Source of the DNA: a virus
IMG/VR virus record: IMGVR_UViG_3300035698_002797
Location: 1 to 37,844 of that record
DNA: 37,844 nt
Reading direction: 5' to 3' (one strand)
Shown here: in pieces, positions 1 through 37,844 of the stretch
Numbering within the stretch: the first letter of the stretch is position 1
How the letters are laid out: the number at the start of each line of letters is the position of its first letter
Notes under the pieces: generated by a model
What the model was told of the DNA's origin: nothing
Databases searched by the model: none
The model's input: only the letters and a program-made list of their open reading frames with translations
Made by a program: the position numbers and the translations under genes

Positions 1-115
1 ATCAAACTAAAAAGTAAGTTAGTTTAGCCCTCGCCCCCTCGTTATGCTAGTACTTGACTATCCTCAAATTATAGAACTTGTATAAAATTTGTATAAGATA
101 TTTTTATATTTAGGC
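1..115. other. AT-rich non-coding leader upstream of the morphogenesis operon
   Basis: No gene is visible here. The stretch holds a 7-bp inverted repeat (AAACTAA at 4-10, TTAGTTT at 19-25) and a direct repeat of TTGTATAA at 78-85 and 89-96, just upstream of the promoter at 116. These could be operator or activator sites, but no regulator gene next to them supports that. Confidence 0.35.
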
Positions 116-144
116 TTGACAAGTATATAAAATCGGTATATTAT
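116..144 (+). promoter_or_regulatory. Sigma70-type promoter of the structural operon
   Basis: A perfect -35 TTGACA (116-121) is followed by a 17-nt spacer and -10 TATTAT (139-144). The predicted start near 151 leaves a short leader before the GTG at 175. Its -35 context (TTTAGGCTTGACA) resembles that of the early promoters but is not identical. Confidence 0.75.
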
Positions 145-174
145 ATATATAAAATAATTTCAACAAGGGGTATT

Positions 175-447
175 GTGAGCATAACACAGGCAACGTACAA
201 CATAAAAGAACTTAGTAAAGAATTAAAGGTCAGTATTCCCTTGCTGTACAATAAAGCTCGTGTAGCTACTGGATCGGGAGGCACGGGGATTATCTTCTTT
301 GGGGACAGGTCGTTCTTTGTCATAAGAACCAAGAGCAGGGTTTTGTTTTACGAGTGTCTGCTCGACGCAATGGACTTCTTGAGTAAAAAGTATATGTGCG
401 AAAAGTGTAAATCCATAATCGGAAAGGTGATTGAAAATGCTATTTGA
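175..447 (+). CDS. Small putative DNA-binding protein, possible terminase small subunit
   Basis: A 90-residue protein starting at GTG, with an AAGGGG Shine-Dalgarno sequence about 6 nt upstream. The N-terminus (residues 5-35, around NIKELSKELKVSIPLLYNKA) looks like a helix-turn-helix in which a short acidic helix precedes a recognition helix. A Cys pair (CEKC) near residue 75 is also present. It is the first gene after the promoter and overlaps the start of the terminase large subunit gene, which is where TerS is usually found. Ninety residues is short for TerS and no family was recognised, so the role rests on position and the HTH-like segment. Confidence 0.5.
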   Translation: MSITQATYNIKELSKELKVSIPLLYNKARVATGSGGTGIIFFGDRSFFVIRTKSRVLFYECLLDAMDFLSKKYMCEKCKSIIGKVIENAI

Positions 448-1642
448 TGGATTGGATTCACCCACCAAAAAAAAAGAGAGTTTTATTACATCTACTTGCA
501 TATTTAAAGATGTTGCTAAAAAGAAGCCAGCCAAAAAGAAAGCTACAGTAAAGAAAAAGCCTAACCCATCTCCTAAACCTATGGCTGGAAAAGATAGCTA
601 CGAAACTTCTGGGTACAGAGATTCGCAAGCTGCTCTAATGAAAAAAAAGAGGGCATCTGATAGGGACATAGGAGATTTGCCGGATTTAATAAATTTAGAG
701 CGTCGCAACTTTGCCCTTGAAAGCCTTGATAACTTCAAAGTAACCTACTTCCCTAATAAATTTTATAGAGAGGACTGCCCACCGTTAAAAAGATGTACTG
801 ATAAAATAGAATCAGTTATTACGGTTGGTGGTCAAGTTGCTATCGGGCTTCCTCGTGGCACAGGCAAAACAAGTAACCTTGAAGCAGGTACAACTTATTC
901 TATATGCTCTGGCAAGCGTAATTTTGTTGTTCTTATTGCCGACGAAACCGATTCCGCTGGGCGGTTACTTGAAAACATAAAATATGTTTTTGAAACAAAC
1001 GTTTTATTAGCAGAGGACTTTCCCGAAATTTGCTATCCTATAATAAAATTAGAGGGTATAACACATAGGGCAAAGGGGCAGCTTTATAAGGGCGAGCGAA
1101 CAAGGATAACGTGGAGCAATAAATACATACAATTTCCAAAGATAGATGGGAGTTCTGCCTCGGAGGCTATAATATATCCTTGCTCAATAGATAAGGTAAG
1201 GCGTGGTCTGCATTTTGAAAAAGCTGACGGTTCGGTAATGCGCCCAGACTTGGTACTAATTGACGATCCACAGAATGACGAATCGGCACGGTCAAGAGAT
1301 CAGACCAATAAGCGTGAGAAAACAATTTGCGGGACTATTGCAGGACTAGCAGGGCAAGACCAGCAAATAGCAATGTTGCTTGCATGTACAGTTATCTACG
1401 AGGACGACTTAGCTTATAAGATGTTATCTAGGGACATTCACCCAGAATGGCAGGGAGAGAAACACGCCTTAATTACAGAGTGGGCTGATGCTGATGCCAT
1501 GAAGTTGTGGGAAAACTATAGAGCTGTATTCCTTGATGAGATATCAACTCATGCCGAGCGAGGCGTAGAAGCTATGCGTCATCCTGAATCAAATAAATAT
1601 TATTCAGAAAACAAAAAGACATGGACTCCGGCTGTTCAGTAA
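437..1642 (+). CDS. Terminase large subunit, N-terminal ATPase part (frame-disrupted)
   Basis: This is the ATP-driven DNA packaging motor subunit. After a Lys-rich N-terminus (roughly residues 25-75) comes a Walker A motif, GLPRGTGKTS (about residue 135-145), and a Walker B, LVLIDDP (about 270-278), followed by the NDESARS segment typical of this TerL type. ATG 437 is preferred over TTG 431 because the GGAAAGGTG ribosome site ends 7 nt before it. The frame stops at TAA 1640-1642, but homology-like sequence carries on in the -1 frame from about 1615 (MDSGC... then AIQHAMN and EYQNEP). A missing base in the A run at 1613-1617 would restore it. This piece lacks the nuclease domain, which lies at 1800-2624. 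Confidence 0.85.
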   Translation: MLFDGLDSPTKKKESFITSTCIFKDVAKKKPAKKKATVKKKPNPSPKPMAGKDSYETSGYRDSQAALMKKKRASDRDIGDLPDLINLERRNFALESLDNFKVTYFPNKFYREDCPPLKRCTDKIESVITVGGQVAIGLPRGTGKTSNLEAGTTYSICSGKRNFVVLIADETDSAGRLLENIKYVFETNVLLAEDFPEICYPIIKLEGITHRAKGQLYKGERTRITWSNKYIQFPKIDGSSASEAIIYPCSIDKVRRGLHFEKADGSVMRPDLVLIDDPQNDESARSRDQTNKREKTICGTIAGLAGQDQQIAMLLACTVIYEDDLAYKMLSRDIHPEWQGEKHALITEWADADAMKLWENYRAVFLDEISTHAERGVEAMRHPESNKYYSENKKTWTPAVQ

Positions 1643-1785
1643 TGGATGACAAGCTCTGGAACGAGAAATACGAGGTTAGCGCAATTCAACATGCGATGAA
1701 TTTGTTTTTTGAATCACCAGAAACTTTTATGAGCGAATACCAGAACGAACCAAAGAAAAAGAATAAATTCTACTGCATAGTTTAA
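1615..1785 (+). pseudogene. Middle fragment of terminase large subunit in a third frame
   Basis: This frame encodes SAIQHAMNLFFESPETF and then MSEYQNEP, which is the linker between the ATPase and nuclease domains of this TerL type. It is read in neither the upstream nor the downstream frame. It ends at TAA 1783-1785. Adding one T to the TTT at 1781-1783 would join it smoothly to the nuclease frame, giving IVLNLRLIMQQ. An ATG at 1642 overlaps the upstream TAA (TAATG), so coupled translation as a 47-residue peptide is possible but would not make a complete motor. Confidence 0.7.
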
Positions 1786-1799
1786 ACCTTAGATTAATT

Positions 1800-2624
1800 A
1801 TGCAACAAAACAACGGTATCAATCAAGGCATATTCCCTGATAACGCTGTTTACAAATGCGCTGCCGTTGACTTAAACTACTATGCTTTGTCGTGGTGTGT
1901 TGCTGGTTTTAGGAATGATTTTACTGCAAATATATGTGATTACGGATTTTATCCAGGAGATAAGCCAGTTTATGATTCTAAAGATATTGAGGTAGACGAG
2001 GCAACGGCATTTATTAGGGCATTAAACGAGTTCATGCCAGCGATGGCTAGGAAATATCCCACACTTGATTCCGTTGGTATTGACGGGAATAGGTTTGCCG
2101 ATCCTGTGTACAAGTGGATGTCTCTTAATCGTGGCAAATATCCGTGGAAAATATACGCACTTAGGGGGCAAGGCTCGAAGCAGTACAAAATACCAAAAGG
2201 TTCAACTAAACAACAAAAGCTACTAGGCAAACCAGGGCAGGGTTGTTTTAAGCGTGTTGGTCGTGATAATATGCCGGAAGTATGGTATGATTCGCACTAC
2301 TGGCATTTATTTATGCAGAGAATGTGGTTGTTAAGCGTGGGTGAGGCAAGGTCAATATCTCTATTTGGCAACAATGGCGCAATTCACAGGAACTTTGCGG
2401 AGCAGATTTGTTCAGAAAAATTAGTTGATTTATACATGAAAGATGGTAAATTAACTTACGAGTGGAATACAGAAGGCAAAAACGAGATGTCAGACGTTTC
2501 AACAATGATAAACGTCTTAGCAAATATAGATGGACTTTCACCAGATGGAATCATTATCCCGAGGAGGAAAATAAAAAGGGTTAAGTATTCGGAAAAATAT
2601 AAAGATAAATTTAACGGGAGATAA
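1800..2624 (+). CDS. Terminase large subunit, C-terminal nuclease part
   Basis: A 274-residue RNase H-fold packaging nuclease. The first acidic residue lies in AAVDLNYYALSWCVAGF (about residue 24), a second in SVGIDGNRF (about 100), and a third candidate in EMSDVSTM (about 233), matching the three-carboxylate layout of TerL nucleases. No clear ribosome site precedes ATG 1800, and coding similarity extends upstream (INQGIFP and the residues before it). That indicates the natural protein is continuous with the ATPase part. It is followed 5 nt later by small genes. Confidence 0.82.
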   Translation: MQQNNGINQGIFPDNAVYKCAAVDLNYYALSWCVAGFRNDFTANICDYGFYPGDKPVYDSKDIEVDEATAFIRALNEFMPAMARKYPTLDSVGIDGNRFADPVYKWMSLNRGKYPWKIYALRGQGSKQYKIPKGSTKQQKLLGKPGQGCFKRVGRDNMPEVWYDSHYWHLFMQRMWLLSVGEARSISLFGNNGAIHRNFAEQICSEKLVDLYMKDGKLTYEWNTEGKNEMSDVSTMINVLANIDGLSPDGIIIPRRKIKRVKYSEKYKDKFNGR

Positions 2625-2629
2625 AAATT

Positions 2630-2869
2630 ATGATTGAATTAAAAATTAAAGTATTGTTTGAAAAAATAAGCTTTGCAAAAATAGAATTGCAAATACTTAC
2701 AGATACAAAAAAACAAATGGACAAGGAGGTTGTTTATTTAGAGCCACTAGAAGGGTTCGGGGCAGATGAAGCATGCCGAGTAATAGACAAAAAAATAAAT
2801 CAGATAGAAGGATTTTTCCAAGAAATAGATAATTTATTAAAAATGGAGCTAAACAATGAGAAAAATTGA
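2630..2869 (+). CDS. Small coiled-coil hypothetical protein
   Basis: A 79-residue, Lys/Glu-rich, probably helical protein (runs such as KIELQILTDTKKQMDKEV). It has no cysteines, membrane segment or recognised domain. ATG 2630 follows the terminase stop by 5 nt, with GGGAG upstream. Its 3' end overlaps the next gene by 14 nt, so the two are probably translationally coupled. It lies between terminase and the gpW-like gene. Function unknown. Confidence 0.6.
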   Translation: MIELKIKVLFEKISFAKIELQILTDTKKQMDKEVVYLEPLEGFGADEACRVIDKKINQIEGFFQEIDNLLKMELNNEKN

Positions 2870-3134
2870 ATTTGAAGTATTAATCGAAAAAGATAACTAC
2901 GTTGTTTTTAAAGTAGATGAACAAACACATAAGGGAGCTGACTTTACACCTAAAGGTAATTCTTATAGACACCTACAGTCTATTACAATGCCTGGTTCGC
3001 ATGGCTTTTCTTGCCATTTGCAAGGCGATTGTGCGGTACACGACAAAAAGCCTATGGTTTGCACCAAAAAAGAATATGCCGAATACGTCAAAGATAAAGA
3101 CTCTTATAATAAAAAGTTTAAGGAGGAAAAGTAA
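2856..3134 (+). CDS. Hypothetical protein with a Cys/His cluster
   Basis: A 92-residue protein overlapping the previous gene. The C-terminal half has HGFSCHLQGDC, then AVHDKKPMVC, a Cys/His-rich patch that may bind a metal. The N-terminal half looks like a short beta domain (EFEVLIEKDNYVVFKVDE). No family was recognised. A longer reading in another frame from 2917 across this gene is a shadow whose true gene begins at 3136. Confidence 0.6.
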   Translation: MRKIEFEVLIEKDNYVVFKVDEQTHKGADFTPKGNSYRHLQSITMPGSHGFSCHLQGDCAVHDKKPMVCTKKEYAEYVKDKDSYNKKFKEEK

Positions 3135-3135
3135 T

Positions 3136-3420
3136 ATGTCGAAAGCCAAGAAAAAACCAGCGCAGCGAAAAGCAATTAAGTCAACCAAAGCTAAGAAAAA
3201 GATTTGTGGACATTGCGGACATGAAAAAAATATTACGCTTTGCCCCTATTGTAAAACTAAAATAGAAAACTCTAGCCTGTACACGACTAAGATTGATAGA
3301 AACAACAACCAAATAGTGCGATATAGGGAGTGTAAGGAATGTGGCAACAGATATTCAGTAAGAACTCCTATGTATATTAATCACCTCAGTAAATTGCCAG
3401 TGATTGAAACGGTGTCTTAG
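3136..3420 (+). CDS. NrdR-like zinc-ribbon protein
   Basis: A 94-residue protein with a basic N-terminus (KKKPAQRKA, KAKKK) and paired Cys knuckles: CGHCGH, CPYC and, about 35 residues on, CKECGNRYSVRT. The CPYC...R.RECKECGNR.S layout is like the N-terminal zinc ribbon of NrdR-type regulators and of some phage activators, so nucleic-acid binding is likely. ATG 3136 was chosen because AGGAGG lies 11 nt upstream. It is followed by a hairpin that covers the ribosome site of the next gene. Confidence 0.65.
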   Translation: MSKAKKKPAQRKAIKSTKAKKKICGHCGHEKNITLCPYCKTKIENSSLYTTKIDRNNNQIVRYRECKECGNRYSVRTPMYINHLSKLPVIETVS

Positions 3421-3465
3421 GTTTACAGCATAAACTAAACTAGCAAAAACAACTTGCATTATATT

Positions 3466-3506
3466 ATCTCCGGCTTATTTTTATTATAAACAACCGGAGA
3501 TTTTTT
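3466..3506 (+). terminator. Terminator-like hairpin that also covers the next gene's ribosome site
   Basis: A perfect 8-bp stem (ATCTCCGG 3466-3473, CCGGAGAT 3494-3501) with a 20-nt loop is followed by a T run (3501-3506). The right arm contains the GGAG ribosome site of the gene starting at 3507. The structure could attenuate transcription, block translation, or both. Confidence 0.65.
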
Positions 3507-3689
3507 ATGGCAGAATCAACAGCAAAAAGTCAACCTAAAAGAGTATCTGTTGACGGTCAAACTACCGAGAACAGGGACATGGACGAGCTTAGGCAGTCCG
3601 AATCTGACGAAATTATAGCCTCAAAACGAGCCAGTAAAAAAGCGCCATTCAAATCATTTTCTTTGAGTATGCCAGGGAGTGTTTACTAA
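3507..3689 (+). CDS. gpW-like head-tail joining protein
   Basis: A 60-residue protein. Its layout (RVSVDGQTTENRDMDELRQ near residues 12-30, a basic stretch, then a short hydrophobic/aromatic C-terminus MPGSVY) matches the small lambda gpW type that joins the filled head to the connector. Its place between terminase and portal is also that of lambda W. The TAA overlaps the portal ATG by one base (TAATG). Its ribosome site lies inside a hairpin, so its expression may be tuned separately from the terminase. Confidence 0.7.
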   Translation: MAESTAKSQPKRVSVDGQTTENRDMDELRQSESDEIIASKRASKKAPFKSFSLSMPGSVY

Positions 3690-5176
3690 TGGGGTGGTTT
3701 ACTAGAAAAAAACCTATAGAAGCAAAAAAAACAATCCAAAAACAAAAGACAACTATTAACGCTGGTTACGATGCGGCTGTATCTCATCGGAGAACGGTAC
3801 GACATTGGTTAATGGCTGATAACTTAAGCGCAAACGCCGCTAATAGCAAAAGTGTACGGCAAACCCTTGTATCAAAGAGTAGATATGAATATTTCAGCAA
3901 CTCTTATTGTTATGGAATGATAAATTCTTATGCAGAGTGGATTGTTGGAACTGGCGCAAGATTAAATATATTACACAAAGACGAGGGGCTTGCAAGGGAT
4001 TTAGAGTATCTCTATACCGAATATGCTAAATATATCAATCTTGTTGAAAAGTTAATGATTTCCGTAACATCAGCAACCAGGGACGGCGAAATTTTCGGAT
4101 TGATGATAAACAACGAAAAGAATTTAAAAGATATATCTATAGGATTGGATATATTCTTAATGGAAACAGAGCGAATAACAAGCTCTTTTGTTGATGGAAT
4201 GAACGCTTTCTCAAATGTAACATCACGGAATATAGACGGGGTTATTATTGATAAGTTTGGAAATCCAACAGAGTATCAAGTACTTGCTGAACACCCAGGA
4301 GATAACGACACTTTTAATGTTAAAAATTTTGGCAAACTTGAAACCTACAAAGCAGACAACATGATTCAGTTGTTTAAACCACGCAGGGCGGAGCAATATA
4401 GGGGTATTCCCGACATAACACCAGCCCTTGAGTTGTTTGGCATACTTAGAGATTATACAAATGCCACGCTAACTGCGGCGCAAACGGCGGCAAATATAGC
4501 CGCAGTTCTGGAAACCCCAGACCTTCCAGATGATGCAACTTATTCAACTGGCGACGACACAGAAATTCCAGACAATAATTTTGACCAACTCCAAATAAAT
4601 ATGGGAATGATGACCGTGCTCCCTAATGGGAATAAGTTAAACCAACTTAAGCCTGAACAACCAACTACCGCTTATCCCGAATTTGAGAAGCGTATAATCA
4701 ACGCAGAGGGCAGAGTGTTGAATATGCCTATGAATATAGCAATGGGATCATCAGAAGGATATAATTATGCGTCTGGTCGGCTCGACCACCAGTCTTTTAT
4801 TAGAACTGTAGCACTCGAAAGAAAATATCTAGTAGACAAATTCCTTGACAAGCATTTTAATATGTTTTTCAATGAACTTGTATTACTTCCAGAACATCGA
4901 GTTATGCGTAATCAGTTCAAAAAGAAAACATCGATTTATCGTAATTCGACCCCCGACCGGACGTGGTTTTTTGACGGAGTTCCACATGTTGACCCAGCAA
5001 AAGAGGCTACTGCTTTTGATAAAAATTTTGCTAATGGCGCAACTACACTTGCTAGACATTATGGAAATCAAGGGCTAGATTGGCGTGAAGAAGTAGAGCA
5101 ATGGATGAAAGAGCAGGACGAAATTGCTAAAATAGAAAAAAAGAATAACCAGGAGACTACCAATGAGAAAGTTTGA
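3689..5176 (+). CDS. Portal protein (lambda gpB type)
   Basis: The 495-residue portal forms the dodecameric DNA channel at one capsid vertex and docks terminase. Evidence is the early segment with SYAEWIVGTGARLN, the region around RGIPDITPALELFG, and TAAQTAANIAA near the middle. MPMNIAMGSSEGYNYASGRLD follows at about residues 345-365 and is typical of lambda-family portals. The length is normal. The C-terminal tail is charged (EQDEIAKIEKKNN), as expected for the outer part. It is co-translated with the gpW-like gene. Confidence 0.9.
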   Translation: MGWFTRKKPIEAKKTIQKQKTTINAGYDAAVSHRRTVRHWLMADNLSANAANSKSVRQTLVSKSRYEYFSNSYCYGMINSYAEWIVGTGARLNILHKDEGLARDLEYLYTEYAKYINLVEKLMISVTSATRDGEIFGLMINNEKNLKDISIGLDIFLMETERITSSFVDGMNAFSNVTSRNIDGVIIDKFGNPTEYQVLAEHPGDNDTFNVKNFGKLETYKADNMIQLFKPRRAEQYRGIPDITPALELFGILRDYTNATLTAAQTAANIAAVLETPDLPDDATYSTGDDTEIPDNNFDQLQINMGMMTVLPNGNKLNQLKPEQPTTAYPEFEKRIINAEGRVLNMPMNIAMGSSEGYNYASGRLDHQSFIRTVALERKYLVDKFLDKHFNMFFNELVLLPEHRVMRNQFKKKTSIYRNSTPDRTWFFDGVPHVDPAKEATAFDKNFANGATTLARHYGNQGLDWREEVEQWMKEQDEIAKIEKKNNQETTNEKV

Positions 5177-5213
5177 AGAAATAAGCATTGATAAACTAGA
5201 GATAGACATTTAA
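5163..5213 (+). CDS. Possible 16-codon ORF between portal and capsid genes
   Basis: ATG 5163 has GGAG (5152-5155) 7 nt upstream and reads MRKFEEISIDKLEIDI before a TAA, immediately followed by the AAGGAG of the capsid gene. It overlaps the portal 3' end in another frame. It could be a coupling peptide that hands ribosomes from portal to capsid, or chance. No homology was recognised. Confidence 0.3.
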   Translation: MRKFEEISIDKLEIDI

Positions 5214-5223
5214 GGAGATTATA

Positions 5224-7179
5224 ATGGAACAGATTGAACTTAAAAACTTTTCACTTACCCCAAACATTGTAAGCATAGAAGCGGAGCAAAGCATAAAGAA
5301 TGGAAAAAACGCAAAGTTTTCTATATTAGCTTATAATGGTGGAGTGGTAAGCGTGGGGTGGTATGGTGATATAGTTATTGACCTTGCTGGTCTATCTATA
5401 GATAAACAGTCTATTCCTATCCTTAATAGCCACCGCAGGGAAATAGACGCAGTGCTAGGAAAAACGGATAGTGTAAGTATTGAAAGCGATGGAACTATAT
5501 TAGCCTCTGGTATACTGTATTCAAATACCGACGAAACGGCAAAAGGAATTGTAGCAAAGTCTAAAGATGGACACCCGTGGGAATCATCGGTCGGCATAGA
5601 GCCGTCCGTTATGGCAGAAATTTTAGCAGGTGAATCGGAAGTCATAAATGGCAAAGAGGTCAATGGCCCAGTTTATGTCGCAAGAAAATCAAAACTAAAA
5701 GAAATATCTATTGTTGTTCACGGCGCAGATTCAGAAACAGTCGTTGACATAGCAGCCAAAAAATTAACCAACATCATAGGAGATGATAAAATGGCTAAAG
5801 AAGAAAAAAAGGGTGCAAAAATCGAAGCATCTGAAAAAACACAAAAAGTGGAAACTCAAACAGCTCCGATTGAAGCAAAAAAAGTTGACGCTCCATCAAT
5901 AGACATGAGCGCAGTAAACGAAGCTCGTGCTATTAACATGGAACGCATCGGTGCAATCGAAGCACTTGAAGTTCCTGCCGCAATCAAAGCACAAGGAATT
6001 AAAGAAAACTGGTCAGTTGATAAAGTTGAACTTGCTGGATTTAGAGCTAATTTAGCTTCTGCTCCTGGTGTTATCGTGAAGAAACACGAAAACATGAACG
6101 CTAATATTCTTGAAGCGTCAATTTTGATGAAATCAGGATATTCAGTTCAAAAACTGGAAAAACGCCTTGATGCAAAAACTATCGACATGGCAGACGCTAA
6201 CCGTTCCGTATCTCTTAAAAGCTTAATTGCTATTTGTTGCGAAATGGAAGGTAAAACAATTCCGGCTATCCATGCAAGTCAAGACGCTTGGATTAACGCT
6301 GCATTTTCTACGACTTCTGTATCTGGTATTCTATCTAACGTTGCCAATAAAATGTTGGAAATGGGATTTGAAACTAGCGAAGACGCTGCTGCAATTATGA
6401 AAATTTGTAAAGAGCGTTCACTGAACGACCTGAAACAAAATACTATGTATCGCATGTTTACTGGCTCTAAACTTCCTGTTGTTCCAGGTGGTGGTCCATT
6501 GCAGTATGATACTCTTAGCGAAGGCTCGCAAACTATTCAGGCGCAAACTCACGGAAAGCTTATCGGCATAACTCGTGAAATGATTATCAATGATGATCTT
6601 GGCGCATTTACACAGATTGCAGAAAAAATGGGAATTGACGCATTTGAGCAGTTTGCTGATGACGGCGTTGCAATGATTGAAGATGCAACTATCTTTTCTT
6701 CTGGTAATGGAAACATTGATACTGGTTCAGAAACACCTGGTGTATATGGATATAACGCAATGAGATTGTTATTCTCTGCGTTTACTGAATCCCTCACATC
6801 TACAAAGTTGATTGGTGCAAAACCACAATCTGTTATTGTTCCGGCTGCTTTATTTACTAGCGCACAGAGCATGTTTGTTTCTCAAAACTTAATTGCAACA
6901 GGGGTTGGTTCTTCTGCGGCAACGATTGGAGAAGCTAATCCATTTGCTCGTAATTACGAAGTTATTGAAATCTCACGCTTATCATCTGCATCAACTTGGT
7001 ACGGACTTGCTAATCCAAACAGAATACCAGCATTTAATGTTGGATTCCTGAACGGTCGCAAATCTCCAGTTGTTGAAGAAGTGGCTGTTGCTCCAGAATT
7101 TTTGGGTAAAGCATGGCGCATAGTTTGGGATTATGGATTTGCAGAAGGCGACTATCAAGGCACAGTCCGCATGTCATAA
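5224..7179 (+). CDS. Prohead protease-major capsid protein fusion
   Basis: A 651-residue protein. Residues 1-185 resemble a phage prohead protease: a candidate catalytic His in LNSHRREIDAVLGK (about 73) and candidate Ser in PWESSVGIEP (about 121). These come before the LKEISIVVHGAD strand that ends such domains. Residues about 190-250 are charged, like a scaffold or delta domain. From about 330 to the end is an HK97-fold major capsid-like region (FTGSKLPVVPGG, GITREMIINDDLGAF, AWRIVWDYGFAEGD). An in-frame ATG at 5791 with its own AGGAG could make a 462-residue capsid/scaffold product lacking the protease, as nested genes do in lambda C/Nu3. Codon use in the capsid part is richer in CGT and GGT, fitting high expression. 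Confidence 0.88.
   Translation: MEQIELKNFSLTPNIVSIEAEQSIKNGKNAKFSILAYNGGVVSVGWYGDIVIDLAGLSIDKQSIPILNSHRREIDAVLGKTDSVSIESDGTILASGILYSNTDETAKGIVAKSKDGHPWESSVGIEPSVMAEILAGESEVINGKEVNGPVYVARKSKLKEISIVVHGADSETVVDIAAKKLTNIIGDDKMAKEEKKGAKIEASEKTQKVETQTAPIEAKKVDAPSIDMSAVNEARAINMERIGAIEALEVPAAIKAQGIKENWSVDKVELAGFRANLASAPGVIVKKHENMNANILEASILMKSGYSVQKLEKRLDAKTIDMADANRSVSLKSLIAICCEMEGKTIPAIHASQDAWINAAFSTTSVSGILSNVANKMLEMGFETSEDAAAIMKICKERSLNDLKQNTMYRMFTGSKLPVVPGGGPLQYDTLSEGSQTIQAQTHGKLIGITREMIINDDLGAFTQIAEKMGIDAFEQFADDGVAMIEDATIFSSGNGNIDTGSETPGVYGYNAMRLLFSAFTESLTSTKLIGAKPQSVIVPAALFTSAQSMFVSQNLIATGVGSSAATIGEANPFARNYEVIEISRLSSASTWYGLANPNRIPAFNVGFLNGRKSPVVEEVAVAPEFLGKAWRIVWDYGFAEGDYQGTVRMS
5778..5793 (+). 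promoter_or_regulatory. Internal ribosome binding site and start in the protease-capsid gene
   Basis: AGGAG (5778-5782), an 8-nt spacer and in-frame ATG (5791) lie exactly at the end of the protease domain. Spacing and sequence are as good as those of real starts in this phage. It would allow capsid to be made in excess over protease. Confidence 0.6.
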
Positions 7180-7211
7180 GTTATTAAAAACACAAAATAA
7201 GGAGACTTAAT

Positions 7212-8162
7212 ATGTCTATTATTGCAACAAACAAACAAACAGGCGCAGACATGATACACTATACTCCGGTATCTGCTGTTACTGCTGGCGACATTGTAGT
7301 TGTCGGAAATGTTATCGGATACGCAACACAGGACATCGCCGCAGGAGCACTTGGTGCTATTGTGATTGACGGTGTTGCAAATGTTGTTAAACCTAATGAC
7401 GAAGCATGGACTTTGGGATTAAAAGTTTATTATGATAGTGTGGCTGGTAATTTTACAACCACCGCAACTAGTAATACTTTTGCTGGATTAACTGGTGTTG
7501 CCGCTGAAACAGCTACACTTGGCGATATTATCCTTAAGGGCGCAATGTTAAGCGACAGCACCGCACAAGAAGGCGCAGCGGTAGCTGATTTAACCGATAA
7601 TTCCGGTGGAGTTGATCCAGAAGATGATACTATTGCAGCTATAACGGTTAATGGCGACATTACCGACAGCTCTGGTGGAACTGATCCAGGAGATGACACT
7701 ATTGCAGTTGTTACTGTTAATGGTGCTATCACCGATAGTTCTGGCGGAACTGATCCAGGCGACGATACTATTGCAGTTGTTACAGTCAACAACGCTATCA
7801 CCGATAGTTCTGGCGGAACTGATCCAGGCGACGATACTATTGCGTCTATTACTAATGCGGCAAATGTCGGAAGTGCAGATGTTGCCCCTGTATCAGCGGC
7901 TATCGCTCAATTGGCGGCAAAACAGAATGTTGATACAACCGCAATAGTTTCTGCAAAAGCGGCTATCGCACAGCTAGCGGCTAAACAGAATGTTGATACA
8001 ACCGCTTTGGTTGCTGTAACGGCGGCTATCGCACAATTAGCGGCTAAACAGAATGTTGATAATGCGGCGATTACTGCATTAATGGCGGCTGTAGCTCAGT
8101 TGACAGCAAAGCAAAGTGAGTTACTTGCATCTCTTGAAGGCGCTAACCTGATTGCTACTTAA
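7212..8162 (+). CDS. Capsid decoration-like protein (DUF2190-like) with tandem repeats
   Basis: A 316-residue protein. Residues 1-120 resemble the DUF2190 family of phage capsid decoration or head-fibre proteins: TAGDIVVVGNVIGYA, an Ala/Gly-rich barrel, and LGLKVYYDSVAGNFTTT. Two repeat blocks follow. The first is four 23-residue units (xTDSSGGTDPGDDTIAxVTV, residues about 127-218). The second is four 21-residue Ala/Gln units (AAIAQLAAKQNVD, residues about 229-312) predicted to be a coiled coil. An N-terminal capsid-binding domain plus a stalk and coiled-coil trimer fits a head fibre. It directly follows the capsid gene, with a good AAGGAG site. Attachment and trimerisation are inferred. Confidence 0.75.
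   Translation: MSIIATNKQTGADMIHYTPVSAVTAGDIVVVGNVIGYATQDIAAGALGAIVIDGVANVVKPNDEAWTLGLKVYYDSVAGNFTTTATSNTFAGLTGVAAETATLGDIILKGAMLSDSTAQEGAAVADLTDNSGGVDPEDDTIAAITVNGDITDSSGGTDPGDDTIAVVTVNGAITDSSGGTDPGDDTIAVVTVNNAITDSSGGTDPGDDTIASITNAANVGSADVAPVSAAIAQLAAKQNVDTTAIVSAKAAIAQLAAKQNVDTTALVAVTAAIAQLAAKQNVDNAAITALMAAVAQLTAKQSELLASLEGANLIAT
7590..7865 (+). repeat. Four 69-bp in-frame tandem repeats
   Basis: Units at 7590-7658, 7659-7727, 7728-7796 and 7797-7865 each encode 23 residues with the core TDSSGGTDPGDDTIA. Units 2 to 4 are nearly identical in DNA. Unit 1 has diverged, and unit 4 changes near its end. Confidence 0.9.
7896..8147 (+). repeat. Four 63-bp in-frame tandem repeats
   Basis: Units at 7896, 7959, 8022 and 8085 each encode 21 residues with the core AAIAQLAAKQNVD. 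They have heptad-like spacing of Ala/Ile/Leu. The last unit is the most diverged (AAVAQLTAKQSEL). Confidence 0.9.
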
Positions 8163-8177
8163 TCTAATCTAACTCAA

Positions 8178-8217
8178 GACCGCACGGGGGTTTCCCCCTC
8201 GACCCCCGTGATTGGTC
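8178..8217 (+). terminator. GC-rich hairpin after the decoration gene
   Basis: A perfect CACGGGGG/CCCCCGTG stem (8183-8190 and 8203-8210) with a 12-nt loop is flanked by outer GACC/GGTC pairing. It stands out in this AT-rich genome. There is no clean T run (TTGGTCGCTTT follows), so it is a weak terminator, an RNA-stability element or a processing site between highly expressed head genes and the connectors. Confidence 0.5.
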
Positions 8218-8232
8218 GCTTTAGGAATATAT

Positions 8233-8586
8233 ATGTCAAACATGCTTAATACTGGTGCTCAATCATTAGCCTCAAGCAGAATAGAGCATTTTTCAGAAGA
8301 TGTTTTATATGCTCGTGGGGTAAATAGCGACACTATAAAAGCTACACCGACAAATCCTTTTGACGAGTTTGAAATAAGAGAAGTAACCGGAATAAATAAA
8401 AGAATAATGACTTTTATTGTTAGGATGGAAGATTTACCAAGTTTTATTAGTGATCCAGAGCCAGGCGATTTATTATCATTTGGTGGAAATGAATATAAAG
8501 CAATTCCTTTTGATGGAACAATGGTTTATAAACAATCCGATTCATACGGAATACAAATAAGGATTTATACGGTTTTAAATGAGTAG
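8233..8586 (+). CDS. Head-tail connector, FII-like
   Basis: A 117-residue protein, the same length as lambda gpFII, lying just after the capsid and decoration genes. The pattern FIVRMEDLPSF followed by PGDLLSFGGNEYKAI is the beta-barrel signature common in FII-like attachment and stopper proteins. It probably seals the portal after packaging and provides the tail docking site. ATG 8233 was chosen (AGGA at 8223-8226); a TTG at 8212 lies inside the hairpin tail and is unlikely. It overlaps the next gene by 8 nt. Confidence 0.6.
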   Translation: MSNMLNTGAQSLASSRIEHFSEDVLYARGVNSDTIKATPTNPFDEFEIREVTGINKRIMTFIVRMEDLPSFISDPEPGDLLSFGGNEYKAIPFDGTMVYKQSDSYGIQIRIYTVLNE

Positions 8587-9313
8587 TCCTGTAATGACAA
8601 TTAACCAATATGATAGAGAGCGTTTAAAAAGAACACTCAATGATATTTGGATGAATACAAATAAAATGTTACCTGACTTGGTTAAGCAGACTACTTATTG
8701 GGCTTTGATAAGTGCCACAAAAGCAACTGAGCCTGGAACCAAGAGCAGGGTTTCTAAGCTTCAACAAAAATATAAGATACGACCAGTTGTTACTGTTAAG
8801 CAGGGGCTTTTTTACGGAAATACAAGAATTTATATGAAAGAGGACGGCTCTACTTTTGGCTCAAAAAAAAGCAAAATGATACCTAAGAGCTCAAGAGAAA
8901 AACACGGTTTGAAATTAATCAAAAAGGGTTATAAAAAGTGGGACAAGAAGCGCAAAGGGTTTGTTGTTGCGCCATACTTTAAAGAAAAGAGAGATAAGTC
9001 GGACAAACAACTTCAAATACCACATGCAGGGGCGGCAAAATACGGATGGCTCGGCGGTGTTAAAAAGATTGGATATGATAAGGGTGGTTGGGACGTTGAC
9101 CGTCTTGATTCTGAAATTAAAAGAAAATCAAATGTAGTTACAAAAAGAAACGCTATCGACGAGGTTTCAATATCTGTAGATAATATAATTGACTACATCA
9201 CAAAAACATCTCCGTCATCTGCAAAAGTTGGGCTGTTTAGAGCAACCAATAAAATGCGTGGGATTTATAAAAAAGCACTAAATAAAGCAATTTCAAAAGG
9301 TAATGTAGCATGA
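8579..9313 (+). CDS. Probable tail completion / neck protein (gpZ-like position)
   Basis: A 244-residue basic protein. The N-terminal part (residues 10-50, LNDIWMNTNKMLPDLVKQTT) is helical, as in phage Z-like and HK97 gp10-like proteins. The middle is very Lys-rich (KKGYKKWDKKRKG). No catalytic motif is seen. Its position between an FII-like and a U-like gene matches lambda Z, which completes the tail end that meets the head. Both ends overlap neighbours by a few bases, so it is in a coupled group. The family assignment is mainly by position. Confidence 0.5.
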   Translation: MSSPVMTINQYDRERLKRTLNDIWMNTNKMLPDLVKQTTYWALISATKATEPGTKSRVSKLQQKYKIRPVVTVKQGLFYGNTRIYMKEDGSTFGSKKSKMIPKSSREKHGLKLIKKGYKKWDKKRKGFVVAPYFKEKRDKSDKQLQIPHAGAAKYGWLGGVKKIGYDKGGWDVDRLDSEIKRKSNVVTKRNAIDEVSISVDNIIDYITKTSPSSAKVGLFRATNKMRGIYKKALNKAISKGNVA

Positions 9314-9756
9314 ACTTTGAAAGAGAGATAGAGAAAAAACTTATAGCAAAACTAAACACATATCAATATGTGATTGACAACTCAGTAAGTGTTGTACGGT
9401 TTGGTAAAATATCGGGGATAGAAGATGTTTTAAGACCAGTTATAACAACAGAAGTTCGACCCCGTTCAAATATTAATGGTGGACTATGGAACGCAATCTT
9501 TGTTTTAGACGTATTAATACCACTAGGGGGCGATTCGGACGGGGTTAAAGCAGATGAGCTATATAATATAATATCTGACTGTGCGGCTAGCGTTAAAGCA
9601 ACCCCTAACCAGTTAAGTAGTACGGTAGAACCTCAAGAGTATGCAGTAGACGGGCTAGTAGATACAGAAGATTCAGCTAGACCGGAATTCGGACAAGTTA
9701 GGCTTGCGTCAATTAGCGCAGAGCTTTTTATATCGTGGACATATCAACAACCATAA
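9310..9756 (+). CDS. Tail terminator-like protein (gpU position)
   Basis: A 148-residue alpha/beta protein. The N-terminus (FEREIEKKLIAKLNTYQYVI) and the central strands (LWNAIFVLDVLIPLGGD) resemble tail terminator proteins that cap the tail tube at its full length. It begins in the ATGA overlap with the previous gene and precedes the tail tube and chaperone region, as in siphoviruses. The assignment rests on order plus fold-like pattern, with moderate certainty. Confidence 0.5.
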   Translation: MNFEREIEKKLIAKLNTYQYVIDNSVSVVRFGKISGIEDVLRPVITTEVRPRSNINGGLWNAIFVLDVLIPLGGDSDGVKADELYNIISDCAASVKATPNQLSSTVEPQEYAVDGLVDTEDSARPEFGQVRLASISAELFISWTYQQP

Positions 9757-9771
9757 ACAAAGGAGCATATT

Positions 9772-10080
9772 ATGGCAACAGCAGGAACATTTGGTGTAAG
9801 CGATCCTGAAACAACAAGCAGGAATTTCATTAGCAGAAGCACCACAAACACGGCGGAAGCGGCAATACTGGCAAACAGTGATGGCGTAAAAATCGAAGGA
9901 ACAACTCATAGCGCAGAAACAAGAGCATCAGAGGAATTTTTCGTTGGAATAACTATTCCCACTGGAACTGCCATTGACGCTCAAAATGGAGTAGATTTAA
10001 TCGTTTCTGATGCAATTAGCGAAAGTTCTACTGACTATGCTAAACAAACAATCGAAACATTAACAGTACCAGGAGCGTAA
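9772..10080 (+). CDS. Small tail protein, possible tube component
   Basis: A 102-residue protein rich in Thr, Ser and Ala (SRSTTNTAEAAILANSDGV, SEEFFVGITIPTGT), with no cysteines or membrane segment and a strong AAGGAG site 9 nt upstream of its ATG. It occupies the slot where the major tail tube protein normally lies, but at 102 residues it is much shorter than typical tube proteins. It may be a reduced tube protein or another structural part. Confidence 0.4.
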   Translation: MATAGTFGVSDPETTSRNFISRSTTNTAEAAILANSDGVKIEGTTHSAETRASEEFFVGITIPTGTAIDAQNGVDLIVSDAISESSTDYAKQTIETLTVPGA

Positions 10081-10090
10081 GCATAAAAAT

Positions 10091-11032
10091 ATGGCAAAAA
10101 CAAGCAATATTCCATCTGGATTAATACCAGAAAAGGATATAGACCGCATTACTGAAATGCGTTCAGCTATGGGATTGCCATTTATGTTTGGAGATATTGA
10201 GATAAAGCCTTTGACATTGGGGGCTTTATCTCTTTTGGAATTTGGTGGAGTTAAGGCTTTTCAAACGCTAGACGGTAACGACCTGCATGGAATAGCCACA
10301 ATGATTTGGATTATCAATAACGGCAAACACGCATCTAAGCTTGTTTTAGATTGGCGAGAATATCAAGACAATGACCCTGATTCAAAACTTTATGCAGCAG
10401 GAGATATATCAACGGTTCATGATTTGGATAGGGCTGTTTTAGAGTTTGCTGAAAATTCAAACATTTATAACCCGTTAGTATACACCAGCGAAAACATACT
10501 AGGATTATTTACTTATATTTATTCAAGCTTTTACGGTCGTGAAATGTTGCCACATGGGAAAATGAAAAAACCTACAGAGTGGGTATATGACGCACCTTTT
10601 CTATCAGATGGGGTTTGTGTTGCTTGCTCTACATTAAATATTGATTACGAAAAAGCTATGTGGGAAGCACCTTTAAGTTTAATATCTCACGCCGCAACTT
10701 CTGACGCACGAACAAATGGCGTAGAGCACATATCAAGACCGCCAGACGTGTCTTTCCTTAAAGAATATCTCAATATAACGGTAGATAAAGAGCTTAAGGG
10801 TAAATTAAATCTATGGCAACTTAGAGAACCTTTGTCCTATGACCTTAGCGAAGTTCAAATAGAAAAAGGTGGAGATGAGTTAATTTACAAATACAACAGG
10901 TTGCGTACAGCGTTTGGCAAAAAGAGCAAAGAAGCACGAAAAAAAAACTATGATAAATATAGTAAAATGCTAGGCGACGAAGCGGACAAGATTTTAAAAA
11001 CAATAAATGATCAAGGGTATATAAATGGCTAA
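10091..11032 (+). CDS. Putative tail assembly chaperone-like protein
   Basis: A 313-residue protein directly before the tape measure gene, with an 8-bp overlap. The segment IEIKPLTLGALSLLEFGGVKAF (about residues 37-58) has the Leu-rich pattern that opens many tail assembly chaperones. The middle contains Trp/Tyr-rich sequence (MIWIINNG, LGLFTYIYSSFYGREM), and the C-terminus is Lys-rich. No frameshift site of the G/GT type is obvious, and it is longer than usual for one chaperone, so it may be a fused or different protein. Confidence 0.5.
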   Translation: MAKTSNIPSGLIPEKDIDRITEMRSAMGLPFMFGDIEIKPLTLGALSLLEFGGVKAFQTLDGNDLHGIATMIWIINNGKHASKLVLDWREYQDNDPDSKLYAAGDISTVHDLDRAVLEFAENSNIYNPLVYTSENILGLFTYIYSSFYGREMLPHGKMKKPTEWVYDAPFLSDGVCVACSTLNIDYEKAMWEAPLSLISHAATSDARTNGVEHISRPPDVSFLKEYLNITVDKELKGKLNLWQLREPLSYDLSEVQIEKGGDELIYKYNRLRTAFGKKSKEARKKNYDKYSKMLGDEADKILKTINDQGYING

Positions 11033-12836
11033 ACTAAGAATAGATATAGTAGCTATTACTAAAGGTGTAAAAGCTGGATTTAAGCGTGTTGGTGAAATGG
11101 CAAAAAGCGCCAGTGCGAAAATGCGTAAGATTCCCCTGCTTGGGAAAATTGCCGCAGGCGCTGGACTTACATTAGGTATTGCAGCAATAACATCTGGTTT
11201 GATTAGGGCTGGTTCAGCAGCTAGGCGTTTTCAACGGCAAATGGCAGAAATAAATACCATTGCAAGGCTTTCTTCTCGTGGCTTGGCAATAATGAAAGAT
11301 CAGGTGCAAGATCTATCTATAGAGCTAGGAGTAGCCACTGATACGCTCACGGGTGGCTTGTACGAGGCTTTATCTGCTGGTATACCGCAAGATAATGCTA
11401 TTGATTTCTTAAGAACTGCGACAAAGGCGTCTATAGCAGGGGTAACAAGCGTAACAGTTGCCGTTGATGGGCTTACTTCTGTTCTTAACGCTTATAAAAT
11501 GGACGCAAGCGAAGCAGAGAGGGTTTCTGATACATTCTTTGAAACAATCCGGCTTGGTAAAACCAAGTTTGACCAGCTTTCAGATTCAATAGGACTTGTT
11601 CTTCCAATGGCAAATGCGGCAGGGGTTTCGTTTGAGGAGCTTGGGGCTGCATTTGCCACAATGACAAAACAGGGTTTATCTACAGATAAAACGGCGACTG
11701 CTTTGCGTGGAATAATGCAGGGGTTGATTAATCCAGGGGAAGAATTAATCCAAGTTATAAAAAAGATAGAAAAAGAACAAAAAATTGCATCGTTTGGATC
11801 TTTAAACTTTCAGAAACAAATGAGATTAATAGGCGAAGCGGTTGGTTCAAATAAACAAGCTCTATCAAAGCTGTTTCCAAACATAAGAGCGTTTACAGGG
11901 TTTCTGCAATTAATAGGAAATAACGCAAACGAGGCGGCTAGAGATTTAAAAACAGTAGAGGGTGGCGTTAATTCAATGGAGAGGGCTTTTGGTGAATTTG
12001 TAAACACCGAGGACATGAAGCTAAGGCAAGCAGAACAGAAATTAGCTGCTTTTGGGAAAAAGGTAGGTAGAATATTTACTATAATTCTAGCAAGTGCCGT
12101 AAGCAGTAAAGCTCAAAGTGAAATAGACGCAATGTTAAGCCGTGCAAAACGGGTCGCTTTTGAATTAGAAAAAATAAAACAGTTGGAAGCAAAAAGAACG
12201 TTGACTCCAGAAGAACAGCTTAAAAAGAGAATTGTTCAAGTTGAAAGCCTAATTACCGACCCGTCATTAAGAGAACAAAGTATTTTTGCGAAAACAACAA
12301 AAAAGGAAAGGGAAGAAGTTCTCGCTAGTTTAAAAAATCAACTAAAGTTAATGCAGGAGATAAACAAGACTCAAGTTGATAAAAAACCAGATGCTCCGCT
12401 TGTAAGTGCGGCTCAAAAATCAATAGCAAACCAAATAAAAGCTATGGAACAACAAATAGCCTTGCAAAAACTGATTAATTCAGGAAAAGAAAAAGAGGCG
12501 TTTATTCAACAGGCTATAAATAGAGGGTTAAATAGCGCAGGGGAATTAAGCAAAAATGAACTTGACAAGATAAAAAAACTAGCTGGCGAACAGTTTGATT
12601 TGCAAAAAGGTGCTGGTAAAATTGCAAAAATGGCTGATTCTAAAGACTTTACTCAACTCCAACGAATAGGAGCAAACCTTGCTGGTGTTGCTGGGGCTGG
12701 GGCTGCTCCACATTCTGGAAGTGGCAAAGAGAGAAATTCAATACTTAGGCAAATGAACACTAACATTTCAGAGTTGAACTCAAAAACAAAAGAAGCCGTA
12801 CCATCTCAATTAAATAACGCAAGCCTAGCGAGGTAA
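11025..12836 (+). CDS. Tail tape measure protein (TP901 type)
   Basis: The 603-residue scaffold that sets tail length and is ejected with DNA. Residues about 60-270 carry the TP901-like core: FQRQMAEINTIAR, LSIELGVATDTLTGGLYEALSAG, GVTSVTVAVDGLTSVLNAY, and FEELGAAFATMTKQGLST. A glycine/alanine-rich hydrophobic N-terminal stretch (IPLLGKIAAGAGLTLGIAAITSG) may insert in the membrane. The rest is Lys/Gln-rich coiled coil. By the usual relation of about 0.15 nm per residue, it implies a tail of about 90 nm. The type of tail (contractile or not) cannot be told. Confidence 0.88.
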   Translation: MAKLRIDIVAITKGVKAGFKRVGEMAKSASAKMRKIPLLGKIAAGAGLTLGIAAITSGLIRAGSAARRFQRQMAEINTIARLSSRGLAIMKDQVQDLSIELGVATDTLTGGLYEALSAGIPQDNAIDFLRTATKASIAGVTSVTVAVDGLTSVLNAYKMDASEAERVSDTFFETIRLGKTKFDQLSDSIGLVLPMANAAGVSFEELGAAFATMTKQGLSTDKTATALRGIMQGLINPGEELIQVIKKIEKEQKIASFGSLNFQKQMRLIGEAVGSNKQALSKLFPNIRAFTGFLQLIGNNANEAARDLKTVEGGVNSMERAFGEFVNTEDMKLRQAEQKLAAFGKKVGRIFTIILASAVSSKAQSEIDAMLSRAKRVAFELEKIKQLEAKRTLTPEEQLKKRIVQVESLITDPSLREQSIFAKTTKKEREEVLASLKNQLKLMQEINKTQVDKKPDAPLVSAAQKSIANQIKAMEQQIALQKLINSGKEKEAFIQQAINRGLNSAGELSKNELDKIKKLAGEQFDLQKGAGKIAKMADSKDFTQLQRIGANLAGVAGAGAAPHSGSGKERNSILRQMNTNISELNSKTKEAVPSQLNNASLAR

Positions 12837-12838
12837 TA

Positions 12839-13666
12839 ATGCTTACAGACGTATCATCATATTTAACAGAACAGCCGGAGAGCTTTAATCAAGCACCGTC
12901 GAGCGACTTTGATAATGTTACCACCGAAAGGGTGTACAAACTAAAAAAGTTATACAGGGCTGCGGTAAAAACGGCTATAGAGCCAGGAGATAGAGGGCTT
13001 GACGATGACGGCTATTTAATAGATTATAATTTTCGTTCAGCAATAGCTTATGATACATTGACCGTGAGGTTTTCAACTCGGATTCCAAACGGGCTGTTTC
13101 CCGCAATAAGAATTAATGCGGGGACTACTTCACAATATTATTTAGAATCAACAGGTGGGGTTTTGCCGTTATGGCAGGTAAAAGAAATAAGGACTGGAAG
13201 TAAAGACTATTTAACAAAATGGAACTATGCGTTGGCAACTAGAATTGCATCAGCTACAACCCCTTCATGGTGGGACACTGCAACAGATACAATAGTTCCA
13301 GTATCTGATTCGATTAACTATAGATGGATTTCTGATTCGTCAAGTCTGGCTTCTGGGTGGGTAATACTAGAAGATAAAACAAAGGCAGGCGTTGACGGTA
13401 AACAAGTTTACGACGTGGCTATCCGTAGAGAGCGTTATGTAAGAACAACGAAAGATATTAGCAAGGCTGTTTTGAATAATTCATATATAACAAATAGCAC
13501 TTATCTTTTATCCAAGGAGTTTGAATTATACGGACATACCTCTGGCGAATGGCTTGCTGCTCCGTCAAGCGCAAATCCAGAAAGCGATTTAATTCGTATT
13601 ACAACAATGTTTTATCATGCTGCCGAGTGGGACAAAGAACTTTATGGCGACTTAAGGACATCTTAA
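12839..13666 (+). CDS. Uncharacterised tail-tip protein
   Basis: A 275-residue protein right after the tape measure gene (GAGG site 6 nt before ATG). It is rich in aromatic and beta-prone sequence (YRWISDSSSLASGWVILEDK, TPSWWDTATDT) with no recognised catalytic motif. In most siphoviruses this slot holds distal tail or hub-related genes, but no clear similarity to gpM, gpL or Dit was seen. It overlaps nothing and is followed 1 nt later by the next gene. Confidence 0.45.
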   Translation: MLTDVSSYLTEQPESFNQAPSSDFDNVTTERVYKLKKLYRAAVKTAIEPGDRGLDDDGYLIDYNFRSAIAYDTLTVRFSTRIPNGLFPAIRINAGTTSQYYLESTGGVLPLWQVKEIRTGSKDYLTKWNYALATRIASATTPSWWDTATDTIVPVSDSINYRWISDSSSLASGWVILEDKTKAGVDGKQVYDVAIRRERYVRTTKDISKAVLNNSYITNSTYLLSKEFELYGHTSGEWLAAPSSANPESDLIRITTMFYHAAEWDKELYGDLRTS

Positions 13667-13667
13667 T

Positions 13668-14207
13668 ATGCGAAAACCAAAACAACCAGTAACCGGATTA
13701 CCCTTAGAGCAGGGTTACGACTTGTTGATTTTTGACTGGATTAACAATTTAGAACAACAGCAAGTTAAGTCTATCCGTGAGCTTCAAGAAGAAGTATTAA
13801 GAGCGCTTTCTAGTTCTGGTGGATCAGATGAAGATAAAGACTATTTTAGAATACAAGATACTAGTTCAGACCACTCGTCTGGTCAATGGATTTCTGTAGA
13901 CGACGGATTCGACCCTGATTCAGCTTATTGCGGAGTAGCTCCTGTTAATAAATTCTTAGTTAATGTAGATGCCGTAGAACTTGAGCTAACATCTACAAGC
14001 GGGACTACGTTTATATATATAGAATCTGAACTAGTCGGCGACCCCGCAACTAGCGCAACGGCAACGATAGAGCAATCAACTTCTTATCCAACATGGGAAG
14101 CTGGTAAGGGTAAGCAGGTAATAGCTCGTATTAGCTTTACAAGTAATATAATAAGCGGAATATATCCTGTTAAAATGATATTCCCTGTAGTCATAGGAGC
14201 TTGCTAA
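13668..14207 (+). CDS. Uncharacterised structural protein
   Basis: A 179-residue protein. The first 50 residues are helical (IFDWINNLEQQQVKSIRELQ), followed by a Ser/Gly/Asp linker and a beta-rich Thr/Ser domain (residues about 60-179) that looks like a jelly-roll or Ig-like module. Helical bundle plus beta domain is common in tail and fibre proteins. It ends one base before the propeller gene, so the two are probably co-translated. Role unknown. Confidence 0.5.
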   Translation: MRKPKQPVTGLPLEQGYDLLIFDWINNLEQQQVKSIRELQEEVLRALSSSGGSDEDKDYFRIQDTSSDHSSGQWISVDDGFDPDSAYCGVAPVNKFLVNVDAVELELTSTSGTTFIYIESELVGDPATSATATIEQSTSYPTWEAGKGKQVIARISFTSNIISGIYPVKMIFPVVIGAC

Positions 14208-15164
14208 ATGAGTTTGTGGTTTACAGAATCTGGCGAACTAGCCCTTTGCGAAAACGGCAGGGTCGCTTTGTCTGACGAGTGTCCTTGTGGCGGGCTGTGG
14301 GTTGCTGTTGGGCTTGCTGTTGGGCTTGGCTCTGGATCTAATATAGAAACCTCGCCAGATGGAATAACATGGACTTCAAGAAGCGGAATTTTTGAAAACG
14401 GACAAGAGATTGCATATAACGGTTCTTTGTGGGTTGCGGTTGGATTGGGTGCAAATACAATAGCCACCTCGCCAGACGGTGTTAACTGGACGGCTAGAAC
14501 ATCGCCGTTTGATGGTGCTTTTGGCATAGCATATAACGGCTCTTTATGGGTGGCAACTGGAAACATTACAAATAAAATAGCTACTTCACCAGACGGAATT
14601 AATTGGACAGCTAGAACATCGCCGTTTACGTCTTTTGGTTTTGGTATAGCATGGAACGGCTCTTTATGGGTGGCAACTGGAAGCGGAACAGAAACAATAG
14701 CCACCTCGCCAGATGGAATCAACTGGACGGCTAGAACATCGCCGTTTGATGATTTTGGGCAGGGCATAGCATGGAACGGCTCTTTATGGGTGGTAATGGG
14801 AGGCAATAATACATCTATAGCTACATCACCAGACGGCGTTAACTGGACGGATAGAAGTAATATATTTGATTTAGGTAGAGGAATAGCTTGGAACGGCTCT
14901 TTGTGGGTAGCGGTCGGGAGTGGCACCAATTCAATAGCCACCTCTACTAATGGAACAACGTGGACAGCGAGAACATCGCCGTTTGTCGATGGCGTAGCTA
15001 TTGCATGGGACGGCTCTCAGTGGGTTGCTGGCGGAACTGGATTGACGAGATTAGCCACCTCGCCAGATGGAATAACATGGACTTCAAGAACATCTAATTT
15101 TAATACAGTATGTAATGGAATAGCATCAAGCCCGGCCCCTAACCTATACCCACCAATAGGATAA
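14208..15164 (+). CDS. Seven-bladed beta-propeller tail protein
   Basis: A 318-residue protein. Residues 1-26 (LWFTESGELALCENGRVALSDECPCG) are a conserved-looking N-terminal tag with a Cys pair. Seven units of about 39-42 residues follow. Each has the layout WNGSLWVAVG, then IATSPDGINWTARTSPF, with an Asp-box-like SPDG and the Trp that closes BNR/YCF48-like blades. Seven blades make a complete propeller, a typical receptor- or glycan-binding fold. Neighbours are tail-tip and fibre genes, so host recognition is a fair inference. No sialidase catalytic residues were recognised. Confidence 0.75.
   Translation: MSLWFTESGELALCENGRVALSDECPCGGLWVAVGLAVGLGSGSNIETSPDGITWTSRSGIFENGQEIAYNGSLWVAVGLGANTIATSPDGVNWTARTSPFDGAFGIAYNGSLWVATGNITNKIATSPDGINWTARTSPFTSFGFGIAWNGSLWVATGSGTETIATSPDGINWTARTSPFDDFGQGIAWNGSLWVVMGGNNTSIATSPDGVNWTDRSNIFDLGRGIAWNGSLWVAVGSGTNSIATSTNGTTWTARTSPFVDGVAIAWDGSQWVAGGTGLTRLATSPDGITWTSRTSNFNTVCNGIASSPAPNLYPPIG
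14290..15105 (+). repeat. Seven imperfect ~120-bp repeats encoding propeller blades
   Basis: The DNA words GGCTCTTTATGGGTGGCA, CACCAGACGG and AGAACATCGCCGTTT recur almost unchanged, especially in blades 2 to 4. Blades differ mainly in the few residues after ATG/AVG and before GIAWN, which correspond to loops. The DNA similarity allows blade gain or loss by recombination. Confidence 0.85.
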
Positions 15165-15165
15165 C

Positions 15166-15465
15166 ATGGAAAAGCAAGATATAATTAAACAAATAGAAAA
15201 AACAATAAAGCAATTAGCAAGCGACCCGAAAGAAGCTGATACAATAAAGGCTTTACAAAAACAAATAGATAATTTAAAGCCGTGCAAATACGGAACGTAC
15301 ACAAACGACTTATTTCATACAAACGGCTGTAAAACATGCGGAAGCCCGAAAGTTGTATTATGCAGTAACAAAAAAACGATAGCTGATAGATTTAGCTCTA
15401 AATATTGCAATTCGATAAACTGTAAACATTTTGAGATAACAAACGGTTTACAGCGTAAACTTTAA
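15166..15465 (+). CDS. Small protein with coiled coil and Cys cluster
   Basis: A 99-residue protein. Residues 1-40 are an amphipathic helix (IIKQIEKTIKQLASDPKE), and the rest contains seven Cys and two His in CKYG, HTNGCKTCGSPKVVLC and YCNSINCKHF. A metal-binding knob on a helical stem is suggested. It follows the propeller gene by one base. No family was recognised. Confidence 0.55.
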   Translation: MEKQDIIKQIEKTIKQLASDPKEADTIKALQKQIDNLKPCKYGTYTNDLFHTNGCKTCGSPKVVLCSNKKTIADRFSSKYCNSINCKHFEITNGLQRKL

Positions 15466-15478
15466 TTTATAAAAAAAC

Positions 15479-15506
15479 TTTACAAATGATATTTTAAATA
15501 TATAAT
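15479..15506 (+). promoter_or_regulatory. Internal sigma70-type promoter in the tail gene cluster
   Basis: TTTACA (15479-15484), a 16-nt spacer and a perfect TATAAT (15501-15506) lie in the only sizeable gap of the tail cluster, 20 bases before the large fibre/baseplate gene. The gap between genes has a low-GC context, which raises the chance of false positives. Confidence 0.55.
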
Positions 15507-15526
15507 AAATAAACGGAGACTTAACT

Positions 15527-17191
15527 ATGAGCTTTACCCTTATACCAATAACAGTAAACGTATCAACAGGGAAAATAGTTGACCCAGACAACAGCTTTTT
15601 CGAGGTTCGCAACTCTGGAAGACCCTTATTCCCTGCTGAAACATACATTATTCTAGGTATACATTGCGTTGATGCAAACGGCGACGACTACCCTCTTGGT
15701 TCTGCTGATTCGTTTGAGGCTGGCGGGGACGTTGATTTTATTCACGATGCCGACACAGGAACTCTTTCGGGTTCTCTTACCGCAACTACTCCGATAGTAT
15801 CTCTTACGGCTTCTGGGTTAACACCTGCTGATGTTCCTGCAACTGGGCGTATACGCATTTATAATTCATCTAACGAGTTTGAATTGATTGATTATACAGC
15901 ATACGATTCCGGAACTGGCGTATTTACGGTTTCGCATACAATGGTTTATTCGTATGTAAACGGAGATAGAATCGTTGTAAACGAAAGCTTAATGTTTTAT
16001 TCAGGAAACGACCAAGTAGATATAGCTGGCGATTGGGACGACATAGATAGAGCTACTGGTAAAATTTCAGTCAGAATTAAAAACACTTCCGACTTCTTTA
16101 AAACAGAAATAGGGGATGACGCTAAGGCACAAATATATTTAGAATGCAGACGCTATCCAAGCGGCGAATCTATACCGTCAAAGCTATTAATGGACACGGC
16201 TTTTGCGGAAAATACCGTTATCAATAGTGCCGGAGAACCTGGAGCTACATCAATACAGTTTTTGACTGAAACATCTGGCGATGCTAGATATGTTAGACAT
16301 GACTTTTCTGTTTATTCATCTGCTACGGCATTATCTGGAATAGAGACTTTTCCTGTTAATCAAGGCGGTAATTTAAAAAACGCTACGATAGACCAAATAG
16401 CCACATATTCTGCTGGTGATGGGATTGAGGGCACCTTTAACTCTGGCTCTGCTAATTTTGTAACAAGCACAGGAACGCTTACTATAACACACACGCTAGG
16501 ATTGTGGTTTCCTACAGCTTTTTCTTTAGTTTCCGATACAGGCAAGCAATATACTATTTTTGATGAACTGCCTTTATTTGAAAACAATACTATTACTATA
16601 GTGATAAAGAACTTTTACGATGCCGGATTGATAACAACTTCCGACTGGACATATAAAGCTGGTAATGTTGTGTCGGTGGTTTCTGATAGCTTCCTTGTTG
16701 GTATATCTGGCGACGCTTTCGGCTATCCGTCGACTACAATAACTAATCCATTCACAAACGCTGGTAATAGCGAAAACATAAAGCCTGACAATGATAATTA
16801 CGCAAATAAAGCCGCAATGCTTTCAACGTCATCAAATGAGCCAATGCAAGTGCCTTTAAGAAAAGTAGCAATAGGCACAAATAGCTTAAAGTTTAGATTT
16901 ATAGACGAGCCGGAAACTGGCAACTCGTGGGCTGGTGAATCCGTAGTATGGAAAGGTGAATTTAAAACCATGACCGATAATGTAGCATGGAGCGCAGTAA
17001 CCGCCTTTGATATAGCTACTGATACAGTACCTTCAAGCGGAAGCAATCCGCAATTACAAGAAACAACTATAACGCTTGCTACTTTAGGGCTTGCGGTTGG
17101 AGAAGTATTCCAAATGGTTATATTTGTAGATAGCACGAGCACGTGGGCTAATGATATAGCTTTTGAAAATTGCGACATAGAGGCTGTTTAA
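15527..17191 (+). CDS. Large beta-rich tail/fibre or baseplate protein
   Basis: A 554-residue protein, rich in Thr, Ser, Asp and Gly, with strand-and-turn sequence throughout. The N-terminal 100 residues (ITVNVSTGKIVDPDN, VRNSGRPLFPAETYIILGIHCVD) look like an attachment domain of the BppU/upper-baseplate sort. The middle (residues 60-150) has repeats such as TASGLTPADVPATGRIRIYN. The C-terminal 250 residues resemble carbohydrate-recognition domains. GGAG lies 10 nt before ATG, behind its own promoter. Its stop overlaps the next start (TAATG). Confidence 0.55.
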   Translation: MSFTLIPITVNVSTGKIVDPDNSFFEVRNSGRPLFPAETYIILGIHCVDANGDDYPLGSADSFEAGGDVDFIHDADTGTLSGSLTATTPIVSLTASGLTPADVPATGRIRIYNSSNEFELIDYTAYDSGTGVFTVSHTMVYSYVNGDRIVVNESLMFYSGNDQVDIAGDWDDIDRATGKISVRIKNTSDFFKTEIGDDAKAQIYLECRRYPSGESIPSKLLMDTAFAENTVINSAGEPGATSIQFLTETSGDARYVRHDFSVYSSATALSGIETFPVNQGGNLKNATIDQIATYSAGDGIEGTFNSGSANFVTSTGTLTITHTLGLWFPTAFSLVSDTGKQYTIFDELPLFENNTITIVIKNFYDAGLITTSDWTYKAGNVVSVVSDSFLVGISGDAFGYPSTTITNPFTNAGNSENIKPDNDNYANKAAMLSTSSNEPMQVPLRKVAIGTNSLKFRFIDEPETGNSWAGESVVWKGEFKTMTDNVAWSAVTAFDIATDTVPSSGSNPQLQETTITLATLGLAVGEVFQMVIFVDSTSTWANDIAFENCDIEAV

Positions 17192-17859
17192 TGAGAAACT
17201 ATCCACAACCTAATCACCATCCAGTAAACAAAGAGGGCTTAGTCTTTTGGATTGATTATAGAAATACTGGCTCGGTAGCGCCGCTTGGAACGCAATCTGA
17301 CTATAGTGGAAACGGTTATGACATGACTTTGATTAACAATGCTTTTGTAGATAATCAAGGGGGAAATTTTGACGGGGTGGCTGATTTAATGAAAAACACA
17401 AGTAATACTATATTTTCTGGAACTGACCAGTTTACAGTTTCAATATGTGTTAATTTTAATTCTTTTTTAAACAATATTGTAGTAGTGGACTCAAGCGATA
17501 GCGTAAATGGGTTTAGAATAACTGAAAGAGCAGGAGGAAATATAGGGTTTTTTATAGGAAATGGAACCACTATACCGCAGTTGGCAACGACAGATTTTGC
17601 ATTATCAACTGGCGTATGGTATAACATAACTTGTACCTATGATGGGTCAAAGATGAGAGTGTATAAAAACTGTGTAGCCTCTGTTAATACGCAATCGCAA
17701 ACAGGGGTGATAACATCTCCCACAAACGGAATAGCAATAGGTTCAGCCAATAGTCAAGCTGCTTTCTTTGGTGGCAAGGTTGATTCGGTTCAAATATATA
17801 AGCGTGTATTATCTGCTGGCGAAACATGTATAAATCACGACAAAAACAAACGAGGTTAA
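17191..17859 (+). CDS. LamG/concanavalin-like tail protein
   Basis: A 222-residue protein with the signature of Laminin-G-like jelly rolls: SDYSGNGYDMTLIN, then FDGVADLM, then ITCTYDGSKMRVYKNC, then GIAIGSANSQAAFFGGKVDSVQIY near the end. This fold binds sugars or proteins. ATG 17191 was preferred because it overlaps the upstream TAA; an ATG at 17170 lies inside the previous gene. Neighbour genes make it a likely receptor-binding or decoration part of the tail. Confidence 0.7.
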   Translation: MRNYPQPNHHPVNKEGLVFWIDYRNTGSVAPLGTQSDYSGNGYDMTLINNAFVDNQGGNFDGVADLMKNTSNTIFSGTDQFTVSICVNFNSFLNNIVVVDSSDSVNGFRITERAGGNIGFFIGNGTTIPQLATTDFALSTGVWYNITCTYDGSKMRVYKNCVASVNTQSQTGVITSPTNGIAIGSANSQAAFFGGKVDSVQIYKRVLSAGETCINHDKNKRG

Positions 17860-17860
17860 A

Positions 17861-18343
17861 ATGGCTAAAATAAAATACTATCAAATAGCATTTAAGGGCA
17901 TTGGGGTTGAACAAATATATAAAAGGCTTACATCTCCGGCAAGATCAGAAATTGAAAATCTATCAAATAATGGCTGGACGGTTAGGGGATATAAATTAGC
18001 TTCTAGTATTCCGGTTGATCCGATATTGGACGGCGCTACTATTAGAGAAAAAACCGCAGACGAAAAGCAAGCTTTAATTGATTACAAAAAGTCATTAGTA
18101 ACAGCATTTAATATGCGTGATATTCAAGATGCTTGCGACTTGATAGATTTAAAAAATAATAATACTATCTTAAATGATAAATTAAATACAGTTATGGCAA
18201 ATCCTAAATTTATACGTCATTTAATAGGGGCTAGTGGTATAGTTGACCTTAGCGATAAAACAACGCAAGAAGCTGTACAGGCATTTGCAGAAGATGAAAT
18301 TAATAAAATAAAATCTATGTTAGGAGCTAAAAATGACAATTAA
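17861..18343 (+). CDS. Hypothetical tail-region protein
   Basis: A 160-residue mainly alpha-helical protein. The first 55 residues read like a small alpha/beta domain (KYYQIAFKGIGVEQIYKRL, NGWTVRGYKLAS). The rest is helical with a Lys/Asp-rich end. It sits between the LamG-like gene and the long fibre gene and overlaps the latter by 11 nt, the usual place for a fibre assembly chaperone. No sequence family supports this. Confidence 0.4.
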   Translation: MAKIKYYQIAFKGIGVEQIYKRLTSPARSEIENLSNNGWTVRGYKLASSIPVDPILDGATIREKTADEKQALIDYKKSLVTAFNMRDIQDACDLIDLKNNNTILNDKLNTVMANPKFIRHLIGASGIVDLSDKTTQEAVQAFAEDEINKIKSMLGAKNDN

Positions 18344-20540
18344 ACAAGGGAAAATAGAAGCTGGGAGCATAACCCTTAATGCGAAAGAGGTTACAGATAT
18401 ATCTACTGGAGCGGCAGATAATGACAAACTCGCAACTAAGGGTTATGTAGACGATGAAGCAGGTGACCCAAATCCAAGTATTGACACAGTTCAATTTAAT
18501 CCATCACTAGCACCGCCTTCGCACTCAGAGGGTCTATTGTATTATGATTCGGTTAATAAAGCTATGGCGTTTTTCAATGACGAGGCAGACGTAACACAGC
18601 AAATAGGTCAAGAGATATGGATAAGGGTATATAACGATACTGGCGGTCTTATCGAAAACGGAAAAGCTTGTTATTTAAGCGGTTCTTTTTCTGGATTTCC
18701 AACAGTTGCAAAAGCTATATCAAACGATGCAACAAAATGTTTAGCAACTATTGGGATTGCAACTCACAGCATTGAAAATGGAACATATGGTTATATTACA
18801 AGAATAGGAACTGTTAACGATGTAGATACCCATTTATGCTCTGCTGGTGATATTATATATTTATCTGAAAGTTCCGCTGGAGATTGGACTAAAACACAAC
18901 CAGAAACGCCAAATTATGTAGTAAATTTAGGAAATTGCGGAATATCAGATGCGTCTGTTGGTACTATTGAGATTAATATATCAACAGGTAACAATTATAA
19001 TGACGTTATTAATTTTTACAATGGGGGTACTCTTGATAGCGAAGATGTATTAATAACATCTGACGGGTCAACGGTAACATTAAGTGTTGAAAAAGCAGGT
19101 GGTGGTAATTTAGTGTTGTTTTTTAATGGAGTTCCAGAGATATTCTCTGCCCCCCCAGCTACCATAATCCTAACCGCTGGAACTGATATATTACCTACTA
19201 GAAATTATGTTTATATACCAGAATCAACAAAAGTACTAACAAAAAGCACCTCTGGATTTCCAACAACTGAACAATTTGTCCCAGTAACGGACTCATTAAT
19301 ACCAAGTGCAAACAGAGTTAATCTATATGGCATATATAAAGACCATAATTGGACAGACCATTTACAGGACACAATAGGAACTGGACACTTAAGCCACTTA
19401 AATAAATGGATAAGGAATCAACATGCCACTTATAAATCTGGCATACTGCCTTCATTTACTGGCTCTGGTACTGGCACAGTTGAAATGAGCACAACCGCTG
19501 GAGTAGTACTACAATTGCATGAGCACGATTTCCCGATATTTAGTTCACCAGCTCCATTTTATATATATAATGATTTTACCACCCCTTATACAAGAGTTAC
19601 AAATATAGCATCTATTATAGCAGATTCAAGTGGAACGTCATTACTTGGCGGCACTTACGCTCTTGTAATATGGGGGGTAGTTAATGAAAAAACAAGTGAT
19701 TGTAAATTTTTTATTAATTTACCTAGCGGTGATTATGGGGCAGGTAAACCAGACGACACAAGAGAAGATTCAAACGGTTATACAAACTTCTCAATACCAT
19801 TTGAATATAAGGGTGTTGGATTTTTGGTTCACAGATTAATTGTTAGTGCAAATATAGGTGGTACGGCATTTACGGTATATAATGATTCAAGTGATGACTT
19901 GCGTGGATTATTGCCAAATACTAGCGCAGGAGTAACAACTGGTGCCGGAGCCGGGACTGGAGACATGTTAGCGGCTACTTATGATCCGGCAGGAATTGGC
20001 GAACAGTTAGTTGGTTTAACAGCAAGTCAAACTATTTCAAACAAAACTTTAATAAGTCCTGTTTTGGGCACACAAATAACAGGAACGGCTGTATTAGATG
20101 ATGACACATTTGCCACTGCAAGCGATACCACTGTTGCTACATCAGAGAGCATTAAGGCGTATGTTGACAACGCAAGCACTAGCCCGTTGACTACAAAGGG
20201 CGATGTATATACATATAGTACAGTTGACACCAGTTTAGCAGTTGGCGCAAATGGTCAAATACTTTCTGCGGATAGCAGTGAGGCGACTGGACTTAAATGG
20301 ATAACAGCTCCAGGCGGAGGCGATATGATTATATCTACTTATGACCCAGCTGGATTTGGGGAGCAACTAGTAAGCGCACTTTCGGCTCAAACAATAGCAG
20401 GGGTTAAAACATTTAGCTCGTTTCCGGTAACTCCAAGCTCTGCGCCGACTACAGATTATCAAGTAGCAAATAAAAAATATGTTGATGATAATGGGGGCTC
20501 TGACCTAGCAACAATACAAGCAATGAATTTAATATATTAA
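18333..20540 (+). CDS. Tail fibre protein
   Basis: A 735-residue protein with motifs shared by many phage fibres: NDKLATKGYVDDEA (about residue 28), the LLYYDSVNKAMAFFNDEAD block (about 70), and two copies of a TYDPAG.GEQLVG segment (about 550 and 670). LTASQTISNKTLISP, ESIKAYVDNA and YQVANKKYVDDN also occur. The repeated YVDD/YVDN motifs mark fibre shaft units. The N-terminal end probably attaches to the baseplate and the tail of small genes downstream may form tip parts. The start overlaps the previous gene; TAGGAG lies 8 nt upstream. Confidence 0.85.
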   Translation: MTIKQGKIEAGSITLNAKEVTDISTGAADNDKLATKGYVDDEAGDPNPSIDTVQFNPSLAPPSHSEGLLYYDSVNKAMAFFNDEADVTQQIGQEIWIRVYNDTGGLIENGKACYLSGSFSGFPTVAKAISNDATKCLATIGIATHSIENGTYGYITRIGTVNDVDTHLCSAGDIIYLSESSAGDWTKTQPETPNYVVNLGNCGISDASVGTIEINISTGNNYNDVINFYNGGTLDSEDVLITSDGSTVTLSVEKAGGGNLVLFFNGVPEIFSAPPATIILTAGTDILPTRNYVYIPESTKVLTKSTSGFPTTEQFVPVTDSLIPSANRVNLYGIYKDHNWTDHLQDTIGTGHLSHLNKWIRNQHATYKSGILPSFTGSGTGTVEMSTTAGVVLQLHEHDFPIFSSPAPFYIYNDFTTPYTRVTNIASIIADSSGTSLLGGTYALVIWGVVNEKTSDCKFFINLPSGDYGAGKPDDTREDSNGYTNFSIPFEYKGVGFLVHRLIVSANIGGTAFTVYNDSSDDLRGLLPNTSAGVTTGAGAGTGDMLAATYDPAGIGEQLVGLTASQTISNKTLISPVLGTQITGTAVLDDDTFATASDTTVATSESIKAYVDNASTSPLTTKGDVYTYSTVDTSLAVGANGQILSADSSEATGLKWITAPGGGDMIISTYDPAGFGEQLVSALSAQTIAGVKTFSSFPVTPSSAPTTDYQVANKKYVDDNGGSDLATIQAMNLIY

Positions 20541-20556
20541 TTAAGGAGTTTTAAAA

Positions 20557-20895
20557 ATGGCTAACATACTTTATAACAACACAATTCAAGGGATTACTGC
20601 TTCAACAGAAACAGATTTACTTGCGACCATTAGTGATACTGGTGGAAGAATTATTCAGAGTTTACGAATATCTAACAGAGATGCTTCTGCAAGCGCAACT
20701 ATCACGGTAAAAATAAAGACAAGCGCAACTATTGATTGGCAATCCGTGCCTTACGTTATTCTAGCAGAAGACGAGGCTATAGTTATTGATCGGTTTGATG
20801 GCATAATAATTAAAAATGGACAGAGTGTAACTGTAGAATCTGATGAAGCAGATGTTTCTTTTATCTTATCAACTAGCTTGGGGCTAACTACATAA
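20557..20895 (+). CDS. Small beta-rich structural protein
   Basis: A 112-residue protein of Ile/Thr/Ser/Asp-rich strands (ATISDTGGRIIQSLRISNRD, ATITVKIKTS, IVIDRFDGIIIKNGQSVTVES). This suggests a compact beta sandwich. It has no signal peptide or cysteines. TAAGGAG lies 9 nt upstream. Placed between the fibre and adhesin genes, it may be a tail-tip or capsid accessory piece. Confidence 0.5.
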   Translation: MANILYNNTIQGITASTETDLLATISDTGGRIIQSLRISNRDASASATITVKIKTSATIDWQSVPYVILAEDEAIVIDRFDGIIIKNGQSVTVESDEADVSFILSTSLGLTT

Positions 20896-20908
20896 TAGGG
20901 GAATTGTA

Positions 20909-21169
20909 ATGAGTGGAACAAAAGGAAATATAAGAATAAAAAAAGAAAAAAAACAAGCAGAAATAGAAAAACAGAAAAAGCTCTATGACAATCGTGGTGA
21001 TATTTTACAGATTACCATAAACGAACTCATCTCATTATATGGAGAAGAAAACGTAAATCATAAACACCCGTTGTTTAATGCAATACAAAATAGTGCAGAT
21101 GGGGAGTTTATTGATTTAACCGTGCTTGCAAGTAGAATAGACAAATTTAAGGAGGCTTATAATGTTTAG
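20909..21169 (+). CDS. Small charged helical protein
   Basis: An 86-residue protein. The first 30 residues are strongly Lys/Glu-rich (RIKKEKKQAEIEKQKKLYDN) and helical, followed by an alpha/beta part (ITINELISLYGEENVN). It overlaps the adhesin gene start by 8 nt. It could be an adhesin assembly partner, but no family was recognised. Confidence 0.5.
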   Translation: MSGTKGNIRIKKEKKQAEIEKQKKLYDNRGDILQITINELISLYGEENVNHKHPLFNAIQNSADGEFIDLTVLASRIDKFKEAYNV

Positions 21170-22034
21170 GGTATTCTCTGATAGAGATAGTTTTGGGCGA
21201 ATGAATAGGTATAGAACCGCATTAGAAATAGTTGCATTTTCAGCAACGGGCGGAACCATAACAACATCTGGAGATTACACAATACACACATTTACGACAG
21301 GCGGAACGTTTACCCCCAACATAAGCGGCTCAGTTGAAATTCTTGTTGTTGCTGGTGGCGGTGGCGGTGGCTCTGATGTTGGTGGTGGCGGTGGTGGTGG
21401 TGGACTTATCTATAAAACAAGCCATGATGTTTTAGCTCAGGGATATGGAGTTACAATCGGCGCCGGAGGTTCTGGCGGCGAGGGGACATATAACACCGTT
21501 ACAAATTCTGGAGATGGTGGAAGCTCAGTGTTTGACACCTTAACTGCTTATGGTGGCGGTGGTGGCGGAGGGAGAAGCACAATATATAGAGATGGGCATG
21601 ATGGTGGGTCTGGTGGCGGAGCTTCACACGCCGCAGGACTTGGAACTCCTGGAGATGCAGATTATATAACGCCAAGACAAGGATACGATGGAGGAGATGG
21701 AATAGAAGCCCCAATAGGCTCTGGTGGCGGAGGTGGTGGAAGCTCAGAAGTTGGAAGTAATGGGGCTGGTGAAACAGGCGGAGCCGGAGGAGATGGCACG
21801 GCTTATAATATATCAGGAAGCTCTGTTTATTATGCTGGTGGCGGTGGTGGAAGTGGAACAACCGCCGCAAGTGGCGGTCTCGGAGGAGGAGGAGCCGGAG
21901 GTGGCGGTGGGGCTGGTGGAAACCCAGGAACTTCAAACACAGGCGGAGGTGGTGGCGGTGGTTATTATAATATTGACGCTAGTGGCAGCGCACCTGGTGG
22001 GTCTGGCGTGGTAATAATAAGATATTTAACATAA
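21162..22034 (+). CDS. Glycine-rich tail adhesin
   Basis: A 290-residue protein. After about 45 residues with the motif YTIHTFTTGGTFTPN, typical of phage Gly-rich proteins, come many runs such as VVAGGGGGGSD and GGGGGGGG, broken by short variable stretches. It ends in a conserved-looking GSGVVIIRYLT. Such proteins form polyglycine-II sandwich tips, as known for S16 gp38-type adhesins, where the variable loops bind the receptor. Here it follows the fibre gene, as adhesins do. The resemblance to gp38 is by composition and position only. Confidence 0.7.
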   Translation: MFRVFSDRDSFGRMNRYRTALEIVAFSATGGTITTSGDYTIHTFTTGGTFTPNISGSVEILVVAGGGGGGSDVGGGGGGGGLIYKTSHDVLAQGYGVTIGAGGSGGEGTYNTVTNSGDGGSSVFDTLTAYGGGGGGGRSTIYRDGHDGGSGGGASHAAGLGTPGDADYITPRQGYDGGDGIEAPIGSGGGGGGSSEVGSNGAGETGGAGGDGTAYNISGSSVYYAGGGGGSGTTAASGGLGGGGAGGGGGAGGNPGTSNTGGGGGGGYYNIDASGSAPGGSGVVIIRYLT

Positions 22035-22045
22035 AAAGGACTAAC

Positions 22046-22300
22046 ATGAAAACAATCTTATTAACAGTATTAACAGTGTTATTAACAGGGTGTGCCGGAA
22101 TTGACGTAGACAAAGAAAACGGCTCAATAAAGGCTTACGGTTTTTTTAGAACCGTTACAGAAAAGAAAACGTTTTACAATGACGGCTCACTAAAAGAGCA
22201 TACAATTTCAACCGATAGCACGACAAAAGATGTACTGTTAGGATTCGATAAGCTTTTAGATTCTACCGTGAATACAGCAAGTAAACTTAAACCGTTATAG
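22046..22300 (+). CDS. Small lipoprotein (possible outer-membrane spanin)
   Basis: An 84-residue protein. The N-terminus is a hydrophobic signal ending in a lipobox LLTGC with the modifiable Cys at about residue 16, then a small soluble domain (YGFFRTVTEKKTFYNDGS). It is the first gene of a membrane-active group, and o-spanins are small lipoproteins of this form. It is longer than the shortest o-spanins and lacks the usual Pro-rich stretch, so another lipoprotein (exclusion or structural) remains possible. Confidence 0.55.
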   Translation: MKTILLTVLTVLLTGCAGIDVDKENGSIKAYGFFRTVTEKKTFYNDGSLKEHTISTDSTTKDVLLGFDKLLDSTVNTASKLKPL

Positions 22301-22309
22301 GATTAAATT

Positions 22310-22837
22310 ATGTTTATGTGGCACAAACACAAAAAAGGCAAGTTGGCAAAATATACGGTCGGTCAAAAGTATATGAAAATGACTACTGAAATATGGAACT
22401 GCTTGCGTAATGAAAATAAAAAATTTGTGTCTTTTTGTAATGGAGTTGGTTCTAAAATTGGCTTTTGGAATAAAATATTTTATCATATAATACCCGACTC
22501 AATCTGGTTTTTAAATATAACAGGTGCTAGTGATTTGCACGACGTTGGATATTCAGTCCCTAAAACATTTAAGAGCTATAAAGATGCTTTTAACTATTGG
22601 AACGAAGTAAACGAGCAATTCAGAGATAATTTGATAATGTTAATTGAAAGTAGGAATAGTTGGAAATATATTAAAGAAGCAAGACTTTTAAGAACAAGTA
22701 ACTATTACAAGCTTTTAACTGCCGCTATAGCGTGGTGGAGCTTTATAAGTGATAAAAAGATTAGCGGACACAAGCCAACTAAGATAAATGCAATGAAGCA
22801 TTATAAAAGATTAATGGAGAGGAATAATGCCGTCTAA
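22310..22837 (+). CDS. Phospholipase A2-like phage protein
   Basis: A 175-residue protein. The segment NGVGSKIGFW is followed by PDSIWFLNITGASDLHDVGYS and then NEQFRDNL. This matches the pattern of phage PLA2-like proteins: a Gly-rich calcium loop, the HD dyad in LHDVGY as catalytic His-Asp, and a following helix with Asp/Asn. The Cys pair of secreted PLA2s is missing, as in other phage versions. There is no signal peptide. It is coded between the lipoprotein and a membrane protein, so it may help membrane disruption. Catalysis is unproven. Confidence 0.5.
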   Translation: MFMWHKHKKGKLAKYTVGQKYMKMTTEIWNCLRNENKKFVSFCNGVGSKIGFWNKIFYHIIPDSIWFLNITGASDLHDVGYSVPKTFKSYKDAFNYWNEVNEQFRDNLIMLIESRNSWKYIKEARLLRTSNYYKLLTAAIAWWSFISDKKISGHKPTKINAMKHYKRLMERNNAV

Positions 22838-23213
22838 TAAGATAGATATTTTGCCGAAGTGGGTTATAACTTTATTGGTTGGAATAGCAATTACTGTTAT
22901 CTCTGCAATATTGATAGCGGTTGTATTTTCAATATGGAATGTATTAAAAACACAAGAAAAAAACTGTGATAAAATACAATACATTGAAAGCCGGATTGAA
23001 AAGTTTGAAAAGAAGCAGGACATTATACTCCAAAGCTCTAACAATACTAATATAAAATTAGGTGTATTGGTGCTTCAAATACAGATGATGAATGAAACCA
23101 TAAAAGAACTCAAAGCAGAGGTAAAAGGTTCTTACACTGAAAATATAGAAAAAAGAAAGTCCAGAATAAGAACCGATGAGCAAAACATGAAAATAGTTTT
23201 ATCTGCTCTTTAG
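22827..23213 (+). CDS. Membrane/coiled-coil protein (holin- or i-spanin-like)
   Basis: A 128-residue protein. After a short head (PSNKIDILPKW) there is one strong membrane segment (residues 12-38, VITLLVGIAITVISAILIAV), then a Lys/Glu-rich coiled coil (residues 50-115). One TM plus coiled coil fits an inner-membrane spanin or holin-like regulator. It overlaps the PLA2-like gene by 11 nt and converges with the minus-strand gene ending at 23199, sharing 15 bases. No terminator was seen between them. Confidence 0.5.
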   Translation: MPSNKIDILPKWVITLLVGIAITVISAILIAVVFSIWNVLKTQEKNCDKIQYIESRIEKFEKKQDIILQSSNNTNIKLGVLVLQIQMMNETIKELKAEVKGSYTENIEKRKSRIRTDEQNMKIVLSAL

Positions 23214-23873
23214 TCTTGCTATTTCTCTATCTACCTTTTTGATACTCTTAGAACATGTAGACATAGACGACTTTAAAGAATTAAGTTTCTTTGCTTTCCT
23301 AGCCTTTGATTTAGGGCTTCCGCCGACCGACTGACATGCGTATTTATACTGCTTTTGATATGATGAATAAGACTTTTTAAGACCTGTTTTCTTTTTCTCA
23401 AGCTCTGCTATAGCCGATTGATTTCTTTGCTTCTGTATGTTTTTAGCCTTATTAATAGAAGATTTTTTAATACTTGATTTATATTTTTTATTCCACCTTG
23501 CTACTAGTTTATTATGTTTGCTTATCAGCGACAAGTATTTTCTTTTTGTTTTACTCTCAAGTTCTCGAGAAGCTATTAATGCCCTTTCTGATTTCTTTTC
23601 GTTTTCAACATAAGTGTTGATTAAAGCGATTTTAAGGACTAGTTCTTTGTTTAGCGACTCTTTACCCGTAATTAAACACTTGATAGTTTCAGCGTCCGTT
23701 TTAACGGTAGTATTTAAGCCGTTGTTCTTTAACACTAAGTCGTCATACTGTTTTCTTAGCGTTCTAGTGTCCGATCTATCGTCCGACTTTGCACGAGTTC
23801 CAGTAATTGAATCGTATACACTTATTCCAGCCCACGTCAATACTACCGATATAATTACTAATATTGTTTTCAT
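23199..23873 (-). CDS. Signal/TM-anchored long coiled-coil protein
   Basis: A 224-residue protein. The N-terminus (KTILVIISVVLTWAGISVYD) is one TM or signal anchor, and the rest is a Lys/Ser/Glu-rich coiled coil with few aromatic residues (QYDDLVLKNNGLNTTVKTD). A topology with a periplasmic helical rod is like an i-spanin. It is the last gene of the promoter-26200 operon. GGGAG lies 6 nt upstream of ATG, and the ATG overlaps the stop of the preceding small gene (ATGA). Confidence 0.5.
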   Translation of the reverse strand: MKTILVIISVVLTWAGISVYDSITGTRAKSDDRSDTRTLRKQYDDLVLKNNGLNTTVKTDAETIKCLITGKESLNKELVLKIALINTYVENEKKSERALIASRELESKTKRKYLSLISKHNKLVARWNKKYKSSIKKSSINKAKNIQKQRNQSAIAELEKKKTGLKKSYSSYQKQYKYACQSVGGSPKSKARKAKKLNSLKSSMSTCSKSIKKVDREIARLKSR

Positions 23874-24043
23874 TTTGACTCCCTGTTTTCATTAACAGTG
23901 GTTAATTTTTCATTATTTAGGCATTTAATAACTATAGAAGTAGCTTTATTGCCTTCTTGTACGTTAACTGTTGAATCAGCATATTCTGACTTAAATGATG
24001 TTACCGATCCGTCTTCCCATTTTACTACTACTACTGCTTTCAT
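23870..24043 (-). CDS. Small 57-residue hypothetical protein
   Basis: ATG at 24043 with a perfect AGGAG 5 nt upstream, coding KAVVVVKWEDGSVTSFKSEY and ending in the ATGA shared with the next gene. A small beta protein is suggested. It also overlaps the stop of the upstream gene by ATGA. The tight coupling supports that it is real. Confidence 0.65.
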   Translation of the reverse strand: MKAVVVVKWEDGSVTSFKSEYADSTVNVQEGNKATSIVIKCLNNEKLTTVNENRESK

Positions 24044-24288
24044 AACTTCTCCTTTGTTTTGTTAATATCCATACCAGAGTGGTGTTGGTCTTTGCAATGC
24101 TTAAAATACTTTGCGACTTCTAAATAAAAGAAAATTGCAAAAAGTATTATTACCGCTAAAGTTCCTGCGTACAATGACTCTTTTGCTTCATTTCTAAAAT
24201 TGTACACTGTTTTTATCATACCACATATCCCGAAAAATACAACTATTGAAGCTATCCTTATTACTTTCTTTGGTATATGCTTTTTCAT
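24040..24288 (-). CDS. Two-TM membrane protein, holin candidate
   Basis: An 82-residue protein. It has a basic N-terminus (KKHIPKKVIR), two hydrophobic helices (residues about 9-30 and 42-60: YAGTLAVIILFAIFFYLEVA), and a charged His/Lys-rich C-terminus. This layout and length fit a class II holin. AAGGAGAC lies upstream of ATG. It comes before the coiled-coil/TM gene, giving a minus-strand pair facing the plus-strand membrane genes. Other small membrane proteins are possible. Confidence 0.5.
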   Translation of the reverse strand: MKKHIPKKVIRIASIVVFFGICGMIKTVYNFRNEAKESLYAGTLAVIILFAIFFYLEVAKYFKHCKDQHHSGMDINKTKEKL

Positions 24289-24289
24289 G

Positions 24290-25162
24290 CTAGTCTCCTT
24301 TTATTTTGTTTGCTAAACCTTGTATTAAACTTAGCGCAACATCTTTTCTATGTATTGCATCGCTTTTCATAGCTGAATGGTTGTCGCTAAATTTTACTAA
24401 ACAAATTATACCTTCGTTACACGCCTCCAATATATCGTTTAAATCGCTTTCAGTTATCGTGTATACCTTTTCCTTTTGCTTTTCAAGTGATTTTTGCAAA
24501 ACTTCAACGGCTCTTTTTGTTTGTTTGCTTAGTTCTTTTGATATCGTAGGTTCGACTATGCGGTATAGGTCTAGTCCATTAATTCGTATATTATTATACA
24601 TTATTTCTTTTTGTTCACAAAGTGTTGGTACAAAAACATTATCTTGCCTTTGAAGAACTAAAACATTACTACAATCATCGTTGCAAGCCTCTAAGAACTG
24701 TTTTTTTGTTCTGCCACATGCGGATAGCTCGACTTTCTTTTTTCTGTAAACAAAGCAATCGTCTTTAAACGAGAACTCTTTGTATATTTCTCTCTTAAAC
24801 ACTTTAGGATTATTGCCATATTGCACAATATATTTATTTGGATTCCTACAAGTAAAAAGGTATAAATATGGCTCCAGTTCTGAGTGATATTGTACATAGC
24901 CACTTCTCCATAATACCCCCATGCTAAAAGCTATCTCCTGAACTTTCTTTGACTCTTCAGGCGTAACCCTTAGCTTGATGTCTACCTTGTCGGCTATGGC
25001 TTTGCGTAGTTGTGGGTGGCTTAGTGGGCTGTTTTGTTTAGCTATTGTGTAAGCGTCCGTTCTTTCACATAGCTTGCATTTTGCCTCGTGCCATACTTCC
25101 GTAAGCTCTCCGTTGCATCCACATACTGACTTATCTTTAGTGTGCATTTTAAGATGTTTCAT
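24290..25162 (-). CDS. Hypothetical zinc-finger protein
   Basis: A 290-residue protein. The N-terminus has a Cys/His cluster (CGCNGELTEVWHEAKCKLCERTD, about residues 14-36) that could be a zinc ribbon. The middle is Tyr/Phe-rich and includes HSELEPYLYLFTCRNPNKYI, followed by CGRTKKQFLEAC. The C-terminal third is helical. No family was recognised. It is the longest unknown in the promoter-26200 operon. GGAGGATTG precedes the ATG. Confidence 0.55.
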   Translation of the reverse strand: MKHLKMHTKDKSVCGCNGELTEVWHEAKCKLCERTDAYTIAKQNSPLSHPQLRKAIADKVDIKLRVTPEESKKVQEIAFSMGVLWRSGYVQYHSELEPYLYLFTCRNPNKYIVQYGNNPKVFKREIYKEFSFKDDCFVYRKKKVELSACGRTKKQFLEACNDDCSNVLVLQRQDNVFVPTLCEQKEIMYNNIRINGLDLYRIVEPTISKELSKQTKRAVEVLQKSLEKQKEKVYTITESDLNDILEACNEGIICLVKFSDNHSAMKSDAIHRKDVALSLIQGLANKIKGD

Positions 25163-25165
25163 TTT

Positions 25166-25297
25166 TCAATCCTCCATTTTAAATATTTCTTTACCGCACT
25201 TTTTGCATATAGATAGCGTCGATTGTTCAAAGTGTTCGTGCTCGTAGTCGTGCCAGCATAATAGTTGTCTTAAAAATTGTTTCATTTGGTTATTCAT
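25166..25297 (-). CDS. Small 43-residue zinc-ribbon-like protein
   Basis: ATG at 25297 with an AAAGG box upstream. Contains LLCWHDYEHEHFEQ, then SICKKCGKEIF, a Cys/His set with one CxxC. The stop lies 3 nt before the next gene start, within its ribosome site region. Its start overlaps the previous stop. Confidence 0.6.
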   Translation of the reverse strand: MNNQMKQFLRQLLCWHDYEHEHFEQSTLSICKKCGKEIFKMED

Positions 25298-25601
25298 ATT
25301 TAGCCTTTAACTCCGCTAATAATTTTAATTCTCGTTTTCTATTATCTAGTTCTATTTGTTTATTTCCCTCTAATACTATTTTTTCATATTCTTTTTTCGT
25401 TATAATTCCAAGCTGTACTTTAAAATAATTATTTTCAACATTGTTACTTATTATTAATTTAGAACAACTTTCAAAACACAATATTTTAAAAAATATATAA
25501 GCATCATCAAAAACTATACCTAACATTTCACCCATATCAACTATTTTGGCATAATTAATAGTCTTGCCTACAATATCATTAATATTAGTTAGTTGTTTCA
25601 T
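25290..25601 (-). CDS. Hypothetical protein
   Basis: A 103-residue protein. The first half (INDIVGKTINYAKIVDMGEM) reads as an OB- or SH3-like beta domain, followed by a Lys/Glu-rich helix (RKRELKLLAELKAKYE). It contains two Cys but no zinc pattern. It overlaps the previous gene by 4 nt. No family was recognised. Confidence 0.55.
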   Translation of the reverse strand: MKQLTNINDIVGKTINYAKIVDMGEMLGIVFDDAYIFFKILCFESCSKLIISNNVENNYFKVQLGIITKKEYEKIVLEGNKQIELDNRKRELKLLAELKAKYE

Positions 25602-25987
25602 TTACCAGCCTCCATTTCTGCCAGACACCGCTTGCAGGTTACTCCTGAGCTATAACAGGTTCTTTTATATTTATCTTTACTTTTTAATTCTTTATTACAC
25701 TCTATATGCGAAAAAACTGTTTGCCTAAAGTGTATATAAACCTCGTCCTCGCAATCCGTAAGCCATTGGTTGTATTTATTAAACTTAGATTTTGCCATTT
25801 GTCCAGACTTTGATTTAACAATTCTATAGCTTGTTACATATTCATTTCTTGGATATAGCGAAACAATATGCCATAGCGGTTTATTTTCTCCATATTTAGT
25901 ACAATACATAGATATGCTAACACATTCTCCACTTCTCAACTTATCCTTAACAAACCTCTTAAACTCGCTCTTGTTTTGTAAATTCAT
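25598..25987 (-). CDS. Hypothetical protein with C-terminal Cys cluster
   Basis: A 129-residue basic protein with Lys/Tyr-rich body (GENKPLWHIVSLYPRNEYVTS) and a C-terminal cluster, KRTCYSSGVTCKRCLAEMEA. The AAAGGCTAACAAATG start region is nearly identical to that of the gene at 31248. It overlaps its downstream neighbour by 4 nt. Confidence 0.55.
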   Translation of the reverse strand: MNLQNKSEFKRFVKDKLRSGECVSISMYCTKYGENKPLWHIVSLYPRNEYVTSYRIVKSKSGQMAKSKFNKYNQWLTDCEDEVYIHFRQTVFSHIECNKELKSKDKYKRTCYSSGVTCKRCLAEMEAGK

Positions 25988-26004
25988 TTGTTAGCCTTTT
26001 GTTA

Positions 26005-26175
26005 TTATATGCTTTTTGCGTCTCTTCGCTCATTATCAGAAGGTAATTTATTACAAACATTAATAGCCCTTACGACCTCTTTGTCTTTTGCGCAAACCCC
26101 GTGATAAAGATAGTTTATATCACTGGAAAAAAATCTACATCTACCACATTTAGGTGTCTTAATTGTATTTTTCAT
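26005..26175 (-). CDS. Small 56-residue Cys-rich protein, first gene of its operon
   Basis: ATG 26175 follows AGGAGG with a 6-nt spacing. Four Cys (CGRCRFF, HGVCAKD, NVCNKL) suggest a metal knot. It is the first gene behind the promoter at 26199-26226, which shares its leader with two other early operons. Confidence 0.7.
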   Translation of the reverse strand: MKNTIKTPKCGRCRFFSSDINYLYHGVCAKDKEVVRAINVCNKLPSDNERRDAKSI

Positions 26176-26198
26176 CTTAGCCTCCTTAGCTTTCTTCT

Positions 26199-26226
26199 AG
26201 TATACACGCTTAATCCTGTTTGTCAA
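26199..26226 (-). promoter_or_regulatory. Early promoter P3 (minus strand)
   Basis: TTGACA (26226-26221), 16-nt spacer, TATACT (26204-26199). It has the upstream TTTTAGTC and the downstream leader AAGCTAAGGAGGCT shared with the promoters at 33764-33792 and 36841-36869. Confidence 0.85.
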
Positions 26227-26238
26227 GACTAAAAGCGA

Positions 26239-26445
26239 TTATTTTCCTATTTTATTCCATCTTTTTACAAATCTATGAGATAATTCAGCTAATAACCCCA
26301 GCCTGTGTGCATTCTCTAGCCTTATTTTATCAAATCCGTCAAGGTTGTTTTTTGTGGAGCAATCACCACATACATCTGTGGTAAATGAATTACATTCAAC
26401 AACCCACTTCTTACAATACCTACATTTTCCACCTGTTAAAGCCAT
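26239..26445 (-). CDS. Small zinc-ribbon protein
   Basis: A 68-residue protein with GKCRYCKKW, VECNSFTTDVCGDC, making two CxxC pairs within the first 30 residues, then a helical C-terminus (RLGLLAELSHRFVKRW). A DNA- or RNA-binding adaptor is likely. It has the AAGGAGTAGGGTATG start region found before several genes here. It is the last gene of the upstream operon before promoter P3. Confidence 0.6.
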   Translation of the reverse strand: MALTGGKCRYCKKWVVECNSFTTDVCGDCSTKNNLDGFDKIRLENAHRLGLLAELSHRFVKRWNKIGK

Positions 26446-26501
26446 ACCCTACTCCTTTTTGTTTAAAATGCTTTATTTATCTTGATAGTTGTTAGCTACG
26501 G

Positions 26502-28358
26502 TTAATAGTTATTTGCTCTATCTTCGCTTGCATACTGACTTATTTTTCTAGTCCAAAATCCAGCCTTTTCATATTCGCTAGCTTGGTGCATTTTGCTTAA
26601 GTCATATACAGCACCTCTCTTTGAATCCCATTCTAAAAAAGATATTATACTTGACCCGTCATCTCTTACTTTCTCGGTTAATAGCATTGCTGAAATACGC
26701 TCCCTTGTGTGAGTTGGTAATTTTTTTGCAAGCTTATTTCTTGTTTCTTCATCAAGGCGAACATATCTAAATATAGAATCGGCAATATTTTCTATTTCCT
26801 GTGCTCCTGATATTTTTTGATAACCGTCGCCGCTTTTAGGGTGAGCTATTAAACAGCAATGTACGTTAAATTCATTTACAAAAGCTTTCAGCTTTGCGGC
26901 GATGTTTTCCTGCATTGCAAACTTGCCTTGTCCCATGTTATTACAAAACACCATTAAATTATCAAGAATAAAAACTCTTACATTAAATGATCGTGCAAGT
27001 TTTGTCATTTCAGTAAGTAAATTATCAAATAGCATCTTACTGCTTTTTTTGAGCTCTGGAAAAGCTTCTTTCATGGTTTCACAGTCGGATAGTAATATAT
27101 ACTCGCCATATTGCTTATTAAAGCTATTTAAAGCGTCATCATTAGCGTGATATTCAGAACGCCCCCCAATATTCATGCTTGTACTTATTTGGTTGTTTTC
27201 AGCGCATAGCCTTGCAAGTTTGTTTTTCTCGCTTTCAATGGTAGTTTCACCACAAAACATAAAACATTTTTCTCTTTGTTTTGCTATACTTATCAATCCT
27301 TGTCTGCTGTAAGTGGTCTTACCCTCGCCACGCCTGCCAGTATAAAGCGACAAACAACCCATTCTATAACCTGAATCATTATAATCTTGTGTTAAATATC
27401 CGGTTGCAATAGATTTTTTCTTTTTCGGCTTTCCAACCTCTACACTGTTTTTTATCCCGTTAAGCTTTGGAATTATCGGCTTCATATAATTAAATATTTC
27501 AGCAGGGTTATATTCGGCGCTTTGTAAGTATTCATTAACATCATTTGTCGGTAATTCAATTTTTAATAAATTATATTCTTGTAATAGTTTACTTGCCTTT
27601 TCTAAAAACTCCGATCCGTCTTTATCTGAATCTGGAATTATTATTATTCCATGAAAAGAATCAAGCCAGTTTTTGCAAGTTTCAAACCAACCAAAGCTTT
27701 TAGAGCCGCTGGGAATACTAGAACATAGTATATTTTTATCTTTTTGAGCCATTTTAGCGCACTCTCGCAACGATAAGGCATCTATTTCACCCTCACATAT
27801 AGCCAGTATCTTTTGTGCCTTTAAAAGGTGCAATCCATAAAGTATGTTTTGACCACCTATAGGAGCTGTATATTTATTTTCGCCATTTTTACAAGGCTTT
27901 GTTACTCGCTGTTTAATCTTAACAAGTCCACCGTTATTTGGTAAACAATAATTAAAACAAATCCATTGCTCATTACTTGTTATGTGATATTCTTTTATTG
28001 TTTCTTTTGATATTCCACGGCTAACTAAATAATCAATTCCAATCTTTGACTTTTCTTTTGTTACTGGTTTAATCGGTTTAAATTCAAATGCTTTGTATTC
28101 AACATTTGCTAAGTCGTGAAGTTCTTTTAACCAATCAGAGCTATTTTCCCTATAATAATCTATAATATCGTAGCTAGAGTTGCAATCGAAGCAATGAAAG
28201 TGATTATCTTTCCATTTGTATATTGGATTATTTTTTTTATGTCCACCATGAGGGCATTGCCCTATATAATTACTCCCATTTTTTTGCAATCCGAGCTTTG
28301 ATGCAATGATTGATTCAGCACTATTCCCTATTATCTCTTTTAGTTCTGAAATTTTCAT
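26502..28358 (-). CDS. Replicative primase-helicase (T7 gp4-like layout)
   Basis: A 618-residue protein. Residues 34-60 are a CHC2-like zinc ribbon (CPHGGHK, HFHCFDC) for template recognition. Residues about 180-260 are a TOPRIM with the acidic motif LAICEGEIDALS and PDSDKDGSE. From about 330 comes a RecA/DnaB-type helicase with Walker A TGRRGEGKTTYS (about 340), Walker B VFILDNL (about 463) and an arginine-finger-like end (FRYVRLDEETR). It should unwind the fork and make primers. It overlaps the upstream gene's stop. The sequence between the zinc finger and TOPRIM is shorter than in DnaG. Confidence 0.88.
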   Translation of the reverse strand: MKISELKEIIGNSAESIIASKLGLQKNGSNYIGQCPHGGHKKNNPIYKWKDNHFHCFDCNSSYDIIDYYRENSSDWLKELHDLANVEYKAFEFKPIKPVTKEKSKIGIDYLVSRGISKETIKEYHITSNEQWICFNYCLPNNGGLVKIKQRVTKPCKNGENKYTAPIGGQNILYGLHLLKAQKILAICEGEIDALSLRECAKMAQKDKNILCSSIPSGSKSFGWFETCKNWLDSFHGIIIIPDSDKDGSEFLEKASKLLQEYNLLKIELPTNDVNEYLQSAEYNPAEIFNYMKPIIPKLNGIKNSVEVGKPKKKKSIATGYLTQDYNDSGYRMGCLSLYTGRRGEGKTTYSRQGLISIAKQREKCFMFCGETTIESEKNKLARLCAENNQISTSMNIGGRSEYHANDDALNSFNKQYGEYILLSDCETMKEAFPELKKSSKMLFDNLLTEMTKLARSFNVRVFILDNLMVFCNNMGQGKFAMQENIAAKLKAFVNEFNVHCCLIAHPKSGDGYQKISGAQEIENIADSIFRYVRLDEETRNKLAKKLPTHTRERISAMLLTEKVRDDGSSIISFLEWDSKRGAVYDLSKMHQASEYEKAGFWTRKISQYASEDRANNY

Positions 28359-29137
28359 TTAATCACCCCTGGCATATCTACTAAGTGGCTTTCTTGAAAA
28401 TCTTCGTCCCACGCCGTCGGCATGTTTTCAGTAATCTTTAATAAATCTTCTGTTTCTTGTTGTTTTTTAGTGGGTTGTTTTTTGTCGTAATTATTATCCA
28501 TCCACTTATTCATGCGAAGTTTAGTTTTCCAAGTTTTCTGTAATTGAAATTTCATTTTGTCTTTTTCGTTTGGCTCTGTCCAATAATCTAAAAATTTTCT
28601 TGTATTTTTAGTGTCCCAAAAGTTTTGAAACTCGCTAACACCGTTTTTGTAACAATCTGAAATATCTTTTTTAAAATCTTCAATAGAAAACTTTTTGTAT
28701 GTTTTCTTTACTGGTTTATTGGTTTCTTGGTTTATTGGTTTAACTATATGTACTTTGCTTTGCCTACTGCTTTGCCCTTGCTTTGCCCTATGCTTTACGA
28801 TTGCTTTGTCTAGTGCTTTGCCGTTTTTTGGCATAGCATGAGGTAAGCTTATTATATTTGCTGAATATTGATTTGTTGATTTTTGAATCAAAATTAAAAA
28901 CCCCCATTCAATTAAATCATTAAAAGCTTTTATATAGGTTTGGTGTTTTTTTATTCCTAAAGCTTCCATTGTCATTTGAGACGGAAATCCAAATTTTTGT
29001 TTCCATCCTAATCTATTACAATGCTCAATAGCAAAAAAGTATATAGCTGAATGTTTTGGACTTATCTTTTCAGGATTTTCAAAACAAAAATCGAACCATC
29101 CACGAGATAAATTATAACTATTGAGTTTTTTTGACAT
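28355..29137 (-). CDS. Replication initiation/DnaD-O-like protein
   Basis: A 260-residue protein. Residues about 10-110 form a winged-helix-like domain (SPKHSAIYFFAIEHCNRLGW, FPSQMTMEALGIKKHQTYIKAFNDLIEWGFL) as in phage O, DnaD and similar initiators. A basic linker and a helical C-terminal part with DNA-helicase-loader character follow (DFKKDISDCYKNG, WTEPNE). ATG 29137 was chosen because GGGGG lies 6 nt upstream; an ATG at 29188 has no site. It precedes the primase-helicase by a 4-nt overlap, a typical initiator/helicase pair. Confidence 0.7.
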   Translation of the reverse strand: MSKKLNSYNLSRGWFDFCFENPEKISPKHSAIYFFAIEHCNRLGWKQKFGFPSQMTMEALGIKKHQTYIKAFNDLIEWGFLILIQKSTNQYSANIISLPHAMPKNGKALDKAIVKHRAKQGQSSRQSKVHIVKPINQETNKPVKKTYKKFSIEDFKKDISDCYKNGVSEFQNFWDTKNTRKFLDYWTEPNEKDKMKFQLQKTWKTKLRMNKWMDNNYDKKQPTKKQQETEDLLKITENMPTAWDEDFQESHLVDMPGVIK

Positions 29138-29528
29138 TATTAACCCCCGAGCATTTATCACAGTATATATCAAATCTAAAGTAATCACCTAGTCGTGCAA
29201 CCGTACTGCAATTAGCATTGACTATAGGCTGTTTGCATTTAGTACACTTACAAGGGCTGTAGGTTGCACCGTTTTCTATTTCGTGTACTTGACTATGGCA
29301 GGAGTCGCAAAGAGTTGTTAAGCAGTCGTTAGAATACTCCCACGCATAACAGTTAGGAATATAAAATAAATGGTGTGCTGTAAGAGTTAATGAATCAGAG
29401 CCGCATTTTTGACATATAAAATTATCACGGTTTTTTACTTGTTCAGCTTTTCGTCTCCATCTGGGGTCTTTTAGCTGATCGTTGTATGGAATAAACTTTC
29501 TATCTGTTTCCTGCGGATTCTTTGTCAT
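29118..29528 (-). CDS. HNH endonuclease-like protein
   Basis: A 136-residue protein. The first 30 residues contain DPRWRRKAEQVKNRDN, followed by an HNH motif: FICQKCGSDSL, AHHLFY and DCLTTLCDSCHSQVHE. The four Cys form the zinc site and the HH plus C-terminal H form the beta-beta-alpha metal site. A further Cys cluster (CKCTKCKQP, YCDKCSG) sits in the C-terminal tail. It could be a packaging-linked or homing nuclease. It stands between methylase and initiator genes. Confidence 0.75.
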   Translation of the reverse strand: MTKNPQETDRKFIPYNDQLKDPRWRRKAEQVKNRDNFICQKCGSDSLTLTAHHLFYIPNCYAWEYSNDCLTTLCDSCHSQVHEIENGATYSPCKCTKCKQPIVNANCSTVARLGDYFRFDIYCDKCSGVNNVKKTQ

Positions 29529-29589
29529 GGTAATTTTCCTTTACGTTTACATTTACATTTTCTCTAAGCTTGTTTGATAACGCCCACAT
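29500..29589 (-). CDS. Possible 29-residue ORF overlapping the HNH gene start
   Basis: ATG 29589 reads WALSNKLRENVNVNVKENY in a coding-like frame, and the open frame extends upstream to about 29635 without a standard start. The amino-acid make-up looks natural, but no good ribosome site is seen. It may be a remnant. Confidence 0.3.
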   Translation of the reverse strand: MWALSNKLRENVNVNVKENYHDKESAGNR

Positions 29590-29617
29590 GTAAGTCTTAG
29601 CTACAGTTATAGCGGCT

Positions 29618-30043
29618 CTAGGGACGTTTATTTCCTCTAAATATTACAATCATACTGTCGTGTTTACCTTTATTTTTAGTAGAGTATTTCCCCTTTGTAT
29701 TATACCCTTTAAAAGCTATACGACCTTTTATAAATCTTATTTCTGCATTTGGCAACATTAATTCGTGAAATTGCTTAGTCCCAGTTGCGCTAGGTATTAA
29801 CAAAACACAAGTTTTACCTTTTTGCCATTCTTCATAAGCTTTTTGTATAAATTTAGGCTTATTTATTCTATCATAAGGTGGATTAATAAAGTTTGATTTT
29901 CCCCATTCTGTTTTTAGTCCGTCAAAATTGGCGTTTAATGGACAAGGATCATAGTCGAAATTAAACTCACCATTTAACTCGTTGTATAAATAATCAGGAG
30001 TTTCCCAGTTATTGCTATTCTCTAATCCATCTCTATTTTTCAT
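29618..30043 (-). CDS. dam: Phage DNA N6-adenine methyltransferase (Dam-like)
   Basis: A 141-residue enzyme expected to methylate adenine N6. The sequence NNWETPDYLYNELN opens a domain with YDPCPLNANFDGL, then FINPPYDRINK (the NPPY catalytic motif, about residues 52-62), then GKTCVLLIPSATGTKQFHE and IRFIKGRIAFKG. This fits the short phage Dam family. It probably protects phage DNA from host restriction. AAGGAG lies 9 nt upstream. Neighbours are HNH nucleases. The target site is unknown. Confidence 0.85.
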   Translation of the reverse strand: MKNRDGLENSNNWETPDYLYNELNGEFNFDYDPCPLNANFDGLKTEWGKSNFINPPYDRINKPKFIQKAYEEWQKGKTCVLLIPSATGTKQFHELMLPNAEIRFIKGRIAFKGYNTKGKYSTKNKGKHDSMIVIFRGNKRP

Positions 30044-30366
30044 AATAACTCCTTTATTTGTGATTTGATTTCTTTTTCTAAGTCCTGTAGCTCTGGAAGG
30101 TGCCAGATTTTATAGCTCCTGTCAAGATTACTAATTAAAGTAGGTTCTTCGTCGTGCTCTTTTCTGTGGCAAGTTCGGCAAACCCATGCAAGATTATCTT
30201 GATTCCAGCGGTTTCGCTTATGGTTACGACTTATTATGTGGTGAGTGTCGCTCCCATATTGTCCGCAAACCTTGCATATACCACCAGCTAATAGCTTGCA
30301 CAACTCGCTAGATAGTTTGTCTAGGTGCTTCTCTATTGCTTTTATTTTGCTGTTAATTGTTGGCAT
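30040..30366 (-). CDS. HNH endonuclease / NinG-like nuclease
   Basis: A 108-residue protein. After a helical start come CKVCGQYGSDTHHIISR, the RW segment, NLAWVCRTCHRKEHDEE. The two CxxC pairs plus HH and the final H match HNH nucleases and phage NinG/Rap-type recombination nucleases. It lies between the methylase and small zinc-finger genes in the early operon. Overlaps the next gene by ATGA. Confidence 0.7.
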   Translation of the reverse strand: MPTINSKIKAIEKHLDKLSSELCKLLAGGICKVCGQYGSDTHHIISRNHKRNRWNQDNLAWVCRTCHRKEHDEEPTLISNLDRSYKIWHLPELQDLEKEIKSQIKELL

Positions 30367-30367
30367 A

Positions 30368-30589
30368 TTAGCAACTCCTTATGTTTAAAAATCCAGCGAT
30401 TAAACCAGCTCGCAAGTTATCACGGTCTATAGGATTAATAGTTTCGGTTATAGGCTTTAAATATCGCTTAGATTGCTTGTATTTATCCTTTGCATTTAAC
30501 TTTGTACAGTCAGCGCAGACTTTATAAAAACCACCGCCAGAACGACGGTAGAATTTGTCCTTATGTTGTTTGCATTGTGAACATATCAT
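30368..30589 (-). CDS. Small zinc-finger protein
   Basis: A 73-residue protein. ATG 30589 is preferred over TTG 30607 because AAGGA lies 7 nt upstream. CSQCKQHKDKFYRRSGG and VCADCTK form two CxxC pairs, and the rest is basic (KDKYKQSKRYLKP). Resembles the zinc-binding head of endonuclease VII/HNH relatives, but has no catalytic HNH part. Likely nucleic-acid binding. Confidence 0.55.
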   Translation of the reverse strand: MICSQCKQHKDKFYRRSGGGFYKVCADCTKLNAKDKYKQSKRYLKPITETINPIDRDNLRAGLIAGFLNIRSC

Positions 30590-30599
30590 TAGTTTATCC

Positions 30600-30683
30600 T
30601 TATTCAAACATATCTATTTCTATAGCTTTATTTTCAAAGCGTGAATAAGCAAGCGGAATATTTATTTTTGATTGTTTAGTCAT
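30600..30683 (-). CDS. Possible 27-residue peptide
   Basis: ATG 30683 reads TKQSKINIPLAYSRFENK and ends in a short acidic/hydrophobic tail, IEIDMFE. GGAGG lies about 12 nt upstream, which is wide. Its coding frame ends at 30600 in the AATAAGGA site of the next gene. Confidence 0.4.
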   Translation of the reverse strand: MTKQSKINIPLAYSRFENKAIEIDMFE

Positions 30684-30882
30684 TATTTTTAATTACCTCC
30701 GTTAATCCCTGCATCACTTCGTCTACCGTCATGTGTCTATTGTCGGAAAAGCCTACAATGTCGCAGAGGTTGCCTTTAAGCTCGTTTATATACTCGTTAC
30801 CAACGCACCCCTTACACGTTCTTTCGTTGCTACAGTGCCGTATCATGTCCTCGGCTTGATTCTTTAGGTGTTTAGCGTTCAT
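30676..30882 (-). CDS. Small Cys-containing protein
   Basis: A 68-residue protein, with the start preceded by GAGGTG. It has CSNERTCKGC and NLCDIVG plus a helical C-terminus (MTVDEVMQGLTEVI). No family was recognised. It follows a 190-base gap with RNA-like features. Confidence 0.55.
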   Translation of the reverse strand: MNAKHLKNQAEDMIRHCSNERTCKGCVGNEYINELKGNLCDIVGFSDNRHMTVDEVMQGLTEVIKNND

Positions 30883-30973
30883 TCTTTCACCTCAATAAAA
30901 AGCCCTAATCAGCTAGGATAGTAGCCAAAAAGAGCTTAAGTTTTATATTACGTTCTATCCAACGTTAATTTTT

Positions 30974-31037
30974 AAAAAAAGCGGTGTCCATTTCGTAGTA
31001 AAGGAGGAGGCTTTAAAATGAAAGGTGGAGCACCGCC
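30974..31037 (-). ncRNA. Candidate ~64-nt hairpin RNA with an anti-Shine-Dalgarno loop
   Basis: On the minus strand GCGGTGCTCCA (31036-31026) pairs with TGGACACCGC (30990-30981), with one bulged base, and TTTTTTT follows at 30980-30974. The 35-nt loop contains TAAAGCCTCCTCCTTT. A promoter ends 7 nt upstream, so the whole transcript would be this hairpin. The loop is complementary to 8-11 nt of the early leaders (AGGAGGCTTTA and relatives). If upstream transcripts read in, the same structure acts as a terminator. No expression data. Confidence 0.5.
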
Positions 31038-31047
31038 TAAAGTATTA
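31018..31047 (+). CDS. Possible 9-codon ORF on the complementary strand of the hairpin
   Basis: On the plus strand AAGGAGGAGG (31001-31010) lies 7 nt before ATG 31018, which reads KGGAPPKVL and then stops. No plus-strand promoter was seen. It looks like an inverted copy of an early-gene leader rather than a working gene. Confidence 0.2.
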
Positions 31048-31071
31048 TAACCCTCGTTTGCTGTTTGTTAA
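31044..31071 (-). promoter_or_regulatory. Promoter of the hairpin RNA (minus strand)
   Basis: TTAACA (31071-31066), 16-nt spacer, perfect TATAAT (31049-31044). The predicted start at about 31037 is the first base of the hairpin. It lies right after the stop of the gene at 31075. Confidence 0.6.
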
Positions 31072-31074
31072 GCC

Positions 31075-31248
31075 CTATTCTTCTTCTTTTTTGAATTTAT
31101 ATATATGCCATACTAGTTCTTCGCTTTCTGTCATTATTGTATCTAGATACTCTAGCGTGTTTATTGTTTCTGATATTCCCCACCCTAGAGCCTTCCTTAT
31201 TCTCTTTTCTTGGGCTTCGGTTATCGTTTTGACTTCTTCGGATTTCAT
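31075..31248 (-). CDS. Small 57-residue hypothetical protein
   Basis: ATG 31248 with the AAAGGCTAACAAATG start region. An acidic/helical peptide (KSEEVKTITEAQEKRIRKA) ending in a run of Glu. It follows the SSB-like gene in the early operon. Confidence 0.55.
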   Translation of the reverse strand: MKSEEVKTITEAQEKRIRKALGWGISETINTLEYLDTIMTESEELVWHIYKFKKEEE

Positions 31249-31276
31249 TTGTTAGCCTTTCTTGATTGAGTTTTGA

Positions 31277-31591
31277 TTAAAATGGAATATTTGGCTGATC
31301 GTTATCTATTGTTGTATTAGTGTCATTCGTCATAGCTGGATAACCACTAGGTGCTTGACCGCCTTGCTGTTGAGGTTCTTGCTGTTTTGGTTTCCAAGTG
31401 TCTAGTTTGCCGTACATTTTGCCGGATTGTTGACTCTTAGCTACAATAGCATTTACCCAGCCATTGTCATTGTGCTTTTGTAAAAACTGTATGAACTCAT
31501 CTACTTTAAACGATAGCTTTGTTATAGTACCGCCGTCTTGGAACTTGTGCTCTTTGCAAATCATTCCATCTGTGAAAATTACGTCTGCCAT
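31277..31591 (-). CDS. Single-strand DNA-binding-like protein
   Basis: A 104-residue protein. The N-terminal 65 residues are an OB-fold-sized beta domain (ADVIFTDGMICKEHKFQDGG, FIQFLQKHN, WVNAIVAKS). A Gln/Gly/Pro-rich linker follows, ending in an acidic-hydrophobic tip, DNDQPNIPF. A disordered linker with a DDxIPF-like tip is the hallmark of SSB proteins, which recruit partners. Location beside the Rad52-like annealase supports a recombination/replication role. The OB-fold itself is inferred. Confidence 0.6.
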   Translation of the reverse strand: MADVIFTDGMICKEHKFQDGGTITKLSFKVDEFIQFLQKHNDNGWVNAIVAKSQQSGKMYGKLDTWKPKQQEPQQQGGQAPSGYPAMTNDTNTTIDNDQPNIPF

Positions 31592-31607
31592 TATTCTACT
31601 CCTTTAT

Positions 31608-32036
31608 TTATTCTGGGTCTGGTAAATGACAATCGAATTTGTCAATACTCAGCTTATCCAAAAAGTTAATATAATTTATCATTTGTTCAATGTCTGAATT
31701 TTCCTTGTAAAACTTTTCTATTCCTTGGTTTATGCAAAATAAACGTTTAAAAAATAAGTCCGCTGTATATTTATTGCCTTTTACCTCTATTGTTTCGCTT
31801 CCAGTTTTAATCTCAAATAAAAACCCCTGTGTATCATCATACCATGCTATTAAATGCGGATAAACTACCCCGTATAAGTATTTTAGTTGCTCCCATGTTT
31901 TATACTTCTTAGGCTCAGAGAAAACCCCTAATCTCCAGCCGTCCTCTTTTACTTCATCTTGCAACTTGTCAAACTCGTCGTAAGCAGGGCGCAAAAGACC
32001 GTTTTTCTTATGGAACATTATTGATTGTTTTTTCAT
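31608..32036 (-). CDS. Recombination-associated protein, NinB-like (weak)
   Basis: A 142-residue protein next to Rad52-like and SSB-like genes. It has YDEFDKLQDEV, KTWEQLKYLYGVVYPHLIAWY and a C-terminus with NYINFLDKLSIDKFDCHLPDPE. The size, helical content and neighbours are like NinB/Orf proteins, which load recombinases on SSB-coated DNA. Only a general resemblance was seen. Overlaps the Rad52-like gene by ATGA. Confidence 0.4.
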   Translation of the reverse strand: MKKQSIMFHKKNGLLRPAYDEFDKLQDEVKEDGWRLGVFSEPKKYKTWEQLKYLYGVVYPHLIAWYDDTQGFLFEIKTGSETIEVKGNKYTADLFFKRLFCINQGIEKFYKENSDIEQMINYINFLDKLSIDKFDCHLPDPE

Positions 32037-32806
32037 GCCAACCTCGGCAACGGCTTGTCTATTCCATTAACGTCATTATCTTCAATCCATTGTATGCACT
32101 TGTTGTATTCAGATTTTTTAATCATGCTTGCCTCTTGTGCCTTGAACAAATCTTTAAATACCTGAATTGACACGCCGGAGGTAATCAAAAAGCCTCTTAT
32201 TTGTTTTTGCAGTTCAAGGTTTATGAATATATTATCGTCCTCGTGCATAGCCCACGCTTCAAGCTCTGGCACTTCCCAGAAGAAATTTAATCCTCCATGC
32301 TTTGCTGATGTTTTCGCAGATTTCCAACCAGCTTTTTTTCTGTAAGCCTTTTCCATGCTACATTGAACAAAACGCTCTTTTAAGTTATAAAGATAGCGAC
32401 CTATTCCCCATTGAACGGCAGCACGCTTCATTGATCCAGATATTCCACCCTTAAAACTTGCTATGTCTGTATTTTCTGCTCCGTCCCACTTAGTTATCCA
32501 TTCACCGTTTATATTGATTGATATTCCACACATGGAACCGCCGTCAAGGTTTACAAATTCATTACGCCAGTTTTCAATGCCTACAATTTCATCAAGTCGC
32601 TCTTGTATTGCTCGGCTTGTAACATATACCAAAGCCATAGCCCATATACCATTGTCGTTTTTGCCGGACATTTGCAAACGCCATTCAAGGTCATCTTTTC
32701 TAAATGGCTCACTTAGTTTATTCCGCAAGCTTTTTACAGAGTCGCTTTTCTCAATAGCTGTAAAAGATAAATCGCTTAAGCTATTATTTACTGTTATGTT
32801 TGGCAT
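32033..32806 (-). CDS. Rad52/Rad22-like single-strand annealing protein
   Basis: A 257-residue annealase expected to pair complementary single strands. The block LSEPFRKDDLEWRLQMSG is followed by MALVYVTSRAIQERLDEIVG, ENWRNEF, then TDIASFKGGISGSMKRAAVQWGIGRYLYNL. This last stretch is the conserved Rad52 beta-beta-alpha core with the KRAAxxxGIGRYLY motif. The C-terminal 100 residues are variable and helical. AAGGAG lies 8 nt upstream. It forms an operon with the SSB-like and NinB-like genes. Confidence 0.85.
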   Translation of the reverse strand: MPNITVNNSLSDLSFTAIEKSDSVKSLRNKLSEPFRKDDLEWRLQMSGKNDNGIWAMALVYVTSRAIQERLDEIVGIENWRNEFVNLDGGSMCGISININGEWITKWDGAENTDIASFKGGISGSMKRAAVQWGIGRYLYNLKERFVQCSMEKAYRKKAGWKSAKTSAKHGGLNFFWEVPELEAWAMHEDDNIFINLELQKQIRGFLITSGVSIQVFKDLFKAQEASMIKKSEYNKCIQWIEDNDVNGIDKPLPRLA

Positions 32807-32828
32807 ATTAAACTCCTTTGTTGTTATG

Positions 32829-33446
32829 CTATTTAAAATACGCTATAAACTTATCACTTCCGTATTGACCTTTTATTATGCTCAGTACTTTGTCAAGTGG
32901 CAATTCATCTTTAGTTATGTTGTTTTGTTTCTTAAACTGATCATCCCCAAAAGAACAAGCTCCTGTAATCAATCTGTATTGGTTTTTACTAACCGAGCCA
33001 GTTGATTTTATCTCACTTATTAATTTAAACACATCAAAAGTTTCTTGGAGATATTTAAAATTAACATCTTCAACAGCTTGTTTGATTGTTTTGCCGTGTG
33101 CATAATATTTCCCACGTTTAGCGATGCAACACTTTTCCAAGTTTTTTATTTCACCACCGCCAAAATAGCAAGCTTTATAAATTGTAAAGTCGCCCTTTTG
33201 TTTTTCAGAGTGAATTAACATAGTTGAGTTGTCTATATTAATTAATATTATTTCTTCACCTTTGTAAATTATGGTCATATTCGGCAAGTATACATTACCT
33301 TGATTCTCAAACTTGACGCCCTCTGGTAATGTCGTTAGGCTTTCCAAGTATACACCACCTTGATGATTTACGATTATTTGGTTTTTGGTTTTTCTAAAAG
33401 CATAACCGATTTCTCTTAATACTGCAATAAATTTTTTGTCTTTCAT
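32829..33446 (-). CDS. Modular protein with LT.LPEG repeat and HGKT domain (DUF7666-like)
   Basis: A 205-residue protein. ATG 33446 is preferred over an upstream TTG because AAGGAG lies 9 nt before it. Residues about 25-60 hold a repeat-like stretch, GGVYLESLTTLPEGVKFENQ, resembling the LTSIPEGF repeats of phage proteins. Residues about 108-135 include CIAKRGKYYAHGKTIKQAVED, recalled as the core of DUF7666-type phage domains. The end carries SKNQYRLITGACSFGDDQF. The domain names are from memory and unchecked. It lies upstream of the Rad52-like gene. Function unknown. Confidence 0.5.
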   Translation of the reverse strand: MKDKKFIAVLREIGYAFRKTKNQIIVNHQGGVYLESLTTLPEGVKFENQGNVYLPNMTIIYKGEEIILINIDNSTMLIHSEKQKGDFTIYKACYFGGGEIKNLEKCCIAKRGKYYAHGKTIKQAVEDVNFKYLQETFDVFKLISEIKSTGSVSKNQYRLITGACSFGDDQFKKQNNITKDELPLDKVLSIIKGQYGSDKFIAYFK

Positions 33447-33450
33447 AATC

Positions 33451-33531
33451 CTACTCCTTAGCTTTTTTAGTTTTCTTTCTTTCGTCAAAGTCTTTTTTCA
33501 TAGCCTCTGTTAAGTCTGTAAATAAGCTCAT
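33451..33531 (-). CDS. Possible 26-residue peptide
   Basis: ATG 33531 with AGGGG 7 nt upstream codes SLFTDLTEAMKKDFDERK followed by a Lys-rich end. The stop lies 4 bases before the next start, and the site GCTAAGGAGTAGGATTATG is shared. Very small and basic. Confidence 0.5.
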   Translation of the reverse strand: MSLFTDLTEAMKKDFDERKKTKKAKE

Positions 33532-33542
33532 TTTAATCCCCT

Positions 33543-33734
33543 TTAAATTGGTTCTGATTCACAGTAAGCGCCACACTCTGCACATCGACCAGTGCCGACA
33601 TTAACGCCTTGACGTTCTAGTTCAACAGTACAACCGCATTCAGAACATTTCATTTGGTCTGGGTATTCACATTCTGAAACTTCGTCTGGCATTGCGTTGT
33701 CGTGCTTCCATTGTGCATTAGAAAAGTTACTCAT
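33543..33734 (-). CDS. Small zinc-ribbon protein, first gene of its operon
   Basis: A 63-residue protein: acidic N-terminus (SNAQWKHDNAMPDEVSECEY), then MKCSECGCTVELER and GRCAECGAYC, a two-CxxC zinc ribbon like transcription-factor or RNA-polymerase knuckles. It is the first gene behind promoter P2 and carries the leader GCTAAGGAGGCTTAATAATG. A role as an early regulator is an inference from position and motif. Confidence 0.65.
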   Translation of the reverse strand: MSNFSNAQWKHDNAMPDEVSECEYPDQMKCSECGCTVELERQGVNVGTGRCAECGAYCESEPI

Positions 33735-33763
33735 TATTAAGCCTCCTTAGCTTTGTTACTTAT

Positions 33764-33792
33764 AGTATACTGCACAAAACGGGCTTTGTCAA
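33764..33792 (-). promoter_or_regulatory. Early promoter P2 (minus strand)
   Basis: TTGACA (33792-33787), 17-nt spacer, TATACT (33769-33764). It has the same TTTTAGTC upstream and AAGCTAAGGAGGCT downstream boxes as P1 and P3. Confidence 0.85.
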
Positions 33793-33815
33793 GACTAAAA
33801 GGTAAATTTTATTGA

Positions 33816-34088
33816 TTATTTTTCAAGTATTTTCTTAAGCTTTTTAATAGTGCCGTACTTGTCTTTTTTCATGTCGTTCCAGAGGTAGATAATTGCAACC
33901 CTGATAAATCCATCTTCGCTAATCTTACACCATGAATTAACCGCCTTAAAGACTGCCAGTATTTTATTACAGAAAGAAGGAGTCCTGCCGGATCGCATTT
34001 TCATTCCTTTTTCTTTTGACCGCTGGCTTGCCTCTGCCAACTCGTTTAACAGCTCGTCGCTGAACATTGCTCTAGTTTCTTTAGTCAT
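33816..34088 (-). CDS. Small hypothetical protein
   Basis: A 90-residue basic helical protein (LNELAEASQRSKEKG, WCKISEDGFIRVAIIYLWNDM). No family was recognised, but the length and Lys-rich ends suit DNA or RNA binding. It overlaps the upstream small gene. It ends 24 bases before promoter P2. Confidence 0.5.
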   Translation of the reverse strand: MTKETRAMFSDELLNELAEASQRSKEKGMKMRSGRTPSFCNKILAVFKAVNSWCKISEDGFIRVAIIYLWNDMKKDKYGTIKKLKKILEK

Positions 34089-34206
34089 TGCCTACCCCTT
34101 TTTTGTTTTGTAGTTTTCTGCGCTCTTTGATTATTTTTCTAAGCTCTTTATAAAGCTCGATTTCTCTTTTTAGTAGAGCTAATATTCTATCTTGTGTTTT
34201 GCTCAC
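34081..34206 (-). CDS. Small 41-residue coiled-coil protein
   Basis: GTG start at 34206 inside the stop of the previous gene (GTGA), with GAGGTG upstream. Reads SKTQDRILALLKREIELYKE and then basic residues: an amphipathic helix. It overlaps the next gene by 8 nt. Confidence 0.55.
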   Translation of the reverse strand: MSKTQDRILALLKREIELYKELRKIIKERRKLQNKKGVGND

Positions 34207-34385
34207 CTTGACACCTCTAAGCCGTCTATCCAGCTTCCGTCTACGTTCATTACGCCGTGTATTATGTTGTCGTTTATTTGTAATTGTTTTCCGGCGTTAA
34301 ATTCGTTCTCGTTTTCAGACCGCTTTAAATATAGAAATCCAGCGAGTAAAAGTATTATCAGTATGTAAATCATTGTGTCTTTCAT
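34203..34385 (-). CDS. Small single-TM protein
   Basis: A 60-residue protein with MIYILIILLLAGFLYL as one N-terminal TM helix or signal anchor, followed by a polar domain (KRSENENEFNAGKQ). Its ATG overlaps the stop of the previous gene (ATGA). A possible membrane-located early protein (exclusion or host-takeover), not established. Confidence 0.55.
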   Translation of the reverse strand: MKDTMIYILIILLLAGFLYLKRSENENEFNAGKQLQINDNIIHGVMNVDGSWIDGLEVSR

Positions 34386-34516
34386 TTTTCGTTATCCTTT
34401 TTAATTTTGTTTCTGTCCTTATCAGACATAATGTTTAGCTTTAGTTTCTTGAACGGCTTGTAGCTTGAGCCGTAATTACTGCTTACTTTTTGTGTGGTGT
34501 TGGTTATTTTTGGCAT
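34382..34516 (-). CDS. Small 44-residue basic protein
   Basis: ATG 34516 codes PKITNTTQKVSSNYGSSYKP and a Lys-rich tail, ending in the ATGA shared with the TM protein. Starts within the end of the preceding gene, whose frame stops at 34504. Confidence 0.5.
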   Translation of the reverse strand: MPKITNTTQKVSSNYGSSYKPFKKLKLNIMSDKDRNKIKKDNEK

Positions 34517-34764
34517 TGTTCAACACCTAGTTCTTTTTTTAATTTATTATACAGCCTCCACTTTTCTGCTAGTGTTTCTTTATCTTCGTACCATTTATCA
34601 ATAATATCCTTTTTTGTACTTGTCTCTAGTACACAAACTCTGATACTATTAAAAGTAAAAGATACGGGGGCGTGTGTTTTACTGGATAGCTCCAAGGCGT
34701 CTTGCGTTGTGCATTCAATGCTATCGCCAGCATAAGCAATTATTATTGTTTCTTTTATTTTCAT
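34504..34764 (-). CDS. Small hypothetical protein
   Basis: An 86-residue alpha/beta protein (KETIIIAYAGDSIECTTQDA, APVSFTFNSIRVCVLETS) with a Lys/Glu-rich C-terminus. AATAAGGAGTAGGATTATG precedes it, a start region shared with other early genes. No family was recognised. Confidence 0.5.
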   Translation of the reverse strand: MKIKETIIIAYAGDSIECTTQDALELSSKTHAPVSFTFNSIRVCVLETSTKKDIIDKWYEDKETLAEKWRLYNKLKKELGVEQCQK

Positions 34765-34775
34765 AATCCTACTCC

Positions 34776-35234
34776 TTATTTTATTTTTACAATCAACGGC
34801 TCTTGACCTTTATACGAAAAGCAAAGGCTTTCTGCGTCGCTGGTTAGGTTGGTGAAGTTGAAAGTCATGCCATCACGATATTCGCCAAAATTAAACAATA
34901 GAACACAATAATTTTCTTTTTGTTCTATAATTATAGTTTCAGCAAATTCTATAAATATTTTTTTCCAGCGATGGGAATACTTAACACCTGCCCGATCCAG
35001 AACCTTGCACGCTTGGCTTATTGATATACTCATTAGTAGCCCCTTTGGTGGAAACATTACTATAACAAAAACCAAAATAAACACAACACCTAGCAATAGA
35101 TATGACAGTAAATGCAGGCACGATATAGTATTTGTATATAGCTCTGGTTGTCCATGTTTTATAATACAAAATAATATATTAATTATAAATAAATATAAGA
35201 GGAGTATATTGTTTACTTTATATAGCAACATCAT
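34776..35234 (-). CDS. Two-TM membrane protein with soluble tail
   Basis: A 152-residue protein. Two hydrophobic helices (residues about 8-25, LLLYLFIINILFCIIK, and about 40-62, LLSYLLLGVVFILVFVIV), then a beta-rich soluble domain (YSHRWKKIFIEFAETIIIEQ, NYCVLLFNFGEYR). GGAGGCTACCAAATG precedes. The topology suggests an inner-membrane early protein. Function not recognised. Confidence 0.55.
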   Translation of the reverse strand: MMLLYKVNNILLLYLFIINILFCIIKHGQPELYTNTISCLHLLSYLLLGVVFILVFVIVMFPPKGLLMSISISQACKVLDRAGVKYSHRWKKIFIEFAETIIIEQKENYCVLLFNFGEYRDGMTFNFTNLTSDAESLCFSYKGQEPLIVKIK

Positions 35235-35596
35235 TTGGTAGCCTCCAGTTCGGTTAGGTTTTCTATAAATCTTTCATAAAGCTTAACTTCTAGTGAGTTG
35301 CGCCTAATTTCTGCATTTATAACATCTACATAAAACGGCTTTTCTGTACGTTCTATTTCTTTAAAGTGTATTTGGTCGTTGCACTCTATAATTGCATCTT
35401 CATACTTCTCAATAAGCTCCTTAATCTTATCCGCTTTAACTAATCCACGGTAGTAATCTTCTGACACTATGCGAAAGTCAACGCTAGAAGTATAGCCGTT
35501 TATCAGCACCCTTTGGTCGCCAGCCTTTAGCAAAACAGGTTCTTTCTTTTTGATGTTCATTCCGTAGTCCCTCAAGTCGCTTGTGGTCTGTTTCAT
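35231..35596 (-). CDS. Hypothetical helical protein
   Basis: A 121-residue protein. The middle (LVKADKIKELIEKYEDAIIE) and C-terminus (RNSLEVKLYERFIENLTELE) are long helices. No cysteines or TM segments. It overlaps the next gene's start by 4 nt. Role unknown. Confidence 0.5.
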   Translation of the reverse strand: MKQTTSDLRDYGMNIKKKEPVLLKAGDQRVLINGYTSSVDFRIVSEDYYRGLVKADKIKELIEKYEDAIIECNDQIHFKEIERTEKPFYVDVINAEIRRNSLEVKLYERFIENLTELEATK

Positions 35597-35597
35597 T

Positions 35598-35729
35598 TTA
35601 CTTTTCTCCTGTTATTATTTCTACAAACTCAAGCCCTATTTTTTCGGCTTGTTTGATTTGACGTGATAAATCCTTTTCCGTAGTTTTCATCTTTACATAT
35701 ACTTCTTTGCTTTTGTATGTTGCTGTCAT
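35598..35729 (-). CDS. Small 43-residue basic protein
   Basis: ATG 35729 with AAGGA 9 nt upstream. Codes TATYKSKEVYVKMKTTEKDL and an amphipathic helix. Stop followed by the next start within 2 nt. Confidence 0.55.
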   Translation of the reverse strand: MTATYKSKEVYVKMKTTEKDLSRQIKQAEKIGLEFVEIITGEK

Positions 35730-35733
35730 TTGA

Positions 35734-35898
35734 TTAGTCCTTTTCGGTTAGTATTGTAATTAGTATATCTATATGATTTTCAAACGCAGTATTAAAATTT
35801 TCATCGTATAATGTTTGAACAAAAATAGATATTGGTGATATTGCAATAAACATAAATGCTGCGATACATCTAAAAGGTATTGAGATTAAATAAATCAT
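35734..35898 (-). CDS. Small one-TM protein
   Basis: A 54-residue protein: IYLISIPFRCIAAFMFIAIS plus PISIFVQ form one long hydrophobic segment, then an acidic C-terminal stretch. ATG 35898 overlaps the stop of the preceding membrane peptide (ATGA). An upstream ATG at 35949 is in the overlapping gene and is not preferred. Confidence 0.55.
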   Translation of the reverse strand: MIYLISIPFRCIAAFMFIAISPISIFVQTLYDENFNTAFENHIDILITILTEKD

Positions 35899-36002
35899 TT
35901 TAAAACCCTCTTTAATATTGAAGTTATAGCGATCCCTGACGGCACACAAATTAAAGCTAGGTATACAGCAGGGTTTGATAGTAAAAGTGTTAGCGTTTGC
36001 AT
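35895..36002 (-). CDS. Small 35-residue membrane peptide
   Basis: ATG 36002 with GGAGG 6 nt upstream. QTLTLLLSNPAVYLALICVP is one TM helix, with a basic tail (LKRVLK). Ends with ATGA overlap to the next TM gene, so the two are made together, possibly a pair. Confidence 0.55.
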   Translation of the reverse strand: MQTLTLLLSNPAVYLALICVPSGIAITSILKRVLK

Positions 36003-36015
36003 TTAGACCTCCAGT

Positions 36016-36183
36016 TTATGTAGTTGCTGTATATTTATGAGCTTTAGTTATTTCATTTTTTAACTTGCGTAAACATTTATCACATAAGTGCGTATTGCTA
36101 TTGTTTATATGTATTTTTCTTGACGGCTTTGTATTGCAATTAAAGCAATGACAATCATAAGTATTATTCCCGACTTTAATCAT
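36016..36183 (-). CDS. Small 55-residue zinc-ribbon protein
   Basis: ATG 36183, GGAG 9 nt upstream. TYDCHCFNCNTKPSRK followed by HLCDKCLRKL makes two Cys/His pairs (CHC.NC and CDKC). The tail is basic. It overlaps the upstream gene's stop. Confidence 0.6.
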   Translation of the reverse strand: MIKVGNNTYDCHCFNCNTKPSRKIHINNSNTHLCDKCLRKLKNEITKAHKYTATT

Positions 36184-36532
36184 TTTTTAATCTCCGCTTG
36201 CTTAGTATTGGCGTAGAATGATTAACAAAGCCTACAATAATATCTTTATAATAATGATTGTCGTCTGCAATATTAACACCATTTCTTCTTGCTGGTGTAC
36301 CATCTGTTTTTAAGACAATCCCATGATAATACATTAGTCTAGTACTATCAAAACAAATCATTGTTATTTTTGTGTTTTTAATGCAATCACTAGCAAACAT
36401 TTTCACCTTAACAATATCACCTAATTTATATTTAGTGTGTTTTTCTGCATATTCCTGTTCTAGTTTTCTTTTTTTGATTTGCAACTCCATTATATCGCAA
36501 TCTAAACTAGTAATCTTTTGTAATAAGTTCAT
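36176..36532 (-). CDS. Hypothetical protein with coiled-coil head
   Basis: A 118-residue protein. The first 35 residues form a coiled coil (DIMELQIKKRKLEQEYAEKH). The rest is a beta domain, like an SH3/KOW fold (YKLGDIVKVKMFASD, YYHGIVLKTDG). No family was recognised. Overlaps the zinc-ribbon gene. Confidence 0.5.
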   Translation of the reverse strand: MNLLQKITSLDCDIMELQIKKRKLEQEYAEKHTKYKLGDIVKVKMFASDCIKNTKITMICFDSTRLMYYHGIVLKTDGTPARRNGVNIADDNHYYKDIIVGFVNHSTPILSKRRLKND

Positions 36533-36576
36533 TGTATTCCCTCCAGCAGTTTAAACTTGCTTAGGTTGGTTGGTTA

Positions 36577-36810
36577 TTAAATATCACACGGTATAATATA
36601 ACCGCCTTTAGATAAACATATTTGATGAAGTGCGTTATTTATTTCAATCCAGTACAAATGAATTATATAGTTTTTTGAGTTAATATCATTATTATATTTC
36701 TTTTTTTGTAATTTAAATACCTCTTGGGTTGTTTCTATTTCGTTTATTATAACTTTAACCGATTCACCTACTTTTAATGATTCATATTCTTTATTGCTAT
36801 AACGTTTCAT
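36577..36810 (-). CDS. First gene of the early operon, small beta protein
   Basis: A 77-residue protein with SH3-like beta character (LKVGESVKVIINEIETTQEV). The leader GCTAAGGAGGCTTTACATG follows promoter P1. Eleven bases (AGGAGGCTTTA) of the leader are perfectly complementary to the hairpin RNA loop at 31005-31015. Function not recognised. Confidence 0.6.
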   Translation of the reverse strand: MKRYSNKEYESLKVGESVKVIINEIETTQEVFKLQKKKYNNDINSKNYIIHLYWIEINNALHQICLSKGGYIIPCDI

Positions 36811-36840
36811 GTAAAGCCTCCTTAGCTTGTTGTTATCTAT

Positions 36841-36869
36841 ATAATACTACACGAAAAGCAGTTTGTCAA
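36841..36869 (-). promoter_or_regulatory. Early promoter P1 (minus strand)
   Basis: TTGACA (36869-36864), 17-nt spacer, TATTAT (36846-36841). Upstream GTTTAGTC and downstream AAGCTAAGGAGGCT boxes match P2 and P3. Confidence 0.85.
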
Positions 36870-36959
36870 GACTAAACTAGAAAAAAAGCGGGATTTTTTA
36901 GACATTTGTTAAGTTTAACCTCAAAATAAGATTAATTCAAACTATTTTCGATTAAGGGG
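36870..36959. other. Intergenic control region between divergent promoters
   Basis: Ninety bases between P1 and the plus-strand promoter at 36960. It holds a 12-bp palindrome GTTAAGTTTAAC (36908-36919) and an A/T-rich stretch. No reading frame of note. The palindrome is a candidate operator. No repressor gene is seen in this window. Confidence 0.4.
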
Positions 36960-36988
36960 TTGACAAATCTCTAAACTAATAGTATTAT
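36960..36988 (+). promoter_or_regulatory. Promoter of the ~85-nt RNA (plus strand)
   Basis: TTGACA (36960-36965), 17-nt spacer, TATTAT (36983-36988). The predicted start is about 36995. Confidence 0.75.
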
Positions 36989-36994
36989 ATTAGT

Positions 36995-37079
36995 ATGCTA
37001 GGAGGCTTAATATAATATATTTTATCTTAATCTCTCGCACAAATAAATAACTCAAATTATTTATTTGTGCATTTTTTTT
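36995..37079 (+). ncRNA. Candidate ~85-nt RNA with a Shine-Dalgarno box but no standard start codon
   Basis: The transcript from the promoter at 36960 carries CTAGGAGGCTTAAT (36998-37011), the same box found in the early leaders. In place of ATG it reads ATAATATAT, and no ATG, GTG or TTG lies before the terminator. It ends at a 14-bp hairpin plus T8. It could be a decoy for ribosomes or for the anti-Shine-Dalgarno hairpin RNA. Inference only. Confidence 0.55.
37037..37079 (+). terminator. Strong intrinsic terminator of the ~85-nt RNA
   Basis: Perfect 14-bp stem GCACAAATAAATAA/TTATTTATTTGTGC (37037-37050, 37057-37070) with a 6-nt loop and TTTTTTTT at 37072-37079. Confidence 0.9.
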
Positions 37080-37099
37080 ATTCTTTTTCCATTCTGCTA

Positions 37100-37128
37100 T
37101 TGACAAACTGGGGAAACTGTGGTATACT
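37100..37128 (+). promoter_or_regulatory. Promoter of the right-end genes (plus strand)
   Basis: TTGACA (37100-37105), 17-nt spacer, TATACT (37123-37128), which is followed by a long leader. Confidence 0.8.
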
Positions 37129-37137
37129 TATAATATC

Positions 37138-37225
37138 AACTAGAAAGAGTTTATTAATTAAACCAGCCCCAGATTGGATAAGAACTTGCCTAACAGCTCT
37201 TTTTTAGTTGAACCATGACGGGGCT
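37138..37225 (+). promoter_or_regulatory. Leader with possible H-type pseudoknot
   Basis: AACTAGAAAGAG (37138-37149) pairs with CTCTTTTTTAGTT (37197-37209), with a small internal bulge, and AGCCCC (37165-37170) in its loop pairs with GGGGCT (37220-37225). GGGGCT is followed by TTTATTTT and AGGAGG (37236-37240 region), so the structure sits next to the start at 37248 and could control termination or translation. Confidence 0.4.
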
Positions 37226-37247
37226 TTTATTTTCAGGAGGTCATAAC

Positions 37248-37655
37248 ATGACTAAAGAAGTACAAACAATTAGTATTAATGGTGTCGATTATGTAAGAGC
37301 CGACAAAGCAAAAGAAAAAATTGTACAAATTGACAAGGATAACAAAGTCGCATGTTCACTTCTTGGAAAATTTGTAATTGTTAGAACAAGAAACGAGGGT
37401 ATAAACGCAGGAACTGTTGTCGCTTCCGATGATACTGGTATCATTCTTGATAATTGCAGAAGATTGTATTATCATAGACCAGCAGACAATAGTCTTTCTT
37501 GGTATGAGGGGGTAGCTGTTTCAGGACTGAGCGATAACTCAAAGGTTTCAGGAACGGTTGAGAGAAAAGTAATAATTGAGGATTATTCCGCAACCATTTG
37601 TAATAAAGAAGCCGAAAAATCAATTATGGAGAAAGCTCCAAATGAACAAGATTAA
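37248..37655 (+). CDS. DUF6948-like phage protein
   Basis: A 135-residue protein. ATG 37248 is preferred (AGGAGG 7 nt upstream) over ATG 37215 in the leader. The core LLGKFVIVRTRNEGINAGTV, then CRRLYYHRPADNSLSWYEGVAV and KKxxE-like end (KEAEKSIMEKAP) matches what I recall as the DUF6948 family, small phage proteins of unknown role. The name is from memory. Its stop overlaps the next start by 14 nt, so it is coupled to the Gly-X repeat gene. Confidence 0.6.
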   Translation: MTKEVQTISINGVDYVRADKAKEKIVQIDKDNKVACSLLGKFVIVRTRNEGINAGTVVASDDTGIILDNCRRLYYHRPADNSLSWYEGVAVSGLSDNSKVSGTVERKVIIEDYSATICNKEAEKSIMEKAPNEQD

Positions 37656-37844
37656 AGAAAACACTTTTACTGTTGGCTCTGGCTCTGGCTATGGCGATGG
37701 CTATGGCGATGGCGATGGCTATGGCTATGGCGATGGCTATGGCGATGGCTCTGGCTCTGGCTATGGCGATGGCTCTGGCTATGGCGATGGCTCTGGCTCT
37801 GGCTATGGCTCTGGCTATGGCTATGGCGATGGCTCTGGCTATGG
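37642..37844 (+). CDS. Gene with (Gly-Ser/Tyr/Asp)n tandem repeat, partial at window end
   Basis: The gene starts at ATG 37642 (GGAG 10 nt upstream), with a short head MNKIKENTFTV and then at least 28 dipeptides of Gly followed by Ser, Tyr or Asp. Glycine is always GGC, the partner always TCT, TAT or GAT. The frame runs off the window. Genes of this composition in phages, as I recall, continue into a small folded domain after the repeat; that part is not seen here. Low-complexity, possibly flexible or phase-separating. Function unknown. Confidence 0.6.
   Translation, partial: MNKIKENTFTVGSGSGYGDGYGDGDGYGYGDGYGDGSGSGYGDGSGYGDGSGSGYGSGYGYGDGSGY
37675..37844 (+). repeat. Hexanucleotide-type tandem repeat GGC(TCT/TAT/GAT)
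   Basis: A 170-bp run with period 6, reading GGC plus one of three codons that differ by single base changes. The array extends to the last base of the window, which may mark an assembly break in a low-complexity tract. Confidence 0.95.

Follow-up and report, generated by a model that had tools for sequence, protein, structure and literature searches.

A candidate small-RNA gene in the early region of a tailed phage, with a loop complementary to three early leaders

Introduction

In a virus record of 37,844 bases (the whole stretch of DNA analysed here, called the window), a promoter stands directly before a hairpin that ends in a run of T. The question raised by this locus is whether it is an ordinary transcription terminator or the gene of a small RNA that acts on other transcripts of the virus. 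The genes of the window are those of a tailed phage (portal, terminase, Erf-like annealing protein, primase/helicase and Dam methylase), and from about 24 to 36.8 kb they run on the minus strand. A nucleotide comparison with 50,697 phage records gave no match to the window, whether near or distant mode was used, and two scans of a genome collection with the helicase found neither host nor prophage.

Promoter, hairpin and terminator

The elements of the locus are as follows:

31044-31071, minus strand: promoter TTAACA-16-TATAAT of the small RNA (promoter scan; 11 of 12 consensus positions)
30974-31038, minus strand: predicted small RNA of ~65 nt, a single hairpin with a U-tail (predicted start at the stem base)
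30974-30980, minus strand: T7 of the intrinsic terminator, giving the U-tail (from the sequence)
31004-31010, minus strand: apical loop CCUCCUC, anti-Shine-Dalgarno (from the fold; weak closing stem UAAAG/CUUUA)
31005-31015, minus strand: anti-leader segment UAAAGCCUCCU, comprising the loop and its 5' flank (matches 11, 9 and 8 nt of three early leaders)
31018-31023, minus strand: UUUCAU, with complementarity to the AUGAAA that opens gene 36577-36810 at its start codon (from the sequence and the predicted duplex)

The hairpin spans 31038-30981 and begins 6 nt past the -10 element, and the predicted RNA is nearly all hairpin, with the weak UAAAG/CUUUA stem placed on top of a G+C-rich basal stem. 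Its minimum free energy is -19.7 kcal/mol (z -5.1), a value equalled by none of 200 shuffles. A preliminary description made from the sequence had proposed this minus-strand promoter with a start at the hairpin base and a T7 tail, as well as an RNA of about 64 nt that is mostly stem-loop, and both proposals were borne out. Promoter sites as good as this one number six within 24000-37844, where a first-order Markov model expects 0.65 (sd 0.8). Its sequence (CTTAACAAACAG) resembles that of the early promoter at 26226 (CTTGACAAACAG), which makes it probable that the small RNA is produced along with the early genes. No match to the element was found in Rfam at the gathering threshold or at E<=5.

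Early leaders as predicted targets

A near-identical promoter and leader (TTTAGTCTTGACAAA ... GCTAAGGAGGCT ... ATG) is common to the minus-strand gene starts 36810, 33734 and 26175, and the distances of the leaders from the RNA gene are, in ascending order, 2.7, 4.8 and 5.8 kb:

36812-36869, minus strand: best predicted target, with an early promoter (TTGACA-17-TATTAT) followed by leader GCTAAGGAGGCTTTAC, before gene 36577-36810 (77 aa)
33737-33792, minus strand: predicted target, with an early promoter (TTGACA-17-TATACT) followed by leader GCTAAGGAGGCTTAATA, before gene 33543-33734 (63 aa)
26179-26226, minus strand: predicted target, with an early promoter (TTGACA-16-TATACT) followed by leader GCTAAGGAGGCT, before gene 26005-26175 (56 aa)

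The longest matches of the loop segment to these leaders are 11 nt at 36810, 9 nt at 33734 and 8 nt at 26175, as had been described before. Apart from the complement of the loop itself, the exact 11-mer AGGAGGCTTTA is found in the window only at 36822-36812 (minus strand). At 36810 the predicted duplex continues beyond a small internal loop, where UUUCAU pairs with AUGAAA and the start codon is reached. When the 58 gene starts of the window are ordered by duplex energy, the leaders take places 1, 3 and 4, and the non-target start 34206 has an energy about equal to theirs. Predicted net binding, in which the own folds of both RNAs are counted, is modest (-7.0, -7.1 and -10.9 kcal/mol). No antirepressor domain was recognised in the small genes headed by the three leaders. 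A late-region gene start at 21162 on the plus strand (TTTAAGGAGGCTTATAATG) also has a 9-nt match to the loop.

A relative with a changed loop and a changed leader

Relatives of the phage were found by the helicase: L060 (76% identity), L061/L062 (77%, two contigs covering the same sequence region) and L063 (73%). An RNA gene of the same layout is present in L060, flanked by homologues of the window genes 31608-32036 and 30040-30366, so that the positions correspond:

L060 5991-6093: small-RNA module with TTGACA-17-TATTAT, start at the stem base, CCUCC loop and T5

The hairpin of L060 begins 6-7 nt downstream of the promoter and the predicted RNA has ~67 nt (-21.2 kcal/mol, z -5.0); by eye, the two RNAs share little beyond UCCUCC. 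Three gene starts of L060 (194, 4422 and 9703) also share a leader, which differs from that of the window (GCUGGAGGGCU / GCTGGAGGGCT). Start 194 heads the homologue of the window gene 33543-33734, start 9703 comes shortly after the helicase, which is nearly the position of 26175 in the window, and for the leader at 4422 no promoter of its own is apparent. With the leaders of its own phage the L060 loop (CCUCCAGCUU) has matches of 10, 9 and 8 nt. Crossed between the phages, the window loop matches the L060 leaders over 5, 5 and 8 nt (the 8 nt being start-codon bases and not the Shine-Dalgarno sequence) and the L060 loop matches the window leaders over 6, 5 and 5 nt. The leaders read GCTAA-GGAGG-CTT in the window and GCT-GGAGG-GCTT in L060, and each loop spans the particular junction of its own phage. 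Loop and leader thus appear to have changed together, which is what the preliminary description had expected of relatives; the one comparison available, between the two phages that carry the gene, suggests it.

Predicted net binding in L060 (-3.8, -1.2 and -2.3 kcal/mol) is weaker than in the window. Since the window RNA also scores -7.0 with one of the L060 leaders, energies alone do not show the specificity seen in the exact matches. Another part of the L060 RNA (CTCTCCTCAA) has 10-nt complementarity to the L060 gene start 5131 (TTGAGGAGAG), a possible fourth target. Directly downstream of the L060 small RNA lies a gene for a Cro/CI-type HTH protein (6132-6359), whereas the window has an unrelated gene there.

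Neither an RNA gene of this kind with an anti-leader loop nor a comparable leader common to three separate gene starts was found in L062 and L063. A scan for the module of promoter, hairpin and T-run over 875 kb gave few matches of comparable strength. An exact search of IMG/VR with the loop 15-mer returned 51 other stretches, by our estimate about the chance number, none of them with the promoter-hairpin-T layout. In the search with the promoter-plus-leader pattern L060 was the sole relative, the other matches having no window gene in common, and searches with neighbouring proteins (31277-31591, ERF and 37215-37655) led to distant or unrelated contigs, except L063. The L060 RNA had only weak, sub-threshold matches to unrelated families in Rfam.

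Chance matches and alternative explanations

The simplest alternative is an ordinary intrinsic terminator in the early operon, with or without a nearby promoter, whose loop resembles an anti-leader by chance. The element does have the form of a terminator and is sited between same-strand genes; moreover, CT-rich loops readily match Shine-Dalgarno sequences, and a CCTCC-rich stretch of any origin does so to some degree. However, with only 6 nt between promoter and stem, transcription would yield mainly the hairpin itself, and the unusual layout recurs at the corresponding locus of L060 with an unrelated stem sequence and again with a loop directed to its own leaders. Dinucleotide-shuffled loops match as well as the real loop in 0.4-0.5% of cases for the window (0.41% by best match) and equal the best match in 0.31% for L060, and by Fisher's method the two frequencies (0.0041 and 0.0031) combine to ~1e-4, which argues against a chance loop. 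A second background consisted of 1504 CCTCC-containing stretches of other phage DNA in which selected motifs were masked; an earlier estimate was discarded because most of its loci had been chosen for the loop motif. Two of the 1504 reach the 11 nt of the window and five its summed match, and 23 reach the best match of L060, with 1.3-1.5% of the stretches fitting the L060 leaders as well as the L060 loop does, so that the case of the window is strong and that of L060 moderate on its own. That the layout recurs at the equivalent position of L060 does not enter into these tests. We regard a terminator with a chance loop as unlikely.

A generic anti-Shine-Dalgarno RNA acting on many host and phage ribosome-binding sites, similar to the alpha-proteobacterial alpha-r14/cuckoo RNAs, is an improbable explanation. 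The UCCUCC core is common to both phages, several other gene starts score well and the loop of the window RNA (CCUCCUCCU) closely resembles the alpha-r14 motif CCUCCUCCC (PMC10746234). On the other hand, beyond the core the bases of the two RNAs diverge in parallel with the leaders of the two phages, and no such Rfam family was found here.

It is also conceivable that the opposite strand is the functional one, either because a leader peptide of 10 codons (MKGGAPPKVL) is translated from it behind a perfect Shine-Dalgarno sequence or because it is a relic inverted early leader. The plus strand at AAAGGAGGAGGCTTTAAAATGAAAGG does read as an ideal start; opposite the window hairpin it inevitably gives a perfect Shine-Dalgarno sequence and a 10-codon open reading frame (AAAGGAGGAGGCTTTAAAATG...). 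No good plus-strand promoter stands in front of it, and in both phages the promoter and the U-tail are on the other strand. In L060 the ATG is far from the Shine-Dalgarno sequence and a TAG follows at once; the leader peptide was rejected as it is not kept there, and the opposite-strand explanation as a whole is highly improbable. Least probable of all is a cis attenuator, in which an early transcript holds the leader and, 2.7 kb on, an anti-leader hairpin with modulated termination: the hairpin does belong to the run of genes downstream of the promoter at 33792-33764, but an attenuator would not need a dedicated promoter at the hairpin base, and an unsystematic look revealed no alternative antiterminator stem.

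Proposed mechanism

With its own promoter, a short structured product, a U-tail and complementarity to distant ribosome-binding sites, the locus has the features of a trans-acting antisense small-RNA gene. We consider it a real small-RNA gene, most likely for a trans-acting antisense repressor of early translation, with a probability of roughly two in three. The promoter, the hairpin, the terminator, the complementarity and the joint change of loop and leader in one relative can be read in the DNA itself; from them we infer the transcription of the small RNA, its binding in vivo, the repression and its timing.

According to this mechanism, an RNA of ~65 nt would be transcribed within the early region from its own vegetative-type promoter. 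In both phages an exposed CCUCC loop stands over a weak stem of which one strand extends the complementarity, which suggests contact by the loop first and opening of the strand afterwards. The apical loop would first touch the Shine-Dalgarno sequence that the three early leaders have in common, after which the weak stem below it would open and the flanking strand would lengthen the pairing by bases particular to each phage (in the window UAAAG on the 5' side, in L060 AGCUU on the 3' side). Such pairing would cover the ribosome-binding site, at 36810 together with the start codon, and would block initiation at three operon heads. Since it shares its promoter class with the early genes, the RNA would accumulate alongside early transcription and would damp translation of the three operon heads as a delayed negative feedback. 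Net binding predictions being modest, a chaperone or kinetic pairing may matter. Phage-specific immunity is a possible further role of the small RNA.

Comparison with known antisense RNAs

The best-described phage antisense RNAs, sar, OOP and C4, act on one main gene each. One small RNA fitting a leader common to three early operons, its loop and the leader changing jointly between relatives, would be the RNA equivalent of a repressor with several operators, and a phage-specific RNA immunity would be open to direct reporter tests. In P1 and P7, looped parts of the small C4 RNA base-pair with a phage mRNA at its ribosome-binding region, and C4 underlies P1/P7 heteroimmunity (PMC12197685). The likeness to the window RNA lies in a loop complementary to the ribosome-binding site of the target and differing with it between related phages, here in one pair. 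Unlike C4, which acts on one mRNA (the antirepressor ant), the window RNA is predicted to act on three separate leaders kilobases away, and it has its own promoter and terminator, a single hairpin and no Rfam match. The sar RNA of P22, a compact phage RNA of 68/69 nt, prevents the synthesis of one protein by pairing with a phage mRNA (PMC12197685); it resembles the window RNA in size but has one described target (ant) against three predicted targets encoded elsewhere.

In the alpha-r14/cuckoo RNAs (NfeR1), hairpin regions exposing CCUCCUCCC silence mRNAs at the translation initiation region (PMC10746234). These RNAs are bacterial and carry three hairpins, each with the identical ultraconserved CCUCCUCCC, whereas the phage RNAs are phage-borne, have one hairpin and differ in their loops (CCUCCUCCU in the window and CUCCUCCAG in L060). 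The nearest system in action is C4, and the predicted action is C4- or sar-like outside those families. The window RNA is best classed as a variant of the trans-acting antisense RNAs, and membership in C4, sar or alpha-r14/cuckoo fails on the lack of an Rfam match, on several leaders instead of one target and on one hairpin instead of three.

A second short transcription unit and the neighbouring leader

Another short unit lies on the plus strand:

36960-37078, plus strand: second short transcription unit with promoter TTGACA-17-TATTAT, a leader copy GCTAGGAGGCTTAA without start codon, and a terminator hairpin (37037-37070) with a T-run

In its predicted RNA (36995-37078), GCTAGGAGGCTTAA comes immediately after the strong promoter and has a 9-nt match to the small-RNA loop. 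This RNA may serve as a decoy for the small RNA, or it may be what remains of an early leader. Within its own fold the Shine-Dalgarno sequence is paired, and co-folding with the small RNA gave no net gain, which makes the decoy idea speculative. The region corresponding to 36960-37078 is absent from the L060 contig, and no counterpart of the unit was seen in L063. Among host regulators, the SisA-D sRNAs of Caulobacter act via a 10-mer with an anti-Shine-Dalgarno signature and CrfA is their sponge RNA (PMC12559287); here, by contrast, the putative decoy is in a phage.

Taken together with the small RNA, this unit permits a wider and doubtful interpretation, an early circuit made of RNA only, in which one repressor RNA would serve several operons through a shared leader operator, the co-evolving loop and leader would give private specificity (RNA-based heteroimmunity) and the start-codon-less copy at 36995-37078 would titrate the repressor as a decoy.

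Beyond this unit, the plus strand of the window at 37100-37215 forms a long leader before a DUF6948 gene, with potential alternative hairpins (AACTAGAAAGAG...CTCTTTTTTAGTT; AGCCCC...GGGGCTTTT) and no match of this leader in Rfam. The DUF6948 homologue of L063 is preceded by a different hairpin leader and adjoins a low-complexity tandem repeat (L063 1225-1585) that encodes long runs of Ala/Leu/Met or Gly/Ser/Asp/Tyr.

Follow-up and report, generated by a model that had tools for sequence, protein, structure and literature searches.

The hairpin RNA encoded at 30974-31037 on the minus strand (RNA1) is probably an antisense small RNA that acts in trans and covers the SD sequences of several early leaders. 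Transcription of RNA1 would start at a dedicated sigma-70-type promoter and end at the RNA's own hairpin. The accessible CCUCC loop would pair over 8-11 bp with an SD box, GCUAAGGAGGCUU, that is repeated directly behind strong early promoters, and this pairing would block 30S binding and so reduce translation of the genes that come first after those promoters. The elements, the homology and synteny with a second phage contig (L008, IMGVR_UViG_3300005910_000083) and the way in which loop and box vary together were all obtained by computation; from these we infer transcription, binding, repression and timing. As for an antisense RNA acting on an SD, there is a predicted unpaired loop complementary to the target SD and a change on both sides of the pairing between relatives, here two loci.

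The window analysed is the whole of IMG/VR record IMGVR_UViG_3300035698_002797 (37,844 bases). It derives from a tailed phage whose plus strand carries the structural genes (terminase, portal, capsid/protease, tape measure); a minus-strand cluster running from 36810 to 23199 contains small unknown genes and genes for a Rad52-type protein, an HNH protein, a methyltransferase and a primase/helicase. A DNA similarity search of sequenced phages returned no close relative of the window, and the best protein matches in these phages are below 60% identity; no integrase was seen among the subset of window proteins tested. The first-pass annotation had placed RNA1 and a second RNA (RNA2) at opposite ends of the early operon; the RNA1 locus in fact lies 5.8 kb into the minus-strand cluster, between the genes at the recombination/SSB position and the HNH/helicase genes. 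Six promoters scoring 11/12 were found between 22.8 and 37.8 kb: three lead to boxed leaders, two to RNA1 and RNA2, and one (37100, plus strand) to a DUF6948 gene.

RNA1 is 64 nt long, intergenic, and flanked by its own promoter (31044-31071, minus strand; TTAACA-16-TATAAT, 11/12) and terminator. Its fold has an energy of -18.7 kcal/mol (z -5.4; 0/200 shuffles as stable), with a GC-rich outer stem followed by TTTTTTT, the arrangement of an intrinsic terminator. The large loop holds an inner mini-hairpin, UAAAG-CCUCCUC-CUUUA, that is predicted to leave the anti-SD unpaired; the loop, AAAGCCUCCUCCUUUA, is predicted to be accessible, with CCUCC unpaired at a probability of about 1.0. The complement of the leader box, AAGCCUCCU, occupies 31005-31013 (minus strand), and the loop sequence that fits the leaders is AGCCUCCU. 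No Rfam family scored over threshold in the whole window, nor did any appear up to E=10 around RNA1.

An SD box is common to all three strong minus-strand promoters of the cluster. Early promoter 1 (36841-36869; TTGACA-17-TATTAT) is followed by GCUAAGGAGGCUU at 36814-36826, the SD of gene 36810-36577, which fits RNA1 over 11 bp including the following UA. Early promoter 2 (33764-33792; TTGACA-17-TATACT) is followed by the same box at 33739-33751, the SD of gene 33734-33543, whose product is zinc-ribbon-like and has a homologue behind the same promoter in L008. Early promoter 3 (26199-26226; TTGACA-16-TATACT), located 3' of the helicase-primase gene and syntenic with an L008 promoter at 9643, leads into GCTAAGGAGGCT; its box, GCUAAGGAGGCU (26179-26190), is the SD of gene 26175-26005 and fits RNA1 over 8 bp. 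The three genes gave no antirepressor match in Pfam or PHROGs. The core 9-mer, AGGAGGCTT, occurs five times in the window against 0.19 expected, a count reached in 0/100 shuffles. Two of the five serve as SDs immediately after strong promoters (36822-36814 and 33747-33739, minus strand), one lies in RNA2 and one is present as its complement in RNA1; gene 26175 is served by a near copy, AGGAGGCT. A further copy at 21150-21158 on the plus strand is the SD of gene 21162-22034, which encodes a glycine-rich protein and is a possible fourth target of RNA1. All three boxed promoters also carry TTTTAGTC or TTTAGTC ahead of the -35 element; since they have this upstream motif in common besides the box, promoter and leader form a dispersed cassette. 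The RNA1 promoter lacks TTTAGTC, and the promoter of the RNA at the corresponding place in L008 lacks the early motif of that phage, TAGTATTGACAAAT; the timing of RNA1 may therefore differ from that of the early genes.

The fit between loop and leaders was assessed by counting perfect matches that include CTCC, with loops shuffled around a fixed CTCCTCC. The RNA1 loop matches the window leaders over 11, 9 and 8 bp and the L008 loop matches the L008 leaders over 10, 7 and 8 bp, while the cross fits (window RNA with L008 leaders and the reverse) reach 4-5 bp. The shuffles gave P values of 0.0018 and 0.0023, and the difference between own and cross fits was reached in 0/20000; since all leaders of a given phage derive from copies of a single cassette, these matches are not independent. 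Binding energies were calculated with an accessibility-plus-duplex model in which opening costs are counted, over 59 start regions of the window and 16 of L008; RNAcofold was not relied on, as it cannot form loop-to-strand pairing. RNA1 ranks gene 36810 first (-9.8 kcal/mol), followed by 21162 (-7.4), 33734 (-7.1) and 26175 (-6.6), so that the three promoter-leader genes hold ranks 1, 3 and 4 of 59. The L008 RNA places its own leaders at 194, 4422 and 9704 first of 16 (-10.8, -10.2 and -9.8 kcal/mol), and on the three promoter leaders of the window it reaches only -3.2 to -3.8 kcal/mol. The L008 RNA also has a chance fit of -12.0 kcal/mol to an unrelated gene of the window, 36532, and a single match of such strength is thus not rare; the L008 leader at 4978 fits its own RNA over just 7 bp. 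It may be added that some binding to strong SDs is expected of any CCUCC loop. The weight of the case rests on the pattern across both phages.

L008 encodes a helicase-primase with 76% identity to that of the window, and the two have a gene order in common (zinc-ribbon, homologue of g31608, SSB, HNH, helicase), with L008 early promoters at 123 and 9643 in the positions of window promoters 2 and 3. Between SSB and HNH, L008 has a TTGACA-17-TATTAT promoter and a hairpin RNA (6024-6095; -21.2 kcal/mol, z -5.6) ending in TTTTT. This RNA aligns to RNA1 with a score of 19, compared with -7.0 +/- 6.3 for shuffles (0/2000 as high), and CTCCTCC lies 35 nt 3' of the -10 box in L008 and 34 nt in the window; the outer stem is unlike that of RNA1 in sequence and still pairs. 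Against Rfam the L008 RNA gave chance-level matches only. The L008 leader box differs, GCUGGAGGGCUU, and the L008 loop, CUCCUCCAGCUUGA, fits the leader at 194 over 10 bp (loop/leader pair CCUCCAGCUU/AAGCUGGAGG), so that loop and leader box have co-diverged from those of the window, at two loci only. The earlier proposal that the hairpin RNA would bind the early leaders thereby gains independent support, in that the loop of a syntenic RNA is predicted to fit a leader box of its own phage that is itself changed.

The homologue also bears on two other explanations of RNA1. The first is that RNA1 is a general anti-SD, a mimic of the 16S tail that damps many host and phage mRNAs: the loop contains CCUCCUUUA, which we take to resemble the anti-SD tail of 16S rRNA, and many SDs fit RNA1 by 5 bp. 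The L008 RNA, however, keeps CCUCC and not the 16S-like UUUA, and has at that place AGCUU, which fits its own leader, making such a general role unlikely. The second, that RNA1 attenuates in cis the genes that follow it (30882 onward), would account for the order of promoter, long-loop terminator and gene, and a similar leader precedes the DUF6948 gene at 37130-37240. Yet the L008 RNA is followed by a gene for an HTH regulator and RNA1 by a gene for a 68-aa protein that is not homologous to it, and still both phages retain the hairpin and a loop that fits distant leaders; we regard attenuation in cis as improbable. Trans-acting occlusion of the early SDs is also in agreement with the other relatives. 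In the contigs L026 and L010/L009 the SSB-HNH junction holds no RNA (in L026 it is a gap of 15 bp), and the repeated boxed leaders are absent from them too, a pattern that agrees with regulator and targets being gained or lost together, in a tiny sample.

RNA2 (36995-37079, plus strand) is predicted to be a non-coding transcript of about 85 nt, with a promoter at 36960-36988 (TTGACA-17-TATTAT, 11/12), a 5' end that resembles a leader, and a terminator hairpin of 14 bp at 37037-37070 (z -6.0; 0/200 shuffles as stable). The box AGGAGGCUU lies at 37000-37008, 5 nt inside the predicted start near 36995. The promoter and 5' end resemble the early cassette (TAGTATTATAT...GCTAGGAGGCTTAATA), with a terminator in place of an ORF, and the likeliest identity of RNA2 is one more copy of this promoter-leader cassette, closed off by the terminator. 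The perfect 9-base complementarity between the two RNAs noted in the first-pass annotation is confirmed (AGGAGGCTT at 37000-37008, plus strand; complement AAGCCTCCT at 31013-31005, minus strand), and RNA2 matches RNA1 because it carries a leader copy of the SD cassette.

On that complementarity, and on the separate promoters and terminators of the two RNAs, a sponge circuit had been proposed, in which RNA2 titrates RNA1 and so releases early translation. The leader-binding half of this circuit is favoured by our analysis and the sponge half is not. The GGAGG of RNA2 is predicted to be 81-100% paired, with UCUCU, in a 5' hairpin that alone is not significant (equalled by 155/1000 shuffles); the modelled energy of the contact with RNA1 is -5.0 kcal/mol, and that of the boxed leaders -6.6 to -9.8 kcal/mol, all of them stronger; and the match is confined to the 9-nt core of the leader, with one A fewer than the leaders have. 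An RNA2 locus was found in no relative: in L026, which encodes a DUF6948 protein 80% identical to that of the window at the same divergent junction, the two promoters have nothing between them, and the L008 contig begins only downstream of where RNA2 would lie. As L026 is without both RNAs, their presence or absence there does not separate the hypotheses. As a decoy RNA2 would be weak at best in these models, and the sponge circuit is doubtful. A somewhat better, though still tentative, possibility is that RNA2 is the abortive leader of a rightward unit (plus strand, toward DUF6948 and perhaps the late genes), with read-through dependent on antitermination. In lambda, a short untranslated transcript is made between the strong promoter pR' and the terminator tR', and RNA2 resembles it in having a strong plus-strand promoter, a strong terminator within 85 nt and no ORF, followed by another plus-strand promoter and gene. 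Unlike in lambda, a Q-like antiterminator gene was not identified here; moreover, L026 does without the RNA2 promoter, and the record ends at 37844, with the genome order past that point outside it. A leader remnant or an abortive leader of the pR'-tR' type explains RNA2 at least as well as a sponge does.

The phage antisense RNAs c4, sar and OOP each act on one phage mRNA: c4, which sits in the immI operon and for which Rfam holds a C4 family, targets the ant mRNA, and sar, antisense within the ant region, targets ant only. The c4 RNA of P1 and P7 is a trans antisense RNA of ~77 nt that displays its bases in loops and pairs around a ribosome-binding site; it is proposed to block translation, and P1 and P7 differ (heteroimmunity) (PMC12197685). 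RNA1 would likewise be a phage-encoded trans antisense RNA with its complementary bases in a loop, directed at a ribosome-binding site. It differs from c4 in its fit to a box behind three early promoters, in its own promoter and in having no Rfam match, and its best-fitting genes, which lack antirepressor matches, also set it apart from the C4 type. The sar RNA of P22 (68/69 nt) blocks initiation of translation of a phage mRNA by pairing (PMC12197685), as is predicted for RNA1, whereas RNA1 is encoded kilobases away from the several leaders that it fits. Phage and prophage sponge RNAs include AgvB, which mimics GcvB targets, and SprY, which sponges RNAIII (PMC12197685); if it were a decoy, RNA2 would resemble these target mimics, but it would sponge the phage's own small RNA instead of a host one, with its mimic predicted to be buried. 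What is unusual, as judged from sequence, is a single RNA suited to a box that several early leaders have in common, where a change in the loop goes with a change in the box. If true, an uncultured phage would have a regulon run at the level of RNA, and this would be a candidate for RNA-based early shut-off or immunity. A more speculative extension, which we consider unlikely, is a code for self and non-self, written in a box behind every early promoter: RNA made by a resident or co-infecting genome would silence early leaders that carry its own type of box and spare those of a relative with a differing box, giving RNA-based superinfection immunity over the entire early regulon, with RNA2 as a decoy switch.

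Further loci were sought in several ways. Searches with the helicase and HNH proteins gave no relatives besides L008, L009/L010 and L026. An exact 16-mer of the RNA1 loop had 15 matches in IMG/VR, all unrelated. A search for the promoter with GCTAAGGAGGCT returned L029 and L030, both of which lack an anti-box RNA, and one for the promoter with GCTGGAGGGCT returned 16 further contigs; in the 17 records searched, no anti-box RNA was found behind a strong promoter. The pattern of promoter and CTCCTCC occurred at at least 120 loci; among the matches listed, which are mostly one unrelated conserved element, L008 alone passed the hairpin filter. A leader search of genome contigs gave two Erysipelotrichia loci, where the box stands behind an inverted repeat that is presumably CIRCE, and these were set aside as irrelevant. 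Finally, 1.8 Mb of fetched phage DNA was scanned on both strands for a promoter of at least 10/12 with a long-loop terminator and an anti-SD loop. The scan recovered the window and L008 loci plus one weaker locus in L015; the window and L008 loci alone combine a promoter of 11/12, a stem of at least 8 pairs and an anti-SD loop.

The Shine-Dalgarno boxes in the early leaders can fold into mini-hairpins that carry the SD in the loop, as AAGC-UAAGGAG-GCUU or AAGC-UGGAGG-GCUU (window 36814-36828 and 33739-33753; 177-190 in the related phage contig L008). With the SD in the loop of such a hairpin, the candidate antisense RNA could, as judged from sequence, contact the leader through a kissing-loop interaction. 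A perfect TTGACA-17-TATAAT promoter with AATTAAAGCTGGAGGGCTAA and ATG behind it is common to more than 12 of the contigs L031-L046, and the downstream genes differ between contigs. A search of the contigs with AATTAAAGCTGGAGGGCTAA leaders for an RNA complementary to the box found none.

The pattern of a promoter plus CTCCTCC retrieved contigs L067-L182. Roughly 60 of the 120 contigs listed share a conserved element immediately 3' of a consensus promoter, TTGACA...TATAAT-N6-8-GWAGACGTGAGTGKAAC-TTGGTAWACCTCCTCC-hairpin-GGAGGG (for example L068:4949, L077:4355, L103:3039 and L081:728). Rfam returned no match for the element in L103 and L081, and ARAGORN called one copy an odd tRNA with anticodon tggg. 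Judged by its sequence, the element seems to be a tRNA-like or structured phage RNA that has not been described.

In the DUF6948 leader (window 37129-37240, +), a predicted long-loop terminator, AGCCCC...GGGGCU-UUUAUUUU, is overlapped by a second possible pairing, AACUAGAAAGAG with CUCUUUUUUAGUU, an arrangement that resembles that of attenuators. At the corresponding position, the homologue in the relative L026 (about 2010-1925, -) has a T-run and a hairpin whose sequence differs, GUACGAU...AUCGUAC. The DUF6948 gene adjoins a long in-frame Gly-Ser/Tyr/Asp-Gly codon repeat (GSGYGDG; window 37663-37844), truncated by the window end, and is likewise paired with such a repeat gene in L026 (1257-1500, -). 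At 777-877 (-), L026 also has a sequence resembling a promoter, TTAACA-17-TATATT, and downstream of it a putative RNA of 60 nt that has several hairpins and a T-run (predicted -22.2 kcal/mol); ARAGORN did not call it a tRNA. The protein encoded after the capsid gene (window 7600-7870) contains internal repeats, DSSGGTDPGDDTIA.
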